A DNA stretch of 64,000 bases from Anaerolineaceae bacterium oral taxon 439 (GTDB taxonomy: Bacteria > Chloroflexota > Anaerolineae > Anaerolineales > Anaerolineaceae). The DNA lies in assembly GCA_001717545.1 (NCBI GenBank), contig CP017039.1, positions 124,001-188,000 of the forward strand. The letters run 5' to 3'. Within the stretch, counting starts at the first letter, position 1; the number at the start of each line of letters is the position of its first letter. The position numbers and the translations under genes are program-made. Positions 1-64,000 of this stretch are shown piece after piece. The notes beneath the pieces were generated by a model. The model ran no database searches, was not told where the DNA came from, and worked only from the letters and a program-made list of their open reading frames with translations.

Positions 1-198
<198 letters not shown>

Positions 199-235
199 TT
201 AGGTTATGAACCGTACCGTTGATCCATTCTAAATT

Positions 236-1360
236 TTAATACAGCCTGTCCGAGCCGGGAATCTCCCCCAGCGCGGCGCCGTTATGAAGTACCGGCAGCG
301 TCACAGTCAGCGCGTCGTCTTCAATTTCCAACGCCGGCTGGACCGGGTAAGGCTGATACGCGGACCGGATTCGCGTCATGCCGGTTCCAAATTTTTCAAT
401 AATCCGCAGCCGGTGCAAAACTTCGGCGACAATCACATTTCGCAAAACGGAGCGCTGACCATGCAGACAGGCGTTTTTACTCATCCCCTCCGGCAGCCCG
501 CCGGGAGACGTGACTTCAATCCGATTGGCGTACATCGCGATCCGAACTGCGGACGAAAGGTCATAGCGACGATGCGTTAACGCGTTGGCAACCGTTTCCC
601 GATACGCGTCAAAGGGGATCTGGACCTTTTCAATGCGCCTCCCATCTTCAACCTCCTCGTACGGCGCGTACCATTTCCGGAACATATCTATCGCAGCAGC
701 ATATTGCGTCAGGATCGACCGCGCGGATACGTCCCGCCGCTCCAGGAAAATCGAAATCGACGCGCCGAACCGAACGATATTCGTCGCAGGTTTCAGGTTA
801 TGATTTTCGTCGGCAAAAAGTTCCCCGGCGATAGTGTAGTCGTTTTCATGGAGGAGGCCGAGGGATCGTAAAGAGTCCCTGGTTAATTTCGTCAAGCCGA
901 TTTCGCGCTGCAGTTCGACTTCCAAAACGCGGAAGGATAATTTTTTCTCCGATGAAAGCTGCTGATCATATTCAATCGGAGTCGCGGAAAGAGATAAAGA
1001 CCGTAAACCAGCCGAATCCAAAGGAATCGAGGCCGTATGCCTCCGCTGATACGCTACCCCTTTATATAAATATGGCGCGTCGGAACCTTTTCGTACTTTT
1101 ACGCAAACGATCACCCTGCCGTCTGTTTTCTTCTGCTCAATTGAAAACTGAGGCCATGGAGCGATCGAATCGTTAATTTTCGTTTCTATTTGGAGCGAAA
1201 ACACGTCCGGATTTTCAATCCCGATAAGATCACCGTTATCCCGCACGCCGAACACAATTTCTCCGTCATGAAAATTTGCAAAAGCGCTGACAGATTTCAG
1301 AAAGGTATCCGAGTATTTTTCTTTGAACTCAACGGTCTGGCTTTCCCGATATTCCGGCAC
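236..1360 (-). CDS. AlbA_2 (Schlafen-type) and HATPase domain protein, putative transcriptional regulator
   Basis: The N-terminal half begins PEYRESQTVEFKE and continues through FANFHDGEIVFGVRDNG, the signature of the AlbA_2 (divergent AAA-4/Schlafen) domain. The C-terminal half contains ETVANALTHRRYD and an EVTSPGGLPEGM-like segment typical of the HATPase_c_4 domain found with it. Such proteins are annotated as ATP-binding or RecG-like regulators, and their biochemical role is poorly known. I place the start at GTG 1360 because GGAGG lies seven bases upstream; the longer frame would need an in-frame TTG without a ribosome site. It follows the ECF transporter operon by 43 bases in the same direction, so co-transcription is likely. 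Confidence 0.75.
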   Translation of the reverse strand: MPEYRESQTVEFKEKYSDTFLKSVSAFANFHDGEIVFGVRDNGDLIGIENPDVFSLQIETKINDSIAPWPQFSIEQKKTDGRVIVCVKVRKGSDAPYLYKGVAYQRRHTASIPLDSAGLRSLSLSATPIEYDQQLSSEKKLSFRVLEVELQREIGLTKLTRDSLRSLGLLHENDYTIAGELFADENHNLKPATNIVRFGASISIFLERRDVSARSILTQYAAAIDMFRKWYAPYEEVEDGRRIEKVQIPFDAYRETVANALTHRRYDLSSAVRIAMYANRIEVTSPGGLPEGMSKNACLHGQRSVLRNVIVAEVLHRLRIIEKFGTGMTRIRSAYQPYPVQPALEIEDDALTVTLPVLHNGAALGEIPGSDRLY

Positions 1361-1403
1361 GGTTATTCCTCCGCTCTCCTTATTTACCAAAGGAGTAACA
1401 GGA

Positions 1404-2900
1404 TTATACCTTGCCGAAAGAACCGACCCCGCCCCATGGATCAGCGGAGAAAAAATCGATCAGCCGCTGCACGCCCGCCCCGGAAAGCGCATAGTTCTCT
1501 ACGATCTCGCCATGCTCGATCCGAATCGCATGCGTACAGCAGCTCAGGATAAATTCAGGATCATGCGTCACCACGAACGACGTCACGCCCTTCCGGCGAA
1601 GGGCCGCGATATTTCCCGCCGTTTCGCGCATGTGGATCAGATCCAATCCGCTCGTCGGTTCGTCGAAGACCAGGATATCACGACCGGAAACGAGCGCCGA
1701 CGCGATCGCGACGCGCTGCTTCTGCCCGCCGGAGAGCGACATTGGATGATCCTCACGGAAGGCGGAAAGGTCGAGCGACGCCAACGCCGCGCCCGCCAGT
1801 CCCTCGTCCTCGGGGTTCATCGACAACAGCGCCTCGTCAAGCACGCTTTCAGTAAAGAGCTGATGGTTCACGTCCTGCATCACCAGATAGCAGGATGACA
1901 GCCGCTTTTTCGCCGTCAGCGTCTTTCCACGGTACGTCAGCAGGCCGCGATCCTGCGAAATCAGGCCGCAGAGACTCCGCGCAAACGTCGTCTTCCCAGC
2001 GCCGTTGCTCCCGATAACCGCGATAACGGCGCCGTCCGGAACCTCCGCCACCGGGACGCTCAGGATCGTATCAGACCCCGGGAATCGAACACGGAGGTTC
2101 TCGATCCGGATCGTTCCGTTCCCGGGAAGCGGCTCTGCCGCTTCGGCGTTCAGCCGGTCCAGCGACGGGATCCGCAGCCCGCGTTCCTCAAAAAACCGGG
2201 GCGGCATTGAAAAAAACTTGTCGCCGTCGTATGTCTCCCGGATTTCGCCGTCGCGCATGAAAATCACGCGATCCGCGATCCCGCGCAGGAAATGGAGGCG
2301 ATGTTCCGCGACGAGAATCGTTTTCCCTTCAGCTTTCCAGATTGAAAGAATCCGCCGCAGCGCCTTGATCGTCTGAAAGTCCAAATTCGACGTGGGTTCG
2401 TCCAGGACGAAGACGCTTGGCTGAAGGACGCTGACCGAGCCGCAGGCGATCTTCTGTTTCTCGCCGTCGGAAAGCTCGAAAATACTCCGATCTAAAAGAT
2501 GGTGAATCGATAAATCGGAAACTGCCTTCCGGACCCGCGCGAAAATTTCGTTTTCAGAGATTCCCAGATTTTCACAGCCGAACGCCAGCTCGCTCGTCGT
2601 ATCGACGTTGAAAAATTGGCTGCGCGGGTTTTGAAAAACGGAGCCTACCGTCTGGGCCATGTCATAAAGCTCGGTTTCAGCGACGTTCTTACCAGCCACA
2701 GAAATTGTCCCGCTGAGCTCGCCTTCGTAAAAATGCGGAATGAGCCCGTTGACCATGCGCGTGACCGTCGTCTTTCCGCAGCCAGACTCGCCGCAGAGAA
2801 GAACGACCTCTCCGGAGGCGATCTCCAGATTCAGGTGATTGACGCCGGCGTTTTCACGTCCCCCCGCATAAGTAAAAGATACGTCCGTCAGCCGGATCAT
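1404..2900 (-). CDS. ECF transporter ATPase with two fused ABC domains
   Basis: This 498-residue protein carries two complete ABC ATPase domains in one chain, equivalent to the EcfA1/EcfA2 pair of energy-coupling-factor importers. The first domain has Walker A GESGCGKTT near residue 37, the signature LSDGEKQ and Walker B VFVLDEPTSNLD. The second has GSNGAGKTT near residue 297, LSGGQKQR and ILVFDEPTSGLD. It powers vitamin or metabolite uptake at the cytoplasmic membrane. It overlaps the end of the EcfT gene by four bases, so translation is probably coupled. The substrate is set by the S component and cannot be told from the ATPase. Confidence 0.9.
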   Translation of the reverse strand: MIRLTDVSFTYAGGRENAGVNHLNLEIASGEVVLLCGESGCGKTTVTRMVNGLIPHFYEGELSGTISVAGKNVAETELYDMAQTVGSVFQNPRSQFFNVDTTSELAFGCENLGISENEIFARVRKAVSDLSIHHLLDRSIFELSDGEKQKIACGSVSVLQPSVFVLDEPTSNLDFQTIKALRRILSIWKAEGKTILVAEHRLHFLRGIADRVIFMRDGEIRETYDGDKFFSMPPRFFEERGLRIPSLDRLNAEAAEPLPGNGTIRIENLRVRFPGSDTILSVPVAEVPDGAVIAVIGSNGAGKTTFARSLCGLISQDRGLLTYRGKTLTAKKRLSSCYLVMQDVNHQLFTESVLDEALLSMNPEDEGLAGAALASLDLSAFREDHPMSLSGGQKQRVAIASALVSGRDILVFDEPTSGLDLIHMRETAGNIAALRRKGVTSFVVTHDPEFILSCCTHAIRIEHGEIVENYALSGAGVQRLIDFFSADPWGGVGSFGKV

Positions 2901-3649
2901 ATGACGACGGCTCCCGCACCGCCCAATCTTTCAAAGAGAAATAACAGGATCATCGCGAAACAGACCGCCATTGCGAAAATATCCTGCGCCCGAAGTCCGA
3001 TCCGGCAGACGTTCGTCCGACGGATCGGCGCCCCAAGCCCGCGCGTCAACGCTGCCGCCGACAGCTCGTCGCCAATCTTGACGCAGCAGACCAACAGCGG
3101 CACCAACCGATATTCAATCATTTTTCCCGGTTTTTTTCCGCCGAAACGGATCCCGCGCATGCGCATCGCGTCGCTGATCGCCGCATATTCCTCGGCGACC
3201 GTCGGGAAAAAGCGGAAGACGACCGACAGCGGAATCGACAGGCCCTGCGGCACGCGCATCCGTTCCATCGCACCCATGAACTCGCTGACCGTCGTCGTAT
3301 TAACCATATAACTCGCCATCGCAATTCCAGGCATGAAGCGGACGGAGAAAAAAGACATCGCGACGAGCAGGAAGTTAACGACGCCGGTCGTCAGCGGCAG
3401 CAGGTACGTCTGCATCGCCGTCGCGCCCCAATAGACGCAGAAATAAATCAGCGCCGCTTTCCATTTCCGTTCAATCAGGAATAACGCGAGCGGGACGAAC
3501 GTCAGGATCCAGATCAGCATGGACATCCATCCGACGCCGGTATCCGCCATGATCACCGTGCCGATCGTGATCACCATTAACAGCTTCGTCCGCGGATCAA
3601 AGATCTTCCGCGCGGACAATTCCGCAGATTGAAAAAAACCGGACCTCAT
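2897..3649 (-). CDS. ECF transporter transmembrane component (EcfT/CbiQ family)
   Basis: The protein has 250 residues with about five hydrophobic segments and the CbiQ/EcfT organisation. The cytoplasmic coupling region contains AMRMRGIRFGG and a later AALTRGLGAP, matching the two short Ala-Arg-Gly coupling motifs that contact the ATPases. In an ECF importer it links ATP hydrolysis to toppling of the S component. The start ATG directly follows the stop of the S-component gene, and its stop overlaps the ATPase start, so the three genes form a tight operon. Confidence 0.87.
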   Translation of the reverse strand: MRSGFFQSAELSARKIFDPRTKLLMVITIGTVIMADTGVGWMSMLIWILTFVPLALFLIERKWKAALIYFCVYWGATAMQTYLLPLTTGVVNFLLVAMSFFSVRFMPGIAMASYMVNTTTVSEFMGAMERMRVPQGLSIPLSVVFRFFPTVAEEYAAISDAMRMRGIRFGGKKPGKMIEYRLVPLLVCCVKIGDELSAAALTRGLGAPIRRTNVCRIGLRAQDIFAMAVCFAMILLFLFERLGGAGAVVI

Positions 3650-4240
3650 TTATGCAATCCCAGCGCGGACAAAATGTTTCTTCAGGATTGCTTTCCCGAT
3701 CAGCGCGCCAATAATTCCAGCCGTAAACCCGGCGATCAGCATCGGAATCAAACTCCAATCCGGAACGTAGCGCATCAGCGCATTGGCATACTCTTCGCCG
3801 TAGCCGCCGTTGATCAGCTTCGCAAAATAAGCGTCGCGGGTAACGATGATCGGAATCAGCGCGCCGATCACCCAGAGCGAAAAGACGCCATGGCAGAGGA
3901 CGCTCTTCCCGGCGCTCGCATAGTTGCCGGAACGGAAAATCAGGTCGGCGCAGAAACCGGCGATCAGCCCTGTCGCCGTGACCCAGTAGACGCCCATGCC
4001 CATAATCCCGAGAAGAAAGCCGCATAGCGCTCCCATGATCGTAATCATCCCGAATTTCTTCGTTTTCGTCAGGAAAAGCATGAACGGAATCCCGCAGATC
4101 AGCGGAACAATGACCGTCAGAAACGGAATAAAAATCGGAATAAACCCTAACATGCCGACAGCCATGCTGACAATAAAAATAATCGCGGTAAATAAACCTG
4201 TGGTAATTAAGTCTTTCGCAGTAATACGCTCGTTCTTCAT
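3650..4240 (-). CDS. MptD-like (Trep_Strep family) ECF transporter S component
   Basis: This 196-residue integral membrane protein starts MKNERITAKDLITTGLFTA, typical of small substrate-binding S components of the Trep_Strep/MptD family. About six hydrophobic stretches follow. I chose ATG 4240 because GGGAGC sits five bases upstream; the longer frame to 4282 has no ribosome site. It is the first gene of an S-T-A operon. Family members are of uncertain specificity, so the substrate is unknown. A decayed copy of this gene lies just upstream. Confidence 0.82.
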   Translation of the reverse strand: MKNERITAKDLITTGLFTAIIFIVSMAVGMLGFIPIFIPFLTVIVPLICGIPFMLFLTKTKKFGMITIMGALCGFLLGIMGMGVYWVTATGLIAGFCADLIFRSGNYASAGKSVLCHGVFSLWVIGALIPIIVTRDAYFAKLINGGYGEEYANALMRYVPDWSLIPMLIAGFTAGIIGALIGKAILKKHFVRAGIA

Positions 4241-4268
4241 CACAAGCTCCCGTTTAGATGTATTTAGA

Positions 4269-4314
4269 AAACGCGATTCCATCTCGCCAAAAGCCCTGAA
4301 ATGAAATCGCGTTT
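4269..4314 (-). terminator. Hairpin between the decayed and intact S-component genes
   Basis: AAACGCGATT at 4269-4278 pairs with AATCGCGTTT at 4305-4314. On the minus strand the second arm runs into TTTTCTAAATA. It could be a weak terminator of the decayed upstream gene or a leader attenuator for the ECF operon. Confidence 0.45.
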
Positions 4315-4379
4315 ATTTTAGCGCACGAAGTTAGTCCTGTCTACCCCGAACTTCACAGATGCCGCCAACCGTTCCACCC

Positions 4380-4740
4380 GTCTCAGGCAATCCCCGGCCA
4401 AACGAAATGTTTCCTGAGGAGCGTTTTCCCAATCCAGCCGCCAGGCAGTCCAAACACGAAACAGGCGGCGAGCAACGGCCCCATGTCCCAGTCCGGAACG
4501 CAGCGCATCAGCCTTCCGGCATACGCTGCGCCATACCCGCGCCCGATCAGGCCGGCGCTCTACGCCGCGCATCCGATAACGATCAGAATATAGGACCCGA
4601 TGGGCCGCATGCAGAAAACGCCATGACTTAAAACGCTTTTTCGAACGCTCGCAAAATTTCCGGAACGGCAGACGAGATCAGCGGCCAGTACAGAAATCGA
4701 GCCGGTCACCATGACCGGGATCCCCAGTCCGCGGGCCTAT
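4380..4740 (-). pseudogene. Decayed second ECF S-component gene
   Basis: The stretch aligns by eye, in the same orientation, with the intact S gene about 733 bases downstream. Shared blocks include AAATGTTTC at 4405, CAGTCCGGAACG at 4491, GCGCATCAGC at 4503, an AAAACGCCATG block near 4615 and TTTCCGGAACGG near 4658. No frame stays open across it, and the N-terminal third is missing. It is best read as a tandem duplicate in decay. Its remnant occupies most of the gap between the ECF operon and glgX. Confidence 0.72.
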
Positions 4741-4890
4741 AAGCTAACCCAGCTTTACTATGCCGACAGCCTGTCTATAACCGTTAAACAGGAAAAGTCC
4801 GCCGAAAAAGGACAATTCACACTATAATAGAAAGTTGCTGATCCTGTCAAAACACGACACGGAAAAGATATCTCGCAGACGGTTGAGCCG

Positions 4891-7053
4891 ATGGATTCAC
4901 AGACAATACACTTCTTACACCACGAAAAAAGCGAATCGCTTCATAACGGAAATGGGTATTCAAACGGCAACGGGAACGGCGACACAAGTCTCATTGAATA
5001 TGTCAACGGCTTTTCGATTCGTCCTGGCTTCTTTCAGCAGAACGGCGCGTACGTCGTCTCGAACGGCGTCGGCTTCACGGTGACGTCGATTGGAGCGGAA
5101 CTGGTCGAGTTGGCGCTGTTCCGACGTTACGCGAAGGAGCCGTTCGCGGTTCTCCCTTTCCCGCCCAGCTGCCAGATTGGCAACGTTTATTCGATGATCG
5201 TTTTCGATATCGATTATATCGACCTGGAATACTGCTATCGGGTTCATGGCCCATATGAGCCGGAAAGGGGGCTGGTCTTTGACGGTTCCCGCTACTGCCT
5301 CGATCCCTATGGGCTTGCTGTCACGGGGCAGAGCGATTGGTGCGTGCGGCGCGAGCGGAACGATTATCGCTCCAGGGTTGTTTGGACAAATTTTGATTGG
5401 CAGGATACGCGACTGCCCGAATCACGGATGGAGGATCTGGTCATCTATGAGCTGCATGTTCGCGGCTTTACCCGGCATGATTCCTCCGGCGTTCAGCGTC
5501 CCGGTACGTTCGCCGGGTTGATCGAGAAAATCCCGTACCTGATTGACCTGGGCGTCAACTGCGTCGAGCTCATGCCCGTGTTTGAATTCAACGAAATGTT
5601 TGACGAACGCTATTACGAGGGGAACCGCCTGATCGATTACTGGGGCTATAACCCGATCAGCTTTTTCGCGCCCAATACATCATATTCTTCTAACAAAGAA
5701 CATCATCAGGAAGGGACCGAGCTGAAAAAGCTGATCCGCGAATTGCATCGCAACGGGATCGAGGTTTTTCTGGACGTTGTCTTTAATCATACGGCTGAGG
5801 GAAACGAGAACGGACCGTTCCTGAACCTGAAAGGCTTTGACAACAACGTTTATTACATGCTGACCGGAGACGGCCATTATCAGAATTTCAGCGGCTGCGG
5901 GAATACGCTGAACGCAAATCATCCCATCGTTCAGCAGCTGATTCGCGACAGCCTGCGTTACTGGGTTACGGAATATCGTGTCGACGGCTTCCGGTTTGAC
6001 CTGGCTTCGATCCTGGGGCGATCGGAGGATGGGTCGCCGTTAAATAACCCGCCGCTGCTGAAAAATATCGCTTATGACCCGATTTTATCGCATGCCAAGC
6101 TGATCGCCGAAGCCTGGGACGCGGGGGGATTATATCAGGTTGGCTCGTTTCCATCCTGGAAACGCTGGTCGGAATGGAACGGGCGCTACCGCGACGATCT
6201 GCGCCGGTTTTTAAAAGGCGACGCGGGCGCGGCGAAAGCGGCAGCGCTGCGAATCGCGGGATCGCATGATCTTTATCATCCCGACGCGCGCGGAAACGAC
6301 GCTTCGATCAACTTTATCACCTGCCATGATGGGTTCACGCTCCGCGATCTGTATACGTATAACGAGAAACATAACCTCGCGAACGGCTGGAACAACGCCG
6401 ACGGGGAAAACTTCAACTTAAGCTGGAACTGCGGCACGGAGGGAGAAAGCGACGACCCCGAGATCCTGCGGCTGCGGCTCCGACTGGCTAAGAATGCGCT
6501 CTGCGTTCTTCTGGCGTCGCATGGGACGCCGATGCTGCGCGCCGGCGACGAAATGGGAAAGACGCAGCGTGGAAACAACAATGCGTACTGTCAGGATAAC
6601 GAGATTTCCTGGATCGACTGGAACGATTTAGAACGAAACGCCGACCTGTTCGCGTTTACGCGCTGGATGATTCGGTATCGCCTGACGCATCCGTCGCTCC
6701 GGAGCGGAAAAAAACCGGCGAACTGCGGTTTACGGGAGGTACGATTCTTTGGCCCTGACGCGGAAACGTTAACCGACGATCATGAAAACCGCTTTATCGG
6801 CCTGTTTTTCGCCGCGCGGAACGCGGCGGATACGGACGATGAGTTTCATTATTTAGCCGTCAACGCTTCCTGGGAAGGAGCCGACGTGAGACTGCCAAAG
6901 CTTCCGTCGGGACACGCATACCAGATTATCGTTAATACCGGCGACGAAACCGGGAACGATCATGGAGATTCGGTTTCGCAGCAGCCGCTTACAGCGAACG
7001 TACTGACGATCGGCGCACGTTCGGTTATCCTCTGCCGCGCGGATCGGATATGA
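4891..7053 (+). CDS. glgX: Glycogen debranching enzyme, isoamylase type (GlgX-like)
   Basis: This 720-residue GH13 enzyme hydrolyses alpha-1,6 branches of glycogen or limit dextrins in the cytoplasm. An N-terminal CBM48-like domain is followed by the catalytic barrel. The conserved regions are DVVFNHT near residue 295, GFRFDLAS near 367 with the nucleophile Asp, LIAEAWD near 405 with the acid Glu, and FITCHDGFTL near 475. The first 30 residues are Asn/Gly-rich and atypical, so the true start may lie slightly downstream. A TATAAT box lies at 4823-4828 without a good -35. No other glycogen genes are in the window. Confidence 0.92.
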   Translation: MDSQTIHFLHHEKSESLHNGNGYSNGNGNGDTSLIEYVNGFSIRPGFFQQNGAYVVSNGVGFTVTSIGAELVELALFRRYAKEPFAVLPFPPSCQIGNVYSMIVFDIDYIDLEYCYRVHGPYEPERGLVFDGSRYCLDPYGLAVTGQSDWCVRRERNDYRSRVVWTNFDWQDTRLPESRMEDLVIYELHVRGFTRHDSSGVQRPGTFAGLIEKIPYLIDLGVNCVELMPVFEFNEMFDERYYEGNRLIDYWGYNPISFFAPNTSYSSNKEHHQEGTELKKLIRELHRNGIEVFLDVVFNHTAEGNENGPFLNLKGFDNNVYYMLTGDGHYQNFSGCGNTLNANHPIVQQLIRDSLRYWVTEYRVDGFRFDLASILGRSEDGSPLNNPPLLKNIAYDPILSHAKLIAEAWDAGGLYQVGSFPSWKRWSEWNGRYRDDLRRFLKGDAGAAKAAALRIAGSHDLYHPDARGNDASINFITCHDGFTLRDLYTYNEKHNLANGWNNADGENFNLSWNCGTEGESDDPEILRLRLRLAKNALCVLLASHGTPMLRAGDEMGKTQRGNNNAYCQDNEISWIDWNDLERNADLFAFTRWMIRYRLTHPSLRSGKKPANCGLREVRFFGPDAETLTDDHENRFIGLFFAARNAADTDDEFHYLAVNASWEGADVRLPKLPSGHAYQIIVNTGDETGNDHGDSVSQQPLTANVLTIGARSVILCRADRI

Positions 7054-7111
7054 AACCGGAGCAGAATGGCCTCGCGTTTGCGGGGTATGGTATAATCTGA
7101 AACGTTGTTTC

Positions 7112-7200
7112 GGGGAGGTGCCGGAGTGGCTGAACGGGGCCGCCTGCTAAGTGGTTATCGGGGTAAAACCCGATCGGGGGTTCGAATCCCCCCTTCCCCG
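7112..7200 (+). tRNA. tRNA-Ser (anticodon GCU)
   Basis: The 89-base sequence folds as a class II tRNA. The acceptor GGGGAGG pairs with CUUCCCC, the anticodon arm contains CUGCUAA with anticodon GCU, there is a long variable arm (ATCGGGGTAAAACCCGAT), and the T arm is CGGGGGTTCGAATCCCCC. The discriminator base is G and no CCA is encoded. An extended -10 promoter (TATGGTATAAT, 7086-7096) stands about 15 bases upstream. It is the last recognisable host gene before the prophage. Confidence 0.96.
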
Positions 7201-7222
7201 CTAACATCAACAAAATCCGAAA

Positions 7223-7254
7223 TCCGCAGCGCAAAAATCTTTTTCCGCTGCGGA
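7223..7254. terminator. Perfect 9-bp stem hairpin after tRNA-Ser
   Basis: TCCGCAGCG at 7223-7231 pairs with CGCTGCGGA at 7246-7254. It may terminate the tRNA transcript or the end of the late phage operon. No strong U-tract follows on either strand. Confidence 0.5.
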
Positions 7255-7293
7255 ATCATCGGACTGATCCTCGACCGCACTTAGCAACAAAAA

Positions 7294-7944
7294 TTAATCC
7301 GGCGCGAACGGCGCAGCCGGCGGCGTAAAATTCGCCGCATAGCGCGCCACATTCGATACGCGGAGCTCGTCGATATAAAACCTTCTGTCATCCTTAACAA
7401 AGAATTTTTTATTCGTAAAATTGTAGTCATATTGTTTCGTCACCAGCTTAACCCCGTTTACGAACCCTGAAACGGCTCGGGATCCGTTCACGGCTCCATT
7501 CCCAACAACCGCGATATGAGAATAAATCATTGTGGGTAGATTTGGCGATATTCCCGCATACGCATTAACAATATTCCGCAGTAATGTGATACTCGACGTA
7601 TTTACGTGAATAATCTGTTCCTCGCCGGAAGTTGAAGGCTCCCCAAATCCGGCGTAAGTAGTCCCGCCGGAAAAAGGTCTGATCCAGAATTCAATCGTAA
7701 AAGGCGATGTTCCTGTCGGAACCAGGTTATCGAAAGTCCCGAGCAAAGCAGAGCACCCTGAACCGAATTTTCCGGCTGGTTCAGAATCGGGACTCTGCAA
7801 ATATGCATTCGCCGCCCCGCCCGAATTCATATAAACCGCGGTCTCGGCAAGATTTGCAGCGTTATCAAAATGCGCGAGTAATTTTGTCTTCGTCCCCCGA
7901 TACGTCATCGGTACCTTCCCCTGCGCCATATTAAAAATCGCCAT
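7294..7944 (-). CDS. Phage tail-tip/fibre protein with LamG-like (concanavalin A-like) domain
   Basis: This 216-residue protein is the last gene of the late operon. It contains a jelly-roll pattern seen in LamG/laminin-G-like folds: LLAHFDN near the start, FTIEFWIRPFSGG, HIAVVGNG, FVNGVKL and a final FYIDELRVSNVARYAANFTPP. Such domains bind glycans, which suits a receptor-binding or host-surface adhesin at the tail tip. The start ATG 7944 has AGGGGG seven bases upstream and sits two bases after the stop of the preceding fibre gene. Confidence 0.7.
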   Translation of the reverse strand: MAIFNMAQGKVPMTYRGTKTKLLAHFDNAANLAETAVYMNSGGAANAYLQSPDSEPAGKFGSGCSALLGTFDNLVPTGTSPFTIEFWIRPFSGGTTYAGFGEPSTSGEEQIIHVNTSSITLLRNIVNAYAGISPNLPTMIYSHIAVVGNGAVNGSRAVSGFVNGVKLVTKQYDYNFTNKKFFVKDDRRFYIDELRVSNVARYAANFTPPAAPFAPD

Positions 7945-7946
7945 CT

Positions 7947-9281
7947 TTATCCCCCTAAAATACTCACCCTGATCGCCACCGACGGAATCGCCTCGCACTG
8001 AAACGTCAGCGTATTACCCGATCTCGCCACGCAGCGCACCCCGCAGTTGCACCACTCCTCATAACTATTCGCCGTACCGATATCCGGTCCCGTCAGCAGG
8101 TTCGCGCTGTTCGCCGACCCCGGAACGTTCACCGTCTGTTGCCGCGTCGTCGCGTTCCAGCTCGCCCCCGGTTGCAGCGTCGCGCCATAATTCGTAAACC
8201 CGCCGTTTTGAACCAACTGGCCATTGTTCATAAAAATTCGGCCAATAACAAACAGGTCGTTCACAATGGTGATTATTCCTCTGGTAAATTCGCCAATTCT
8301 TGACGTGAAATCCGCCGTCGTATCATTATTGAAGTGGAAATCAATAATTCCGCCGCCTCCTGTCCAGCCTCCCATCTCAATAGCATTTGGCCGCTCGACC
8401 ATCGCCCCAATATCCGCGGGCGTCAGCGCGTCGCTCCCGCCAATTTTATGCGTATTCTTGTGCCCCGTCGGCGTCATCGCCGTCGGAAAGTCGGTAATCT
8501 CTGCCTTCGGATGCGTATGCGCCGCCGGCGGCATTGTAGCTGGGAAATCGCTGATCTGCGCCTTCGTCAGCGTCAGCGCGTCGCTTCCGGTTGCCCCGTG
8601 ACTGGCCGCGTGCCCCGTCGGTATCATCGCCGCCGGAAAATCGCTGATCTGGCTTTTCTCAATCGTAATCGGATCGCTTCCGTCCTTCGCGTGCGTAGAA
8701 CCATGCGGAGACGGATTAAATTCAGACGGCATACCGTCGATCTGGCTGACGTCGATCCGGATCGGATCGGAACCGGCCGGGCCGTGCGTTTCCCCATGCC
8801 CCGTCGGCGTCATCGCCGTCGGAAAGTCGCTGATCTGCTGTGTCGTGATCGTAACCGGATCGCTTCCGTCCGCCTGATGCGCCGCCCCGTGCGGCGTTGC
8901 GTCCAGCTTATCGCGCGACAGCCGCTCGATATTCGCCTTAAACGTATCGTGATCGTAAACCGTATACGCGCGGTAAACCTGCGTCCCCGCCTCCCGGAAA
9001 TTCGCCGTCGTCCCGCCGAACCCCCGCTCGCAGCTCGTCAGCCGCGATCCCTCGATCCCGTTATAGCGGATCACCTCGGCCGAATCGCCGCTCCCGATTG
9101 TCGCCAGATTCGGCGCCTCCGGGAACACGTTAATATTCTCGACCGGAATCGCCGCCGCCTCGGCGGTAATCGATTCCGCTAAAACCGTCTGCGGACTGTT
9201 GCTGATCCCCTTGTACATCGTCTCCATCCCCCTGCCCTGAGGCGAAGGAGCCCCGCTTGCGCCTGCCCGTCCCCGTGCCAT
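7947..9281 (-). CDS. Tail fibre protein with repeated His/GSD/ISDFP segments
   Basis: This 444-residue protein has a globular N-terminal part with KGISNSPQTVLAE and SCERGFGGTTA, as in phage tail-fibre heads. About six repeats of roughly 30 residues follow. Each carries the pattern TPTGHxxTHxxxGSDPIxI followed by QISDFP. Such repeats form the elongated shaft of fibres. The C-terminal third, with GGWTGGGGIIDFHFNN, may be the receptor-binding tip. I prefer the ATG at 9281 (MARGRAGAS); the upstream ATG at 9305 overlaps the previous gene. One repeat is shortened to HTHPKAEITDFP. Confidence 0.78.
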   Translation of the reverse strand: MARGRAGASGAPSPQGRGMETMYKGISNSPQTVLAESITAEAAAIPVENINVFPEAPNLATIGSGDSAEVIRYNGIEGSRLTSCERGFGGTTANFREAGTQVYRAYTVYDHDTFKANIERLSRDKLDATPHGAAHQADGSDPVTITTQQISDFPTAMTPTGHGETHGPAGSDPIRIDVSQIDGMPSEFNPSPHGSTHAKDGSDPITIEKSQISDFPAAMIPTGHAASHGATGSDALTLTKAQISDFPATMPPAAHTHPKAEITDFPTAMTPTGHKNTHKIGGSDALTPADIGAMVERPNAIEMGGWTGGGGIIDFHFNNDTTADFTSRIGEFTRGIITIVNDLFVIGRIFMNNGQLVQNGGFTNYGATLQPGASWNATTRQQTVNVPGSANSANLLTGPDIGTANSYEEWCNCGVRCVARSGNTLTFQCEAIPSVAIRVSILGG

Positions 9282-9301
9282 GTTGAAACCTCCGTCATAT
9301 G

Positions 9302-11266
9302 TCAATAATTCCCGCCGCCCCGGCTCTGAATGAACCCCTGAACGAAAAGATGAATGCGGATATACGCTAAATCGTTCGGCCGGACCTCGACGTCGATCCA
9401 GCGCCCTCGCGGGATCTTCCCACTGCTGTTCAAAATGTGCGGCGTCAGGTCGAACTCCCCCGATTTCCCGATATCCAGCCGTTTTGTCCCCTCGATCCAG
9501 ACCTCCGCCCTCTGCGGCGATCCGTACTCAAAAATCCCCTGCTCGATCTCATGTTTATGCTCCGGAAGCTCGACCTTGTGCGTATGCTCCGGAACCTGAA
9601 CCTTGTGCGTGTGCGCGCTGATAAACGTCAAATGCTTATGCGGCGGAATCGCCACCTGGTGCGTATGATGCATGTTATGCTCATGCTTGCTCAGCGCCCG
9701 AAGCACGCTGTGCCGGTGATTCGCGCCCGACACCGCCAGATGGTGATAATGCTGAAGATCGATCCGGTGCTTATGCTGCTGACCCGGATAAGCCGTCGCC
9801 TGGCTCGTGTCCCGCGGCGACGAACTCAGCGCCGCCGCCCCGCTCATCGACAGCGTCCCCGAATCGCCCGTTTCGTCCTCGTCGATCAAGACGCCGTGCG
9901 TAAAATTCTGGCTTGGCGAGCTCGTCGTGTAAATTTCAACGTTCTCCTCGCTGTTAAAACTCCCCGACCCGCTTGCGCTGCTCGTTGTGACCGACCCGCC
10001 CCCCGCGCTGCTCGTCCGGACGCTCTTCCCGCCGCCCTTCGTCTGCCGGTTGAACGCACGGAACCGCTTCAGCTCGATCTTCGCCGTAATCTTATTCACG
10101 TAGCGCATCTCACCCGGAAGATAGAACGATAGCCGCGCCCCCTTCTCGTGCGTTGCGTTCTCGCTGATACTCTGCGCGTACAGCTGCGTGCTTCCCTGCG
10201 CGTACGTCGATTCGATCCGCTGCCGGTTCGCTAAATCCGCTATCGACGACGCGATATCCGTCGCCTTCGTCGATAGCTCGATCTCTAAGCTTCCCGCCTC
10301 GTCCAGAACCCGCTTCGTCTTCGTAACGATCGCCCGCGTCCCGTCTGCCGTCAGCGCCGCGACCTGCCCGACCTCCGCCCGGTCTAAAGGATCCCGCGTC
10401 AGCTCGTATAAATCCGTGACCCGGAACGATCGGCTGAACTGCGGCCGCTCCATCTCTTTCAGGAGCGCGGTCATCCTCGCCTTCAGCATCTCCGCGTTTT
10501 CAAAGCTGCGGTCAACGTAAATCCGGTTGATCAGCCCATATTTTGCGATCGCTGATGGACTCGATTCCAGGTAAGGCTTCCCGCCGTTAACCGCGCTGAT
10601 CGTCAGCTGATTCACCCCTTCGCCGTATCCGAGCCCATATAACCGGGTGCAGACCTCTAACGAATTCTGCTCCTCGTCCGATTCCAGCAAGTTCTTCTCT
10701 GCCCGAAGATAATACTGCGCCCTGCCCGCTTCGTCGATCCGGCGAAGCTCCAGCCGCCAGGGATAGACCCGCGTGTTGAAATCGAACCGATAGAGCGCGA
10801 CGAAACTTTTCGGAACCGAATACAGCGCCGTCAGTAAATTTTCATGCTCCCAGCCGTATTCCAGCTGCTGATCAAAGTCGCAGCGCCCTAAAACCCATCG
10901 CTGAACCGTCTGCCGCTCCAGAATCCAGCGGATCGTCGCCGCCGTAGGCATTCCGACGTTCCCGACCACAAACGACCCGAATAAAACGTCGTCGACCAGC
11001 GTCGCGATAACATGCTCGCAGCGATAACGACGGACCCCGATCGTATTCCGAACCAGCCCCGATCCGATCAGCCGATAAAGCTGCCCCTCCTCGCCATACC
11101 GGACGTAGTGATAAGCCTGACAGTACCTCGCTTTATCGTCATCCGCCGGTAGCTCGAACTCCAGCGAGTACACCGCGTTCAGCTCCTGCGTCTCGACAAT
11201 ATTCATCGCGTTCTGAAGAACCGCCGTCTTTTTCAAGTCCAGATCATACACGTTAATCATCGTCAT
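9302..11266 (-). CDS. Phage tail-tip protein (tail-associated structural protein) with His-rich segment
   Basis: This 654-residue protein has an N-terminal region (INVYDLDLKKTAVLQNA, then LNAVYSLEFELPAD) resembling the Prophage_tail/Gp37-like tail-hub family that follows the distal tail protein in siphoviruses. Residues of about 497-575 are unusually rich in His-x-His pairs, such as HTHKVQVPEHTHKVELPEHK. The C-terminal region (VEVRPNDLAYIRIHLFVQGF) looks like a beta-rich capping domain. It probably forms the baseplate hub and attaches the fibres encoded next. Its start overlaps the preceding gene by four bases. Confidence 0.72.
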   Translation of the reverse strand: MTMINVYDLDLKKTAVLQNAMNIVETQELNAVYSLEFELPADDDKARYCQAYHYVRYGEEGQLYRLIGSGLVRNTIGVRRYRCEHVIATLVDDVLFGSFVVGNVGMPTAATIRWILERQTVQRWVLGRCDFDQQLEYGWEHENLLTALYSVPKSFVALYRFDFNTRVYPWRLELRRIDEAGRAQYYLRAEKNLLESDEEQNSLEVCTRLYGLGYGEGVNQLTISAVNGGKPYLESSPSAIAKYGLINRIYVDRSFENAEMLKARMTALLKEMERPQFSRSFRVTDLYELTRDPLDRAEVGQVAALTADGTRAIVTKTKRVLDEAGSLEIELSTKATDIASSIADLANRQRIESTYAQGSTQLYAQSISENATHEKGARLSFYLPGEMRYVNKITAKIELKRFRAFNRQTKGGGKSVRTSSAGGGSVTTSSASGSGSFNSEENVEIYTTSSPSQNFTHGVLIDEDETGDSGTLSMSGAAALSSSPRDTSQATAYPGQQHKHRIDLQHYHHLAVSGANHRHSVLRALSKHEHNMHHTHQVAIPPHKHLTFISAHTHKVQVPEHTHKVELPEHKHEIEQGIFEYGSPQRAEVWIEGTKRLDIGKSGEFDLTPHILNSSGKIPRGRWIDVEVRPNDLAYIRIHLFVQGFIQSRGGGNY

Positions 11267-11985
11267 AAAAACCGCTCCGTGTATAAAATCGACGCCGAAA
11301 GGTCCCGCGTCGTCCCGCTCTCAACCTGTAAAGACCTCGTCTCTCGACTCAACGCATCGATCCAGTCCCCCGAATGCGTATGGATCACGTTGACCTCGCC
11401 CCCATTTTTTGGAACCATCAGGACAACATAATTCTCGCTGTCAATAACCAGCTTATCCCCCGGACGCAGCGTAAGCTTCAGCGCCAAAACCCTTTCCTCG
11501 TTCGCCTCCGCCTCTACGACCGCGCTGATCACCTCGTAAAAATCCAGGCCGCGGCTTACGATCTCCCCGGCCGCTACGGCCGCTGTGACGATTTCCGTGA
11601 AGAAGATCGACGTGTATCGAATCTGGACCAGCGTGACCGCGGCCTCGATCCCCTCTGTCATCTCTCTGTCCAGATTCCGGACCTCGCTGATAGAAACCCG
11701 CGCTTCGATCTCCTCTTTCAGCTCCGCCGCCAGCTCCCGCGGCGCTTTAATCCCCGTGATCTCCGCCGCTGCGCCGATCTCCTCGCTGAAAAAACCGGAA
11801 TACAATCTTCCTGCGAACCCCTGCGTTTCGGCGGAAACCAGCTCGTAAAACGTTAACGCGTGATTCGTAATATCGGAAACCTGAAAAAGCCCTCCGACCG
11901 TCTCGTTCAGACGCAGCGCCAGAACGATAAGAGACTCGCCGCTGCCCTGATTGAATCGGTTCAGATTAAACCGCGTCTGATTCAT
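11263..11985 (-). CDS. Tail component with a Dit C-terminal-like end; function inferred
   Basis: This 240-residue protein has a long middle region of alternating hydrophobic segments that look like degenerate repeats, with GLDFYEVISAVVEAEA and ALTFYELVSAETQG. Its C-terminus contains LRPGDKLVIDSENYVV and ends DLSASILYTERFL, a pattern seen at the C-terminal end of siphovirus distal-tail components. A ribosome site GGAG lies seven bases before the ATG. Its place between the duplicated tail protein and the hub protein argues for a tail-tip role. I do not recognise the full-length family. Confidence 0.5.
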   Translation of the reverse strand: MNQTRFNLNRFNQGSGESLIVLALRLNETVGGLFQVSDITNHALTFYELVSAETQGFAGRLYSGFFSEEIGAAAEITGIKAPRELAAELKEEIEARVSISEVRNLDREMTEGIEAAVTLVQIRYTSIFFTEIVTAAVAAGEIVSRGLDFYEVISAVVEAEANEERVLALKLTLRPGDKLVIDSENYVVLMVPKNGGEVNVIHTHSGDWIDALSRETRSLQVESGTTRDLSASILYTERFL

Positions 11986-12004
11986 CTGGTCGCTCCGTTT
12001 TTTC

Positions 12005-12781
12005 CTAATTCACGCTGAATTTCAGCTTTCCGGCCCGGAACGCGACGACGCTCCCGCTGAAAATCGGCGCGCTGCTCCCGAGCTCGCTGATCGCGAACGG
12101 CTGCCCGTTGGTTGCCGCGTCGTAAATCGCGATATGCGTCAGCTGCCCCCAGTTTCCCGTCGCCTCCTCCGATACAATATCCGCCGCGTTCTGAACCGTC
12201 GTAACCCCCGTCGCTTCTCCCGTCGGAGACGTAAAACTGAACCCGATCCGCGCGTACCCGTTCCCGGAAAACTCGTTTCCACCGTCCTCCGGCGATCCGT
12301 TGCAAAGTGCCAGAAACGGTGTGAACCCTGAACAGGACTGCCCGCGCAGGAGATTCATGATCCGCGTCCGCCAGACGTTCGATAACTTCCCGGACCAGAT
12401 CCATCTCGTCGTCCCCGCCCGGATAACCGGCGCGATCCCTGCCGTAACGTTGAGCGGCGTACCGAGCTGCCCGTATAAATACATATTCCCGCCCGACAAA
12501 CTGTCGAAAACCGCCACATGCGTAATATTCCCGACCGCGTTCGAAGCTTCCGCGAACGTAATCACCGCGCTGTTTTGAATCGACAGCCCCGCACCCGACG
12601 CCTGCGGCGCGCTGAAAACAATCTCCTGCCGCGCGTAGCCCGAATAACCGGCCTCCGTCCCGCCGCCTTCGTCGCCCGGATTATTCAAAAACAAACCAAT
12701 ATAAACCCGGACCGGCGCTGTAGCCGACTGCCCGCGCAGTAAATTAAGCGTCAGCCTTTCAAAATAATCAGTCGCATACAT
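12005..12781 (-). CDS. Phage tail protein made of two copies of one domain
   Basis: The 258 residues fall into two halves that align with each other. The first has LTLNLLRGQSATAPVRVYIG, GYSGYARQEIVFSAP and NITHVAVFDSLSGGNMYLYG. The second has RIMNLLRGQSCSGFTPFLAL, GNGYARIGFSFTSP and QLTHIAIYDAATNGQPFAI. Each half resembles the Gp80-like fibre domain common in Gram-positive phages. A tandem duplication followed by divergence is the simplest explanation. The ATG follows GGAGGACTAGGAAG. It probably decorates the tail tip. Confidence 0.65.
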   Translation of the reverse strand: MYATDYFERLTLNLLRGQSATAPVRVYIGLFLNNPGDEGGGTEAGYSGYARQEIVFSAPQASGAGLSIQNSAVITFAEASNAVGNITHVAVFDSLSGGNMYLYGQLGTPLNVTAGIAPVIRAGTTRWIWSGKLSNVWRTRIMNLLRGQSCSGFTPFLALCNGSPEDGGNEFSGNGYARIGFSFTSPTGEATGVTTVQNAADIVSEEATGNWGQLTHIAIYDAATNGQPFAISELGSSAPIFSGSVVAFRAGKLKFSVN

Positions 12782-12845
12782 CTTCCTAGTCCTCCTTCAT
12801 CCCATATATCCTGATCCATAAACCGCTGATTCGCGATCTCGCCCT

Positions 12846-12929
12846 GCGACATCGATCGCGGGGTCGCATACATCAAGCCACTGGGACCACAAGTCCCCGT
12901 GGCGCAGTGCCTGACGCAGAGGCGTCAGG
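12846..12929. other. Three-hairpin structured element after the Dit gene
   Basis: The 157-base gap between the Dit gene and the next tail gene holds three consecutive inverted repeats. GCGAC at 12846 pairs with GTCGC at 12863. A long hairpin spans 12877-12903 (GCCAC-T-GGGAC, loop CACAA, GTCCC-C-GTGGC). CCTGACGC at 12910 pairs with GCGTCAGG at 12922. None is followed by a U-tract, so these are not obvious terminators. The last hairpin recurs almost exactly at 17882. Confidence 0.65.
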
Positions 12930-12938
12930 TGCAAATAG

Positions 12939-13487
12939 CTACGCAACCTTTTTATCGATCTGCATAATCCGTATCCCCACCGCGTCCCGGACCCCTGTAT
13001 TCGTGATCTCGATCCGCGTCGGCGTCGCCGCCGTCCCCGTGTAGTTCGGCGCGTAAAGCCCCTGAAAATTCCGTTGAATCGTCTCTCCATACGCGAACGG
13101 TTCGCAGCTGAATACCAACGCGAACCGGTTCCCGACCCGCCGGAGCTGCTCCAATTCGATCGCGTCGTAAAGTCGCCCGACGTAATACTTCCCCGGCTCG
13201 TTCCAGATTCGGATCGTCCCCTTCTTGCTGAGAAGATACGAAATCTCCCGGACCCCTGCCCGCTCGATGATCCGCGTCGTGACGCAGCTCAGCGTCAGAG
13301 CCCGTTCGTCGTAAAATCGCGCTCCGAAATCGTACGCCCCCGATCGATTCGGGATCGTCGTCTTTCGTGGCCGGAGCCCCGGCTGGAAAACGTCCTGCGG
13401 TTCCTCCGTCAGCTGGATCCCGAATCGCTGGTACATGTCCGTCCCATTAAAAAGGAACGAACTCTTATTCAGATAATTGAATTCCAT
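12939..13487 (-). CDS. Distal tail protein (Dit), short form
   Basis: The 182-residue protein matches the N-terminal half of siphovirus distal tail proteins: RFGIQLTEEPQ, then RSGAYDFGARFYDERALTL, ISYLLSKKGTIRIWNEPGKYYVGRLYD and FALVFSCEPFAYGE. Dit forms the ring between tube and hub. It stops at MQIDKKVA, where the second (galectin-like) domain normally begins. That domain may be missing or supplied by the gene at 11263-11985, which has a Dit-like C-terminus. The structured element at 12846-12929 begins immediately after the stop. Confidence 0.72.
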   Translation of the reverse strand: MEFNYLNKSSFLFNGTDMYQRFGIQLTEEPQDVFQPGLRPRKTTIPNRSGAYDFGARFYDERALTLSCVTTRIIERAGVREISYLLSKKGTIRIWNEPGKYYVGRLYDAIELEQLRRVGNRFALVFSCEPFAYGETIQRNFQGLYAPNYTGTAATPTRIEITNTGVRDAVGIRIMQIDKKVA

Positions 13488-13490
13488 ATT

Positions 13491-16205
13491 TTACACCCCG
13501 GCATAGCGCATCTTCCGCTTCAGCTCCCATGCGATATCCTCCGCCATTTCAATACTGCTATTCCCTCCATGCACGTGAATATGAATATCGCCGAAGTTCC
13601 GGCTGTTATCCGTACTCGACTGATTCAGAACCTGCTGCGTCTGCTGATGGTTCAAAATCCGTCCGTCGATCCGCGGAATAAATAACTCCTGTCCCCGCTC
13701 CCCGACAATGTACGGAACCCCCGCTTTAACGTTGCCGCCGGACGCCATCCCCATATAAAACGTTCCCGGCGTATATCCGCCGTTCGCGCCGGCCCCGTTC
13801 GCGTTAAGCGCGCTGAAAACTCCGCGCCACGCCGATTTCATCGTCTCGAAAAGTCCGGTGATCCAATTAACCCTATTCTCCAGCCTGGACGTATCCACGT
13901 TCGCCGCCTCATTAATGCCTGTCTGGAGACCGCTCGCGATCCCCGAAGCCGACTCCGAAACCGAATCCTTCGCGTCCGAAACGCTCGTCTCAATCTCGCT
14001 CATCCTGGAGTCAATCGCCGTCGCACCCGCCGTCAGCGCCGTCTCGCTGTCCGACATGCTCGTCTTCACTCCATCCGCCAGCCCTTTTCCATGCGTCACC
14101 ACCGAATTCATGTACAGTATGATCCGCGGCTCGTAATACCCCCAGTTTTCATAAACCTCTGAAAGCTTTAACCCGTTCGTTTCGGCGTAATCCTCAATAT
14201 AACCTTTGGCGTCCCAAAAACTCGTCTGAATCTTATCCGCGAAACTTTGAATCTCGTCCTTAACTTCAATGAATGCTATCGTCGCGTCCGCGCTCTCCTT
14301 GAGCCATCCGTACGCGTCCGCTACCGCGCTGATCGCGGAGCCAATCGACCCCAGCGCCTCTACCGCCCCGGGCGCCTTTTCAACAAGCCCCTCGGCGAAT
14401 CCGACAATCTTTGGAATCCATTCGTCCGCAAACGCTTTCGCATCTCCTGAAAGAACCCATCCTGCCGTCTTCTCCGCGATCCCGCCGACAGACTCGACAA
14501 CGCTGTCGAAGAACGCCTTCCCCGATTCATTTTGCGTAAAATCATTAAACGCCGTCAAAAGCGAATTCGCAACCGGTAAAAGCTTTTCGCCGATAGAAAT
14601 CTTCAAATTGTCAAAATTCGTGCGCATCAGCGCCAGCTGAGAATTGTAATTGCCCGACTCCCGCTCCGCCTGCCCGTGCATCGTCTTCGACTGCTCCATG
14701 ACCAACGCGTACCGTGCCTGCGCCTTTGCCGCCTCGTCCAGCGCAATCTCTTTCCCTTCTAACGTCTTTTCGACCGCCTCCTCGGCCTCCGCGACCTTCT
14801 GAAGCGCGTTTCGGTATTCGAACGACTCTTCTCCGTGCTTCGCTAACGCCGTTGCTAAATTCTTCTGCGCTTTTTCTAACTTCAAGGAGGCCGCGTTCAC
14901 GTCTGTCATATCGACTTCCGTCTGAACCAGCCCCATCTGCAAAGCCTTCAGCTTCACGGCAGTATCTTTTATGACCAGCCCGTATTTATACCCTGCCTGC
15001 GCGCCGCCCGTCATTACCGACTGTAAATTCTCCAGCACCTGCGCAACCGGGATCCCTGTCGCCGCGCTCATGTCCGCCGCCAGCTGTACTAACGACGTGG
15101 AAAAATCGTAAGCTTCCTCCTTATTCATGTTTAACGCACGGAACATCCCGCCGTAAGTATTAATCGCCTCGCGCATCTCCAGCTTATTCATCCGCAGCGC
15201 CAGCGTATTCTTCTCAACGAAATACTCGACGTCCCCCTCGAAATCGCCGAAAACCTGTAAACTGTAACCAACCGCGTCCTCATAACTCGACGCCATCGAA
15301 ATAGCTTCCGCGCTGTATTCTTTCGCGCTCGCTATGGCGCGGCCAATCCCATGAAAAGCTGCCTTAATCCCATCGCTGACAAGTCGGGTCGCGACCCCCG
15401 TTTTAATCGATTCCCAAAACCCTTTAATCTTGTTCCCTGAGTCGCCTGCGGCCTCGCCGGTTTGCCGGATTTCAGCCTGAATCGTGTTGTGCTTTTGCTT
15501 TGCGATGTCGAGTTCTTCGTTGAGTCTTTGATGCTCCTTTTCGTAGTCCGATATTGGCTTTGCCCCGTTCTCGAAGCCTCTGCGGTTTTCCTTGATCTCT
15601 TTTTCGAGCGCTTCGATCTCGTCCTTTGTATTTTCCGCCTGTTTTTCGAGCGCGTTCATGACCTCCTTATACTGAGTCAGCCTTTCCGCCCCATCCGTCC
15701 CCGAGAACTTCAAGGCCTCTTTTGCTAATTTGACACCCTCCGCTAAGTTTTTTGAGCTCGTTCGAATCTGTTCCAGCCGTTCGCGATTCGCGCTCATCGC
15801 CGTGCTGAAAGCGCTGGATGAAGCCTTTGCCTCGTTCAGCTTCTCCTTCCAGTTCGACAACTCAGACGTCGCTAAACTTTGTTCTCTCTTGGTCTTCTCT
15901 AACTTACGCGTGAGTGCGTCGTGTGTCGCTGCATATTTCTCATTGCTGATCGTTTCTGATTCAAGCGCTTTATGATTGTCCTGAATAGCCTTTGTAAGAA
16001 CCCTGATCTCATCGTCAAGAACCTTGACCTTGCCCGCGGCCAGATTCGCGCCGTCCTGAAGCTTTGCGATATTCCCTGCGTCGAAATTTAAATCCGACTT
16101 AACCAGCCGGAGATTCTGCGAAATTTCGCGCGCCGCCGCCTGGAGCGATTTCAGCGATGACGTCGCCTGTGAAGTATCTGCTTTGATTTTTATCGTAGTA
16201 TCCAT
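13491..16205 (-). CDS. Tail tape measure protein
   Basis: At 904 residues this is the longest phage protein. It sets tail length and is ejected with the DNA. It begins MDTTIKIKADTSQATSSLKSL, typical of TP901-type tape measures. Long coiled coils cover roughly residues 30-260 and 440-500, and the conserved core has YEDAVGYSLQVFGDFEGD and MSAATGIPVAQVLENLQS-type sequence. The C-terminus (VPYIVGERGQELFIPRIDGRI) is the usual tape-measure ending. It directly follows a strong intrinsic terminator, which implies antitermination or a private promoter. Confidence 0.93.
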   Translation of the reverse strand: MDTTIKIKADTSQATSSLKSLQAAAREISQNLRLVKSDLNFDAGNIAKLQDGANLAAGKVKVLDDEIRVLTKAIQDNHKALESETISNEKYAATHDALTRKLEKTKREQSLATSELSNWKEKLNEAKASSSAFSTAMSANRERLEQIRTSSKNLAEGVKLAKEALKFSGTDGAERLTQYKEVMNALEKQAENTKDEIEALEKEIKENRRGFENGAKPISDYEKEHQRLNEELDIAKQKHNTIQAEIRQTGEAAGDSGNKIKGFWESIKTGVATRLVSDGIKAAFHGIGRAIASAKEYSAEAISMASSYEDAVGYSLQVFGDFEGDVEYFVEKNTLALRMNKLEMREAINTYGGMFRALNMNKEEAYDFSTSLVQLAADMSAATGIPVAQVLENLQSVMTGGAQAGYKYGLVIKDTAVKLKALQMGLVQTEVDMTDVNAASLKLEKAQKNLATALAKHGEESFEYRNALQKVAEAEEAVEKTLEGKEIALDEAAKAQARYALVMEQSKTMHGQAERESGNYNSQLALMRTNFDNLKISIGEKLLPVANSLLTAFNDFTQNESGKAFFDSVVESVGGIAEKTAGWVLSGDAKAFADEWIPKIVGFAEGLVEKAPGAVEALGSIGSAISAVADAYGWLKESADATIAFIEVKDEIQSFADKIQTSFWDAKGYIEDYAETNGLKLSEVYENWGYYEPRIILYMNSVVTHGKGLADGVKTSMSDSETALTAGATAIDSRMSEIETSVSDAKDSVSESASGIASGLQTGINEAANVDTSRLENRVNWITGLFETMKSAWRGVFSALNANGAGANGGYTPGTFYMGMASGGNVKAGVPYIVGERGQELFIPRIDGRILNHQQTQQVLNQSSTDNSRNFGDIHIHVHGGNSSIEMAEDIAWELKRKMRYAGV

Positions 16206-16238
16206 AAAGTTTGTATCCCTCTCCCTGATAGCAGCAAC

Positions 16239-16272
16239 AAAAAAAAAACAACGACAGCCGACCGTCGTTGTT
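16239..16272 (-). terminator. Strong intrinsic terminator upstream of the tape measure gene
   Basis: AACAACGAC at 16247-16255 pairs with GTCGTTGTT at 16264-16272. Read on the minus strand it is followed by a run of ten U. It lies between the 69-residue membrane gene and the tape measure gene, inside the late operon, so read-through or antitermination must occur. Confidence 0.82.
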
Positions 16273-16305
16273 ACCTGCAGTGAAAAATTTTTTTAAAGGA
16301 TTACT

Positions 16306-16515
16306 TTAAAAGCCGAGGAATGTAAGAACGAAAAGAAAACCGAAAACGATAAGCCCGATTAAACCCAGAATAAAAGGCAGATACCCGATAACCGCAACCG
16401 CAATCATAATCCTTGTAATTCGGTCCGGCCCTTTCGCCTCCGGCCATGGATAACCGCGCTCCGCGGCCTCTTTCTTTAGCTGATGATATCGCTCAATCGC
16501 AGTAAGCTCTTCCAT
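16306..16515 (-). CDS. Small membrane protein between tail chaperone and tape measure
   Basis: The 69-residue product has a charged N-terminal half (MEELTAIERYHQLKKEAAERG) and a C-terminal hydrophobic half of about 30 residues (IMIAVAVIGYLPFILGLIGL, then a second short stretch) that would make one or two membrane segments. I do not recognise a family. It sits between the frameshifted chaperone gene and a terminator, where phages often carry accessory genes, so it need not be structural. Confidence 0.55.
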   Translation of the reverse strand: MEELTAIERYHQLKKEAAERGYPWPEAKGPDRITRIMIAVAVIGYLPFILGLIGLIVFGFLFVLTFLGF

Positions 16516-16574
16516 AATCCGCCTCCCGTGCCTTAATTATAAACCTGTGGCAGGAAATCCGTTTACGCTGCAGC

Positions 16575-16781
16575 CTAAAATCCGTCGTAATCGGATTGCG
16601 CAGCCCCTGCTTCGTTCGCCTCATCCAGCGCGTTCAGCCGGTAATAAACCGCGTCCAAAATCATCCCGATCGTAAAACAATCCAATTCCGCGACGGAGAA
16701 CCCTGCGTGACGCCCCAGCTCCAGAAAATAAAAAAAATTGAGCGCCTCGCTGCTTTGCTCCCCGTCGCTTACTCGTTTTTT
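16575..16781 (-). CDS. Tail assembly chaperone frameshift extension (GT product)
   Basis: This is the -1 frame downstream of the chaperone gene and has no start codon of its own. A slip on A-AAA-AAC carries ribosomes past the UAA stop six bases later and adds about 65 residues, including ALNFFYFLELGRHAGFSVAE and FTIGMILDAVYYRLNALDEA. Fused G-T chaperones of this kind coat the tape measure in most siphoviruses. The frame is open from the slip site to TAG at 16575-16577. The position directly upstream of the tail-length module is the expected one. Confidence 0.8.
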   Translation of the reverse strand, partial: KKRVSDGEQSSEALNFFYFLELGRHAGFSVAELDCFTIGMILDAVYYRLNALDEANEAGAAQSDYDGF

Positions 16782-17233
16782 AGCGTAATCGTCGTCTTAT
16801 ACGTCCCGGTCCAAAGCTGAAACAACGCCGGAATAAACTGTTCCATTGGAATCACAACGTCCAGATCCTCAATCCAGCCGTCAACCCCTGGTATCGTCGA
16901 ATCCGCGTTCTTAGCGAACGCCCAGATCAACCGTTCAGCCTGCTCGATATCTTCATACCCGAGGACCTTCTTCTTTGTAAGCTCTTCAATGTCGACGCTC
17001 TCCAAAAAAGCCTCGTACAAAGCCTTTTCGTCTTTAAGATCAACGTCCTTTCCCTTAACTACCTCTAAAATCAATAAACTGTCCCTGTTTACGATCCTGT
17101 CGTAAAGCGTCGCTAAATCCTCGATGAGGTCTCGCCCGAACTCCGCCCTGTAAATCCGCGCTGCCCCCAACGTTAACCGGACGCGAACCTTTTCGCTTCT
17201 CCCGTCGCACTGAATCTCAAAAACCCGTTCCAT
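16769..17233 (-). CDS. Tail assembly chaperone (G product)
   Basis: The 154-residue protein lies between the tail tube gene and the tape measure, the canonical place of the G chaperone. It begins MERVFEIQCDGRSEKVRVRL and has an acidic, helical body (DEKALYEAFLESVDIEELTK). Its last codons encode the slippery sequence that yields the longer GT form. Chaperones of this class bind the tape measure before tube polymerisation and are absent from virions. Sequence similarity within the class is low, so position and the frameshift site carry the call. Confidence 0.82.
   Translation of the reverse strand: MERVFEIQCDGRSEKVRVRLTLGAARIYRAEFGRDLIEDLATLYDRIVNRDSLLILEVVKGKDVDLKDEKALYEAFLESVDIEELTKKKVLGYEDIEQAERLIWAFAKNADSTIPGVDGWIEDLDVVIPMEQFIPALFQLWTGTYKTTITLKNE
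16775..16781 (-). promoter_or_regulatory. Programmed -1 frameshift slippery heptamer
   Basis: On the minus strand the chaperone gene reads CTA AAA AAC GAG TAA. The heptamer A AAA AAC is in the zero-frame register required for tandem -1 slippage, and the stop codon follows one codon later. Confidence 0.8.
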
Positions 17234-17254
17234 CCCTGATCTCCTGTTCCCTTT

Positions 17255-17283
17255 CGGAGAGCTGAGCAGCCCTCAGCCCTCCG
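17255..17283. other. 11-bp hairpin between chaperone and tail tube genes
   Basis: CGGAG, one mismatch, GCTGAG, loop CAGCC, CTCAGC, one mismatch, CTCCG. No U-tract follows. It fits a mRNA processing or stability hairpin rather than an intrinsic terminator. Confidence 0.6.
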
Positions 17284-17294
17284 CTCATCCAAAT

Positions 17295-17867
17295 CTAAGC
17301 CGCCTTCGGATCGTGAACCGCCGTGAACCAGCCGTCATAAACCGTATCGTCCGTCTCCTCGTACGTCCGCGCCTTAACCACCCCGTCGGCGCGCGGAATC
17401 GCCGTAACGTTCAGCGTCCGATACTGCGGCGTCTTCGACCCGCCGTCCCCCGCCGTCGTCGCGCTGACGTCCGGTCGGTTCGCCGTGCAGTTGTACATCA
17501 CATGCCGCGCGTTCTTCGCGTCCTGAACCCATTCCCAGACCAGAACAAACCGCCCCGGATTCGCCTCGTTTTCCTCGTAAATAACCTTCTTATCCGAAGC
17601 CTTCTCCCCCAGCGCGTACTGCGCGAACGCCTCGTCTAAAATCGTAAACTCCAGCGTCCCCATATACCCGCTGTTCTGGTTCCCGACGAAAATAACCGTC
17701 CCGTCAGCGTAAACCTGCGTCTGATTTCCCGACGCCGTCCAGTTAATCTGTCGCGTCCCCTCGAACATCTTAATCGCGCCGTACGTATCCTTCCCGTCCG
17801 GCCCCGCCGTAATCGGAGCCCAGCCCATCTTCGCCGACCCCCATAAAACCTTATTCTGCTTTGCCAT
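17295..17867 (-). CDS. Major tail tube protein
   Basis: The 190-residue protein starts MAKQNKVLWGSAKMGWAP after GAGGAAAG; the upstream start at 17891 has no ribosome site. Features shared with siphovirus tail tube proteins are an N-terminal strand region, GTRQINWTASGNQTQVYADG, GYMGTLEFTILDEAFAQYAL and RTLNVTAIPRADGVV. These are typical of the phi13/TP901 family. It polymerises around the tape measure to form the tube. The gene directly upstream in transcription is the HK97 gp10-like one, with a hairpin in the gap. Confidence 0.85.
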   Translation of the reverse strand: MAKQNKVLWGSAKMGWAPITAGPDGKDTYGAIKMFEGTRQINWTASGNQTQVYADGTVIFVGNQNSGYMGTLEFTILDEAFAQYALGEKASDKKVIYEENEANPGRFVLVWEWVQDAKNARHVMYNCTANRPDVSATTAGDGGSKTPQYRTLNVTAIPRADGVVKARTYEETDDTVYDGWFTAVHDPKAA

Positions 17868-17881
17868 CTTTCCTCGCAGTG

Positions 17882-17901
17882 CCTGACGCAAAGGCGTCAG
17901 G
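17882..17901. repeat. Hairpin repeat, second copy of the 12910 element
   Basis: CCTGACGC (17882-17889), loop AAAG, GCGTCAGG (17894-17901). The copy at 12910-12929 differs only in the loop, and both share the flank CGCAGTG. It fills the gap between the gp10-like and tail tube genes. Confidence 0.75.
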
Positions 17902-17903
17902 TA

Positions 17904-18284
17904 TTATTTCAGCGCCTTCTCAACCGCCGACTCAATCGCGGCGCGAACCCGCCCTCGGACCCGTCCCCAGGCGCGGGCGATATGTGGCCGCTTTCGGCTC
18001 GTATTCTCTAAAATAACGACCAGCGGAATCTCCGACCCCTTCCATCCCACCCTTCGTTCATTCCGGATAAATCGGACCCCCGTATAATCCCCGCCGTCTT
18101 TTGCCTTCGCCTTAATCCAGCTGCGCGCGTACCTTCCCGAAGCCTTCGGACTTGCCCCCTCCAGCTCTCGAATCGTGAGCTCCGCCGCCTCGTTCAGCCC
18201 GGCCTCAACCGCCGCCTTGAGACTCCGCTGAATTTCGGATAAATACGAAGAAATCGACGTCCCCAGATCATCCCCGTTATCCAT
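17904..18284 (-). CDS. HK97 gp10-like head-tail/neck protein
   Basis: The 126-residue protein has the gp10-family pattern: helical N-terminus (SSYLSEIQRSLKAAVEAGLN), EGASPKASGRYARSWIKAK in the middle, then IPLVVILENTSRKRPHIARA. Such proteins form part of the connector or tail-completion ring. I prefer ATG 18284 with AGGGA eight bases upstream; the ATG at 18299 abuts its ribosome site. It overlaps no other gene and is followed by a hairpin. Confidence 0.78.
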   Translation of the reverse strand: MDNGDDLGTSISSYLSEIQRSLKAAVEAGLNEAAELTIRELEGASPKASGRYARSWIKAKAKDGGDYTGVRFIRNERRVGWKGSEIPLVVILENTSRKRPHIARAWGRVRGRVRAAIESAVEKALK

Positions 18285-18295
18285 AATCCATTCCC

Positions 18296-18640
18296 TCATA
18301 CCTCCGTATAACTTCCCTCAATGACAACATGATAATTCCCCAGCTCCTCGTCGTACGCCTCCGAAACAATTCGGACATTGTAGAACCCCGCTCCCGCCAG
18401 CGCCGAGAAAACCCGCTCAACCGTCGGACGCGCGTCCCCCTTTGAAACGACATCAACCCCGAACTCGTAATACCGCCCCAGCGAACCCCCGTCCGCGTAA
18501 ACCTCCGCCGCCTCGTGAAGCAGCCAGTAGACCAGATAAACCTCGGTCTTCCCCGTCTCCGGAATCCGGTAAACGCCCCGTTCAACCGGGATCCCGGTTG
18601 AGCGAAGCGCCCTCGCTATCAATTCCTCTGCGTCATACAT
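18296..18640 (-). CDS. Tail completion/terminator-type minor protein
   Basis: The 114-residue protein lies between head-closure and gp10-like genes, where tail terminators or minor capsid proteins occur. It starts MYDAEELIARALRSTGIPVE, continues VYLVYWLLHEAAEVYADGGS and ends with GNYHVVIEGSYTEV, a strand-rich fold consistent with the tail terminator class. No catalytic motifs are visible. The exact role is inferred from gene order, which is highly conserved in HK97-type phages. Confidence 0.6.
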   Translation of the reverse strand: MYDAEELIARALRSTGIPVERGVYRIPETGKTEVYLVYWLLHEAAEVYADGGSLGRYYEFGVDVVSKGDARPTVERVFSALAGAGFYNVRIVSEAYDEELGNYHVVIEGSYTEV

Positions 18641-18675
18641 AAATGCCTTTCCTCCCGACGGCCCGAATCCTGCTG

Positions 18676-19002
18676 CTAACGCTTCCGGTGCGAAACCTTC
18701 CCGCGATCGTTCAGTGTCAGCTCAACGAAACCCCGATCCTTGCGGTACACCCGGAGAATCGAATACCGTCTCCCGTATAACTCCGCCTCCCGTTCCATCG
18801 CGTAATCCTCCGCCCGGATTATCGCGATCATCTCGATCTCAACCCCGGCCGCTCGCGCCTGATAAAACTCGGACCGTCCGGCCGAACGCAGCTGCGCGTA
18901 AACCCCTCGTCGCTGCTCCTGAATCGTCGTCGGATACCCGAACTCGTTCGTAATCGTCCTCGCCTGAATCAGCGTCAGAACCTCGTCCCCGTACCCTTCC
19001 AT
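18676..19002 (-). CDS. Head closure / head-tail adaptor protein
   Basis: The 108-residue protein begins MEGYGDEVLTLIQARTITNE and has EFGYPTTIQEQRRGVYAQLR followed by beta-rich sequence ending VELTLNDRGKVSHRKR. This matches SPP1 gp16/HK97 head-closure proteins that plug the connector. Two bases separate it from the preceding gp6-like gene, so the two are co-translated. Confidence 0.75.
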   Translation of the reverse strand: MEGYGDEVLTLIQARTITNEFGYPTTIQEQRRGVYAQLRSAGRSEFYQARAAGVEIEMIAIIRAEDYAMEREAELYGRRYSILRVYRKDRGFVELTLNDRGKVSHRKR

Positions 19003-19004
19003 CT

Positions 19005-19301
19005 CTACCCGCCTCCGTCGGCGTACGAAATCGCGATATACCCTTTTAGCTTCTCGTAAATCTCAAGATACTTCTCCTGATCCTCGCTGAAACCGAAATG
19101 AGCTTTCGCGTAAAGAATAACCGCCCGTTTAAGAATCTCGTCCTGAAGTACCTCCGAATCCGCTGAAATCTCCTTAGATTGAACCCCCAGCCGGCGCAGC
19201 TCGCGCTTCGCCCCGCCGATAAGATCCCGAATCTCCCCCGTGATCCCCGCGTCCTCCGTCGATACCCGGAGCGCAGCCTTAACCTCATCAAATAACTTCA
19301 T
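19005..19301 (-). CDS. Head-tail connector protein (gp6-like)
   Basis: The 98-residue protein is mostly helical (MKLFDEVKAALRVSTEDAGI, EIRDLIGGAKRELRRLGV, DEILKRAVILYAKAHFG) with a C-terminal FSEDQEKYLEIYEKLKGYI. That is the standard architecture of gp6/gp15-type adaptors that extend the portal ring. It is the first connector gene after the capsid gene. A branched inverted-repeat element occupies the gap between them. Confidence 0.8.
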   Translation of the reverse strand: MKLFDEVKAALRVSTEDAGITGEIRDLIGGAKRELRRLGVQSKEISADSEVLQDEILKRAVILYAKAHFGFSEDQEKYLEIYEKLKGYIAISYADGGG

Positions 19302-19350
19302 GCCGCTTCTCCTTGCCAGAACCTTCCGATAACCGAAACCTTTGGGAAAT

Positions 19351-19444
19351 TGAGGGTCTCAGGGAGATGAGCGCCGCCTCGCGTCTTCCGAGACGCCGAG
19401 GCAAGTCCCGCGCATATTGATGCGCGGGAGGTCGTTGACCCTCA
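19351..19444. other. Three-way-junction inverted-repeat element
   Basis: An outer stem TGAGGGTC (19351-19358) / GACCCTCA (19437-19444) encloses two hairpins. One is at 19376-19402 (GCCTCG-CGTCT, loop TCCG, AGACG-C-CGAGGC) and the other at 19406-19429 (TCCCGCGCAT, loop ATTG, ATGCGCGGGA). It fills the gap between capsid and connector genes and has no U-tract. It looks like a structured RNA or a cruciform DNA element. Confidence 0.75.
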
Positions 19445-19464
19445 GTCCCTCACGGACTTATCTT

Positions 19465-20718
19465 TTACGCCCCCTTCTTGATAATCACAACCCCATTCGG
19501 ATCCAGCAGCTTCCCGTCCGCAACCATCAAAGCCTTGTTATAGACCTTGTTCGTCTCGTGGTTCGTCCATTTGTACATCGACATGTTCAAGTTGGAATTC
19601 ACCCCGAAATTCCGAAGATTGCTGAGAATCGCCACCACGTCGCCCGTCTGCGCCGTATCGTAAGGCGCGATAACGTCATCTTCGACCGTGATGACCTCCT
19701 TGCCTGCGAAACGGTACGGATTCCCTTCTGTGATGTTGTAATTGACCCGCGCGATCGGCTGACCCTGCGCGTCCGTCATCCCGTCGATATACGCGTCAAA
19801 CGTGCTTTCGCTCATGATCCAGCTCGCGCCCGCCTTATAACGGATTCCGAGCTTGCTGATCGCCTTCTTCCAGGCTGTCCACTTTCCGAACTCCGCCGCC
19901 GTCAGCGTCACCTTATTGTCCGCCGGGACCCGCGCGTCGACCGTGATACCCGTAAACTGACCCGTTCCCGTCCCGTTGATAATCCCCTGATCCATCTTGC
20001 GCATCATCGCCTCGGCGATCAGGTCCGTCAGCGCAGCCTCGAAAAAGTTCAGCGAAACGATCGACGTAAGCAGCGACTGCGCAACCTTGCATTCCAGCCC
20101 GTGATACATAAACGAAACCGACTTGTCCGCCTTGAACTGCTTATCTTCCGACGGCGTCGTGTCGTCGATCCAGCTCGCCTCCGGAGCCAGATCGAGAATC
20201 GGAACGTTTAATCCGCCCTGAACGTTGAACTTCCGGACCCGGCTGAAAAGCGTCCCGTACCGTCCTAACTTCCGGATAACCTCCTCGACGATCGTCGCCG
20301 GAATCAGCGCCGCCGCTTCCGCGATACTCGTAAACTCGTTCGAACGGAGAACCTCTCCCCGGATCCCCGTCTGAACGTAGCGCATGAACGCGTTCCGATA
20401 CTCAATCGATCCCGTCCCCGCATTTCGCCCCTCGTAGAGAGACCCTGCCGAACCCTGCGCTTCGTTGCCCCCGCTGCCGGAAACCTCCGGTGAAACCTGA
20501 ACCGCGCTGCGGATCGTCGTCCCTTCCGTTCCCTCCGCGATCCGGCCGAGCAGCCCCGATCGCCGTTCCGTCTCCTCCTGAATACGGGACCGCTCCGCCG
20601 TCAGCGTCGCGATCTCCGTTTCGTACCGCTCCAGCTCGTCAACCGCGATCGCCTCGCCGCGCGTTTCAATATCCTGCCGAATCTCGGCTAACCTCGCTTC
20701 AATTTCCTGTCTGTTCAT
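19465..20718 (-). CDS. Major capsid protein, HK97 fold, with N-terminal delta (scaffold) domain
   Basis: The 417-residue protein starts with about 100 residues of coiled coil (RQEIEARLAEIRQDIETRGE) that act as the delta scaffold and are normally removed by the prohead protease. The HK97 fold follows: NAFMRYVQTGIRGEVLRSNE, AALIPATIVEEVIRKL, VSLNFFEAALTDLIAEAMM, GTGTGQFTGITVDARVPADN and the C-terminal RNFGVNSNLNMSMYKWTNHE. The stop overlaps nothing; its start overlaps the protease stop, indicating coupled translation. Confidence 0.94.
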   Translation of the reverse strand: MNRQEIEARLAEIRQDIETRGEAIAVDELERYETEIATLTAERSRIQEETERRSGLLGRIAEGTEGTTIRSAVQVSPEVSGSGGNEAQGSAGSLYEGRNAGTGSIEYRNAFMRYVQTGIRGEVLRSNEFTSIAEAAALIPATIVEEVIRKLGRYGTLFSRVRKFNVQGGLNVPILDLAPEASWIDDTTPSEDKQFKADKSVSFMYHGLECKVAQSLLTSIVSLNFFEAALTDLIAEAMMRKMDQGIINGTGTGQFTGITVDARVPADNKVTLTAAEFGKWTAWKKAISKLGIRYKAGASWIMSESTFDAYIDGMTDAQGQPIARVNYNITEGNPYRFAGKEVITVEDDVIAPYDTAQTGDVVAILSNLRNFGVNSNLNMSMYKWTNHETNKVYNKALMVADGKLLDPNGVVIIKKGA

Positions 20719-21392
20719 TAAATTCCTCCGATAATAGACTTTAGTTTGATAAGTTGTCGTCTGCGCGCTAAAACCTCCGTCGCCGGTAGGTTCTCAATAC
20801 CGCCCGGCGACGTCCTGGCGTCATCGTGACGCCGGGACCGCCTCTCCGCCTCGATCACTCCGTCGAGAAGAGAACGCGCGCTGATACTCGTTTCCGGATT
20901 CGCCGGAAACGTAACCGCCGAAACGTCGTAAACCTTCTTAATCTTCCGGATCGTAAACGTCCGTGAAACCTTGTCGTAAGAATGTTCCCGGATCGTAAAC
21001 CCCCAGCTCATCGCCGTAATCAACCCGGCCCCGATCTCGCTGTACAGCTCGCGCGCCGCTTCCGTGCGCGATAAATCCGCGTAAACCCGTAACGCTTCCG
21101 AATCGACCGCGATATCCAGCGTCCCGTTCGACCGCCGCGCGAACGGTTTCCCGCGATGATCGAAAAGCAGGATCACGTCGCTCAAATCCGCTCCTTCCAG
21201 CGCGCCCGGATCGATCCGCTCATAATATTTGTTTCCGTCAAACTCATAAATCTCATACGGTTGATCAAATCGCGCGGCGACCCCTTCGACGTAATGCGTC
21301 GATTCGAACCGCCGCGCCGTTCCTTCCGATGGCGTCGGCGCTGTAAGCGGCGCAGCCATCGACCGATACTCTATATTGCTCACAATCGGCAT
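20718..21392 (-). CDS. Prohead (maturation) protease, HK97 U35/S78 family
   Basis: The 224-residue protein starts MPIVSNIEYRSMAAP with GGAGGG four bases upstream. Family features are VAARFDQPYEIYEFDGNKYYERIDPGAL, ILLFDHRGKPFARRSNGTL with the catalytic His, and GLITAMSWGFTIREHS with the catalytic Ser. It cleaves the capsid delta domain during maturation and digests itself. It lies next to the capsid gene as usual. An AT-rich accessory gene separates it from the portal gene, which is not usual. Confidence 0.9.
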   Translation of the reverse strand: MPIVSNIEYRSMAAPLTAPTPSEGTARRFESTHYVEGVAARFDQPYEIYEFDGNKYYERIDPGALEGADLSDVILLFDHRGKPFARRSNGTLDIAVDSEALRVYADLSRTEAARELYSEIGAGLITAMSWGFTIREHSYDKVSRTFTIRKIKKVYDVSAVTFPANPETSISARSLLDGVIEAERRSRRHDDARTSPGGIENLPATEVLARRRQLIKLKSIIGGI

Positions 21393-21420
21393 AAAACCCT
21401 CCAGTTCTCTTTGCAAATAA

Positions 21421-21448
21421 AAAATCCCTTTATCAACAAAGGGATTTT
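21421..21448. terminator. Intrinsic terminator just upstream of the protease gene
   Basis: AAATCCCTTT (21422-21431) pairs with AAAGGGATTT (21438-21447); U-runs follow on both strands. It follows the accessory gene at 21484-21894 and should stop most of its transcripts before the protease gene. Confidence 0.8.
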
Positions 21449-21483
21449 TAAGTGTTGTCGAATTTTTTATAATTTAGGCACGA

Positions 21484-21894
21484 TTATTTCCATAAAATTT
21501 CTCTCATCGCTTTCGCTATACTTATAAATTTTTCTTCATTAGGCGACAATAGAAAATCTTCAATTTTTTGAATCAATGAACTATCAGTATATAAATATAA
21601 ATTCAATAGATTTGCTTTTACTCTACTGCTAAAAGAATCTTTGATTTCTTTATCATCAGACAGTGGAAATTTAGCTACAGAATTTTTAAAACTACCCTCA
21701 TCATTGATGTATAAAATATGATCAGGATGCAGTATGATATCCATAAAAATAAGAATACTCCTAAATCTTTCTTCAGTGATTTCTTGTAGTCTTATTCTAT
21801 TTTGAGTTTTTATTTCTGAATAGTTTCGATAGATAGCAAGAAGAATACCACTGCTAACAATAAGCCCTAAGACTTGAAGGATAGTATTTAACAT
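21484..21894 (-). CDS. AT-rich accessory (moron-like) membrane protein
   Basis: The 136-residue protein has one N-terminal membrane segment (MLNTILQVLGLIVSSGILLA) and a soluble helical remainder with RIRLQEITEERFRSILIFMD and many Lys/Asp/Ser residues. Its codons are far more AT-rich than the neighbours. It has a GGAG ribosome site, a TAAAAT -10 box about 20 bases before that, and its own terminator. It interrupts the otherwise fixed portal-protease-capsid order. This is the profile of a horizontally acquired moron. I do not recognise the family; exclusion or defence functions are common in such genes but not shown here. Confidence 0.6.
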   Translation of the reverse strand: MLNTILQVLGLIVSSGILLAIYRNYSEIKTQNRIRLQEITEERFRSILIFMDIILHPDHILYINDEGSFKNSVAKFPLSDDKEIKDSFSSRVKANLLNLYLYTDSSLIQKIEDFLLSPNEEKFISIAKAMREILWK

Positions 21895-22095
21895 TTTTAC
21901 ACTCTCCCTTTGTAGATATTTTATCCTACCTGAGAAGAGTGAATAGATCAAAAAAAATATTTAAGTCAGTGGATTGCCACCCTATCGTAAGGAGCTGTGA
22001 TATTGCGTTCCGCTGAAAAACATTCATGCTCATCCGACAAATAATCCGATTGCACAAAAAGACACTGGGATCGCATCATTCCCGAGTGGGAGAGT

Positions 22096-22204
22096 GAAGA
22101 GAGGCAGAGGCGTCAGCCTTTGCCTCTCTTCAAAAATTTATCTGAAATCGAAGAGGTCGGGTCCCCGACCTCCTTGAGGGAGTGGGACCATCGACATCTT
22201 CGAT
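22096..22204. other. Nested hairpin cluster between portal and accessory gene
   Basis: GAAGAGAGGCA (22096-22106) pairs with TGCCTCTCTTC (22121-22131) around an inner AGGC-GTCA-GCCT. Next, ATCGAA (22147) pairs with TTCGAT (22199) and encloses GAGGTCGGG/CCCGACCTC (22153-22172). The 13-base word GCAGAGGCGTCAG also occurs in the 12910 hairpin. No open frame covers 21960-22236, so this gap of about 280 bases holds only this structure. Confidence 0.65.
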
Positions 22205-22236
22205 ACCTCCGTATAATGACAATTATTCACCCGCTT

Positions 22237-23406
22237 CTATTCACCCACTTCTGCCGCATCGATCCTCTCATTCAGCAGCTCCACCTCCGCATACTCCTTC
22301 CGAATATACCGCTTATCTCCTCCCTCCACGTGCGGAAGCTGCCAGATATCCATAATCTCGTTCCGGCTCAAAATCCCGCGGTCGAAAAGCTGCGTGCTGA
22401 CGTCTAACTTCGTCCGATTGCTTGCGTACTGTAAGCGGTTCGCCGTGAAGTAAATCGCGTTCCCGTGCGCGAGCTCCCGCTCGCTGAAAATCATGTTGCA
22501 CATCACCAAACTCAGCTGGATCGCGAACGGCTCGATCTTCGCCTCGTAATACGCCGACCATTCGTCTTCCGTGTACCGGTTCTGTAAAATTGCCTCGTTC
22601 GTCCCGAAATACTGATAAACGTTCTCGTTAATCGCCTTCATTTGCAGCGCGTTCACCGTAAACGGCTTGCTTTCCACCTGCTTCAAATCCGAGAACTTAT
22701 TGTCATAAATCAGGACCCCGCTTTCGTTGTCAGGTCCTAAATTCTCCGCCGTGAACCGCTTCCGTTCCGCCGCGATCTCCTCCGGCTTAAACATGTTGTT
22801 CACCCGCGCTAAAAACCGAATCGAAGCCCCGTTCCGGACCCCCTTGATAATCCCTTCGTTTTGCGCGTGAATCAGCTGCATCGTCGGACGCAGCGCCCCG
22901 TTGCTCTCCCCGATCAGCTCGTCCTTATATTGATACCCCGTCAATATCCCGACCCGATCCAGCTCGATCGCCGCCCGTTGCCCGTTCGCGAACCGATAAC
23001 GGACGAATGCCTCCCCGCGAACGTCGACGAATTCCGCGTACTGCGGTAAAAGCGGATAAAAACCAACCGTCTGCCCCGTGAGCGGATGCTCGATCGGGAC
23101 AATGAACGCCGTATTATGGACGCTGAGAATCGTCGCGATCCGATATAAAAACTTTGCCGTATCCTGAAACGGATTCGGACGGAACGCCAGCGTATTCTTC
23201 AAATGAGCCGCCGCCGACCCCGTAACCTCCGGCTTCAGCTTTGAGCAGAACGTCGCGAAACTGTGAATCGCCGCCCGCGTAACCGCCATCTCGTAAACCG
23301 ATTCCGGCGCAGACGTAAAAACCGGGCTGTATCCGTTGAGCGTCAGGAAATAACCCGAAGCCTCAACCTCCTTCGGTTTCCCGAAAATCCTTTCAAATAA
23401 CCCCAT
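22237..23406 (-). CDS. Portal protein, HK97 family
   Basis: The 389-residue protein forms the dodecameric DNA entry channel of the capsid. Typical segments are MGLFERIFGKPKEVE, AVTRAAIHSFATFCSKLKPE, NPFQDTAKFLYRIATILSVH, AFIVPIEHPLTGQTVGFYPL, YQYFGTNEAILQNRYTEDEW and the C-terminal DRGILSRNEIMDIWQLPHVE. The length is normal for HK97-type portals. The gene upstream in transcription is the endolysin, not the terminase, so the usual TerL-portal adjacency is broken by lysis and Abi genes. Confidence 0.93.
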   Translation of the reverse strand: MGLFERIFGKPKEVEASGYFLTLNGYSPVFTSAPESVYEMAVTRAAIHSFATFCSKLKPEVTGSAAAHLKNTLAFRPNPFQDTAKFLYRIATILSVHNTAFIVPIEHPLTGQTVGFYPLLPQYAEFVDVRGEAFVRYRFANGQRAAIELDRVGILTGYQYKDELIGESNGALRPTMQLIHAQNEGIIKGVRNGASIRFLARVNNMFKPEEIAAERKRFTAENLGPDNESGVLIYDNKFSDLKQVESKPFTVNALQMKAINENVYQYFGTNEAILQNRYTEDEWSAYYEAKIEPFAIQLSLVMCNMIFSERELAHGNAIYFTANRLQYASNRTKLDVSTQLFDRGILSRNEIMDIWQLPHVEGGDKRYIRKEYAEVELLNERIDAAEVGE

Positions 23407-23436
23407 AGCTCCCGCTCCTTATGCCGCGCGCCATCC

Positions 23437-23485
23437 ATAAGGAGCTGCGGCTGTATCCTGACCCCGTCGAGGGTCAGGACCTTAT
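23437..23485. other. Small three-way junction between endolysin and portal genes
   Basis: Outer ATAAGG (23437-23442) / CCTTAT (23480-23485) encloses AGC-TGCG-GCT (23443-23452) and TCCTGACCC-CGTCGA-GGGTCAGGA (23456-23479). A further CCTTAT at 23417 offers an alternative pairing. The architecture resembles the element at 19351-19444. Confidence 0.65.
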
Positions 23486-24186
23486 CGCGCGTCAGACTCC
23501 CCCGCGCTCTTGAAAATCTCCGTCCCGCTCGCGTCCGCTTCCGCGATCCAGAAAGATACCGTACCCTTCCGCCAGACCAAACCGCGCGCAGCCTTCCGTT
23601 CCGCGCCGATCGTGATCTCCGTTCCCTGGCGGAGCTGCCCGACGATCCCCGCCGCGCCCGCCTCCGGCCGGATATTTGCTAATTCGACCGCGATCGTCGC
23701 AGCCCCTGCTTGTCCCGTTTGTGATTCCGCCTCCGCACTTGCAGTCATGGACTGGCTCGCAGTCGCAGCCGGATCCGAAACGGAATCAAAAAACAGATTC
23801 GGATCAACCGCTTTCCCGTTTTCCGTCGTCTCGAAATGCAAATGCGCTCCCGTAACGTTGCCCGTCGCGCCGCTGATCCCGATCAGCTCGCCCTTCGCGA
23901 CCCGCTGCCATCGCTTAACCAGAATCTTCGATAAATGCGCGTATTTTGACCCGATCCCGCCCGCGTGCCCGATCTTGATTAAATTCCCGTAACCCGTCCG
24001 ATCGAAACCGGCGAAATCGACCGCCCCGGCTTCGGCCGCAAAAACCTCTGTCCCCTCTGGAACCGCGTAATCGATCCCCGTGTGACGTTTCCCGGAATAA
24101 TTCCAGCCGTTCCCGCGGACGTCTGAACCGTAAATCTCCCCGAACCCGAGCGAAATATCAGCTGGAATACGAATCGGTCGTTCCAT
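23482..24186 (-). CDS. Endolysin, M23 metallopeptidase (LytM) with C-terminal SH3-like region
   Basis: The 234-residue protein has an M23 domain with the zinc motifs HTGIDYAVPEGTEV near residue 36 (H and D ligands) and AHLHFETTENG near 115 (HxH). It would cut peptide cross-links of the cell wall at lysis. There is no signal peptide, so release needs the holin. A Thr/Ser/Gln-rich linker leads to a C-terminal segment (VGQLRQGTEITIGAERKAAR) that resembles a bacterial SH3 cell-wall-binding fold. The start overlaps the preceding coiled-coil gene by 29 bases. Confidence 0.85.
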   Translation of the reverse strand: MERPIRIPADISLGFGEIYGSDVRGNGWNYSGKRHTGIDYAVPEGTEVFAAEAGAVDFAGFDRTGYGNLIKIGHAGGIGSKYAHLSKILVKRWQRVAKGELIGISGATGNVTGAHLHFETTENGKAVDPNLFFDSVSDPAATASQSMTASAEAESQTGQAGAATIAVELANIRPEAGAAGIVGQLRQGTEITIGAERKAARGLVWRKGTVSFWIAEADASGTEIFKSAGESDAR

Positions 24187-24601
24187 GATGCCTCCCTGCC
24201 CTCTTCTGCTCCTCCTGAACCTTGAATAACGCCGTTTCGAGCTCCTCTACCCGCCGCTTCAGGTTCTCGATCGTCGTTCGCTGTTCGTCGATAACGATAC
24301 GCTGCCGCTTAATCTCCGCGTCCTTCTCGTCCAATTCAATCCTTAACTCATGAATTTCCCGCTTTAATTCCCGCTTTTGCTCCATGTACGTATCGACCTG
24401 ATCCTCAAGATTCTGATTCTTTTCCCGTTCTTCCGAAACCTCTTTTTCAAGCGTCTCGACCCGCTTTGCCAACCGCTTCAGCTCCGATTCCGCCGCCTTT
24501 TGGTTCGCCGAAATAATCGCCGTAATAATCGCCGAAATCGACCCCGCGATTCCGCCGATGCCGCCGATCCCGACCAGTAAATCAATCGTCTGCTCGTCCA
24601 T
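24158..24601 (-). CDS. Membrane-anchored coiled-coil protein of the lysis module
   Basis: The 147-residue product has an N-terminal hydrophobic, Gly/Ile-rich segment (IGGIGGIAGSISAIITAIIS) followed by about 90 residues of continuous coiled coil rich in Glu, Lys and Arg (KRVETLEKEVSEEREKNQNL onward). Position between two holin-like genes and the endolysin suggests a lysis or phage-membrane function; proteins of this shape occur in many Gram-positive phage lysis cassettes. It overlaps the endolysin start and the previous gene by short stretches, so translation is coupled. Confidence 0.6.
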   Translation of the reverse strand: MDEQTIDLLVGIGGIGGIAGSISAIITAIISANQKAAESELKRLAKRVETLEKEVSEEREKNQNLEDQVDTYMEQKRELKREIHELRIELDEKDAEIKRQRIVIDEQRTTIENLKRRVEELETALFKVQEEQKRAGRHHGTTDSYSS

Positions 24602-24950
24602 CAGTCCGCCTCCCGCCAGCGTCTGCGTTATCGGGACCTTCCTGCTCGTGTGAAATATAAGCGATCCGCTCCGCCAGCCCGGCCGCTAAAATCGGAACCA
24701 TCGCCCAGCGTTGCCGTGAAGCGCATAAGTCCCGGCGCGTTAACGCTCGCGAAAGGAACGCCTCGTGATAATTCCCGAGAACCGAAATCGTTGCCGTCAA
24801 AACAATCCAGAACAGCGGGATCATCTGACCGGCGTAAAAACATCGGCGAATCGTCGACCGGACGCGAAGAATCGCGATCCCGTCGACAATCAGAAAAATC
24901 AACGCAATAACCCCGATCGCCAGGTCGGATAAAATCCCGCTTCCGTTCAT
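24582..24950 (-). CDS. Small membrane protein of the lysis module
   Basis: The 122-residue protein has a first membrane segment (LAIGVIALIFLIVDGIAILR), a second (AGQMIPLFWIVLTATISVLG), and probably a third near WAMVPILAAGLAERIA. The tail is hydrophilic. Two or three membrane spans, small size and location between the LLH-type holin and the endolysin suggest a second holin or antiholin, but no family is recognised. Confidence 0.55.
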   Translation of the reverse strand: MNGSGILSDLAIGVIALIFLIVDGIAILRVRSTIRRCFYAGQMIPLFWIVLTATISVLGNYHEAFLSRALTRRDLCASRQRWAMVPILAAGLAERIAYISHEQEGPDNADAGGRRTDGRADD

Positions 24951-24957
24951 CGTTCCC

Positions 24958-25338
24958 TTAACCCTTCGCCGTTGGCGCGAAAGTCGCGTCCGGCGCGTTG
25001 AACTCCTTGTAAACCGCCGCTTCGATCGACGCCGCGATCAGGTCCAGATCCAGCGTAATTCCCCGCGCTTTAAGCCATTTTTCGGCGTAATCGATCGCGT
25101 ATTTCTTCTTTTCCTCGCTCAATTTCCCCGCGCCCGCCTGTTCGGCCGCGATAACCGCGATCCTTGCCGACTGCGCCAGAATATCCGTCACCGCCGGCTG
25201 CTCCGCCTTCATCCGCGCCCAAATCTCGACCGCCTTCGCCCAAATCGCGCCCGCGATCGACGCAGCCAATAACGGCAACAGGAAATTCAGTAATCCCTGC
25301 GCCACCGCCGATAAAATCCCCGATAATTCAATACTCAT
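24958..25338 (-). CDS. Phage holin, LL-H family (superfamily VI)
   Basis: The 126-residue protein has one strong N-terminal membrane segment (LSAVAQGLLNFLLPLLAASI) followed by a helical domain (WAKAVEIWARMKAEQPAVTD, then KYAIDYAEKWLKARGITLDL and AAVYKEFN), the layout of the Lactobacillus phage LL-H holin family. Holins form membrane lesions that release the endolysin at a set time. It is the first gene of the lysis cassette, directly downstream of the Abi gene's terminator. Confidence 0.8.
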   Translation of the reverse strand: MSIELSGILSAVAQGLLNFLLPLLAASIAGAIWAKAVEIWARMKAEQPAVTDILAQSARIAVIAAEQAGAGKLSEEKKKYAIDYAEKWLKARGITLDLDLIAASIEAAVYKEFNAPDATFAPTAKG

Positions 25339-25365
25339 CCTTCCACCTCATTTCTGAAAATTAAA

Positions 25366-25393
25366 TAAAAAAGACCGGAAACCCTCCCGGTCT
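25366..25393 (-). terminator. Intrinsic terminator of the Abi gene
   Basis: AGACCGG (25372-25378) pairs with CCGGTCT (25387-25393); on the minus strand six U follow directly. It lies 30 bases after the Abi stop codon and separates the Abi unit from the lysis genes. Confidence 0.85.
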
Positions 25394-25422
25394 GATCGTC
25401 AATTTAGTCTGTTTTGACGCGG

Positions 25423-26577
25423 TCAAACTACCGTCGTATGAACTCGAACGATTTCCGCGTCAATCGCCTGAAATATTTGCTTCCAGTTGTTAGGAATTCC
25501 GTAATCTGAAAGTTTGATTTTATAGCTTGTCGTTTTTCTGCGTTGAAAACAACTTATGAAAGCTTCAAAGTCCTTTACGAAAGATTTTCGTTCATCATCC
25601 GCCAGAATTGAATAAATACAAATAACCGCGTCAAATACATATCCTTCGAGCTTCTTTTTGCTGGTAAATGACTGCTGATAAATCGTAAAATAATCATTTT
25701 TTTTCGAAGGCGCGATATCTAATTTTCGCCGGAATAAATATCCGTGATGTGCGCAAATATTTCGTACCGTGCTCAAACAATGAAGCCAAGATGAAAAGAA
25801 AAACTCATTTAGTTTTTGCTTTCCGTGAGAATTATACGATTTAGCTGTCTGTTGATGATGATAATTGAGCTTGGTACCGAAAATATTAAAACATTTGCCG
25901 ATTTCTTCTTGAATTGATTCCTTTAAGTACCGATAAACTTTAGATAAATCCCCGAAACTTAGAAATTCGATCAATACCCACGCCGGAAATTTGCTTCCGT
26001 AATTTAAGACATGATGATACTCAACCGGATATTTTTTTCGCAACTGAAGAATATCTCTTTTATCTTTATCGGTCAATCCTTGCGCCGATGCAGCCAGCAT
26101 TTTCTGACATACAGTTGGACTAAAAGGGCGTAAAATCAAACTCACCTGTTGCGAAAAAACACTGACACCCAAATCTCGGAAAGAATACTGAACGTTACCG
26201 ATAAGCAGATGGTTCTGATCGTCAAAACAATTCCCATTATCGAACACATCCGGTCCAAACAGTTCGGAAGAACGATAACTGATCATCGTTCTTAACTTCA
26301 ACTCAATCATTTCGATATATCGAAAAATCAAGTGTCGAAAACAGGAATCACATTCTTCAATGGCTTTAATATCTTCAAAGGAAACTTTCCGCTCGTAAGT
26401 CGGACACTTTGTTTTTGCGTTTTCTCTTTGAAATTTATGGAAATAAACGTTGAGACGATAATAATTCCGCCGGGATAGATAAGCCGTAGCTCCTGTTTCA
26501 TCCCCTATAATCATTTCCCTATCTTTGAGGATTTGAACCTGTTTGGCGAATGATTCATGTTTTTTGAGTTGATTCAT
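25423..26577 (-). CDS. Abi_2 family (AbiD/AbiF-type) HEPN abortive-infection protein
   Basis: The 384-residue protein matches the Abi_2 family: N-terminal FAKQVQILKDREMIIGDETG, YLSRRNYYRLNVYFHKFQ, EECDSCFRHLIFRYIEMIEL and LRTMISYRSSELFGPDVF. The HEPN RNase motif Rx4H is visible as RNICAHHGYLFRR at about residues 272-284. Known members abort phage infection, and AbiF homologues are reported to work as toxins held by an upstream RNA. It has its own -35/-10, a structured leader and its own terminator, is AT-rich, and sits between TerL and the holin. It is therefore a self-contained cargo unit, probably protecting the lysogen. The ribosome site is weak (ACAGG close to the ATG). Confidence 0.85.
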   Translation of the reverse strand: MNQLKKHESFAKQVQILKDREMIIGDETGATAYLSRRNYYRLNVYFHKFQRENAKTKCPTYERKVSFEDIKAIEECDSCFRHLIFRYIEMIELKLRTMISYRSSELFGPDVFDNGNCFDDQNHLLIGNVQYSFRDLGVSVFSQQVSLILRPFSPTVCQKMLAASAQGLTDKDKRDILQLRKKYPVEYHHVLNYGSKFPAWVLIEFLSFGDLSKVYRYLKESIQEEIGKCFNIFGTKLNYHHQQTAKSYNSHGKQKLNEFFFSSWLHCLSTVRNICAHHGYLFRRKLDIAPSKKNDYFTIYQQSFTSKKKLEGYVFDAVICIYSILADDERKSFVKDFEAFISCFQRRKTTSYKIKLSDYGIPNNWKQIFQAIDAEIVRVHTTVV

Positions 26578-26594
26578 GTCCTGTGATTTGCCTT

Positions 26595-26690
26595 GAATAA
26601 ATTAAAGTCGAGCAGCTTTACGACTATTTCCATAGCAACTGCTCGACTGACCATGAACTTTCTGTTGAAAATCCATAACGGTACTGTTGC
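26595..26690 (-). ncRNA. Structured leader RNA of the Abi gene, candidate RNA antitoxin
   Basis: Between the promoter and the Abi start codon lie about 110 untranslated bases. AGTCGAGCAG (26648-26639) pairs with CTGCTCGACT (26615-26606). Inside is CTAT-GGAA-ATAG (26635-26624), capped by a GNRA tetraloop. The outer stem is followed by TTTAATTTATT, a weak terminator-like run before the gene. Promoter, small structured RNA, leaky terminator, toxin gene is the layout of RNA-antitoxin loci. Expression and function are inferred; exact ends are estimates. Confidence 0.6.
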
Positions 26691-26694
26691 TATC

Positions 26695-26723
26695 ATTATA
26701 CGCTAAAAACGCTGAAATTTCAA
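26695..26723 (-). promoter_or_regulatory. Strong sigma70-type promoter of the Abi/ncRNA unit
   Basis: On the minus strand the boxes are TTGAAA (26723-26718), a 17-base spacer and TATAAT (26700-26695). It is among the best consensus promoters in the window. The predicted start is about base 26688. Confidence 0.85.
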
Positions 26724-26851
26724 CTCAAATGACAATATAACGGTGTTAATTCGCGTATTATTTACACCTTTGATACCACCAGAAAACGATCGCAATACAG
26801 ACTGATCCGTGTCGGCTGTTAAGGCGCCGGATCGCACACGCCCTGTGTGAA

Positions 26852-28519
26852 TCAATTCTCAATCAGCGCCCCGATCTCCGGATAATACTTTTGCCTTACC
26901 GTCCACGCGTCGATAACGCTCATGAACCCATCGATCCGCGCCCGCTGCTCGATCTTGACCGGCTTCTTTTTCCGCGTTTCGCTGTCCTCCTTGAGCGCCA
27001 CGTTCAGGAAATGCGCCGCCAGAAGCTGATTATCGCCGATGATCTTAACCTTCCCGTTCTTTAACTCTCCTTCGAACTCGTCCAGTACGCCCGAAAGGTT
27101 ATATCCCTGGTAAACGTCGTCCGTATGGAAACCGAACTCCTTAAGATCGTTGACCAGGTACGCCGAACTGTAACGGTCGTACCCGATTTTCAGCGTGTAA
27201 ATCTCATGCTCGCGCAGCAGATCGACGAAAAACCGATAAACGTAGCGATAATCGACGCAATGCTCGCCTGACAGCGTGATGAAACCCCGCTGAACATAAA
27301 CGTCATACGGAACCCGGTCCGTCGCGATCGCCTTTTCCAACCGTTCCGCCGGCATGAAAAACCGCGTAAAAACGTAGTCCGTCCCGTCCCGCCGGATCAC
27401 AACCGACGCCGCCGTCAGATCGACCGTCTGCGAAAGATCGACCCCGCCGACCGCGTAGCAGCCGCGAAAATCCGCAAGCGTCAAACCCTCCGCGCCCCGG
27501 ACCGCGGCCATAACCTCCGAAAAATCCAGCCACGCCATCGACGAATTTTGCTTGATATTGCAGTATTTCGTCAGAAATTCGCGCCGTTTTGATATATTTT
27601 TCTCCGCGATCGCGATCTCCTCGCGGTAATAATCCGCGCTGACGCTGACCCCCATGTTCGGATTCGACTTCCTCAATTCGCGCAAATCGCGCCATTTTCC
27701 CGGATCGTCGATCAGGTAAAGAAACGGGCAGAGCCTTGATTCCGCGCTGTGCCCTTTCAGGAACGCTGTCGACCGCGTCAGCAGCTCGTCGTAAATCCCG
27801 TCGTGAACGTACCCCGCCGTCGTGATCGAAATGATCAGCGGCTGCCTCCGCGCGCCCTGCGCCGATTTCATCACGTCGTACTGCTTCAATCCCGCGTCGC
27901 CGACCCAGCTCCCCAGCTCGTCGTTGATCACCGCGTGCGGATTAAACCCGTCCGACTTCTTCGCCGAAAACGCCAGCGGCTTAATCGCCGTGTTCGTCTC
28001 CGAGATATAAATATCCGACCGCCGTTTTTTCGTAACGTCCGATAACTCCGGCTCCTTGAGGATCATCTGATAAAAATTATCGTAAACAATCATTGCCTGA
28101 TCCAGCTTCGGCGCTAAGCAGTAAATCTTTGCCCCGTATTCCCCGTCGATATACGCCAGATACGCGATCATCGCCGCAGCTAAAAGCGTCTTGCCGTTCT
28201 TCCGCCCAATAACGATAAAAACCTCGCGCCAGATTCGGAACCCGTCCGCGTCGACGATCCCGAAAATAACCGCGACCATCGCCTTCTGCCATAGCTCCAG
28301 CCGAATTAAATCGTCCCGACCCTCGCAGTGATGGCAGAACTCCTCAATAAACCGAATCGCCCGCTCCGCCTTTCTCGCGTCGTAAAAATACCGGCGGGAA
28401 GCGATACCCTCGCTTAAAACCGCGTAAAGCCGCCGAACCCAGTCCCCGACGGTAACCGTCCCTGCCTCGATCGCGGCGCAATACTCGGCGATCCAGTTCT
28501 GCCCCGAACCCTTTCCCAT
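26852..28519 (-). CDS. terL: Terminase large subunit
   Basis: The 555-residue motor protein has the ATPase Walker A-like EVFIVIGRKNGKTLLAAAMI at about residues 99-118 and Walker B HAVINDELGSW near 195. The C-terminal nuclease begins with GVDLSQTVDLTAASV near 359. It packages DNA into the prohead at the portal. Length and motifs fit the HK97/phage lambda-like Terminase_1 class. It is not next to the portal gene: the Abi unit and the lysis cassette lie between. Upstream, 580 bases of repeats separate it from TerS. Confidence 0.94.
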   Translation of the reverse strand: MGKGSGQNWIAEYCAAIEAGTVTVGDWVRRLYAVLSEGIASRRYFYDARKAERAIRFIEEFCHHCEGRDDLIRLELWQKAMVAVIFGIVDADGFRIWREVFIVIGRKNGKTLLAAAMIAYLAYIDGEYGAKIYCLAPKLDQAMIVYDNFYQMILKEPELSDVTKKRRSDIYISETNTAIKPLAFSAKKSDGFNPHAVINDELGSWVGDAGLKQYDVMKSAQGARRQPLIISITTAGYVHDGIYDELLTRSTAFLKGHSAESRLCPFLYLIDDPGKWRDLRELRKSNPNMGVSVSADYYREEIAIAEKNISKRREFLTKYCNIKQNSSMAWLDFSEVMAAVRGAEGLTLADFRGCYAVGGVDLSQTVDLTAASVVIRRDGTDYVFTRFFMPAERLEKAIATDRVPYDVYVQRGFITLSGEHCVDYRYVYRFFVDLLREHEIYTLKIGYDRYSSAYLVNDLKEFGFHTDDVYQGYNLSGVLDEFEGELKNGKVKIIGDNQLLAAHFLNVALKEDSETRKKKPVKIEQRARIDGFMSVIDAWTVRQKYYPEIGALIEN

Positions 28520-28561
28520 GCCACAAGCCGCATCCTTTCCCTGTAGGATAGCGGCGTAGTC

Positions 28562-28584
28562 CTCACCTTAACCGAAGGTGAGGG
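28562..28584. other. 9-bp stem hairpin upstream of terL
   Basis: CCTCACCTT (28562-28570) pairs with AAGGTGAGG (28576-28584), loop AACCG. It sits between the tandem repeats and terL, with no U-tract. Confidence 0.6.
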
Positions 28585-28661
28585 CAATCGCCTCCTTGAA
28601 AATCTTAAAACTCGTTCCGTTCCCTGCCGGCCAAAATCTTCCCGGTTGATCGCCCGACCTG

Positions 28662-29112
28662 ACGATAACCTCACGATCGATCCGCCGGGGGCCGTCTCCG
28701 GAATTCGGATCGCCCTTCGTTTTCCGCGTCCCTGGACGGTGCGAAATCCGCCGTAAATTGAACCTTTTACCGTGATCGTTGTAACGTCCCCGCGTCAACC
28801 CTCGCCGAAATAATCCGCCGATCTCACGATAACCTCACGATCGATTTGGGCGGTCCCCTTCGTTTCCCGCGTTCCTGGGCGGCGCGAAATCCGCCGTAAA
28901 CTGAGCCTTTTACCGTGACCGTTGTAACGTCCCCGCGTCAACCCTCGCCAAAATAATCCACCGATCTCACGATAACCTCACGATCGATCCGCCGGGGTCC
29001 GTCTCCGGAATTCGGATCGCCCTTCGTTTCCCGCGTCCTTGGGCGGCGCGAAATCCGCCGTAAACTGAGCCTTTTACCGTGATCGTTGCGACGTCCCCGC
29101 GTCAACCCTCGC
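28662..29112. repeat. Three tandem ~143-164 bp direct repeats between terS and terL
   Basis: Units start with ACGATAACCTCACGATCGAT at 28662, 28826 and 28969. Each ends with ACGTCCCCGCGTCAACCCTCGC. The middle unit lacks about 21 bases (the GTCTCCGGAATTCGGATCG part). The third unit runs into the last codons of terS. No good ORF covers 28520-29101. Location between the terminase genes suggests a packaging (cos/pac) or regulatory role, or repeated duplication of the terS 3' end. Confidence 0.85.
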
Positions 29113-29485
29113 TGCGAAGAATTTGAAGACGGCTGGCCTTCTTCCGTTCCAGCGGAACCAGCTCCGTAAGCTGCTTAACGACCGTCGATAAATTCTTTGT
29201 CATCGCTAAATGCGTCTTGACCGCCTCCGACTGCTTCGTTCCGTACTGATTCTCGCCGTTTTGATACGTATCCGTATACCCCTGCTCGTTGATAATCTCT
29301 TCCAGCTCGCGAAGCGAAACGATCATGAACGCAGCCGATTCGATCAAACTCAAAACCGTCGTCATCTTGTTTTTATCCAAGTCCCGAAAAACCCGCTTGA
29401 GCCGGTTCGTCTCCTTCCGGATAAGCTCCGCCTTCGTCGGCTCGCTAATCCTGCCTGATACCTCGATCTCGTCCTTTGTCGCCAT
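29102..29485 (-). CDS. terS: Terminase small subunit (P27-like family)
   Basis: The 127-residue protein starts ATKDEIEVSGRISEPTKAEL and has ESAAFMIVSLRELEEIINEQ and QSEAVKTHLAMTKNLSTVVK, a pattern typical of the small terminase next to Terminase_1-type large subunits in Gram-positive phages. It recognises the packaging site and regulates TerL. Its last codons (RSEG) are part of the repeated 22-base word that ends each downstream tandem repeat. A terminator lies upstream, before the HNH gene. Confidence 0.75.
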   Translation of the reverse strand: MATKDEIEVSGRISEPTKAELIRKETNRLKRVFRDLDKNKMTTVLSLIESAAFMIVSLRELEEIINEQGYTDTYQNGENQYGTKQSEAVKTHLAMTKNLSTVVKQLTELVPLERKKASRLQILRSEG

Positions 29486-29518
29486 TCGTCGCGCCTCCTT
29501 TCGCTAAGTCTGGAAAAC

Positions 29519-29549
29519 TAAAAAAAGAGAGCGGTATTTCCCGCCTCTC
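29519..29549 (-). terminator. Intrinsic terminator between HNH and terS
   Basis: GAGAGCGG (29527-29534) pairs, with one bulge, with CCGCCTCTC (29541-29549); seven or more U follow on the minus strand. It lies just upstream of terS in the transcription direction. Confidence 0.7.
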
Positions 29550-29599
29550 CCCCCACCCCCTTCATGTACACGCCTTATGCGCACACGCGCGGAGTTTTT

Positions 29600-29950
29600 T
29601 TAACCTCCCCCACCGGTCGCAATTCCCCGTTCGCATCCATCCGCATGGGGGGACTCACGCAGCCGCCCGTCCGCCCCGATTCGATACCCAACCGCAGCGT
29701 CAGCTCCGCCGAAATGCTCGCGGTTATGACACGCCTGACACAGCGCCTCAAGATTTCCCCAGCCTAACGCGATCGCAGCGTCATGAATATTTGCTCGCGT
29801 CAGATACACCCGATGATGCACAACCTCCGCAGCCACCACCTCCCCGCGTGCAGCGCAGCGTTCGCACAGCCAGCCCACGCTGGCAAGATAAGCCGCACGC
29901 GTCCCCTTCCACGCCGCCCCCTTATAAAACCATTCCGCCCATGCCTTCAA
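29600..29950 (-). CDS. HNH endonuclease (packaging-associated)
   Basis: The 116-residue protein has zinc-finger pairs LCERCAARGE (Cys29, Cys32) and LCQACHNREH (Cys71, Cys74), and the catalytic VVHHRVYL (His45-His46) with Asn66 and the terminal Asn-x2-His. HNH proteins next to TerS/TerL assist the terminase in cutting at cos sites in many HK97-like phages. Its position one gene before terS supports this. The Gly-rich C-terminus is unremarkable. Confidence 0.88.
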   Translation of the reverse strand: MKAWAEWFYKGAAWKGTRAAYLASVGWLCERCAARGEVVAAEVVHHRVYLTRANIHDAAIALGWGNLEALCQACHNREHFGGADAAVGYRIGADGRLRESPHADGCERGIATGGGG

Positions 29951-29984
29951 CCGTCACGCTCCATCCCGAGCTCGCTCGCCCAAC

Positions 29985-30016
29985 AAAAAGACCGCCGAAG
30001 AAACCTCGGCGGTCTT
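29985..30016 (-). terminator. Intrinsic terminator after the sigma-like regulator gene
   Basis: AAGACCGCCGA (29988-29998) pairs with TCGGCGGTCTT (30006-30016), and U-rich sequence follows on the minus strand. It separates the early/middle genes from the HNH-terminase genes, where the late operon may start. Confidence 0.85.
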
Positions 30017-30094
30017 GATAAAAATTTCACTGTACAAATCCTACCACCCGCAAAAGGCCCCGTCAAGGGCGCGAAACGGGCGCATTTCGGGCAT

Positions 30095-30679
30095 TTAATC
30101 AGCCTCCACCGCGCTGCTGACCGCGGCGACCACACCGAACCAGCAAACCGCCATATCCTTCACGATCCGATTCCGCCATCGCCTCAGCGTCTTCGGGTCA
30201 CGCCCCAGCAAGTCCCCGATCTCCTCCCACGTGTACCGCTCCGCATGAACCCCGCGGTCCTGACCCGCTTCGTTTTCCCCGAAGTAATACATCCGCAGCG
30301 CCTTAAACTCCGGCCGATCGTTGAACAACTGAACCACGCGATCCACCTGATCAAACCGCGCCGCCGTCAATTCATACAGCCGCGCCCGCTCCGCCTCGCG
30401 ATCGCCGATCATCTCGTCGATCGACGCGCCCTGACCCTGCCCCGCGTTGAGAATAATCCCTGCCGATCTCCCCGGCAGCTCCTGCGCAATGTACCCCGAC
30501 CGATCCCGAAGCAGCGCCGCAAGCGACTTGTAGTTATAAAGCAGCGTCTCGGCCGCCCGAAAATAATTCACCCGTCCCGAAATCGGCAGCGTCAGCCCGA
30601 CCAGCTCTGCCGCCGTCTTCCCGGCGACAATCCCCGCCATCGCTTCCGCCAATTCTTTTTGTTCCTGATTCAGCTCCAT
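30095..30679 (-). CDS. Sigma-like/late transcription regulator with C-terminal HTH
   Basis: The 194-residue protein ends with YTWEEIGDLLGRDPKTLRRW, a sigma-region-4-like helix-turn-helix, preceded by FKALRMYYFGENEA. Phage proteins of this shape (RinA/ArpU-like) sit just before the HNH and terminase genes and switch on late transcription. ATG 30679 has AGGAGG directly before it; the ATG at 30700 overlaps the rep gene with a poor site. A terminator follows, consistent with this being the last pre-late gene. Confidence 0.7.
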   Translation of the reverse strand: MELNQEQKELAEAMAGIVAGKTAAELVGLTLPISGRVNYFRAAETLLYNYKSLAALLRDRSGYIAQELPGRSAGIILNAGQGQGASIDEMIGDREAERARLYELTAARFDQVDRVVQLFNDRPEFKALRMYYFGENEAGQDRGVHAERYTWEEIGDLLGRDPKTLRRWRNRIVKDMAVCWFGVVAAVSSAVEAD

Positions 30680-30693
30680 ATCCCTCCTAAATC

Positions 30694-31671
30694 TCAACAT
30701 CTCCGAACCGTGTCCGGCTTGATTTTCCTCATCCGCGCGTAAATATAAACCCCGCTGACAAACTCGCTGCTCTTGACCTGAATATCGACCAGCTCATACC
30801 CCGGATAGGCCTGATTGAAAATCGTCCCCGGCATGTCCGCAATCTCTTCGACCGCCTTCGCGACCCGCCCCCGGCTCATCCGCCAGTCCGAAACCGTAAC
30901 CTTCGGCTTCGTCAGATTCCGCGATCCGTACCAGCGTTTTCCCGGATACCCTTCCGTCCGTTCCGCCTCATCGCTCAAAGCCGAACCCCTCCATGACTTG
31001 ACCATGTACCGCGAAACCGCCTCAAGCCCCGTATACCGATCCGGCTGCAAACGCTTGCAGTTCGCCCAGCCCCGCCCCCAGAGCCCTTCAATCACGTCCC
31101 GATCCAACCCGCCGCTCAGAATCATGTGAACATGCGGCCGCGGCGAGACCCCGCCCTTCCGCTCGATAATCTCCGCTGCCTGATCGAAAACCCCCGGAAG
31201 CTCCGCCTGCTCAGGTTCGTCTCCCGCCTCATGCCGGAAACCCTCGACCGAATAAATATATTTCAGCTCGCCCAGCCCCGTCTTCGCCCGACGATCTTTC
31301 ATCCGCCGGAGAAAATTCCGAACGTCCCGCTGAACCTCCCGAAAGCCCGGTATCCGTTCGTCCCCGTACGTCAGCGTCACCATCAGATCCTCGCGCCCGA
31401 AGTTGCAGCTGACCAGCCGAACCAGCTTCCGAACCGCGTTCCGATCGTTGAGCCGCCGCTGCGCCTCGCGCGTAACCGCCTTCCGCGCCCGCTTCGCCTC
31501 CGCCCCCGTCTCCCAGATCGGAAAAACCTCGCTCTCCAGCATCTCCCCGCTCTTCGTCGTCTTCGTTCGGTATCGAAGCACCCCCGGCCGGACCCGACCC
31601 AGAACCTCCGGACTCGCCTCGTAAACCTCCGTATCGAAAATCGCCTCAAACTCCGCCCGCCATCGCTTCAT
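30694..31671 (-). CDS. HUH-type replication initiation protein (Rep)
   Basis: The 325-residue protein has the three motifs of HUH endonucleases in order: LMVTLTYGDE near residue 96 (motif I), RPHVHMILSGG at 178-188 (HUH, here His-Val-His) and SRYMVKSW near 220, with Tyr222 and Lys225 as the nicking motif. It would nick one strand at an origin and prime rolling-circle-type synthesis. It is the only replication protein seen in the prophage. The gap upstream (31672-31979) is rich in inverted repeats and is the likely origin. A Zn or helicase domain is not visible. Confidence 0.85.
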   Translation of the reverse strand: MKRWRAEFEAIFDTEVYEASPEVLGRVRPGVLRYRTKTTKSGEMLESEVFPIWETGAEAKRARKAVTREAQRRLNDRNAVRKLVRLVSCNFGREDLMVTLTYGDERIPGFREVQRDVRNFLRRMKDRRAKTGLGELKYIYSVEGFRHEAGDEPEQAELPGVFDQAAEIIERKGGVSPRPHVHMILSGGLDRDVIEGLWGRGWANCKRLQPDRYTGLEAVSRYMVKSWRGSALSDEAERTEGYPGKRWYGSRNLTKPKVTVSDWRMSRGRVAKAVEEIADMPGTIFNQAYPGYELVDIQVKSSEFVSGVYIYARMRKIKPDTVRRC

Positions 31672-31979
31672 GATACCTTCACCGTCGATTCGCTAATACT
31701 TATTACAAGCCTCGGAAAGCTCAACTTTCCGAGGCGCAGTCTCTGCCGGGTTGGCGGCAGGGGCGAGCCTTGCCCGGGGCAAGCCGGCTAAAATTCTCCT
31801 TACAGTCGGTCGACCTGTCCCGAGACAACGATCGCGGGAAGCCTTCACGGCCTTTGAGCCGTGAGGGCGAGCCTTGCCCGGGGCAAGCCGGCCCTCGCTT
31901 CTATATATATAGAAGCAACCGCAAAAGGAAAAGCGCTTAACTCAAAGCGCCCTTCCTGATTAACATATTCCCCGTCGCC
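31672..31979. other. Inverted-repeat-rich gene-free region, candidate Rep origin
   Basis: The 308 bases upstream of rep hold no supported gene. They contain GCCTCGGAAAG/CTTTCCGAGGC (31709-31735), CTGCCG/CGGCAG (about 31742-31759), a 26-base word GGCGAGCCTTGCCCGGGGCA... occurring twice (about 31762 and 31867), TCACGGC/GCCGTGA (about 31838-31865), an enclosing GAGGGC/GCCCTC pair and a perfect 20-base palindrome GCTTCTATATATATAGAAGC (31897-31916). Such cruciform-prone DNA fits a double- or single-strand origin for the HUH Rep. Confidence 0.65.
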
Positions 31980-32453
31980 TCAGGCGAACGCTCCCTCGGA
32001 AAACCCAGATTCGTCCCCGTCCTCGTACCTCTCGCGCAGCCGCGCTAACGTCATCCGCTGATAAAAATTCCGCGTCATCCGGATCAGCGCCTGATCCTGC
32101 TCGATCGTCTCGCGATTCAGCGCCGCCTTTTCCTCGCGCGTCAGGCGCTTCCCGAACGCCCAACCCGTCGTGCGCAGCGATAAATGAATCGAATACTGAG
32201 CCGTCAGCTCCTTCCCCATCCCTAAAATCTCCCAGTCGCCCTCCGAAATCGCCTGATCCAGCCGCGCCCGCTCCAAAGCCGCCCGGACCGCGTGAACGAA
32301 TTCCGCCGCCTCGTCATATTCGCGCCCGCCGAACCCCTCGCGCGCCGCCTTCGAAACCCCTTCCCAGCGCCGGACCAGCTGATAACCGCGCCGGACCCGG
32401 CTCTCCGCCTCGTCCGCCCTGACCGTCCGATAAACCTTTAACGACCTTCCCAT
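31980..32453 (-). CDS. Unknown early phage protein, Arg/Glu-rich
   Basis: The 157-residue product starts MGRSLKVYRTVRADEAESRV after AAGGAG at good spacing. It is highly charged and mostly helical (FVHAVRAALERARLDQAISE, ERYEDGDESGF at the end) with no membrane segment or metal motif. Its location immediately upstream of the presumed origin and rep suggests a replication or regulatory accessory, but no family is recognised. Confidence 0.55.
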   Translation of the reverse strand: MGRSLKVYRTVRADEAESRVRRGYQLVRRWEGVSKAAREGFGGREYDEAAEFVHAVRAALERARLDQAISEGDWEILGMGKELTAQYSIHLSLRTTGWAFGKRLTREEKAALNRETIEQDQALIRMTRNFYQRMTLARLRERYEDGDESGFSEGAFA

Positions 32454-32512
32454 CTCAAAACTCCTTATTCGCGTTACAATAAAAGAACGAATCGCAAGAT
32501 TCCGGAAACGAA

Positions 32513-32546
32513 CGCCGCGGACAAGACCCCAATCTGACCCGCGGCG
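32513..32546. other. GC-rich inverted repeat upstream of the 31980-32453 gene
   Basis: CGCCGCGG (32513-32520) pairs with CCGCGGCG (32539-32546) around an 18-base loop. It may be a terminator or processing site in the early operon. Confidence 0.5.
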
Positions 32547-32559
32547 CTGCCGTTTCTCC

Positions 32560-32724
32560 TCAAAAACACCCGAAAACCCATCCGCCCAAACGGATCAGGA
32601 CAAAAATCCCGATCGTCAGCCCCGCGCAGCTCAAAAACCCGAAGAAAAACCCCTCGTCGTACGCTTCCCGCGTCCAGCTCTCCTTCGTGCCTTCCCGAAC
32701 CGCCATATCCTTTAGCTCAACCAT
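32560..32724 (-). CDS. 54-residue single-span membrane protein
   Basis: This short frame starts MVELKDMAVREGTKESWTRE with GAGG six bases upstream and eight bases after the previous gene. One membrane segment follows (FFFGFLSCAGLTIGIFVLIR). It ends GGWVFGCF. The spacing and ribosome site argue that it is translated. Function unknown. Confidence 0.55.
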   Translation of the reverse strand: MVELKDMAVREGTKESWTREAYDEGFFFGFLSCAGLTIGIFVLIRLGGWVFGCF

Positions 32725-32732
32725 TCGCAGCC

Positions 32733-33224
32733 TCATTTCAAACCCTTCTCAACCAGACAAATCATCGGCCGAACCCAGACCTCCGACGCCTCCGACGAAT
32801 CGAAATACCCGAACGTCTTCCCGTCGCTCGCCGCCGCCCGAATCCCGGTCCCGCGCGCCCCTTCCGAAATCGACCGCGTCCACCACCAGCAATCCACCGG
32901 CGGAATAAAATCGCTCCGACGCCGGACCCCCTCCCAGCTCATCAGCCCGACCGTCGCCTCCGCCCGGCCCCCTGCGCCGTCCGTCATCAGGAACTCCCGA
33001 ACCCGAAACCCCGAACCGTCCTCGCTCGCCGCCCGCCGCTTCAAACCCGGCAGGAAATCCTCATGCATCTGCCGGAATAAACTTGACCCGAAAAAACCGA
33101 CCCCGCGCCCCGCGTCGAACGGCGCCGGAAAAAGCGCCGCGACCGATAAGAAAAACGCCCCGCGATCGACCTCCCGGAACCCGACCCAGTCCAGACCGCC
33201 CCAGCGGATAACCCGCCCGATCAT
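32733..33224 (-). CDS. Unknown phage protein with a DUF6273-like end
   Basis: The 163-residue product overlaps the previous gene by ATGA with a GGAGG site. The middle has DFIPPVDCWWWTRSISEG and the end EASEVWVRPMICLVEK, recalling the WWLRSPG...VRPAL pattern of DUF6273 proteins, which are common in phages and have no known function. The first half is Gly/Phe-rich. The family call is tentative. Confidence 0.5.
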   Translation of the reverse strand: MIGRVIRWGGLDWVGFREVDRGAFFLSVAALFPAPFDAGRGVGFFGSSLFRQMHEDFLPGLKRRAASEDGSGFRVREFLMTDGAGGRAEATVGLMSWEGVRRRSDFIPPVDCWWWTRSISEGARGTGIRAAASDGKTFGYFDSSEASEVWVRPMICLVEKGLK

Positions 33225-33436
33225 AGCGCCTCCAAATCCTCCGGAATCGTCGCCGATTCCCCCGTAAGCGCCTCGTATCGGAGCCGCGCCTCGTATAACG
33301 GCGCGAAAACCCGGACAGCCTGCTCGATAATCCAGCCCTCCGCTTCCGCCTCTTCCGCAGCGCTCATCGTCGCCTCGATCGGCTTCGCCTCTTCAAACCC
33401 GTCCTTCGTTCGCCGCGCGATCATCCCAATCTTCAT
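33221..33436 (-). CDS. Small acidic unknown protein
   Basis: The 71-residue product starts MKIGMIARRTKDGFEEAKPI and is Glu/Ala-rich and helical (MSAAEEAEAEGWIIEQAVRV). It overlaps both neighbours by four bases (ATGA), so it is translated as part of the coupled early operon. No family recognised. Confidence 0.5.
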   Translation of the reverse strand: MKIGMIARRTKDGFEEAKPIEATMSAAEEAEAEGWIIEQAVRVFAPLYEARLRYEALTGESATIPEDLEAL

Positions 33437-33729
33437 CCCTGCTCTCCTCTCGTTTCAATTTCCATCCCTGCCGCGGCTTCCGCCGCCGCCCGACGCGCAA
33501 GAAACATCCCGTCCCGGATATACATCCGCGCCCCCTTGAGCCGTCTCCGAATTCGAATAAATACCTCGTCCTCTTCCCCTTCGATCGCCGCGAGAACCTT
33601 CTCGTTCAGCTCCTCAAACGCTTCCAGACTCTCGACCAAGTCCGCTAACTTTGAAGACGCTGCGTTCTCAAGACGCCGCGTCGAATGTCGAAAACGTTGG
33701 TTTTCGACGCTTGTCTCTGTTTTCTTCAT
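33433..33729 (-). CDS. Small helical unknown protein
   Basis: The 98-residue product is charged and helical (SKLADLVESLEAFEELNEKV, then FIRIRRRLKGARMYIRDGM). It overlaps its neighbours by ATGA and has no membrane segment or metal motif. An accessory early function is inferred from position only. Confidence 0.5.
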   Translation of the reverse strand: MKKTETSVENQRFRHSTRRLENAASSKLADLVESLEAFEELNEKVLAAIEGEEDEVFIRIRRRLKGARMYIRDGMFLARRAAAEAAAGMEIETRGEQG

Positions 33730-34016
33730 TCCTCGTCCTCCTGATCCTCGACCAATAAAAGCCCGGATTCAATAAAGTCATATTTCCCGGATTTGATCCG
33801 ATTTATCGCCGTTGATAAAACGTTGTGAAGCCGCGAAGCCTCCGAGAAAGAAAGCTCCAGCTCGATAATCTCCCCGCTTTCGCTTCGTCTTTCGATCGAA
33901 ATTGCCTGATCTGCCGCCGATTTTCCGATAACCGACAGCACGCCATATTCCCCGAATTTCAAACAATCCAAAACAAGCCTGAAAGACGGACGAATTCCAA
34001 AATCTTTCTTGTTCAT
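33726..34016 (-). CDS. Small unknown early protein
   Basis: The 96-residue product starts MNKKDFGIRPSFRLVLDCLK after GGAGG, has EIIELELSFSEASRLHNVLS in the middle and an acidic tail (LLLVEDQEDEE). Strand-then-helix layout with no catalytic motif. Its ribosome site region overlaps the -10 box of the rightward gene at 34046. Confidence 0.5.
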   Translation of the reverse strand: MNKKDFGIRPSFRLVLDCLKFGEYGVLSVIGKSAADQAISIERRSESGEIIELELSFSEASRLHNVLSTAINRIKSGKYDFIESGLLLVEDQEDEE

Positions 34017-34033
34017 CTTCCTTGCGCCTCCGT

Positions 34034-34039
34034 TACAAT
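34034..34039 (+). promoter_or_regulatory. -10 box for a leaderless rightward gene
   Basis: TACAAT lies exactly six bases before ATG 34046, so transcription would begin at or next to the start codon. No Shine-Dalgarno sequence is present. The -35 is weak (TTCATC at 34012). Confidence 0.45.
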
Positions 34040-34045
34040 AACCTT

Positions 34046-34576
34046 ATGAAACCTGAATTCCTATCCGCCTTGAAAAACCTCTCCGCCTCGATCGGCTACA
34101 GCGAAATCGTCGCCACCCTCGCGCTCGGACTCTCCGCCTACAACACCGTCGTCGCCCGATTGGATAAACGCTTTCACGCCAAAATCTTCATGAGCCATCA
34201 ATCCGCCAACAGCGGACTCCCCCATTTCGTCCTCCAGGTCGTCAACGCCTGCCAGGTCACCATCTACGCCGGCCGCTTCTTCATCACCGAACGAAAAACC
34301 GGCGTTGTCTTTGAATCCGGCTGCATCCCGGTCCCCGGAGAGTACCGGGATTGGACTTACGACGGACTCCCCGTCCCGATCCATCCCGGCATGAGCTTCC
34401 GCTTCATGATCCGCGTCGACGATAAAATCCTTGCCTCCGCCGTTCCGTCCGAAGCCCTTCGATTCGACATAGCCTTGCAGCTCGCCAACAACCAGACCTT
34501 CAAAATCAAAAAGCGGAAACTCAACCCCGATTGCCTGAAATCCCTCGAATCCTTTCGGAACCCCGGAAACCGTTGA
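34046..34576 (+). CDS. Membrane-anchored unknown protein, opposite to the early operon
   Basis: The 176-residue product has one N-terminal hydrophobic segment (YSEIVATLALGLSAYNTVVA) and a strand-rich soluble part (FVLQVVNACQVTIYAGRFFI, GMSFRFMIRVDDKI). The rightward frame looks protein-like, whereas the antisense frame is Gly/Asp-rich shadow. It is transcribed against the surrounding lytic operon, so it should be active in the lysogen and silenced by antisense transcription on induction. That fits an immunity or exclusion moron, but no family is recognised. Confidence 0.6.
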   Translation: MKPEFLSALKNLSASIGYSEIVATLALGLSAYNTVVARLDKRFHAKIFMSHQSANSGLPHFVLQVVNACQVTIYAGRFFITERKTGVVFESGCIPVPGEYRDWTYDGLPVPIHPGMSFRFMIRVDDKILASAVPSEALRFDIALQLANNQTFKIKKRKLNPDCLKSLESFRNPGNR

Positions 34577-34578
34577 CG

Positions 34579-34761
34579 TCATAACCCCAACCGTTTCAGG
34601 ACCAGAGCCAGAACCGACAGAATAATCCCGATCCAACCCAATAACTCCCGTTTATCCAAAGCGTCCATATTCGCCATGTCGTAATAAAAATCGCTGACCG
34701 CTTCCTTTATCCCTTCCCATCGATCCGAAAACCATTCAGCGAAACCGTCGAACACGCTCAC
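34579..34761 (-). CDS. 60-residue membrane protein
   Basis: It starts MSVFDGFAEWFSDRWEGIKE and ends with one membrane span (LLGWIGIILSVLALVLKRLG). It overlaps the previous gene by ATGA. It is the last gene before the rightward gene at 34046-34576. Function unknown. Confidence 0.5.
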   Translation of the reverse strand: MSVFDGFAEWFSDRWEGIKEAVSDFYYDMANMDALDKRELLGWIGIILSVLALVLKRLGL

Positions 34762-34940
34762 CCTTCCCCTTTCTCATGCTTAGCAGTAAGCAGAACGTCC
34801 GTCCTCCCCGCCGCGTTTAAAGCATCCAGAACCCCGTCTAAATAGCCCTTGACGTAACCTTTCCGCGCCCCTGCCGGAATCGACGCCATCGTCCAATACC
34901 GAATCGCTAACCTTTCCAGCTTTTCATCCGTCTCGTTCAT
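34758..34940 (-). CDS. 60-residue unknown early protein
   Basis: The product (MNETDEKLERLAIRYWTMAS, then GYVKGYLDGVLDALNAAGRT) is soluble and helical. It overlaps the XRE gene stop by ATGA and is the second gene of the lytic operon. Small helical proteins in this place are often regulators, but nothing specific is visible. Confidence 0.5.
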   Translation of the reverse strand: MNETDEKLERLAIRYWTMASIPAGARKGYVKGYLDGVLDALNAAGRTDVLLTAKHEKGEG

Positions 34941-35149
34941 CCTTCCCCCTCGCGCGCAGCCTCATCCTCCCGCTCGAATAACTCGTCGATCGTGCAGCCT
35001 AAAACTTTCGCGATTTCTGGTAGCTTGTTTGCCATTGGGTATTGCCCGTTCTCCCATTTGGATACTGCTGTCTGGTTAACAGAAAGCAATGTTCCAAGTT
35101 GTTCTTGAGTTAGATTTCGTTTTCTGCGTAACGCTTCAATTTTGTTCAT
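34937..35149 (-). CDS. Cro-like XRE transcriptional regulator
   Basis: The 70-residue protein is a single HTH_3 domain: MNKIEALRRKRNLTQEQLGT, VNQTAVSKWENGQYPMA, LPEIAKVLGCTIDELFERED. The helix-turn-helix (QEQLGTLLSVNQTAVSKW) is almost the same as that of the divergent repressor, so both probably bind the same operators. I use ATG 35149 with GGAGG nine bases upstream. As the first gene of the lytic operon it plays the Cro role. Confidence 0.85.
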   Translation of the reverse strand: MNKIEALRRKRNLTQEQLGTLLSVNQTAVSKWENGQYPMANKLPEIAKVLGCTIDELFEREDEAAREGEG

Positions 35150-35164
35150 GATGTTTAGCCTCCA

Positions 35165-35245
35165 CAAGCTTAATATAATCCAAGTAGGGCTATTAGTCAA
35201 GCTTATTAAGGCTAATGCAGTGCTTTGCTATTGATTTTTATTAGC
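35165..35245. promoter_or_regulatory. Candidate operator cluster of the lysis-lysogeny switch
   Basis: CAAGCTTA occurs at 35165-35172 and 35198-35205, 33 bases apart. ATTAG half-sites occur at 35192, 35211 (inverted, GCTAAT) and 35240 (ATTAGC). They overlap both divergent promoters, as expected for CI/Cro binding. The exact operator consensus is not determined. Confidence 0.5.
35172..35200 (-). promoter_or_regulatory. Lytic (PR-like) promoter
   Basis: On the minus strand: TTGACT (35200-35195), 17-base spacer, TATATT (35177-35172). It would drive the XRE gene and the whole leftward early operon. Confidence 0.82.
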
Positions 35246-35259
35246 AGTGGGAATATCAT
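35231..35259 (+). promoter_or_regulatory. Lysogenic (PRM-like) promoter, leaderless
   Basis: TTGATT (35231-35236), 17-base spacer, TATCAT (35254-35259). Six bases later comes ATG 35266, so the repressor mRNA should start at its own AUG, as lambda cI does from PRM. No Shine-Dalgarno sequence precedes the ATG. Confidence 0.78.
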
Positions 35260-35265
35260 TACAGT

Positions 35266-35892
35266 ATGGTAAATATCAAAGTGCTCAGGAAAAAGGCTAA
35301 CCTTTCTCAAGCTGAGCTTGCTGAAAGGCTCAACGTGAATCAAACTGCTGTTTCAAAATGGGAGTTAGGGAGGACGTTGCCAGATGCTGATACTTTGAGT
35401 CGCTTGGCCGATATTTTTGATATTTCGATAGATCAAATTTTAGGGCGCGAGTCTGTAAACGATGTTTATTTCCCTACATATGTAGATGATCTTATTCAGC
35501 GTTTCAAACCCGTCCGGATCCAGCGCCTCCCCATGCTCGGGAATATCGCCGCCGGAAAACCCATCTTTGCCAACGAGGAACATGAAATCATGGTCGAAAC
35601 CACCATCCGCGCCGATTTCTGCCTGACCGTTTGCGGCGACTCCATGATCGGCGCCGGAATCCTCGACGGCGACGTCGTCATGATCCGGAAACAGCCGATC
35701 GTTCAAAACGGCGAAATCGCCGCCGTCCTGATCGACGACGAAGCTACCCTGAAACGCTTTTATAAAACCGATACCCTCGTAACCCTGATATCCGAAAACC
35801 CCGCCTATCCGCCGATCGTCTATAAAGCCGAAGACGGCCGCGATATATTGATCCTCGGAAAAGCCGTCGGCCTGACCCGAATTTTTAAATAA
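35266..35892 (+). CDS. CI/LexA-like repressor with S24 autoprotease domain
   Basis: The 208-residue protein joins an N-terminal XRE domain (LSQAELAERLNVNQTAVSKW) to a C-terminal S24 peptidase. The self-cleavage site is Ala-Gly in IAAGKPI (about 96-97), the nucleophile Ser is in CGDSMIGAG (126) and the general base Lys in TLKRFY (163). It keeps the prophage silent and should cleave itself after RecA activation by DNA damage, inducing the phage. The gene heads the rightward lysogeny arm. Confidence 0.93.
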   Translation: MVNIKVLRKKANLSQAELAERLNVNQTAVSKWELGRTLPDADTLSRLADIFDISIDQILGRESVNDVYFPTYVDDLIQRFKPVRIQRLPMLGNIAAGKPIFANEEHEIMVETTIRADFCLTVCGDSMIGAGILDGDVVMIRKQPIVQNGEIAAVLIDDEATLKRFYKTDTLVTLISENPAYPPIVYKAEDGRDILILGKAVGLTRIFK

Positions 35893-35908
35893 GAAAGGTG
35901 CGCCTGTG

Positions 35909-36288
35909 ATGACCGTCGGACAATACGAACCGTTTGCCCCCCCCTCGGATATTTCGACCTCCCCAGAGGAAAATACCCGCCCAGCCGAATCTTCGGAATG
36001 CTCGTCGACGGCGTCGGAATGTCCCCCTTCTACCTCCCCGGCGATCTCGTTATCTTTTATGCGACCGATAAAATCGAAAACAGCGATGATGTCGCCGTGA
36101 AAATTGCCGGAGGCGAACCGAAGCTCCGCCGGATCCGGAAAACTCCGGCCGGAATCCTTCTGACCCCGCTGAATCCAGCCGCTCAGGGCGAAACCTATAC
36201 CGCCGAAGAAATAAAAAACCTCCCCGTTGAAATCCTCGGCGTCGCTGTCGAACAGCGGCGCACCCTCAATAACTGGCTCAAAACGTAA
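35909..36288 (+). pseudogene. S24-like gene broken by a frameshift in a C8 run
   Basis: From ATG 35909 the frame reads MTVGQYEPFAP and then leaves at a run of eight C (35937-35944). The -1 frame continues as LGYFDLPRGKYPPSRIFGML, VDGVGMSPFYLPGDLVIFYA, DDVAVKIAGGEPKLRRI and stops at 36288. One extra C would give a single 126-residue protein. The domain is LexA/UmuD-like but the active GDSM is GVGM, so the nucleophile Ser is absent. It may be phase-variable, programmed, a sequencing slip or a true pseudogene. Shares the rightward transcript with the repressor. Confidence 0.65.
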
Positions 36289-36301
36289 GAAAGGAACGGA
36301 A

Positions 36302-37054
36302 ATGGCAGGAAGAAAACAAAAATCCAGCTGCTTCGGAACCGCGATCGCGATCCTTTTCGGCTTCGCCGTCCTGTACGGCTGCGCCTCCTCCTGTACTTCC
36401 TCGAAATCCCCAAAGCCTCAGTCCCCGCCGACCTCGATCCCGGCCGAAGACCAAATTCTCAAGACCATGGTCGCCGAAATCCAGCTTTCCTATACCCCGA
36501 CGATAACCCTGACGCCGACGCCTTCGTTTACGCCGACCGATGAATCGACCGCCGAAATCGCGCTGATCCCAACCCTTTCGACGAGCAGAGAACCGTCCAG
36601 CTCGACGCTAGCTCAGCAAAAATACATCGTTCAGGATGGCGATACCTGCTGGGGAATCGCCGTAGATAAATATAAAATCCCCTTGGAATCCTTTCTCGCC
36701 GCGAACGGAATCTCGGCCGCGTACTGCGATATCTCGGTAGGTCAGGAAGTCGTCATACCCGCCGCCGATTATCCAGTCCCGACCGCGCTCCCGTACGCCG
36801 CGCCGACGTCGGTTCCCGTTTATATTGCCCCGACGGCCGCGCCCGTTTACGCCGCGCCGGCCGTCGTCGCGCCGGCTTCCGATTACGCCGCGCCTTCTGA
36901 AAGCGAATGTAACCCCAATTACATCGATGTCTGCCTTCCGATGTATGGAAATGTCCGGTGTAAAGATATTAAATATACGCGCTTTCGCCACAACGGATAC
37001 GATCCGTTCGGCCTTGACCGCGATGGAGACGGAATCTGCTGCGAAGGGAAATAA
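36302..37054 (+). CDS. Lipoprotein with LysM and Excalibur domains
   Basis: The 250-residue protein has a signal peptide with lipobox VLYGC (Cys27), a Thr-Pro-rich linker (TPTITLTPTPSFTPT), a LysM domain (KYIVQDGDTCWGIAVDKYKI to QEVVIP), a second Ala-Pro-rich linker and a C-terminal Excalibur domain with DRDGDGICC calcium motif. It would be anchored outside the membrane and bind peptidoglycan. Position in the lysogeny operon suggests a lysogenic-conversion function such as superinfection exclusion; that is inference. ATG 36302 follows AAGGAACGGA. Confidence 0.78.
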   Translation: MAGRKQKSSCFGTAIAILFGFAVLYGCASSCTSSKSPKPQSPPTSIPAEDQILKTMVAEIQLSYTPTITLTPTPSFTPTDESTAEIALIPTLSTSREPSSSTLAQQKYIVQDGDTCWGIAVDKYKIPLESFLAANGISAAYCDISVGQEVVIPAADYPVPTALPYAAPTSVPVYIAPTAAPVYAAPAVVAPASDYAAPSESECNPNYIDVCLPMYGNVRCKDIKYTRFRHNGYDPFGLDRDGDGICCEGK

Positions 37055-37601
37055 AAAACGCCCGAAGGCGTTGATAAATTGCATATACCCTAAAGAAAAA
37101 AAGGAGGCGGACCCCGACGATACCGCTCAACGACAAAACCCAGAAAAATAACCCCGCGATAAAAAGACGCTGCCGGCTGACGATAATCTTCTCGTTTCGA
37201 CCGATCGCGTCGTAAATATTGACGATTTCCTGCGCGATTCGCTCGTTCTCGAAATCCCAGTAGTCCGCGACTAATCCGTCGTAATCCGTCCGATGCGACT
37301 TATGCCAGCCCCTTGGGATCGACGCCAGGATAAAAAGAATCGCGCTGATGAGGAAAAAGGCGAGAAAAGCGGCGAAACCGATCAAATGATATTTTGACGA
37401 ATCTGCCGGAAGCGGACGATTTAACGGAATAATCGCCCCGATCGAAACTGAAATGGAGGAAAAACCTAAAAATCGTAACGCTAAATCGCGATATAAATCC
37501 GCCGTTCGCTTCGTCTCCGCCTCGTCCGCTCGCGCGATTCCTAACGCCTCGCGCAGCCCGGCTAAACCTTCGCCGTCTGATAAAACGCTCTCCTGATTCA
37601 T
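36969..37601 (-). CDS. Three- to four-span membrane protein, C-terminus probably altered by a homopolymer slip
   Basis: The 210-residue frame begins MNQESVLSDGEGLAGLREAL, then has membrane segments at FLGFSSISVSIGAIIPL, HLIGFAAFLAFFLISAILFI and LFIAGLFFWVLSLSGIVGV. After VRLLFFF it runs through its own terminator and 86 bases into the opposite LysM gene. A run of seven T (37096-37102 on the plus strand as A) explains this: with eight, the frame would end VRLLFFL at a TAG at 37090, just before the terminator. Function unknown; it resembles 2-4 span prophage membrane proteins with a C-terminal SMODS/SLATT-like shape. Confidence 0.6.
   Translation of the reverse strand: MNQESVLSDGEGLAGLREALGIARADEAETKRTADLYRDLALRFLGFSSISVSIGAIIPLNRPLPADSSKYHLIGFAAFLAFFLISAILFILASIPRGWHKSHRTDYDGLVADYWDFENERIAQEIVNIYDAIGRNEKIIVSRQRLFIAGLFFWVLSLSGIVGVRLLFFFRVYAIYQRLRAFFISLRSRFRLHRGQGRTDRIRCGESAYI
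37057..37072 (-). terminator. Intrinsic terminator, UUCG-type hairpin
   Basis: Minus strand: AACGCC-TTCG-GGCGTT followed by TTTTTA. It should end the leftward membrane gene, although the present frame of that gene reads through it. Confidence 0.8.
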
Positions 37602-37617
37602 GAAAGGACCTCCATAA

Positions 37618-37743
37618 ATGAACCCAAACCCGCCGCCGAAACCAAAACCGACAACACCGCCGACCCCGCGCCCGGCTGATCAGCGCGGCGGCGGAAAAGA
37701 CCGCCATATTCCCGAAAAACCCGGAAGCCGTCCGAAGTCTTGA
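37618..37743 (+). CDS. 41-residue Pro-rich small ORF
   Basis: The frame reads MNPNPPPKPKPTTPPTPRPA and ends HIPEKPGSRPKS. AAAGGA lies about ten bases upstream. Pro/Lys-rich and probably unstructured. It stands between the divergent membrane gene and the recombinase. It may be a real leader-sized gene or chance. Confidence 0.35.
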   Translation: MNPNPPPKPKPTTPPTPRPADQRGGGKDRHIPEKPGSRPKS

Positions 37744-37772
37744 TCTAATTATAGTTGAATTGATAACTGGAA

Positions 37773-37790
37773 AAAACGCCCGAAGGCGAT
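37773..37790 (-). terminator. Second copy of the UUCG-type terminator
   Basis: AAAAAACGCCCGAAGGCG at 37773-37790 repeats 18 bases of the terminator at 37053-37070. On the minus strand it gives CGCC-TTCG-GGCG followed by TTTTTT. It would stop leftward read-through just before the recombinase promoter region. Confidence 0.6.
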
Positions 37791-37823
37791 TTGAAATTTA
37801 ACGGCAGCGCGGAGTTACCCCTG

Positions 37824-39566
37824 ATGTCTACGAAAGTTGCGATTTACGCCCGTTATTCGTCCGCAAATCAAACCGAACAGTCGATCGAAGGACAGATTCG
37901 CGACTGCTATTCCTACGCGGAACGGAACGACTTTACCGTCGTCGCTGAATATATCGATCGCGCGATTTCGGGCCTGACCGACGATCGGCCCGATTTCCAG
38001 CGCATGATCGAAGATTCGAAAAAACGTGAATTCGATTTTATCCTCGTCTGGAAGCTCGACCGGTTCAGCCGTGATCGCTACGACTCCGCGATCTATAAGC
38101 GCGAGCTGAAGAAAAACGGCGTCCGCGTCCTGTCCGTAATGGAAAACGTCGGGCATGGCGATGAATCGATTATCCTTGAATCGATCCTCGAATCGATGGC
38201 GGAATTCTATTCCCGCGACCTGTCGAAAAAAGTTAAGCGCGGCCTGCGCGAAACCTGCCTGAAAGGAAATTTCCCCGGCGGCTTCGTCCCGCTCGGTTAT
38301 CAGGTCGCCGATCGGAAGATCGTACCCGATCCGGAGATCGCCCCGCTGATCCGCCGTGCCTTCGAGCGCTTCGCCGCCGGCGTTCCAACCGGCCGGATCG
38401 TCGAAGAACTGAACGCCGCCGGCGTTCGTGGGAACCAGGGCCGCCCGCTAACGTACAGCACCGTCAACAAAATCCTGAAGAATCGTAAGTACATCGGCGA
38501 ATTCATCCATGGCGAAAACCGGCTTGTCGACGCTTATGAGCCGCTGATCGATCCCGAAACCTTTGAACGCGTTCAAGCGCGTATTTCCGGAAATAAACGC
38601 GCTCCGGCGGCCGGCAAAGCCGATGAACCCTATCGGCTTCGCGGAAAAATCTTCTGCGGTTATTGCGGGTCCGCGCTGGTCGGTGAATCCGGACGTGGGA
38701 AGCTCGGGGCTGTCTATCATTACTACGCCTGCGCCCAAAAGAAAAAGCACCGTGCATGCCGGAAAATGAACGAGCGGAAAGGCTTCTTAGAGTGGTACGT
38801 CGCTGAACAGACGACCGAATACGTCCTGAATCCTGAACGCCTCGACTATATTGCCCGCGGCGTGATTCGTAGCCTGCGCAACGACGATAAAACGAAAGAT
38901 ATCTTTCGAATCCGAAAGAAAATTGACGCGCTGGAATCCGAAATCATATCCTATCTGGATATGCTCCCAACCGCGCCGCCCGCGACGCGTGAACGATTGT
39001 TTCAGCGGATTGAAACCCAAACCGCACAAAAGGAAACCGCCGAAACCGAACTCGCGCGCGCCGAGCTTTCCGCGCGAACGCAGCTCAATGAAGAGGATGT
39101 AATCAAGTGGATTAAAAATTTTTGCGTCGGCGATCTCCTCGATCCCGAATTTCAGCAGCGGCTCATCGACACCTTTATAAATGCGATCTTCCTGTTCGAA
39201 GATAAAATCGTCATCTATTACAACGTAAAAAACGGGAAGCAGGTATCCTACTTCGAAATGATCAGCGATCTGAACGATCCGGACGATGATCTTAATCCGG
39301 ACGTGCCATCCCATCCATCGCCTCCCGATGACCCGCCGGGTTCGGATTTGCTTCCATCTACTCCGCTGAAAAACCGCGCTGATCTCATATTTCGTGGTTG
39401 TGCGCTCTGGGAATACAGATTTGTCAGATTTACAGCTCGCGTATTTCATATTTTTGTTATCTGTCAAAGTCAGAATACAGACAGAATATTAAAGCCGCCC
39501 AATGTTGTTTTGGGCGACTTTAATATAATATATCAAACAATCAATGGACAGATAAAGGAAGCCTGA
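37824..39566 (+). CDS. Large serine recombinase (integrase)
   Basis: The 580-residue protein integrates and excises the phage. From ATG 37824 it begins MSTKVAIYARYSSANQTEQS, with the catalytic Ser at about residue 12 and the resolvase motif VWKLDRFSRDR near 76. The recombinase domain (GGFVPLGYQVADRKIVPDPE) and a zinc ribbon with CGYCGS and YYACAQKKKHRACR follow, then a coiled coil. The upstream TTG start at 37791 lacks a ribosome site. The last 50 or so residues are AT-rich, differ from the rest, and overlap the opposite host gene by 26 bases, so the right attachment site may lie inside this 3' end. Confidence 0.93.
   Translation: MSTKVAIYARYSSANQTEQSIEGQIRDCYSYAERNDFTVVAEYIDRAISGLTDDRPDFQRMIEDSKKREFDFILVWKLDRFSRDRYDSAIYKRELKKNGVRVLSVMENVGHGDESIILESILESMAEFYSRDLSKKVKRGLRETCLKGNFPGGFVPLGYQVADRKIVPDPEIAPLIRRAFERFAAGVPTGRIVEELNAAGVRGNQGRPLTYSTVNKILKNRKYIGEFIHGENRLVDAYEPLIDPETFERVQARISGNKRAPAAGKADEPYRLRGKIFCGYCGSALVGESGRGKLGAVYHYYACAQKKKHRACRKMNERKGFLEWYVAEQTTEYVLNPERLDYIARGVIRSLRNDDKTKDIFRIRKKIDALESEIISYLDMLPTAPPATRERLFQRIETQTAQKETAETELARAELSARTQLNEEDVIKWIKNFCVGDLLDPEFQQRLIDTFINAIFLFEDKIVIYYNVKNGKQVSYFEMISDLNDPDDDLNPDVPSHPSPPDDPPGSDLLPSTPLKNRADLIFRGCALWEYRFVRFTARVFHIFVICQSQNTDRILKPPNVVLGDFNIIYQTINGQIKEA
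39489..39524. terminator. Bidirectional hairpin at the prophage-host boundary
   Basis: TTAAAGCCGCCCAA pairs (one mismatch) with TTTGGGCGACTTTAA; AU-rich runs flank it on both sides. It serves as terminator for the leftward locus A operon, and lies within the recombinase 3' end. Confidence 0.7.
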
Positions 39567-40563
39567 CCGGCTTGCCAATCTCCGCTGACAGATCAGCCGC
39601 AAAAATAATTTCCTGTGTCTTCATTGCATCGTTTAAATTGACAATCGTCTCTTGATCTTGAAGGATGCAATCGATAAAATGATGAATCTCCTGAGGGAAT
39701 GGATGATGGGATACATCGCCGCTATCAGGCGTCGTAACCGGAATTTCCATGAAATCCTTTTGTCCTGGAATTTCATCAGGCGAAAAGAGTTTATTATTTA
39801 GAAGCGTACCTTTATCGCCAAAAAGATGCAGATTAAATATGTATGGAGAGACAGAATCATAACTGCTTCCGACCTTTCCCATTGTTCCATTGGCAAATTT
39901 TAGCAGTACAGCAATCGTTCCGTCAAACTCCAAATCATTGCGCGATTTACTCGAATAGGCTGTCACCTCTATAACGTCGGATTGCATAAACCAGCGAATC
40001 GCGTCAATTGCATGACAGCCTCCGGCCAACAATGAACTGCTGCCAACGGATTTTTTCCGCGTCCAGTCATAACATGGATAAGTCTCTGTGACCCGATGAA
40101 AATAATCCGTTTCCGCGTAATATAGTCTCCCCAGGAATCTATCCTGGATTTTTTTCGCAGTCTCAAATAGTGGATTCCACCGAAGAACATACCCAACTAA
40201 TGTCTTAACGCCCGCTTTATCGACAGCTTTTTTCATAGCAAGAGCATCGTCCCAAGACAAAGCGATGGGTTTTTCAATCAGAATATGCTTCCCAGCCTCA
40301 GCAGCTTTGATCGTTTGTACTGTGTGAAGATGATTAGGTGTGCAAATACATACAATATCCACCCGAGAATCCTTCAACGCCTGATCATAGTCTGTATAAC
40401 AATTGACCCCGACGAGCCCATATTCCTTTGCTTTCGCCAATGCTTTATCAGCATTTCTGGAAACAATTGCGACAACCTCCGAATGAGGGTTCATTGAAAA
40501 AGCACGTATATGCTCACCTGAAACCCATCCCGTTCCAACAATTAAAACCCCATATTTTTTCAT
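39541..40563 (-). CDS. Gfo/Idh/MocA family NAD(P)-dependent dehydrogenase
   Basis: The 340-residue protein has the N-terminal Rossmann motif VLIVGTGWVSGEH, the family signature ILIEKPIALS near residue 94 with the catalytic Lys, and LLAGGCHAIDAIRWF near 180 with the catalytic His/Asp. It oxidises or reduces a sugar, cyclitol or derivative. It is the last gene of locus A, 13 bases after the isomerase, so it should act on what that importer brings in. The substrate is not determined. Confidence 0.87.
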   Translation of the reverse strand: MKKYGVLIVGTGWVSGEHIRAFSMNPHSEVVAIVSRNADKALAKAKEYGLVGVNCYTDYDQALKDSRVDIVCICTPNHLHTVQTIKAAEAGKHILIEKPIALSWDDALAMKKAVDKAGVKTLVGYVLRWNPLFETAKKIQDRFLGRLYYAETDYFHRVTETYPCYDWTRKKSVGSSSLLAGGCHAIDAIRWFMQSDVIEVTAYSSKSRNDLEFDGTIAVLLKFANGTMGKVGSSYDSVSPYIFNLHLFGDKGTLLNNKLFSPDEIPGQKDFMEIPVTTPDSGDVSHHPFPQEIHHFIDCILQDQETIVNLNDAMKTQEIIFAADLSAEIGKPVRLPLSVH

Positions 40564-40576
40564 TGTTCCCTCTAAA

Positions 40577-41458
40577 TTATTTTCTATTTAGTAGTGTCTT
40601 CAGGACATTCAAACCATGAAGAAAAGTCATTTCTATTTCATAACGAGCTGGCGGAATCAATTCGAGAATAAAATCGCCATGAAACCCTGCTTCGTTCAAT
40701 GCAGTTATTACAGCGGGATAATTCACATCTCCATCCAACAGATTGGTAAAGCCATGGATATTATCAACACTCATGCGATAATCTTTGCAATGCACCATTT
40801 TGATCCGATGTCCTAAAGTGCGAATCCATTGTTCTGGATAACCGAATCGTCGCGCATTGCCAATATCAAAATAAACGCCAAGATTCATTTGACCGGTCTC
40901 GTCAATCAAACGATTGATCTCAAGCGGGCTATACAAAAAATTATTCCAAACATTTTCAATCGCCAGGTTGATCCCACCTGCGCCAGCCGCCAGGTCTGCC
41001 AGCCGAGATTGCACAAGATCAAAAGTTCTTTCATAATCCATTTCAGAAGTAAGCATGCCAGGAATGACTTGAACCGTTTTTGCTCCGAGAATATTCGCCG
41101 CGTCAATCATCCTGCGAATTGCAAAATTGCATTTTTCGTAGACCTTCCTGTCCGGCGAAGTCAATGGATAAATTGAAAAACTGATAATTCCCCCAATGCT
41201 GCCGAAAGAAATCCCGCTATCATCCGATATTCTTTTTAATTCATAAAAATCATTGTCGTCAGATTCAATATTCAGCAGCCTGTTATAATACGCGCTGATA
41301 TCAAGCGTGTCCGTAACGGAAGCGGTCCTGGATTGAGTTAAGCTTCCTGCTGTAAAACAGACTTCTAAAGATTCAAATCCCAATTGCTTCGATCGACTTG
41401 CGATATCCAGAATATCCATCGTCATAGGCCAACAAAATTGATTAATTCCTATTTTCAT
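40577..41458 (-). CDS. Sugar phosphate isomerase/epimerase-like TIM-barrel protein
   Basis: The 293-residue protein belongs to the AP-endonuclease-2-like TIM-barrel family (sugar isomerases, IolE/IolI type). Visible motifs are LGFESLEVCF, the metal-ligand strand INLAIENVWNNF, LGVYFDIGNARRFGYP, IKMVHCKDY and FILELIPP. I place the start at ATG 41458 with AGGTGG upstream. Paired with the MocA dehydrogenase it suggests an oxidation-then-isomerisation route for an imported sugar or cyclitol. Confidence 0.82.
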   Translation of the reverse strand: MKIGINQFCWPMTMDILDIASRSKQLGFESLEVCFTAGSLTQSRTASVTDTLDISAYYNRLLNIESDDNDFYELKRISDDSGISFGSIGGIISFSIYPLTSPDRKVYEKCNFAIRRMIDAANILGAKTVQVIPGMLTSEMDYERTFDLVQSRLADLAAGAGGINLAIENVWNNFLYSPLEINRLIDETGQMNLGVYFDIGNARRFGYPEQWIRTLGHRIKMVHCKDYRMSVDNIHGFTNLLDGDVNYPAVITALNEAGFHGDFILELIPPARYEIEMTFLHGLNVLKTLLNRK

Positions 41459-41468
41459 TATATCCACC

Positions 41469-42428
41469 TTATTTTTGTAATACACCCTGTATCACAGCTA
41501 CGCCCCAAATAATTCCGCCTTGAACGATTAATTTACCCACCTGACTAATATTCGCCATAGTTAATATAGCAAACAACAACATCAGGAAAAATGTCCCAAA
41601 TACGCAATTCCAGACCCCGCCGCGGCCTCCCTCTATTGCGTTTCCACTAATCAAAACTGCAGCGAGCGAATTGTTGACATAATCCGCACCTATTGAGAGT
41701 GAAGTCGTTCCGATATAACCCGATGCAAGCAATCCGGCAATGACCGCAAAAACGGATGAAAGAATATAAGCTGAAAATTTTACCGCATCGCTGTTGACTC
41801 CGCACAAATCAGCGACGAGCGGATTTGAACCAACGGAAAACAGCTTCCTTCCATAGGTCGTCTCATGCAGCAAAACCGAACAGACAATCGCGATTATGAT
41901 CCAAACGAGGGTCGAATATGGAATCTGCATATAAAAAAAACCGTTCCCAATCGTTTTTAATAATGGAGAAACATTGCCGCTTGGCGACCCTCCAGTATAA
42001 ACAAGGTAAACGCCTTGAACAATAGACATTGTACATAGCGTCATGATAAATGGCGCAATTTTCAGTTTCAGAACACCAAACCCATTGAGCGTTCCGCAAA
42101 AAAAACCAATCAATAAACAAACAAGAACTGCTTCCCAAAAATTTTCATTACTTCCTTTCATGATTGAAACTGCTATAACATTGGTTAGTGTTAATACCGA
42201 ACCAACCGACAAGTCAATCCCCCCAGTAAGAATTACGAACGCCTGCCCTATCGCGACAATACCAAGTGATGAACTTTGACGTGAAACATTCATTAATTGT
42301 GCTATGGTAACGGATCCAGGCCGCAGGAAATTCTGAACAAGAAGCAAAAGACATATCGTAAGGCCAAGAACACAAATTTGAAAGAGGATCGGAGATCTGT
42401 CCATAAAAAAATGTATTTTCTGCTTCAT
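41469..42428 (-). CDS. Sugar ABC transporter permease (RbsC/BPD_transp_2 family), second subunit of locus A
   Basis: The 319-residue membrane protein has the family signature GIVAIGQAFVILTGGIDLSV near residue 53 and a late ALAAVLISGNAIEGGRGGVW-type loop. About eight to ten spans are visible. It overlaps the other permease gene by four bases. Two different permeases with one ATPase point to a heterodimeric channel. Confidence 0.88.
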   Translation of the reverse strand: MKQKIHFFMDRSPILFQICVLGLTICLLLLVQNFLRPGSVTIAQLMNVSRQSSSLGIVAIGQAFVILTGGIDLSVGSVLTLTNVIAVSIMKGSNENFWEAVLVCLLIGFFCGTLNGFGVLKLKIAPFIMTLCTMSIVQGVYLVYTGGSPSGNVSPLLKTIGNGFFYMQIPYSTLVWIIIAIVCSVLLHETTYGRKLFSVGSNPLVADLCGVNSDAVKFSAYILSSVFAVIAGLLASGYIGTTSLSIGADYVNNSLAAVLISGNAIEGGRGGVWNCVFGTFFLMLLFAILTMANISQVGKLIVQGGIIWGVAVIQGVLQK

Positions 42429-43432
42429 TCTTTCCCCTTCTTTCCAGAAAAGAGCGGTTTCGAAATCGAGTAAAGAATCATCGCAAAAACCAGCAGCAAT
42501 CCCTTGAGGACATACTGATAAAAATGATTTACGCCAATAATATTCATCATATTTGAGAGCATCCCAATGAGAAATGCGCCTGCAATTGTTCCTGAAATCC
42601 CGCCATATCCGCCTGAAAGCGCCGTGCCCCCAATCGCGGCAGCCGTAATAGAGTCCAAACCAAAAGATGTCCCGATTAAGGGATCGCCAATTCGCATTCG
42701 ACAGGCAAGAATCAATCCAGTTATCGCGGCCGTAATTGAAGAAATAATAAATGCAATGACGCTTGTTTTCTTCACATTGACGCCCATCGCCGAAGAAATA
42801 TCACGATCTTTTCCAATCGCATAAACCCAAGGCCCAAACTTTGTCGCGGACATGGTCAATTGCAAAATAATGAAACACAGGCTCAGGATTAAAAGCGGAA
42901 CTGAGAGAAAACCGCACTGCATCATAATCAAAGCCGCAAAAAATTTTGGGATTTTCCCGCCTGCGACTGGCATCACAAACTGCGCCACGCCATTCAGCAT
43001 AATCATCATGCTTAATGAAGCAATCATCGGCGGAACTCGAAGGTAATTAACACTGACTCCGATAAAAGCCCCTGTAAGCATTGCGGCCATAAAAGCGATC
43101 AGAAGCGCAGGAAGAACCATTATGGCAGATTCACTTTTCATAAGCGTCGCCAGGATACAAGCCGTCAGGCTGATAACGCTGCCAACAGAAAGATCAATTC
43201 CCCCCGAAATCATAACAATTGTCTGGCCAAGGCTGACAATTGCCAAAGGTATACATTGAATCAAAATGTTGCTGATATTTCCGATTTTACGATACGAGGG
43301 AGATAAAATCGAGAGCGTCAGGAAAAGAACCAATACAATTGCATAAACCAGAAATACATTTTTCCGCTCTGAAGAAAGTTTTAGAGAGATTTTCCTTTTA
43401 TCCATAGGAGTCATTTCCATAAGAAAATCCAC
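42425..43432 (-). CDS. Sugar ABC transporter permease (RbsC family), first subunit of locus A
   Basis: This 335-residue membrane protein carries AIVSLGQTIVMISGGIDLSV near residue 62 and AIGGTALSGGYGGISGTIAG near 270, both family hallmarks. The frame could start at 43432, 43417 or 43405 (MDKRKISLKLSS); all overlap the ATPase gene. It forms the membrane channel together with the next permease. Confidence 0.87.
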   Translation of the reverse strand: MDFLMEMTPMDKRKISLKLSSERKNVFLVYAIVLVLFLTLSILSPSYRKIGNISNILIQCIPLAIVSLGQTIVMISGGIDLSVGSVISLTACILATLMKSESAIMVLPALLIAFMAAMLTGAFIGVSVNYLRVPPMIASLSMMIMLNGVAQFVMPVAGGKIPKFFAALIMMQCGFLSVPLLILSLCFIILQLTMSATKFGPWVYAIGKDRDISSAMGVNVKKTSVIAFIISSITAAITGLILACRMRIGDPLIGTSFGLDSITAAAIGGTALSGGYGGISGTIAGAFLIGMLSNMMNIIGVNHFYQYVLKGLLLVFAMILYSISKPLFSGKKGKE

Positions 43433-44921
43433 TTGCAGCTATCATAATATTCTCTTCCGTAGCGTTTCCCCGTGAGTACTCAGCTGTAATTTTCTTCTCA
43501 CAGAACACATAGATCCGATCGCTGAGACCAATCAATTCCATCATATCGCTTGTCAAAAGCAAAATCGCGACGCCATTTTTTGTCAGTTGATGAAGCGTCT
43601 GATAAATTGACATCCTGGCGCCAACGTCAACGCCTTTCGTGGGTTCATCAATAATTAACACGTTAGGCTCAACCATCAGCCATCGCATCAGCATTACTTT
43701 TTGCTGATTCCCGCCCGAAAGAGCTCCAACTCGTGTTTCCAGAGAGGGGGTCTTAACTTGAATTAATTTCGCGAGATTCACGACCGTTTCTAACTCCTTC
43801 TTTCGAAGAATAAGCCCAAAAAACGAACAGATTTTATCTAAGGAAGCTAACGAGCTGTTTTCCCTGACAGATTGATGTAAAACCAACCCTGCGCCACGCC
43901 GATCGTCAGGAAGGAACCCCAATCCGCCCCGAATATGTTCCTGAATATTTCCAGACGGCATCTGGTTTCCCATCACCCAAATCTTCCCATCAAGAAACTT
44001 CTCAACCCCAAAAATAGCATGGAGGATCTCCCGTTGCCCTTGATCGTTTAATCCGCCAATCCCAACGATCTCGCCTGCGCAAAGATGCAAATGGACCGGA
44101 TTTCCTCCCTGTTCAAGCTTCAGGTTCTCTACCTTGAGAACAATATCTCCCGGGCTAACATCGCTCCGATCCGGATAAATATGATCCAATGTTCTCCCCA
44201 CCATTTTTGAAATCATTTGCTCTTTTGAAACGGTCTTAGCGTCAAAACTACCGATATTTTTACCGTCTTTAAGAATCGTGATCCGATCGGCAATTTGTTT
44301 GATTTCGTCTAATCGATGAGAAATATAGATAATACAGGCTTTATTTTCTTTCAACATCGTCAGAATTTCAAACAGATGTTGAGCCTGTGCTTCGCTCAAA
44401 GCCGCCGTTGGCTCGTCGAGAATGATGATTTCGGGATTATCCATTAACGCTCGTATAACCTCAACGACTTGCCTTTCCGCTGACGATAAAGCCCCAACCT
44501 TCTGATCGGGATCAAGCGTATAGCCGAATCGCTTGTTTATTTCATAAATCCTCCGCCGCATCATCGCCTTGTTCAGAGCGATACCTCGACTCGTTATCTC
44601 GCGAGAAAGAAAAACGTTCTCATAAACCGTAAGGTTTGTCAAAAGATTAGCTTCCTGATGAACAAAACTGATTCCTGCCGCCGCGGCATCGCGAGGACTA
44701 TTGAAGGTAACGCTAACCCCGGCAATTCGGACGATTCCTGAGTCCGGCGTTTGATTACCTCCGAGGATATTCATCAACGTACTTTTTCCCGCTCCGTTCT
44801 CACCAATAAGAGCATGGATCTCGCCTTTGCGACAGAAAAAACTTACGTCCTCTAAAGCCGTAACACCAGGGAAAGTCTTCGAAATATGGAGCATCTCAAG
44901 AAAGTCTGTTTTCGTTTCCAT
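43398..44921 (-). CDS. Sugar ABC transporter ATPase with two domains (RbsA/MglA family), locus A
   Basis: The 507-residue protein has a first ABC domain with Walker A GENGAGKSTLMN near 38, LSSAERQVVE and Walker B IIILDEPTAALS. The second domain has a degenerate Walker A region (IGGLNDQGQREIL), LSGGNQQKVMLMRWL and LIIDEPTKGVDVG. That asymmetry is normal for the family. It energises uptake of a monosaccharide or cyclitol. Confidence 0.92.
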   Translation of the reverse strand: METKTDFLEMLHISKTFPGVTALEDVSFFCRKGEIHALIGENGAGKSTLMNILGGNQTPDSGIVRIAGVSVTFNSPRDAAAAGISFVHQEANLLTNLTVYENVFLSREITSRGIALNKAMMRRRIYEINKRFGYTLDPDQKVGALSSAERQVVEVIRALMDNPEIIILDEPTAALSEAQAQHLFEILTMLKENKACIIYISHRLDEIKQIADRITILKDGKNIGSFDAKTVSKEQMISKMVGRTLDHIYPDRSDVSPGDIVLKVENLKLEQGGNPVHLHLCAGEIVGIGGLNDQGQREILHAIFGVEKFLDGKIWVMGNQMPSGNIQEHIRGGLGFLPDDRRGAGLVLHQSVRENSSLASLDKICSFFGLILRKKELETVVNLAKLIQVKTPSLETRVGALSGGNQQKVMLMRWLMVEPNVLIIDEPTKGVDVGARMSIYQTLHQLTKNGVAILLLTSDMMELIGLSDRIYVFCEKKITAEYSRGNATEENIMIAASGFSYGNDSYG

Positions 44922-44935
44922 GGCTTCTTAATTTA

Positions 44936-44978
44936 CGGGAGGGAACGATCCATTTGAAAATGACCGCTCCCTCAGAAC
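44936..44978 (-). other. Hairpin between binding-protein and ATPase genes of locus A
   Basis: Minus strand: GAGGGA-G-CG near 44974 pairs with CG-T-TCCCTC near 44940, loop about 17 bases. A similar hairpin occurs at the same place in locus B. It may stabilise the abundant binding-protein mRNA and limit downstream transcription. Confidence 0.55.
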
Positions 44979-44986
44979 ATCCCTTC

Positions 44987-46096
44987 TTATTTTTTCAACC
45001 CCTGGGTTCCATCGTTCCCATTTCCATAAAGAGCTTCGATATCCTTTTCCGGCATCCTGGTATTCGCCCAGAAGCTATCCGATAAGTCTTCACGAACGAA
45101 CTGATCCAACGTTTCCTTAGTAATAACTGGAATATCGACAATGATGTCTTCTTTTTCTCCTACGCCGTCTAAGATGTTCAACCCGACTTCGGCGCCTGCG
45201 GCGAACAACCACGTCGGCATTGAGGTAGCTATGGATGTAAACCCATTTCCTTCGTTAAGTTTCCACAATTTTAAGAAGCCATTATTGTCCTCGCCGGTCA
45301 TCGGGACCAGGCTTCGTCCCGCAGCCTGAAACGCCTCGATCGCGCCGCGCGTCATATCTCCGCCGCAGGACCAAACACCGTCGATTTCTGGAAATGCGGA
45401 CAGAAGGTTTTCCGTTGCGACCTTTCCCTTCGCGTAATCCCAATCCGCATATTCCTCGCCCAAAACTTTAATATCGGGGTATTGATCTAAAACTTCCTGA
45501 ACGCCAGCCCGTCGGTTTACAGCAACGGTTAAACCAGCCATACCATTCAGAATAATAATATTCCCTTTGCCATTCAGTTCCTTTGCCAGCCATTCCATCC
45601 CGGTTCGGCCAAAATCCTCATCCTTAGCTAGTACGGACGCATGGTATTTATCTGTTCCGACAGGAGAAGCGCAGGTTACAACAACGACGCCTTTATCATA
45701 TGCCTCTTCTATAATCGGAGCGACAGCGTCAGGAGAAATCGGCTGCAAAAGCAAAAGATCGATATCCTTACTCAACAAGTCCTGAATATCTGAAATTTGC
45801 TTGTTTGTGTCATTGTTTGCATCCGTTATAAAGTAATCTGATACACGATCGCTATTCTTCAAATAAGACTCGAGCTCGTTCACACATTGGACGCCCCATG
45901 AATTCCCGACCCAAACGTTTGAGAAACCAACCTTGTAGGTTTTTTTATCCGGCTGACCAGCCGCAAGGGGGGCCGTCTTCACTTCGACTGTTGCCGTTTC
46001 AGATTCCTGAGGTTTACTGCGATTGCAGGCGGCCGCGCTTATCGCCAAAAGAACAGCGAGCGCAAAAAAAGATATGCGTATAAAGTTTTTCTTCAT
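44987..46096 (-). CDS. Sugar-binding lipoprotein of ABC importer A (PBP type I)
   Basis: The 369-residue protein has a lipoprotein signal peptide (MKKNFIRISFFALAVLLAIS, then AAAC with the lipidated Cys) and a periplasmic-binding type I fold: KVGFSNVWVGNSWGVQCVNE, DLLLLQPISPDAVAPIIEEA, GVWSCGGDMTRGAIEAFQAA. I use ATG 46096 with GGGAGG upstream. It captures the sugar outside the membrane. First gene of locus A, behind a promoter at 46144-46172. Confidence 0.9.
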   Translation of the reverse strand: MKKNFIRISFFALAVLLAISAAACNRSKPQESETATVEVKTAPLAAGQPDKKTYKVGFSNVWVGNSWGVQCVNELESYLKNSDRVSDYFITDANNDTNKQISDIQDLLSKDIDLLLLQPISPDAVAPIIEEAYDKGVVVVTCASPVGTDKYHASVLAKDEDFGRTGMEWLAKELNGKGNIIILNGMAGLTVAVNRRAGVQEVLDQYPDIKVLGEEYADWDYAKGKVATENLLSAFPEIDGVWSCGGDMTRGAIEAFQAAGRSLVPMTGEDNNGFLKLWKLNEGNGFTSIATSMPTWLFAAGAEVGLNILDGVGEKEDIIVDIPVITKETLDQFVREDLSDSFWANTRMPEKDIEALYGNGNDGTQGLKK

Positions 46097-46143
46097 ATTG
46101 TCCTCCCAACTTTTTTGAAAACCTTTTTCCATCAGTTTAAAAA

Positions 46144-46177
46144 ATTTTATCCCACGTTTTTGCCAAAAACAATGGCA
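46144..46177 (-). promoter_or_regulatory. Promoter of locus A with overlapping inverted repeat
   Basis: Minus strand: TTGTTT (46172-46167), 17-base spacer, TAAAAT (46149-46144). The -35 lies inside TGCCA-N7-TGGCA (46161-46177), a good candidate operator for the divergent AraC-type regulator or a LacI-type protein. Confidence 0.65.
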
Positions 46178-46192
46178 TAAAGGCGCAATTCA

Positions 46193-46221
46193 TTGACAAA
46201 TTCGGTCTTTTCGGATATCAT
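46193..46221 (+). promoter_or_regulatory. Promoter of the AraC-family gene
   Basis: TTGACA (46193-46198), 17-base spacer, TATCAT (46216-46221); ATG follows at 46233. Divergent from the locus A promoter 20 bases away. Confidence 0.78.
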
Positions 46222-46232
46222 GACACCGAGAG

Positions 46233-47111
46233 ATGATTATGACAACCGGGTTTAATTGGGAATATGATTTCGAGCCTGGGTTTCCGCTTCATATTTTCTC
46301 CTTTGTCGTAAAAGGGAACCGGGATCGAATGCATTGGCATCTATACTTCGAGATTGGTCTTTGTACCAAAGGCTCAGGGCAATTTATCTACATGAATAAA
46401 GTTTATCCTGTTAAACCAGGAGATTTATTTATCTCGAATAATTTCGAAAATCATGTCGCGATTTCTGATGGAGAAAATTCAACGGAATATCTTTTCTTGA
46501 TTTTCCTGCCAACTTTCATTTCAAACCCACAAGACTGCGGATTTAATCTTGATTACATCTCTCTTTTTAAGTACAACCCGCTGACTTTCCAAAATAAAAT
46601 CGACGCAAATCTGCCGATTGCCAGCGAACTATCCGGACTGATTCATGAAATGTACCGCATTTCAAAAGAAAACGAAACCTATAGAAAGTTAGCGATGGAT
46701 ATAAAACTCAGGGAGATTCTTCTAAAGCTAACGATTCATTACAATGATTCTACAACTGCAAACGACAGTAAAGACGAAAGTATCCCGCCAAAAATTCAGC
46801 AGGCAATTCACTATATTAATACCCATTTCAGCGAAAAAATTACCGTCAACAAAATGGCGAAGCTATTATCCATGAACCCGTCCTATTTTCGCCATTATTT
46901 CAAAAAGCACACGCAAATAACGTTCAAAACCTATCTGACGCATCTGAGAATTTCGCAAGCGCGGAAATTGATGCTGGCAACCGAAACGCCCATAGTTAAT
47001 ATCATCAAAGAAGTAGGGTTTTCTAATATGAACCAATTTTATATCGTGTTTCGAAAACTCTCGAATATGTCGCCGAAAGAATTCAGGGCTAAATTTCAAC
47101 AGGTCGCATAA
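46233..47111 (+). CDS. AraC family transcriptional regulator
   Basis: The 292-residue protein has an N-terminal cupin-like sensing domain (MHWHLYFEIGLCTKGSGQFI, VYPVKPGDLFISNNFENHVA) and a C-terminal pair of helix-turn-helices: NKMAKLLSMNPSYFRHYFKK and VNIIKEVGFSNMNQFYIVFR. It is transcribed away from locus A and most probably controls it in response to the imported sugar. Effector unknown. Confidence 0.88.
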   Translation: MIMTTGFNWEYDFEPGFPLHIFSFVVKGNRDRMHWHLYFEIGLCTKGSGQFIYMNKVYPVKPGDLFISNNFENHVAISDGENSTEYLFLIFLPTFISNPQDCGFNLDYISLFKYNPLTFQNKIDANLPIASELSGLIHEMYRISKENETYRKLAMDIKLREILLKLTIHYNDSTTANDSKDESIPPKIQQAIHYINTHFSEKITVNKMAKLLSMNPSYFRHYFKKHTQITFKTYLTHLRISQARKLMLATETPIVNIIKEVGFSNMNQFYIVFRKLSNMSPKEFRAKFQQVA

Positions 47112-47311
47112 TTCAATTAAGCTCCGCAAAAAAAGAAATCGACTATAGCCATTATCATCTTTCTAAAAGAGAAAAACCAAAAACGAAGGGGTTGGGGTGA
47201 GATACCCCGAAAACGGTCGTCCGAAAAAATCCAGCGAGTCGCCACGGGGCTACAGGGATTTTCGACTGCATTGCATTTGTCATACTGATCTTATCGCCTC
47301 TTTCCGTACCG

Positions 47312-48193
47312 TTAGCTCACGTATCCTAAAAAGTCTTTAACATGATCCGATAACGGAATCTTCCGGCTCCAGGCAAGCGTTACGTCCCGGACAGGAAATT
47401 TTTCAATAACAGGGATCTTGTAGACCTTTCCTGATTCAAGATCATCCTGTATAAAATTCTCCGTTACCAGGCCAATCCCAAAATTCGCTTCAACCATTTG
47501 CGCTATCAGCTTCGTATCCTGAATCTCATGAATCGGCGCGGCAACTAAACCATACTCAGCCAAAAACAAATCCATCCGTTTTCGCGTTAAACTGCTTCGC
47601 GGGAGTGTCAACAACGGATAATAATTTATCAGTTCATAAATCGAATGCGATCCTGTTTCGACCAGATAGCGGCACTTTTCACCAGTAATGAAACATTCCG
47701 AAATGGAGAATAGCTTTTTTGAAACGATGAACTCATGTACAACTTGCTGGGTCATAATTCCAATATCCAACCGGTTCTCAATCAATTCGCTGGCGATCAG
47801 CTCTGACGACAGCATTTCAATCCGAAATCGGGCGAACGGCGCGTCTTGATAATACGTTTTCAACCGAGGAAGCAGATAAGATTCAAAAACGTCGCGGCCA
47901 ACGCCAATCCGAAGTTCTGAAACTTTATCCTGCTTTATCTCGGCGATTTTGTTCTGCGTCTCGCTAAGAATAGAAAATATTTCTTTTATACCGATAAAGA
48001 GCAGCTTCCCCTCAATTGTCAGCGAAACGCCCTTATTCGTGCGCTCAAACAATTTACAGCCCATCCGGGTCTCCAACTGCGAAATTGCCTTACTCAGCGC
48101 AGGCTGCGAAATATATAACGCTTTTGCGGCCTTCGTTATATTCCCAATTAATGCCGTTTGGTAAAAGTAGTTATAGTATTGAAATAAAATCAT
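47312..48193 (-). CDS. LysR family transcriptional regulator
   Basis: The 293-residue protein has the LysR HTH (ALIGNITKAAKALYISQPAL, SKAISQLETRMGCKLFER) and a C-terminal effector domain (LRIGVGRDVFESYLLPRLKT). I use ATG 48193 (MILFQYYNYFYQTA), the usual distance before the HTH. Divergent from locus B; an inverted repeat with the LysR T-N11-A pattern lies just upstream. It probably regulates locus B. Confidence 0.85.
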   Translation of the reverse strand: MILFQYYNYFYQTALIGNITKAAKALYISQPALSKAISQLETRMGCKLFERTNKGVSLTIEGKLLFIGIKEIFSILSETQNKIAEIKQDKVSELRIGVGRDVFESYLLPRLKTYYQDAPFARFRIEMLSSELIASELIENRLDIGIMTQQVVHEFIVSKKLFSISECFITGEKCRYLVETGSHSIYELINYYPLLTLPRSSLTRKRMDLFLAEYGLVAAPIHEIQDTKLIAQMVEANFGIGLVTENFIQDDLESGKVYKIPVIEKFPVRDVTLAWSRKIPLSDHVKDFLGYVS

Positions 48194-48209
48194 CGTATGA
48201 TCCGCCTGC

Positions 48210-48226
48210 CATAACTTGAAATTATG
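48210..48226. promoter_or_regulatory. Candidate LysR operator
   Basis: CATAA-N7-TTATG (48210-48226) contains the T-N11-A core typical of LysR sites, 17 bases before the LysR start and about 215 before the locus B start. No other feature is evident in the rest of the 246-base intergenic region. Confidence 0.45.
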
Positions 48227-48439
48227 ACAACAATTCCATATTGCTATTTTACAATACATATCGCCCGTCATATACTGATTTCAGAATAAATTGTCCCGGC
48301 GCAGTTCGCTGATCAAAAGCCCATCATATCAGTATTCCACATAATATTATCGGCAGTTATTATCATACCCATTTTTTCAACCTAACCACCCATCTATAAA
48401 GCACAATTCTGTGTTTTAGTAACAAAAGGAGAAAGAGAA

Positions 48440-49390
48440 ATGAAGAAAATAATATCCGTCGTACTCATAATCGTTTTTTGCGCATGTATTTTCGGGAGCG
48501 CAACCGCAGATGATTCAATCGCTAAAGGCGGCGTTTGGGGAATTTTAGTTCCAAATATATCGAGGAATACTTATTACGCATCCTGTATCAGCGGGGTAAC
48601 AAAGGCAATCGAAGAATTAGATCCAACCGCAACATATATTATTGCGGAATGCGACAACGATTCCACGAAACAACTCGACCAGATGGCCGACATGATTCAG
48701 CAAAATGTAAAAGCAATCATCGCGATCCCCTGGGGATCGAGCGGATTAATCTCCGGCGTTACGGAAGCGAAAGACGCCGGAATACCCGTTTTTCTGGTTG
48801 ATACACCGCTAAATGACCTGAAAAATGTAACGTCGACAATCGTTTCTGATAACTTCAGCGCGGGCGTAATCGCTGGTGAAGGCCTGACCGAAGAACTTCC
48901 CGACGGCGGAAAAATTGTCACGCTCATGACAACCGGAAGCGAAGCAATCAATCAGCGCGCAGCTGGGATGCATTCAATCATCGACGACACCAAAATTGAA
49001 GTTGCGCAGGATCTCGTTCTAAATACCGGAACTGTCGAAGAAGCCATGACGCAAGTTGAAAATGCAATTCTTGCGATCCCTGACCTGAAAGGAATCTTCA
49101 CGACCGGAGACGTTTTCGCTGACGCCGCCGTTTCAGCGCTGAAAGCGAACGGAGTCAAAAAGGGCGAAATCGTTATCGTATCCGTGGACGGGAATGCGAA
49201 GGGATGCGAGCTGATCGAAGATGGCTGGGTTTACAGCACGTCAGCCCAGCAAACCGTAAAAATGGGGTACGACTCCGTCGTCAACGCGTTAGCGTTCTTA
49301 GATGGGGAGAAGATTGAAGACTATATTGAATTGCCTTGTTTAAAGATTACAAAAGAAGTGCTTGAAGCGGGAGAGTACGAACCATTTTAG
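48440..49390 (+). CDS. Sugar-binding protein of ABC importer B (PBP type I)
   Basis: The 316-residue protein has a signal peptide (MKKIISVVLIIVFCACIFGS, likely cleaved after ATA) and the type I binding fold: GGVWGILVPNISRNTYYASC, AIIAIPWGSSGLISGVTEAK, GIPVFLVDTPLN, KGIFTTGDVFADAAVSAL. AAAGGAG precedes the ATG. The lipobox is unclear. It delivers a monosaccharide to the permease encoded next. A strong hairpin lies between this gene and the ATPase gene. Confidence 0.87.
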   Translation: MKKIISVVLIIVFCACIFGSATADDSIAKGGVWGILVPNISRNTYYASCISGVTKAIEELDPTATYIIAECDNDSTKQLDQMADMIQQNVKAIIAIPWGSSGLISGVTEAKDAGIPVFLVDTPLNDLKNVTSTIVSDNFSAGVIAGEGLTEELPDGGKIVTLMTTGSEAINQRAAGMHSIIDDTKIEVAQDLVLNTGTVEEAMTQVENAILAIPDLKGIFTTGDVFADAAVSALKANGVKKGEIVIVSVDGNAKGCELIEDGWVYSTSAQQTVKMGYDSVVNALAFLDGEKIEDYIELPCLKITKEVLEAGEYEPF

Positions 49391-49411
49391 GTTTTTCCTA
49401 TAAGCCTTGAT

Positions 49412-49455
49412 AATTTGCCTGTGGATTATCTACTTCTTTGATCCGCAGGCAAATT
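49412..49455 (+). other. Hairpin between binding-protein and ATPase genes of locus B
   Basis: AATTTGCCTG (49412-49421) pairs with CAGGCAAATT (49446-49455), extended by GGAT/ATCC inside. No U-run follows. Likely a mRNA-stability or partial termination signal that keeps binding protein in excess. Confidence 0.7.
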
Positions 49456-49498
49456 CAGTTCGATTCCAATTATTGAGGGTGAGGCAGGGATACGAAAT

Positions 49499-51013
49499 AT
49501 GGAATTCAATTCTGAAGAAAAAATCCTGACGGTCAGGAATCTATCGAAAAGCTTTCCCGGCGTCCGTGCTTTAAATAAAGTCAGATTGGAAATTCGAAAA
49601 GGCGAAATTCACGCTTTAGTGGGCGAAAACGGAGCTGGAAAATCAACCTTAATTAAATGTCTGGCAGGAATTTATCAGCGAGATGAAGGCGAAGTTTTCT
49701 TTGAGGGAAAGAAAACGGAACTTTCCAGTTTTGAAGAAGCGAAAGCTCTGGGAATTGCGGTTATACATCAGGAACTTTCGATCGTCCCCCATATGACAGT
49801 TGCCGAAAATATTTTTCTGGGAAGATTCCCTCTAAAAAAAAATAGCTTTCTGATCGACGAAAACGAAATGATCAATAAGGCATCCGCCTTATTAAAACGG
49901 TTTGACCTGAATTATGTTCAGCCAGGTAAACGAGTTCGGACTCTAAGCGTCGGACAGCAGCAAATGGTTGAAATCTGCAGGGCGCTCGCATTAAACGCAA
50001 AGCTATTGATCATGGACGAACCCACAGCTTCTCTTGCAAGCAAAGAAACCGAGCTTCTTTTGAAAATCATGCGAAATCTAAAAGAAAAGGGCGTATCTAT
50101 TCTTTTCGTTTCACATAAATTAGAAGAAATTTATCGAGTCTGCGATCGGATTACCGTTTTTCGTGACGGCGAATTCATCGGGACAAAGAGAACCGGCGAT
50201 CTTCCATATAACGAATTAATTACCATGATGGTCGGACGTGAAATAACCGAAATCTACCCAAAAAGAAAAAATAAATCCGGCGACGTCATCTTCCAAGTGA
50301 AAAATATCAACGCTGCTGCGGTCCATGGCGTCAGTTTCGATCTCAGAAAAGGTGAAATCTTAGGGTTCTACGGACTCGTAGGTTCCGGAAGGTCCGAAAC
50401 GATCCGGGCGCTTCTCGGAATCGACAGAAACAAGAAAGAAGCGGTTCGACTGAATAACGAAACAATTCAGTTGAATTCGCCCGTCGACGCTATTCGGCAT
50501 GGGATCGTATTAGCGCCTGAAGACAGAAAAAAAGAAGGACTAATTCTTAAACAATCGGTTGAGTTCAATATCACAATCACCATCCTGAAGAAAATTATTA
50601 ATGGAATTCGATTCAGGAAGACGACAAATGACCAAATCGTATCCGATATCTGCGCCCGGCTTCGAGTTAAAACGCCGTCGATTCAGGAAAAAACGCGGCT
50701 GCTCTCCGGCGGGAATCAGCAGAAAGTCGTTTTAGCAAAATGGATGGTTACAGATCCGAAAATCCTGATCCTGGACGAGCCGACGCGAGGAATCGATATC
50801 GGCGCCAAACACGAAATTTACAACCTGATGTTCGATATTGCGAATAACGGCGTCAGCATCATTTTTATATCGTCGGAGATGGGCGAAATCTTAAACTTGC
50901 CCGACCGTGTAAATATCATGCGGGGCGGAAGATTGGTCGGATCGCTCGAAAAAGAAAATATTACAGATAAAAATATCATGAAAATGGCAATCGGAGGAAT
51001 TGGAAATGATTAA
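49499..51013 (+). CDS. Sugar ABC transporter ATPase (RbsA family), locus B
   Basis: The 504-residue double ABC protein has Walker A GENGAGKSTLIK near 40, LSVGQQQMVEICRAL, Walker B LLIMDEPTASL, then a second half with FYGLVGSGRSE, LSGGNQQKVVLAKWM and ILILDEPTRGID. It drives uptake by importer B. Its end overlaps the permease start by eight bases. Confidence 0.92.
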   Translation: MEFNSEEKILTVRNLSKSFPGVRALNKVRLEIRKGEIHALVGENGAGKSTLIKCLAGIYQRDEGEVFFEGKKTELSSFEEAKALGIAVIHQELSIVPHMTVAENIFLGRFPLKKNSFLIDENEMINKASALLKRFDLNYVQPGKRVRTLSVGQQQMVEICRALALNAKLLIMDEPTASLASKETELLLKIMRNLKEKGVSILFVSHKLEEIYRVCDRITVFRDGEFIGTKRTGDLPYNELITMMVGREITEIYPKRKNKSGDVIFQVKNINAAAVHGVSFDLRKGEILGFYGLVGSGRSETIRALLGIDRNKKEAVRLNNETIQLNSPVDAIRHGIVLAPEDRKKEGLILKQSVEFNITITILKKIINGIRFRKTTNDQIVSDICARLRVKTPSIQEKTRLLSGGNQQKVVLAKWMVTDPKILILDEPTRGIDIGAKHEIYNLMFDIANNGVSIIFISSEMGEILNLPDRVNIMRGGRLVGSLEKENITDKNIMKMAIGGIGND

Positions 51014-51995
51014 AAACGTTTTGAATCCACAAAAGAAAACCAGTTCCTTTAACGACAATAAAGCGATTCTGATCGGTTTGGTCGTCATCATGATCATCGT
51101 TACCATCATACAACCTAATTTTCTCTCAACGAAAAATATCCTTAATATTCTTCGCTCGATCGCGACAACAGGAATCATCGCTTTCGGAATGACGCTGGCG
51201 ATCATCATTATGGGAATCGATCTTTCGCAAGGTTCCATTATCGGCCTGTCCGCTTGTTTTTGTGCTTGGCTTATCGGGCCCGACGCGTTAGGACTCCCAG
51301 CCGGGGTTGGGATTCTTGGAGGTATAACGATAGGCTGCATAACCGGTGCGTTTAACGGATTCTTCCTGTCGAGAACCTCCCTCCCGCCATTCGTCGTAAC
51401 GCTCGCCTCGCAATTAATCGCGCGTGGTTTTTGTTACGTGGTCACAAAGGGAAACATGATTTACACGAAATCAGAATTCGGAGAATATGGGAACGGATAT
51501 CTATTTGATCTGATCCCATTGCCAGTCGTATACCTCATCCTGATTTTCATCGTCATGTACATCCTGTTGGCGAAAACGCGATTCGGAAGAAACGTTTACG
51601 CTTATGGTGGAAATATGGAAGCCGCACGGTTTTCAGGAATCAATATCAAACAAACGATATGGTGGGTATATCTGATTTCCGGAATCCTTTCTGGAATTGT
51701 CGGTGTTATTATCTGCTCCAGGATTGGACAAGGCTCGCCCGCTACCGGTGTATCCATGGAATTCGACGGTGTCGCCGCCTGTTACCTTGGGGGAATCAGC
51801 TATTTAGGCGGTGAAGGCAGAATGGAAAGTACGCTATTGGGCGCTGTCTTATTAGGCGTTGTCGCCAATGCCATGACGATGCTCTTAGTTCCGTGGTACG
51901 TTCAAAATATTGTTAAAGGTGGAATTATTCTTGGCGCGGTCTACTTAGACTGCTACCGGAAACAAAAAGAAAATGAGGTTAAAATTTTGGCGTAA
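51006..51995 (+). CDS. Sugar ABC transporter permease (RbsC family), locus B
   Basis: The 329-residue membrane protein shows GIIAFGMTLAIIIMGIDLSQ near residue 60 and AACYLGGISYLGGEGRMEST near 265. ATG 51006 has GGAGG eight bases upstream; the TTG at 51000 is not needed. It forms a homodimeric channel, as only one permease gene is present in this locus. Confidence 0.88.
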   Translation: MIKNVLNPQKKTSSFNDNKAILIGLVVIMIIVTIIQPNFLSTKNILNILRSIATTGIIAFGMTLAIIIMGIDLSQGSIIGLSACFCAWLIGPDALGLPAGVGILGGITIGCITGAFNGFFLSRTSLPPFVVTLASQLIARGFCYVVTKGNMIYTKSEFGEYGNGYLFDLIPLPVVYLILIFIVMYILLAKTRFGRNVYAYGGNMEAARFSGINIKQTIWWVYLISGILSGIVGVIICSRIGQGSPATGVSMEFDGVAACYLGGISYLGGEGRMESTLLGAVLLGVVANAMTMLLVPWYVQNIVKGGIILGAVYLDCYRKQKENEVKILA

Positions 51996-52041
51996 GCTTG
52001 TTATTGCGCCATTTTTAAAAAAATTATCCATAGGAGAAATG

Positions 52042-52887
52042 ATGAAACTCACACCTTATAAAGACCTTCTTGCCTACGCGGTTCAGCATAAAATCACAAT
52101 CGGAGCCTTCAATTCCTTTAATCTGGAATCCCTTCAAGCAGTCGTCAGCGCCGCAAATAAAATGGACTGTCCGCTGATCGTCCAAACGTATCATGAACAT
52201 TTCAAATACGCAGGCGCTGATTACATGGCGGCGATCGCAAACGTCGCTGCGAAGAATTCAAAAGTGCGTCTTGCTTTAGGGCTCGATCACGGACAATCTT
52301 TCGAACAGGCAAAACACTGCATTGAAGCTGGTTATTCAGGCGTCATGATCGATCTTTCCAGCCAGGATATCGAGCGGAATATCTTCGAAACAAAAAAAGT
52401 CGTCGAATTCGCGCATCAGAATGGTGTTTCCGTTGAAGCCGAATTAGGGACGATTATGACGGGAGACTGCACGGCTGCGGAAATCGCGACCGGGAATACG
52501 GATCCGGAGATTGCCCGCCGTTTTGTTGAAGAAACGGGAGTTGATTGTCTGGCGGTATCGGTCGGAACCGCGCATGGGCTTTATAAATTCAAGCCGAAAA
52601 TAAACTTCCCGCTTGTTGAAGAACTCGTTAAAAATACAGGCTGTCCAATTGTCGTTCACGGGGGTTCCGGGACGCCTGATGAAGACGTAAAACGCATGGT
52701 CAAGCTCGGAATCGCGAAGCTGAACGTTGGAACGGATTTCTTTATCGCCTATAACAAAGCAATGTATGACGTAATGACCGAGAAGGGGCCGAAATGTGAT
52801 GTGATTGAAGTGATGCGCGCCGCACGGGCGGCCGTTGAAAAGGTAGCGATTGAGAAACTGAAACTCCTGACCGCGTACCGAATCTAA
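52042..52887 (+). CDS. Class II (zinc) ketose-bisphosphate aldolase, locus B
   Basis: The 281-residue protein belongs to the FbaA/GatY/KbaY family. Motifs are GAFNSFNLESLQAVVSAA, LALGLDHGQSFEQAKHCIEA with the catalytic/zinc His, VEAELGTI, VGTAHGLYK and VHGGSGTPDEDV with the zinc His. It splits a ketose phosphate into dihydroxyacetone phosphate and an aldehyde. I prefer ATG 52042 (MKLTPYKD) behind AGGAG. It would act after the FGGY kinase in the same operon; with no second kinase here, the substrate may be a ketose 1-phosphate. Confidence 0.87.
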   Translation: MKLTPYKDLLAYAVQHKITIGAFNSFNLESLQAVVSAANKMDCPLIVQTYHEHFKYAGADYMAAIANVAAKNSKVRLALGLDHGQSFEQAKHCIEAGYSGVMIDLSSQDIERNIFETKKVVEFAHQNGVSVEAELGTIMTGDCTAAEIATGNTDPEIARRFVEETGVDCLAVSVGTAHGLYKFKPKINFPLVEELVKNTGCPIVVHGGSGTPDEDVKRMVKLGIAKLNVGTDFFIAYNKAMYDVMTEKGPKCDVIEVMRAARAAVEKVAIEKLKLLTAYRI

Positions 52888-52909
52888 TCGCCTGATTTCA
52901 GGAGAAAAC

Positions 52910-54355
52910 ATGAAATATATTGGACTTGACATAGGTACATCGAGCTGCAAAGCTTCGATCATTGACGAATGCGGAACCGTGAGCATGAGTGCGAGTCGGG
53001 AATACACGCTCACACATCCAGCGCCAGGCTTTGTAGAAATAGACCCTGAGCTTGTCTGGAAGTCGGTATGCGACATTCTCCGTGAAATCGCTCCGGCGTC
53101 AAAAGATACAGTCTCAATCGCAGTTTCCTCGATTGGCGAAACGATGGTTTTACTGGATAAGTTCGACCGTCCGATCGTTAACGGGATCGTTTACCTTGAT
53201 AACCGATGCCAGTCCGAGATAGCAGATATCATGACAAAAATCGGAGAACGGGAGCTCTTCGAAATCACGTTAGTTCCCATGAACCAGATGTTCTCGCTTT
53301 CAAAGCTCCTCTGGTACAGGAAACATATGCCGAAAGTCCTTGAACATATCTCAAAAATCTGCCTGTTCGGCGATTTCATCTCGTATAAACTTTGCGGCGA
53401 AACGGCGACCGATCCGGCAACCGCGTCAAGAACCATGTTTTTTGACGCGGTTCGGTTAGACTGGTCCGACAGGATCGCTTCGCTTTTCCAGGTTCCTGTT
53501 GAAAAAATCCCCAAAATAGTTCCCTCCGGGACCTGCCTGGGGAAACTTTTACCGAGCGTCGCAAAGGAAACGGGGCTTTCCGAAGAGTTGCGTGTTCTCT
53601 GCGGCGCGCATGATCAGGCCGTTGCGACGCTCGGATCAGGGTCGATCCGGGAAGGAATGATGACGCTTGGCGAAGGAACGTCGGAAAGCCTGAACCTGAT
53701 TCTTCACCGCGAAAAAATCAATTTGGCAACGTTCCAAAAGGGAATCGCTTTTGAGCCGTTTGTCGACAAAGATTTATATATCATGACCATCGGGCATAAC
53801 GCGCACGGAATTTGTGTCCAATGGTTCAACGAACTATTCAAAACAGATTCGACCCATAACGAACCATCATACGACTGTCCTGACGATTTATTCTTTCTTC
53901 CATTCCTCGCGAAGACAAGCGTCTCAGAGCCCACCAATATTTCGCCTGCCTGTTTTATCGGATTAGGATTGACAACGAACCAATCCAAACTATACAGCGC
54001 GATCCTTGAAGGGCTCAGTTTTGAATCCCGGGTTTTATTGAATACGCTTCAGAATTTTGGCGGAATCATTCATGAAGTCCGTGCGACCGGAGGCGGATCC
54101 AGATCAGATACGCTGATGAAACTAAAGGCGGATATCCTGAATCAGGCGATAACAACGCAGCGATATAAAAACGCGGGTATCCTCGGCTTGTGCATGATCG
54201 AGGCAATTTCCAGCGGCGAATACAGCTCTTACGCTGAAGCCGCGACAAACATGATTCAGACCAGCAAAACGTTTCTTCCGGATCGTTCGTACGATCAAAA
54301 ATTCGAACGCTATCGTGAAATTCGAACTGCGATCAGTAATTTATTCCGAGCGTGA
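52910..54355 (+). CDS. FGGY family carbohydrate kinase (xylulokinase-like), locus B
   Basis: The 481-residue kinase starts MKYIGLDIGTSSCKASIIDE (phosphate 1 motif) and has VCGAHDQAVATLGSG-like sequence near 232 (LCGAHDQAVATLGSGSI) with the catalytic Asp and RATGGGSRSDTLMKLKADIL near 389 (adenosine motif). It phosphorylates a pentulose, hexulose or alditol after import. The partner aldolase upstream suggests the product is cleaved directly. Specificity is not readable. Confidence 0.88.
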   Translation: MKYIGLDIGTSSCKASIIDECGTVSMSASREYTLTHPAPGFVEIDPELVWKSVCDILREIAPASKDTVSIAVSSIGETMVLLDKFDRPIVNGIVYLDNRCQSEIADIMTKIGERELFEITLVPMNQMFSLSKLLWYRKHMPKVLEHISKICLFGDFISYKLCGETATDPATASRTMFFDAVRLDWSDRIASLFQVPVEKIPKIVPSGTCLGKLLPSVAKETGLSEELRVLCGAHDQAVATLGSGSIREGMMTLGEGTSESLNLILHREKINLATFQKGIAFEPFVDKDLYIMTIGHNAHGICVQWFNELFKTDSTHNEPSYDCPDDLFFLPFLAKTSVSEPTNISPACFIGLGLTTNQSKLYSAILEGLSFESRVLLNTLQNFGGIIHEVRATGGGSRSDTLMKLKADILNQAITTQRYKNAGILGLCMIEAISSGEYSSYAEAATNMIQTSKTFLPDRSYDQKFERYREIRTAISNLFRA

Positions 54356-54521
54356 TATTTCGCGTGTATGGTTCGACGGGGGCATGTCTTTTTAGCCGAT
54401 ACTTCCGTCGGAAAAGGCTTATTGTCTGAATATTCGTAATACCTGAGTTTCTCATTTGAGTACCCTGAAGAAAGGGAACTCAAAACTGAAGCTACATATT
54501 CAGGTATCAGTAAACGCCAAT

Positions 54522-54549
54522 GCGGCGGGATCGAGAATGATCCCGCCGC
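54522..54549. terminator. Bidirectional terminator between loci B and C
   Basis: GCGGCGGGATC (54522-54532) pairs with GATCCCGCCGC (54539-54549); TTCTT follows rightward. It lies between convergent operons. The remaining 225-base gap shows no gene. Confidence 0.8.
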
Positions 54550-54580
54550 TTCTTACGTCAACAAATTCGATATGCGCTTT

Positions 54581-55528
54581 TTATTCTATCTGATTTATCC
54601 CGGGATTATCGCGTTGCATCAATGCCCGGATTTCGTCTGACGACGGCATTGCAACCGAAGTCCCGATTTTCTGGACAGATAACGCAGCCGCAGCGTTCGC
54701 AAATTTTACAGCTTCCATCAAAGAATCATCTTGAGAGAGCGAAGCCGCCAAAGCGCCGACGAAAGCGTCGCCAGCGCCCGTCGTGTCTGACGCGTTCACG
54801 CTGTAAGGGAAAAAGTGCGTCGCTGTCTCTGCCGTATAATAAATCGCGCCTTTTCCGCCCAGAGTAATAACAACATTACAGATATTCTTTTCAAATAAAA
54901 TCCTGGCGGCTTCTACGGCCCCTGCGACAGAATTAACAGATACACCCGTCAACAATCCAGCTTCAATCTCATTCGGACAAATTAGAAACAATCCGTCAAG
55001 ATAAGAATCTTCCAAAAATTGATAGGGAGCTGGATTGTAAATTATTTTTTTGCCCATACTTTTGCAAATATGGATAACCTGTTTCAATGCCGATACATTT
55101 ATTTCGGATTGCAGGACCACAATATCGGCCATCTCTAAAGCAGGGACCATACCGGTAACCTCGTCAGCAGAGATCGTATCGCAAGCGCCCGGGAATACGG
55201 CGATCAGATTTTGACTGGTCCGATCGTCGACAATTATTAAGGCCGTCCCAGACGGTTCTGTTTCAGAAATGATCAAACGATCGGTAAAGATATGATTTTC
55301 CGCCAGATAATCAATCGCCAGGCGACCAAACGGATCATTGCCGATTTTCGAAATAAAATCTACCTCTGCGCCAGCCTTTTTCGCCGCAATACACTGATTA
55401 AAGCCTTTTCCGCCAGGCCCGACTTTGAAATATCGGCCTTTTACCGTTTCCCCAGGCTCAGGCAAATGCGGCGCGCGTCCCATTAAATCGGCCACATAAC
55501 TCCCCACAACGAGGACTTTTTTACGCAT
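54581..55528 (-). CDS. PfkB family carbohydrate kinase (ribokinase-like), locus C
   Basis: The 315-residue kinase has GPGGKGFNQCIAAKKAGAEV near residue 38 (PfkB signature 1), ITLGGKGAIYY near 220 and SDTTGAGDAFVGALAASLSQ near 245 with the catalytic Asp. It closely resembles ribokinases. It is the last gene of locus C, nine bases after the aldolase. It may make a sugar phosphate for the aldolase or for DhaK/L products. Confidence 0.88.
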   Translation of the reverse strand: MRKKVLVVGSYVADLMGRAPHLPEPGETVKGRYFKVGPGGKGFNQCIAAKKAGAEVDFISKIGNDPFGRLAIDYLAENHIFTDRLIISETEPSGTALIIVDDRTSQNLIAVFPGACDTISADEVTGMVPALEMADIVVLQSEINVSALKQVIHICKSMGKKIIYNPAPYQFLEDSYLDGLFLICPNEIEAGLLTGVSVNSVAGAVEAARILFEKNICNVVITLGGKGAIYYTAETATHFFPYSVNASDTTGAGDAFVGALAASLSQDDSLMEAVKFANAAAALSVQKIGTSVAMPSSDEIRALMQRDNPGINQIE

Positions 55529-55537
55529 AGCGGCCGC

Positions 55538-56386
55538 CTAATTAAATTTAGACAACTTCATCTTATTAACAAGGTATGCAACCAATTCCGCATGAACGTA
55601 ATCAGGAAGATCAAAAGGATTCCCTGCCGCGCCATATTCATTACAGTACTTAGAAATCGTATCGTAATATAGCTGGAAAAACTCCGTTCCAACGTTGAAT
55701 TTATTGATCCCATTTTTGAACGCCATATTTAATTGATCCTCCGGGATACCGCTTCCGCCGTGCAAAACCAAATACGTATCCGTCGCATGATTAATTTCAA
55801 TCAAACGGTCGATATCCAGCTTCGGCGTCGACTTATAAACTCCATGCGCGCTGCCAATCGCAATCGCTAACGAGGTGATCCCTGTTTCATCGCTGAATTG
55901 CGCCGCAGTAGCAGCTTTCGTATACAGGTCGGAATTTCCCTCGTCAGAATGACTCGCAAATCCAACATACCCCAGCTCAGCCTCAACGTCAACGCCGAAA
56001 ATTTCAGCTATCTCGACGACTTTTTTGGAATTTCTTATATTCTCCTCGATCGAAACGGTCGTTCCATCATACATGACCGACGTAAAGCCAGCTTTAATGG
56101 CTTCAAAAATATAATTAACGTCGCTGGAATGATCTAAATGCAGCGCCAGCGGAACGGTATACCGTTCCGCAATACCTTCGAACATCCCGACAAAAGCCCG
56201 TAAGTTCGAGACATGGTTCTTAATGCAATGTTCAGGATAAAGCATCACGATCGCAGGCGTATTCGCAATCTCCGCGGCGTGACATACGGCATAAACCGTA
56301 TTGTAGTCAATACAATTAAAACCGATAACAGAAGTATTCGCTTCGTCCGCCATTTTTAACAACGTGCTTACTCTCTCTATTGCCAT
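55538..56386 (-). CDS. Class II ketose-bisphosphate aldolase, locus C
   Basis: The 282-residue protein has VIGFNCIDYNTVYAVCHAAE, LALHLDHSSDVNYIFEAIKA (zinc/catalytic His), VEAELGYVG, IGSAHGVYKSTPKLD and LVLHGGSGIPEDQLNMAFKN, all FbaA/GatY hallmarks. It is only distantly similar to the locus B aldolase. It yields dihydroxyacetone phosphate and an aldehyde from a ketose 1,6- or 1-phosphate. Neighbouring DhaK/L homologues may phosphorylate a related ketose. Confidence 0.88.
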   Translation of the reverse strand: MAIERVSTLLKMADEANTSVIGFNCIDYNTVYAVCHAAEIANTPAIVMLYPEHCIKNHVSNLRAFVGMFEGIAERYTVPLALHLDHSSDVNYIFEAIKAGFTSVMYDGTTVSIEENIRNSKKVVEIAEIFGVDVEAELGYVGFASHSDEGNSDLYTKAATAAQFSDETGITSLAIAIGSAHGVYKSTPKLDIDRLIEINHATDTYLVLHGGSGIPEDQLNMAFKNGINKFNVGTEFFQLYYDTISKYCNEYGAAGNPFDLPDYVHAELVAYLVNKMKLSKFN

Positions 56387-56418
56387 AATTCCTCCGGTTA
56401 TATTTTTATTTATTTTTA

Positions 56419-57054
56419 CTAAGATAAGACATCTTTTAACCCGCCAAAAATATAGGTTACCGATATAGCCCCCGGGTCCGGATATCCGATCGCGTCCAAA
56501 CGAAAATTCTTCGCCCGTCCCCTTTTAGGTATCATTTCAACCGTAGCCTGCGCCCCCTGGAGAGAGGCCTTATACGCCCGTTCAAAGCATTCGCGCCGCG
56601 AACAGCCTTGAACCACTGCTTCCTGAAAAGCCCTGGAAGCGGGAATCAGCGCGTCAATCATCGTCTTGTCGCCTGATTGCGCTTTGCCCCTTTTCATGAT
56701 CGAATCCGTTCCGCTCCGAAAAACCAGCGACATTTCGGATAACGTGATTTCTTTTTCATTTTGGAACTGAACTTTAGCGCCGCTGATAAAAAAACTTCCA
56801 AACAAGACCCCCGACGCTCCGCCCATTTTTTTCAGCAATTCCATCCCGGTCATGTAGAACAAATCCGGGACTGCTGTAAATGACTTTATATTGAGCAAGT
56901 CATAAACCGCTGAAAAGCCCCTTTTCATACCGGTTCCGTGATCGCCGTCGCCAATAATTGAATCAATTTCAGTTAAAACCGGCTCAGCTTCAACGATCAA
57001 TTCACTTACCCGAATTAACGCTTTTTGGATTTCGCCTGCAGCTATCATTAACAT
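56419..57054 (-). CDS. dhaL: DhaL-type kinase subunit (ADP/ATP-binding)
   Basis: The 211-residue protein has the Mg-nucleotide motif DSIIGDGDHGTGMKRG near residue 30, MGGASGVLFGSFF near 75, QSGDKTMIDALIPASRAF near 120 and a C-terminal ARGRAS-like KRGRAKNFRLDAIGYPDPGA. This is the nucleotide subunit of dihydroxyacetone-type kinases and looks intact. No DhaM phosphocarrier is present, so ATP should be the donor. It partners the DhaK-like gene just upstream. Confidence 0.87.
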   Translation of the reverse strand: MLMIAAGEIQKALIRVSELIVEAEPVLTEIDSIIGDGDHGTGMKRGFSAVYDLLNIKSFTAVPDLFYMTGMELLKKMGGASGVLFGSFFISGAKVQFQNEKEITLSEMSLVFRSGTDSIMKRGKAQSGDKTMIDALIPASRAFQEAVVQGCSRRECFERAYKASLQGAQATVEMIPKRGRAKNFRLDAIGYPDPGAISVTYIFGGLKDVLS

Positions 57055-57060
57055 CCTCTA

Positions 57061-58050
57061 TCAAACCGTAAAATTATAGCCTTGAACCGGTTTAAGGAAC
57101 CCTTTAATTCGATCATCAACGAATAAAAAAGAAATATTACAGCCCTTTCTATCAAACGTATCGAAAATATGACTGACCGTAATTCCGCCGCAATTAAGCT
57201 GGTTTCTTTCTAACGCGTTATAAACAGAACGAACTATCAGGTTTCCCTCCAACGAACTTAGCTGCCGAAAACGATTGACGCATACGTAACAGCCTGAACC
57301 GGCATTCCGATACTTAGCCGGGACATCCTCAAGAACCATACGGATCGCCGTATTTACAAATCCGTCGACAGTTGACATCTTTTCGGAGTAAGGAGCTTTC
57401 TCGCCGGAAAACCCCTCGCCATAAAACACATCTTCATGATCGTCAGATATCGTTACCGTAATTGAATGAAGACGATCGTTCACGTCCGAAAGCATCCTGT
57501 AAATATCGTTCAATGAAAAGCCGCTTTTCGCCATTTCCGCCGCAATTTTGATCAGGAAAACAATCCCGCACAGACCGCCCCGTTCCGATCGCGGCTCGCC
57601 TCTTGCGCTCAGAATATCATCAGAACAATAAATAGCTTTCGCGGCAATACCTTCATCGTTCAGCAACTCGGCAGCCATATCATTATTCAGAAAATCGCCA
57701 GTGAAATTATTGGCTAATAAAAGAATACCTTGTCCGCTCGATACAATTTTGCCTAATTCAAAGATGGAAAAAGCCGCAGGCGCGCAATTAAACTCGCCGT
57801 GCGCCATTCCGTCAGCTAAGCCGGGTCCGACGAATTCAGAGAATAACGGGCCTGCGCTGGCGCCCCCGCTCACGATTATTTTTACCCGATTCTCCAGTTC
57901 AACGTTTCGACAAAGCAAGTAGCTGCTATTCTCAGCCCAGGCTTTGAACGATCCCTTCTGGAGCAAACACAGGCTTTCCAAATTCTCTCGAAGTATCGAA
58001 TCCCTGTTATTGCAGACTATTTTATCTGATTCCATATGCCCATCTTTCAC
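57061..58050 (-). CDS. DhaK-like kinase subunit lacking the canonical histidines
   Basis: The 329-residue protein aligns with DhaK along its length: VKIIVSGGASAGPLFSEFVG, ILLLANNFTGDFLNNDMAAE, SDVNDRLHSITVTI, and a C-terminal SFLFVDDRIKGFLKPVQ. Active DhaK has SGGGSGHEP with a catalytic His and, later, GIHGEPG with the His that binds dihydroxyacetone covalently. Here these read SGGASAGP and GFSGEKA, so both histidines are gone; the Asp in FTGD is kept. A different substrate or a non-catalytic role is therefore likely. Confidence 0.85.
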   Translation of the reverse strand: MKDGHMESDKIVCNNRDSILRENLESLCLLQKGSFKAWAENSSYLLCRNVELENRVKIIVSGGASAGPLFSEFVGPGLADGMAHGEFNCAPAAFSIFELGKIVSSGQGILLLANNFTGDFLNNDMAAELLNDEGIAAKAIYCSDDILSARGEPRSERGGLCGIVFLIKIAAEMAKSGFSLNDIYRMLSDVNDRLHSITVTISDDHEDVFYGEGFSGEKAPYSEKMSTVDGFVNTAIRMVLEDVPAKYRNAGSGCYVCVNRFRQLSSLEGNLIVRSVYNALERNQLNCGGITVSHIFDTFDRKGCNISFLFVDDRIKGFLKPVQGYNFTV

Positions 58051-59054
58051 TTCGCTCTGACGGCAGCCTTTCGGTCCCGCTGCATCTTATCAAACAAAAC
58101 AGCGACAAGAATAATTACGCCCGTTATAACCTTCTGCCAATAAGAGGATATCTGGAGCAGATTCATCCCGTTATTAATGATAGCGATAATCGCCGCGCCT
58201 ATGACCGCCCTGGCTACCGATCCTTTTCCGCCCGAAAGCGAAGTTCCGCCCAATACGGTCGCAGCAATCGCGTACATTTCATACCCCTCGGCTGAACCCG
58301 GCTGTCCGTTATTCAGCTTTGACGCAATACAGACGCCGCCCAAAGCGGCAAGTATTGAAGAAATCATGTAGGCCAAAACCTTAATCTTCTTCACGTTTAC
58401 GCCGGATAAAAAAGCAACGGACTCGTTACTCCCCACGGCATATACATGCCGGCCGAAAACGGTGATCGTCAACAGCAAATGCATCAGGATCACAACCACA
58501 ACCATAAAGATCGCGATATTCGGAAGAATCCCTAAAGGGAACTGCTCAGTTTCAATAATCCGCCCCGCGCCAATCCAGGAAAAATGATTGCTCAATCCAT
58601 AAACCGGCTGACCATTCGTTACAACATACGCAAGACCGCGGGCAATATTCATCATAGCCAGAGTCGCAATCATGGGAACAACTTTTAAATAACCGACCAT
58701 AATCCCATTAAACAGTCCGCAGATTGCGCCGATAAAAATTGCGCTCAGAACCTGGATCAGCAGCCCTTCGACAACGGAAATATCAGGAAAAAGCTTCGCG
58801 ATAAATGTTGAAAAAATACCTGCGAACGCTGCGACGGATCCAACGCTGATATCAATTCCTCCTGTAATGATCACGAACGTAATTCCAGCCGCAATAATTA
58901 CGTTAATTGACATTTGAGAAGTTATATTGATCAAATTATTGGGCTTGAGGAAAGTTTTATTCGAAAAACCGAAGAAAATAATCAGCAGGAATAAAACGAT
59001 CAGCACGGCATTGTTGCTGATGAAATTTGAGATTTGATTCGTGTTCCGTTTCAT
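58047..59054 (-). CDS. Sugar ABC transporter permease (RbsC family), locus C
   Basis: The 335-residue protein shows VIIAAGITFVIITGGIDISV near residue 53 and AIAATVLGGTSLSGGKGSVA near 267. Single permease gene, so a homodimer is expected. Its stop overlaps the DhaK-like start by four bases, linking uptake and metabolism in one transcript. Confidence 0.9.
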   Translation of the reverse strand: MKRNTNQISNFISNNAVLIVLFLLIIFFGFSNKTFLKPNNLINITSQMSINVIIAAGITFVIITGGIDISVGSVAAFAGIFSTFIAKLFPDISVVEGLLIQVLSAIFIGAICGLFNGIMVGYLKVVPMIATLAMMNIARGLAYVVTNGQPVYGLSNHFSWIGAGRIIETEQFPLGILPNIAIFMVVVVILMHLLLTITVFGRHVYAVGSNESVAFLSGVNVKKIKVLAYMISSILAALGGVCIASKLNNGQPGSAEGYEMYAIAATVLGGTSLSGGKGSVARAVIGAAIIAIINNGMNLLQISSYWQKVITGVIILVAVLFDKMQRDRKAAVRAK

Positions 59055-59105
59055 CTTTTCCCTATATACGCTTTTCTATTTCATTTTCGACGATATAATC
59101 TTCTT

Positions 59106-60605
59106 TTAATCAAAACTCGCAAGCTCGATTATTTTCAGTTCGGTTGCGCTTGAGCCGTCCAATTCCCCTCTTATTCGTCCTTCCCGCATGACCAGAATCC
59201 GATCCGCAACGCCTAAAATCTCCGGCATTTCAGAAGAGACCATGAGAATACCGCCGCCGTTCGAAACAAAAGCATTCATAATTTTGTAAAACTCCGCTTT
59301 CGCATTAACGTCAATCCCGCGAGTAGGCTCGTCTAATAATAAGATCTCGGAATTCGCCGCCAGCCACCGGGATAAAATGACCTTTTGCTGATTTCCTCCA
59401 GATAGATTCCGTATGATCGAAGATACGCCGGGCGTTTTAATGCTTATTTTATTTATATACTCCTTCGTGACCTCCGTTTCCCACTTTGAATCAACAATTC
59501 CAGCTTTATTTTTATGATGACTCAGGCTCGGGAGAACCAAATTCGCCAGCACGGACTGATCCAGCATCAATCCCGTACGCCTCCGGTCCTCCGTAACTAA
59601 ACCGATCTTATAGTCATTCGCTTCCCTCGGGTTATTCAGGGTAACTTCCTTGCCGCGAATAAAAATTTTCCCTTTATCAGGCTTCTTTACACCAAAGATA
59701 CATTCAAGCACATCCGTCCGTTTTGAGCCAACCAAACCGGATATCCCCAGGATTTCGCCTTCGTATAATGTAAAAGATATGTTTTCAAAAACGCCGTAAA
59801 TTGTTAAATCCTCGACGCGCAGCATTTCCTTTTTTCGAAGGTGTAAAGTCTTATCATAGTAGCTCGTAATTGTCCGCCCGATCATGTTAGCGACAACTTC
59901 TTTTTCGTTTGTATCGCGAATGTTTGAAGTTCGAATCAGGCAACCGTCCCGAAGAATTGTTACACGGTCGCATATTTCAAAAATTTCCTTCATCCGGTGA
60001 GATATGTAGATGATCGTGATGCCTTCTTGTTTCAGCTGCTGAATGATTTTAAATAAAACCTTGATCTCAGCTTCCGACAAAGATGAAGTCGGTTCATCCA
60101 TGATGATGATTTTTGATTTACGGTTTATCACCTTCGCGATTTCAATGATCTGCTGCTCAGAGGCTGTCAACTCATCAGAGACTCTCCTGACGTCGATTCT
60201 TACGCCCATTTTTTCAAGAATGTTCTCAGATAACCGTTCCATAAGTTTACGATCCAGGAACGGCATGAAGCCTTTCATTCTTATTTCTTCGCCAAGATAA
60301 ATATTCTCCGCGACCGTAAGATCTTTAGCAATGTTCAACTCCTGATGAATGATTGAGATCCCTTTTTCTAAAGCTTCCCGCGGCCGCTTAAACGCCGCCT
60401 CTTCGTTATCTAACGTTATGACGCCGGAGTCAGGAATATAAACGCCCGAGATAATTTTCATCAAAGTAGATTTCCCCGCCCCGTTTTCGCCTACGATCGC
60501 GTGAACCTCCCCTTTGTAAAAATCGATCGACACATGATTCAGCGCTTTTACGCCGGGAAAAGCCTTGGAAATATTTGACAGGGATAGAATAGGCTCATTC
60601 GTCAT
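59106..60605 (-). CDS. Sugar ABC transporter ATPase (RbsA family), locus C
   Basis: The 499-residue double ABC protein has Walker A GENGAGKSTLMK, LTASEQQIIEIAKVI, Walker B IIIMDEPTSSLS, then ISGLVGSKRTDVLE, LSGGNQQKVILSRWL and ILLLDEPTRGIDV. I place the start at ATG 60605 (MTNEPILSLSNIS) behind AGAAGGA; the longer frame lacks a ribosome site. Confidence 0.92.
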   Translation of the reverse strand: MTNEPILSLSNISKAFPGVKALNHVSIDFYKGEVHAIVGENGAGKSTLMKIISGVYIPDSGVITLDNEEAAFKRPREALEKGISIIHQELNIAKDLTVAENIYLGEEIRMKGFMPFLDRKLMERLSENILEKMGVRIDVRRVSDELTASEQQIIEIAKVINRKSKIIIMDEPTSSLSEAEIKVLFKIIQQLKQEGITIIYISHRMKEIFEICDRVTILRDGCLIRTSNIRDTNEKEVVANMIGRTITSYYDKTLHLRKKEMLRVEDLTIYGVFENISFTLYEGEILGISGLVGSKRTDVLECIFGVKKPDKGKIFIRGKEVTLNNPREANDYKIGLVTEDRRRTGLMLDQSVLANLVLPSLSHHKNKAGIVDSKWETEVTKEYINKISIKTPGVSSIIRNLSGGNQQKVILSRWLAANSEILLLDEPTRGIDVNAKAEFYKIMNAFVSNGGGILMVSSEMPEILGVADRILVMREGRIRGELDGSSATELKIIELASFD

Positions 60606-60674
60606 CGCGGATCCTTCTGAAAAATATGGGATGCCGTTCTGTTTTTCTGCAACGGCATCCCGCAAATCGATTTA

Positions 60675-61595
60675 CTACTTCTTTAACGTTTCGGCCGTAA
60701 TAATAAACGGATCGATCGGGATTAAGGCAGAATCAACTTTACCAGTTGTCAAATACTTCAGGATCTGTTCGCAAATTGTCTTTCCGATCAACGCAGGATT
60801 TTGCGAAATCTCCGAAACCCAATATTTACCATCGTTTTCAACATCCTCGATAGCCGTAATTGCTTCAGGATTCCCGTCGAAACCAACGATCAACGTTTTA
60901 GCGTTGGCAGCTTTAATCGCGCCAAGCGCGCCGGTGCAGGCTGGATCGCCCGCGCAGAATACAGCGCCTAAATCCGGATCCTGCGTCAGCCAATCCTGCA
61001 TCAATGAAAAGGCAACGTTCGCGTCCCCCTGGTAATTTCCAAAGAATTCATACTCAATGTCATCCTGATCTTTAATAACTTCTTCAAATCCCTTTTGCCG
61101 ATCCAGGACCGAAGAAGACGCCGGGTTGCCGATCATCGCGCAGGTCTGCCCCGGTTTCAATAAGCGAAGAACTTCCTTCGCCCCGAGTCTTCCACCTTCA
61201 ACGTTATCGGTTCCAGCGTGGCAAATAATATCTTTGCTTGTCGAAGCCGGGGAGTCAAACGTAAATACTGGGATTCCCGCTTTCTGCGCAGCTTCAATCG
61301 CAGGAGCAACGCCCCCCGCGTCTACCGTTGCCAACGCGATCGCGTCTACCTCCAACGAAACTAAATTTTGTATGTGATTAGACTGAATATTCGCGTCTAA
61401 TTCGCCGTCGTAAACTAACGGCTTGATACCCAGCTCTTCGCATGTTTCCATAATCGATTTTTCAATCAAATTATAAAAAACATGTTCCCGCGACCCCACG
61501 ATAAATCCGACGGTTGGCTCTTCATCCGCGTAAGCGGAAAACACCCCTGAAAAAAGTAAACAAACAACTAATAAAACAACATAAATCCTTTTCAT
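60675..61595 (-). CDS. Sugar-binding protein of ABC importer C (PBP type I)
   Basis: The 306-residue protein has a signal peptide (MKRIYVVLLVVCLLFSGVFS, cleavage likely after AYA) and type I binding features: VGFIVGSREHVFYNLIEKSI, VDAIALATVDAGGVAPAIEA, GIPVFTFDSPAST, LGAVFCAGDPACTGALGAI. It has no lipobox Cys at the cleavage site. First gene of locus C; AAAGGAG precedes the ATG. Ribose-like sugars are typical ligands of the family. Confidence 0.88.
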   Translation of the reverse strand: MKRIYVVLLVVCLLFSGVFSAYADEEPTVGFIVGSREHVFYNLIEKSIMETCEELGIKPLVYDGELDANIQSNHIQNLVSLEVDAIALATVDAGGVAPAIEAAQKAGIPVFTFDSPASTSKDIICHAGTDNVEGGRLGAKEVLRLLKPGQTCAMIGNPASSSVLDRQKGFEEVIKDQDDIEYEFFGNYQGDANVAFSLMQDWLTQDPDLGAVFCAGDPACTGALGAIKAANAKTLIVGFDGNPEAITAIEDVENDGKYWVSEISQNPALIGKTICEQILKYLTTGKVDSALIPIDPFIITAETLKK

Positions 61596-61665
61596 CCTAT
61601 TCTCCTTTTCTTACTGATTAAACACCGACAACACAGCTGAAAAATTTTCCCTGACACCTCCTTTT

Positions 61666-61677
61666 TGAACCGATTCA
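61666..61677. promoter_or_regulatory. Possible operator upstream of locus C
   Basis: TGAACCGATTCA (61666-61677) is an imperfect palindrome about 70 bases before the binding-protein start. It resembles LacI-family half-sites, but no such regulator is encoded nearby. The region 61596-61843 shows no gene. Confidence 0.3.
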
Positions 61678-61843
61678 GCCAGTTAGGCTTTCTTAATTTT
61701 GCTTATTTTTTTGTTTGCTTTCATATTCTAACATATGCCAAGATAAATGAAAGAATCCGAATGTCATAAAATCTACAGAACCGTAATAATACAAACATGA
61801 TGTTTGTCGTGAAGCACGAGTATTAACGACGCTTTGATCATTT

Positions 61844-62116
61844 TTGACAACCCACGGTAAAGATGTGAGCTGGAAAAGGATCCGATCCAATTTCCCCACC
61901 ACCGCCGCTGTCTACCTGTATCAGGCGGACAACGACGACGAGTGGGGAGAGATCCGATTTGATTTTGAAAAAGGAACGGCGGAGATCGTCCGGCTGGTTG
62001 AATGGGACACAGTAAAATCCAACGTCTTTGCAAGGACAGCAATCCGGGATATCCAGAGCTTGTCGGAGGTGCGGCCGCTGAAAGAAATTGTTGTGCTATT
62101 TGAGCAAGGACGATAG
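61844..62116 (+). CDS. Small unknown protein, possibly a fragment
   Basis: The 90-residue frame opens with TTG or, more likely, GTG 61865 (VSWKRIRSNFPTTAAVYLYQ). It reads like real protein (EWGEIRFDFEKGTAEIVRLV, VFARTAIRDIQSLSEV). No ribosome site is convincing. It may be the 3' remnant of a longer gene. No family recognised. Confidence 0.35.
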   Translation: MTTHGKDVSWKRIRSNFPTTAAVYLYQADNDDEWGEIRFDFEKGTAEIVRLVEWDTVKSNVFARTAIRDIQSLSEVRPLKEIVVLFEQGR

Positions 62117-62151
62117 TTTTCACAAATATATAACGAGATTCAAGCAAGCAC

Positions 62152-62180
62152 TTGATTTATTTCGCAGAATCTGATAGACT
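62152..62180 (+). promoter_or_regulatory. Promoter upstream of the TetR gene
   Basis: TTGATT (62152-62157), 17-base spacer, TAGACT (62175-62180). An ATG of a 13-codon frame follows six bases later (62187); the TetR frame begins at 62201 or 62225. Confidence 0.6.
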
Positions 62181-62200
62181 CATTCTATGAATCCTGGCGA

Positions 62201-62806
62201 ATGCACAGAAACGGATGTCGTGTCTTGAACGAAGAAAAGAAAACCGAAAAGAGAAGGGAAATCATCGGCGTCTGCCTTGACTGCTTTGTTGAAAAGGGGT
62301 TGACCGTTACCACGACAAAAGACCTCTGTACGGCGGCAAAGCTGCAAAACGGCGGCATCTATTATTACTTCTCCACCAAAGAAGAAATCGTTCTTGCTTG
62401 TGTCGAGGAAGCGATCAGCCGAATTGAAAAAGGTGCGTTCAACATCGTGCTGGAAGATATCAGCGACATCAAAAGCATGATGAACCATCTTGGCGAACTG
62501 GCGGATAAAATGTCGCCGACCATGCGCTTTCTGGTCAGTGTCTGCGTGTCGCGGGAATACGGAGAAAAGGTAAAGCCTTCCCTCGTTCGGCTTGCGGCAA
62601 GATATCCCTATTACACAGGCAGAATTGCGGAGATTCTCGGCTGTTCTGACGAAGAGGTTGAGCCATTCGCTCATCTACTGATTCTTTCTATCAACAATTA
62701 TATGATATTTGCCGAGCGGGCGCTGTTTGGCCCGCAGATCGAGGCGGTCAAAAAAGAGCTGTTGAGGCTTGGCGCAAGAAAGAAAAAAAAGGAGGGAGAT
62801 CAATAA
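62201..62806 (+). CDS. TetR family transcriptional regulator
   Basis: The 201-residue frame has the TetR HTH (KRREIIGVCLDCFVEKGLTV, TTKDLCTAAKLQNGGIYYYF, STKEEIVLACVEEAI). The C-terminal ligand-binding region is helical and unassigned. The first residues (MHRNGCRV) are unlikely to be folded, so TTG 62225 may be the true start. It probably regulates itself and the secreted DUF1254 gene downstream. Confidence 0.83.
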   Translation: MHRNGCRVLNEEKKTEKRREIIGVCLDCFVEKGLTVTTTKDLCTAAKLQNGGIYYYFSTKEEIVLACVEEAISRIEKGAFNIVLEDISDIKSMMNHLGELADKMSPTMRFLVSVCVSREYGEKVKPSLVRLAARYPYYTGRIAEILGCSDEEVEPFAHLLILSINNYMIFAERALFGPQIEAVKKELLRLGARKKKKEGDQ

Positions 62807-62883
62807 GCGTCGCACAGAAAAAGTAAAAACACAAAGTTTCAAGTAATAATCTGAATTATAAAAGGATAAACAGGAAGAACAAA

Positions 62884-64000
62884 ATGAAAAAGATACTTGC
62901 AATACCTCTATCGGCGCTCACGCTGCTTTCCAGCGGACTTCTTTTCATCTGCTCTGCCGAAAAAATACAGCCGGATGCAGACGCCGTGTGGAAAATGGTC
63001 AGCGAGGCGTACATCTATGCGCTCCCACTGGTGCTCACGAACGCAACCAAAACATTATCGACCAATACGGACGGGACCATGGAAAGCCGTGCGCCTGTCA
63101 ATCAGTTCAACCACGCAGAAAAGCTGGCGGACGCCTCTTTCCGCACCGTCGTGACGCCGAACGTCGATACGGTCTATTCACAGGCCTGGCTCGACATCAG
63201 CGCAGAACCCATGATCTACGTCCTGCCGGAAACGGATCGTTTCTGCAACGTGCAGCTTCTGGACGCATGGACGAACACCGCTGCCGTGCTGGACAAGGCT
63301 GGCGCATACGCCATCGCACTTCCAGGTTGGGAGGGTGAACTGCCCGACGGCGTAACGCGCGTAGACGTGCCGACCGCAACGGTATGGTCGATCGCCCGCG
63401 TTGTGCTGTCCGGGGACGAGGACCTCCCCAATGTTTATGCCATTCAGGAGCAAATGCAGCTTCTTCCTCTCTCGGCCTATGGTCAGGAGGGAACATACAC
63501 TGCGCCAGTGGGAACGTATGCGAAAGAAAATGAGTTTGTTCCCGTAAAAAAGGTCCTTTCCATGACACCGGCGGAATTTTTCAATACGGCAAACGCGCTG
63601 ATGCAGGTCAATCCGCCCGCCGAAGCTGATGCGGAACTGCTGAAAAAGCTCTCCACCATCAACGTGGGAGCTGGCATGAGCTTCGATGCTTCCATTCTCG
63701 GAGAGAACGCCGCAGAACACTGGACGCAGATGCTCCAGGAGCTTCGCGCCACGCTTACTGCCGACGGCGTAAAGTATGCACAGAAGCTCGGCCAGTGGAT
63801 CTATTACGGCAAGCCTATCGGCGACTTTGGGGCGGAGTATACCTACCGCGCTTTGGTGGCGCTGGTGGGACTGGGAGCCAACACGGTGGATGTAGCGATC
63901 TATCCCAAGACCGAAGTGGATGAAAACGGCGCAGCGCTGAGCGGAGAAAAGACCTATACGCTCCACTTTGAATCCCTGCCTCCCACACTGGAAAGGGGCT
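62884..64000 (+). CDS. Secreted DUF1254 protein, 3' end outside the window
   Basis: The frame is open from ATG 62884, with CAGGAAG upstream, to the window end (at least 372 codons). It has a signal peptide (MKKILAIPLSALTLLSSGLL) and the DUF1254 N-terminal domain: AYIYALPLVLTNATKT, NQFNHAEKLADASFRTVVTP, NVDTVYSQAWLDISAEPMIY. A C-terminal DUF1214-like part starts near ALVGLGANTVDVAIYP. Function of the family is unknown. Confidence 0.85.
   Translation, partial: MKKILAIPLSALTLLSSGLLFICSAEKIQPDADAVWKMVSEAYIYALPLVLTNATKTLSTNTDGTMESRAPVNQFNHAEKLADASFRTVVTPNVDTVYSQAWLDISAEPMIYVLPETDRFCNVQLLDAWTNTAAVLDKAGAYAIALPGWEGELPDGVTRVDVPTATVWSIARVVLSGDEDLPNVYAIQEQMQLLPLSAYGQEGTYTAPVGTYAKENEFVPVKKVLSMTPAEFFNTANALMQVNPPAEADAELLKKLSTINVGAGMSFDASILGENAAEHWTQMLQELRATLTADGVKYAQKLGQWIYYGKPIGDFGAEYTYRALVALVGLGANTVDVAIYPKTEVDENGAALSGEKTYTLHFESLPPTLERG

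Follow-up and report, generated by a model that had tools for sequence, protein, structure and literature searches.

The 308-nt gap before the rep gene of a tailed-phage prophage (31672–31979) and the Rep protein itself very probably make up a rolling-circle replication origin with its initiator, and comparison of related loci places the likely nick at CTTG|TAAT; a folded start for the lagging strand behind this nick is proposed more tentatively. All positions refer to the window, that is, the whole 64,000-nt stretch of DNA analysed, which comes from Anaerolineaceae bacterium oral taxon 439. A sequence-only reading of this DNA had proposed Rep-driven initiation of rolling-circle type from an origin in the gap, with host enzymes doing the rest; the comparative evidence points the same way and narrows the putative origin to one exact site.

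The prophage and its replication protein

Profile matches to Pfam and PHROGs identified a siphovirus-type tailed-phage prophage within the window, with a large terminase, portal, protease, HK97-type major head protein and tail genes placing it in Caudoviricetes. The same prophage is present in IMG/VR as a record of 27,856 bases (L002), which by its match extends from ~7294 to ~35149 of the window. Its early operon reads leftwards from a Cro/CI-type switch (34937–35892) through Rep, a regulator and an HNH nuclease to the terminase genes. The main genes are as follows:

26852–28519, minus strand: large terminase (Pfam and PHROGs)
29102–29485, minus strand: probable small terminase (its TerS matches are weak, and PHROG 1066, whose function is unknown, matches best)
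29600–29950, minus strand: HNH nuclease (PHROGs)
30095–30700, minus strand: regulator, PHROG 36, overlapping the end of rep (PHROGs)
30694–31671, minus strand: Rep, predicted HUH replication initiator with H180, H182 and Y222 (profiles, alignments, structure model)
34937–35200, minus strand: Cro-like HTH protein, head of the early operon (profile search)
35266–35892, plus strand: CI-like repressor with S24 peptidase domain (Pfam and PHROGs)
37791–39566, plus strand: large serine recombinase, probable integrase (Pfam)

Rep (325 aa) belongs to PHROG 3584, ‘replication initiation protein’, by a whole-protein profile match (E = 4e-61). The only Pfam match up to E 0.1 was PF23343, REP_ORF2-G2P (31.7 bits, cut-off 27.8), with no Rep_1, Rep_2 or Phage_GPA. 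HUH motifs had been claimed for Rep from its letters, and motifs 2 and 3 were located, the former as H180-V-H182 and the latter as Y222-M-V-K225 (stretch RYMVKSWRG) with a single tyrosine. Both histidines and the tyrosine are invariant in 61/61 family rows (alignment A3, numbered one lower than Rep as the first Met is omitted). In the diverse alignment A1 (11 rows), H182 and Y222 are invariant and H180 and K225 nearly so, Asn replacing H180 in one row.

Structure prediction, one of the checks proposed earlier, gave a good AlphaFold model fitting the HUH fold (pLDDT 82.4, pTM 0.82). Its top solved neighbour was PDB 2x3g of SIRV1 (Z 10.6, 3.1 Å over 111 residues), which we take to be a Rep although the entry says hypothetical. 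Rep domains of circovirus, geminivirus, AAV, parvovirus and pMV158 scored Z 5.6–6.6, level with unrelated proteins of ferredoxin-like fold, ribosomal S6 among them. A Foldseek search of the model on the PDB alone gave no match under E 0.001, and neither phmmer nor a profile search found a related chain among PDB sequences. Among predicted viral structures, Rep models matched with E down to 1e-23, the nearest being replication-associated proteins of Siphoviridae, followed by microvirus initiators. Outside tailed phages the nearest folds are those of microvirus initiators and SIRV1 2x3g, which come from viruses that are not tailed and share 12–16% identity with Rep in the named rows. Rep is a predicted HUH nickase, with the nuclease fold seen in the model.

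The claim that no other replication protein is visible in the prophage was borne out by profile searches. No PHROGs family of helicase, primase, loader or polymerase was found among 39 distinct window ORFs (a set that includes host GlgX and leaves out a few small head-tail ORFs), and six-frame searches of the IMG/VR record of the prophage returned no DnaB_C, IstB/DnaC-type, D5_N or SSB. A separate replisome gene, which the sequence-only reading had named as evidence against itself, was not found with the tested profiles. Forty-four phage records carrying the Rep family (the prophage, three named phages and 40 other IMG/VR contigs) gave DnaB_C in 0/44, D5_N in 0/44 and an IstB/DnaC-type match over the cut-off in 0/44, with one sub-threshold match of 14 bits; these records are possibly fragments, so the zeros apply to the records and are not proof for each virus. 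TerL_ATPase was present in 34 of the 44 and SSB in 11, the prophage not being among the latter.

Several side observations concern the rest of the prophage. An AbiD-like abortive-infection gene (Abi_2, PADLOC AbiD) lies at 25423–26577, between the large terminase and the holin. A tRNA-Ser (7112–7201) lies immediately beyond the left end; no repeat matching it was found on the right side of the prophage, and the recombinase is a serine recombinase. Searches for attachment sites gave no repeat longer than 12 nt between 7051–7320 and 35101–41500, the 12-nt one lying inside the recombinase gene, and no 14-nt repeat between 6901–7700 and 33001–50000. A tmRNA call by ARAGORN (23328–23841), which overlaps the portal gene and is without Rfam support at the gathering threshold, is probably false.

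The gap before rep and a shared 16-nt site

The following features were annotated in and around the gap:

31682–31713, minus strand: wider conserved block, family matrix columns −4 to +27
31694–31709, minus strand: candidate nick site CTTGTAATAAGTATTA, by recurrence beside Rep; putative cut between 31706 (G) and 31705 (T)
31706–31979, minus strand: stretch rich in folds on the 5′ side of the site, a candidate for single-strand origin and termination region
31709–31735, minus strand: perfect hairpin, 11 bp with a loop of 5, directly 5′ of the 16-nt site
31743–31760, unstranded: 6-bp hairpin
31761–31788, unstranded: 28-nt word, copy 1, containing a near-palindrome of 15 nt
31845–31864, unstranded: 7-bp hairpin
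31865–31892, unstranded: 28-nt word, copy 2
31897–31916, unstranded: perfect 20-nt AT-centred palindrome
31926–31957, unstranded: imperfect hairpin following the upstream gene, resembling a terminator by eye only

At least five inverted repeats had been noted in the gap; we counted seven non-overlapping perfect stems of at least 6 bp, far above shuffled sequence (mean 0.8, maximum 3 in 200 shuffles). Fold z was −5.4 on the minus strand and −7.1 on the plus strand, and 0/100 shuffles were as stable on either strand. The perfect 20-base AT-centred palindrome described earlier is present, its length being reached by 1/500 shuffles. The repeated word was also confirmed as a repeat, but its length is 28 nt and not 26; even a 12-nt repeat occurred in only 1/500 shuffles. 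The 24-nt core of this word occurs at no third place in the 2.95-Mb genome, even with as many as 3 mismatches allowed, and a terminator scan found none at the 31926–31957 hairpin.

Two candidate elements were rejected on comparison with relatives: the 28-nt word as an origin element of general occurrence (1/79 pre-site regions and 1 control contained an exact direct repeat of at least 14 nt) and the AT palindrome as the nick site (no such word was among the top enriched upstream k-mers). The repeat word and palindrome stressed earlier are local details; what recurs is a 16-nt site and the richness in folding before it.

Loci for this comparison were drawn from IMG/VR, from bacterial genomes and from phage records, both named and metagenomic. 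Two loci with a truncated Rep were dropped; the 127 usable ones, among them the window, were dereplicated to 87 at 85% Rep identity. The octamer CTTGTAAT was found upstream of Rep in 46/85 regions versus 0/338 background slices and forms the core of a longer site, with the family matrix CG.[CG]CTYGTAATRGGTATTA[AT]C....C.ACGA. A site matching at 13/16 or better on the Rep strand, between −500 and +60 of the called Rep start, was present in 78/87 loci, and elsewhere the same threshold gave 39 matches in 1.46 Mb, both strands included. With Y allowed at position three and the zone widened slightly, the consensus CTYGTAATRGGTATTA stands upstream of Rep on the same strand in 80/87 dereplicated loci including the window, a count made in the loci in which the site was discovered, which are related to one another, have poorly conserved flanks and are not formally independent. 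The window site, CTTGTAATAAGTATTA, lies directly 3′ of the 11-bp hairpin and 38 nt before Rep; it matches the consensus at 15/16, with no other site of at least 13/16 in the 35 kb examined.

Seven of the 87 loci were without the site at the threshold of the larger count. The stretch begins too close to Rep in two of them (L006 and L055), a perfect site lies 533 nt upstream of Rep with a gene between in a third (L105), the phages Arawn (L004) and TMW 1.46 P2 (L005) carry 12/16 versions, and L135 and L138 have no site near Rep. The site is non-palindromic and fixed in orientation, and its distance to the called Rep start ranges from −322 to +72 (−533 in L105). In the reverse direction, 51/80 listed exact 16-mers in IMG/VR directly precede a Rep-family ORF; the other 29 comprise four near an end of the retrieved stretch, one with a Rep fragment on the other side and 24 without Rep in that stretch. 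One exact site (L165, 3343–3358) is on a stretch without Rep, beside an ORF that resembles an HNH nuclease by eye, and another (L206, 718–733) is downstream of a Rep fragment; both are possible origins parted from their Rep.

A same-strand gap of at least 100 nt is found before Rep in 76% of 84 loci and after Rep in 27% of 86, compared with 33% of 2128 other same-strand cases. By sequence comparison, the gap offers what a double-strand origin (dso) would have, namely a conserved, strand-fixed, Rep-linked site near a hairpin. In alignment A4 (27 loci), an ATTATA-like box followed by CA and a AAAGTCAA box were observed ~30–70 nt before the site, neither being evident in the window; they are perhaps the rep promoter and a Rep-binding site.

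Folding behind the site and the proposed mode of initiation

The scheme that we infer, from nicking and the exact cut to the host factors, the role of a single-strand origin (sso) and concatemers, would run as follows. With the prophage excised and circularised, Rep would bind the origin that immediately precedes its own gene, and the hairpin at 31709–31735 would help to expose the site. Tyr222 would cut the minus strand at CTTG|TAAT and stay joined to the 5′ end. Host polymerase and a host helicase (one of the PcrA/UvrD/Rep type is our guess) would then extend the free 3′-OH across rep and on around the circle, displacing one strand. By analogy with plasmids, synthesis from a nick at this position would proceed into rep, and displacement would reach the fold-rich stretch on the 5′ side of the nick last, so that second-strand synthesis might start there. 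Rep could then either end the round or allow it to continue, yielding concatemers for the terminase. A passage in PMC4595007 places the sso of most rolling-circle plasmids upstream of the dso, where it stays double-stranded until the leading strand is almost complete; another, in PMC5703833, describes the dso as often lying before rep and ssoA as a large secondary structure primed by RNA polymerase.

A short hairpin ending just before the site was found in 23/80 loci at a score of at least 7, versus 4.2 expected; among 238 positional controls the share was 7.6%. Counting this near-nick hairpin in a fixed frame gave an unconvincing result, since a slide by +1 scored equally well. Across the 200 nt before the site, mean fold z was about −3.3 to −3.4, against −0.2 for the gene-internal control. 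RNAalifold returned 0 pairs of a shared covarying fold in an alignment of 27 regions; the hairpins seem to slide, so the claim of structure rests on energy and not on covariation. Fold excess and position would fit a candidate sso here, but the alignment gave no shared fold.

It is possible, though we somewhat doubt it, that the nick site is real and the fold-rich stretch consists of a terminator and regulatory hairpins only, with no single-strand origin. Intergenic gaps in Rep phages are generally fold-rich (188 other gaps of the same loci had a mean z of −1.4, 30% of them under −2), no shared fold is alignable before the site, and the 31926–31957 hairpin looks like a terminator by eye. The pre-site stretches are, however, more structured than those other gaps (80% under −2, p = 8e-14 for the difference), and they are placed as a passage in PMC4595007 places plasmid sso elements.

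We consider it improbable that the 16-mer is instead an operator or promoter of the rep operon and that the true origin is elsewhere, for example inside rep as in P2. In most loci it does stand shortly before an early gene, with the ATTATA-like and AAAGTCAA boxes upstream of it in many relatives, and the gap therefore surely holds regulatory signals too. Against such a role, the 16-mer is non-palindromic and fixed in orientation, its distance to Rep varies over the wide range given above (with a gene between in L105), it occurs after a Rep fragment in L206 and without Rep in L165, and no sigma-70-like match was found in 31500–32200.

Nucleotide skew, another check proposed earlier, was computed in 2-kb bins across 7201–39566. 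All 16 were positive on the Rep strand, with no switch, a result that is uninformative because gene direction confounds it. That Rep is a leftover or accessory nickase, with two-way replication from another origin by host DnaA/DnaB alone, is very improbable: most Rep-family rows have neither loader nor helicase, which makes every mode dependent on the host, and GC skew is silent on the mode, but the catalytic residues are invariant throughout the 61 rows and the site is kept with Rep across very diverged family members.

Relation to known systems and distribution of the Rep family

The earlier remark that rolling-circle initiation would be unusual for a dsDNA tailed phage does not hold, since P2 replicates in this way and the Rep family is widespread in tailed phages. 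An excerpt of PMC3986222 describes the tailed phage P2 as an established case of rolling-circle replication, started by its own nickase with host enzymes. It also describes a P2-type Rep in Vibrio PV94, which has two active tyrosines and whose gene possibly contains the origin. P2 and PV94 are like the prophage in being tailed temperate phages with a rolling-circle start by their own nickase (predicted for the prophage). The A protein of P2 has two active tyrosines and its origin inside the gene, whereas the prophage Rep has one motif-3 Tyr, no Phage_GPA match and a candidate origin before the gene. Judged from these features, Rep would work like the P2 protein but is not P2-type.

Closer relatives are annotated in phages of Latilactobacillus, Terrisporobacter and Butyrivibrio: TMW 1.46 P2 (OP455940), TPDSL_ph2 (PP197247) and Arawn (NC_048848) are tailed phages of 31–37 kb whose Rep homologues (28–30% identity) are annotated as replication (initiation) protein. 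All three are without an annotated replicative helicase in the stretches shown and without a DnaB_C, D5_N or IstB match in the whole records. The site upstream of Rep matches at 15/16 in TPDSL_ph2 and at 12/16 in the other two. SSB genes are present in Arawn and TPDSL_ph2, and none was found in the prophage or in TMW 1.46 P2. According to its record, TMW 1.46 P2 was obtained as virions from an induced lysate.

Plasmids of the pC194/pT181/pMV158 kind resemble the gap in that their dso is often upstream of rep, with a partly palindromic Rep site and a folded sso (excerpts of PMC5703833). The prophage differs from rolling-circle plasmids in that its Rep has no Rep_1/Rep_2 Pfam match and the cargo is a tailed phage. 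CTTG|TAAT presumably resembles the cut sites of pC194 and phiX174.

The Rep family was already annotated; what appears to be new, from comparison of the loci, is the shared, strand-fixed 16-nt site beside Rep. For such a shared origin no paper was recognised among the matches listed, which is weak evidence, with most subscription papers and all preprints outside the search; the words ‘tailed’ and ‘Caudovirales’ are absent from the portion of PMC6668415 consulted. We lean towards the view that small temperate tailed phages include a large lineage, mostly from Bacillota, in which a whole replisome module has been exchanged for a single-tyrosine Rep of the microvirus/plasmid kind and a compact origin, the CTYGTAATRGGTATTA nick site of this origin standing behind a folded sso-like block. 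This would be a second, P2-independent rolling-circle route, and sequence alone would suffice to locate its origin.

Replication start points are unknown for most temperate phages, and a strictly placed 16-nt signal would predict both start point and strand in dozens of them, making the replication mode directly testable with one oligo assay. We regard the finding as of moderate to good interest, because the candidate origin is now defined and is a cheap target for a test. It also suggests that host helicase and priming, not phage genes, limit where Rep phages replicate, and the site offers a means of searching for tailed phages in which no known replisome gene is recognised among the early genes.

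Relatives of Rep were found in 135 IMG/VR contigs and at 43 bacterial-genome loci, 42 of the latter being Bacillota by record titles, with a query itself built from Bacillota phages. In plasmids, a homologue of the window Rep was found in 1/72,556 records: NZ_CP124276.1 (4494–5252), a 34-kb non-mobilizable plasmid of Paraclostridium sordellii, whose size suggests a phage-plasmid. Within the phylum of the host, PHROG 3584 at E ≤ 1e-10 was found in 1/400 genomes, that of Anaerolineaceae bacterium oral taxon 439 itself.

Distant Reps occur in 5/13 other genomes of the host genus, and the 16-nt site is absent from them. Five of the seven fetched host-genus loci (L021, L022, L023, L024 and L027) have the word GCTCGGCATA upstream of Rep, which perhaps marks a second origin type of the host genus with its cut site in the loop. 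In four of these five loci GCTCGGCATA is followed by AAGTATTAGG, between inverted CCTGTTC/GAACAGG arms.
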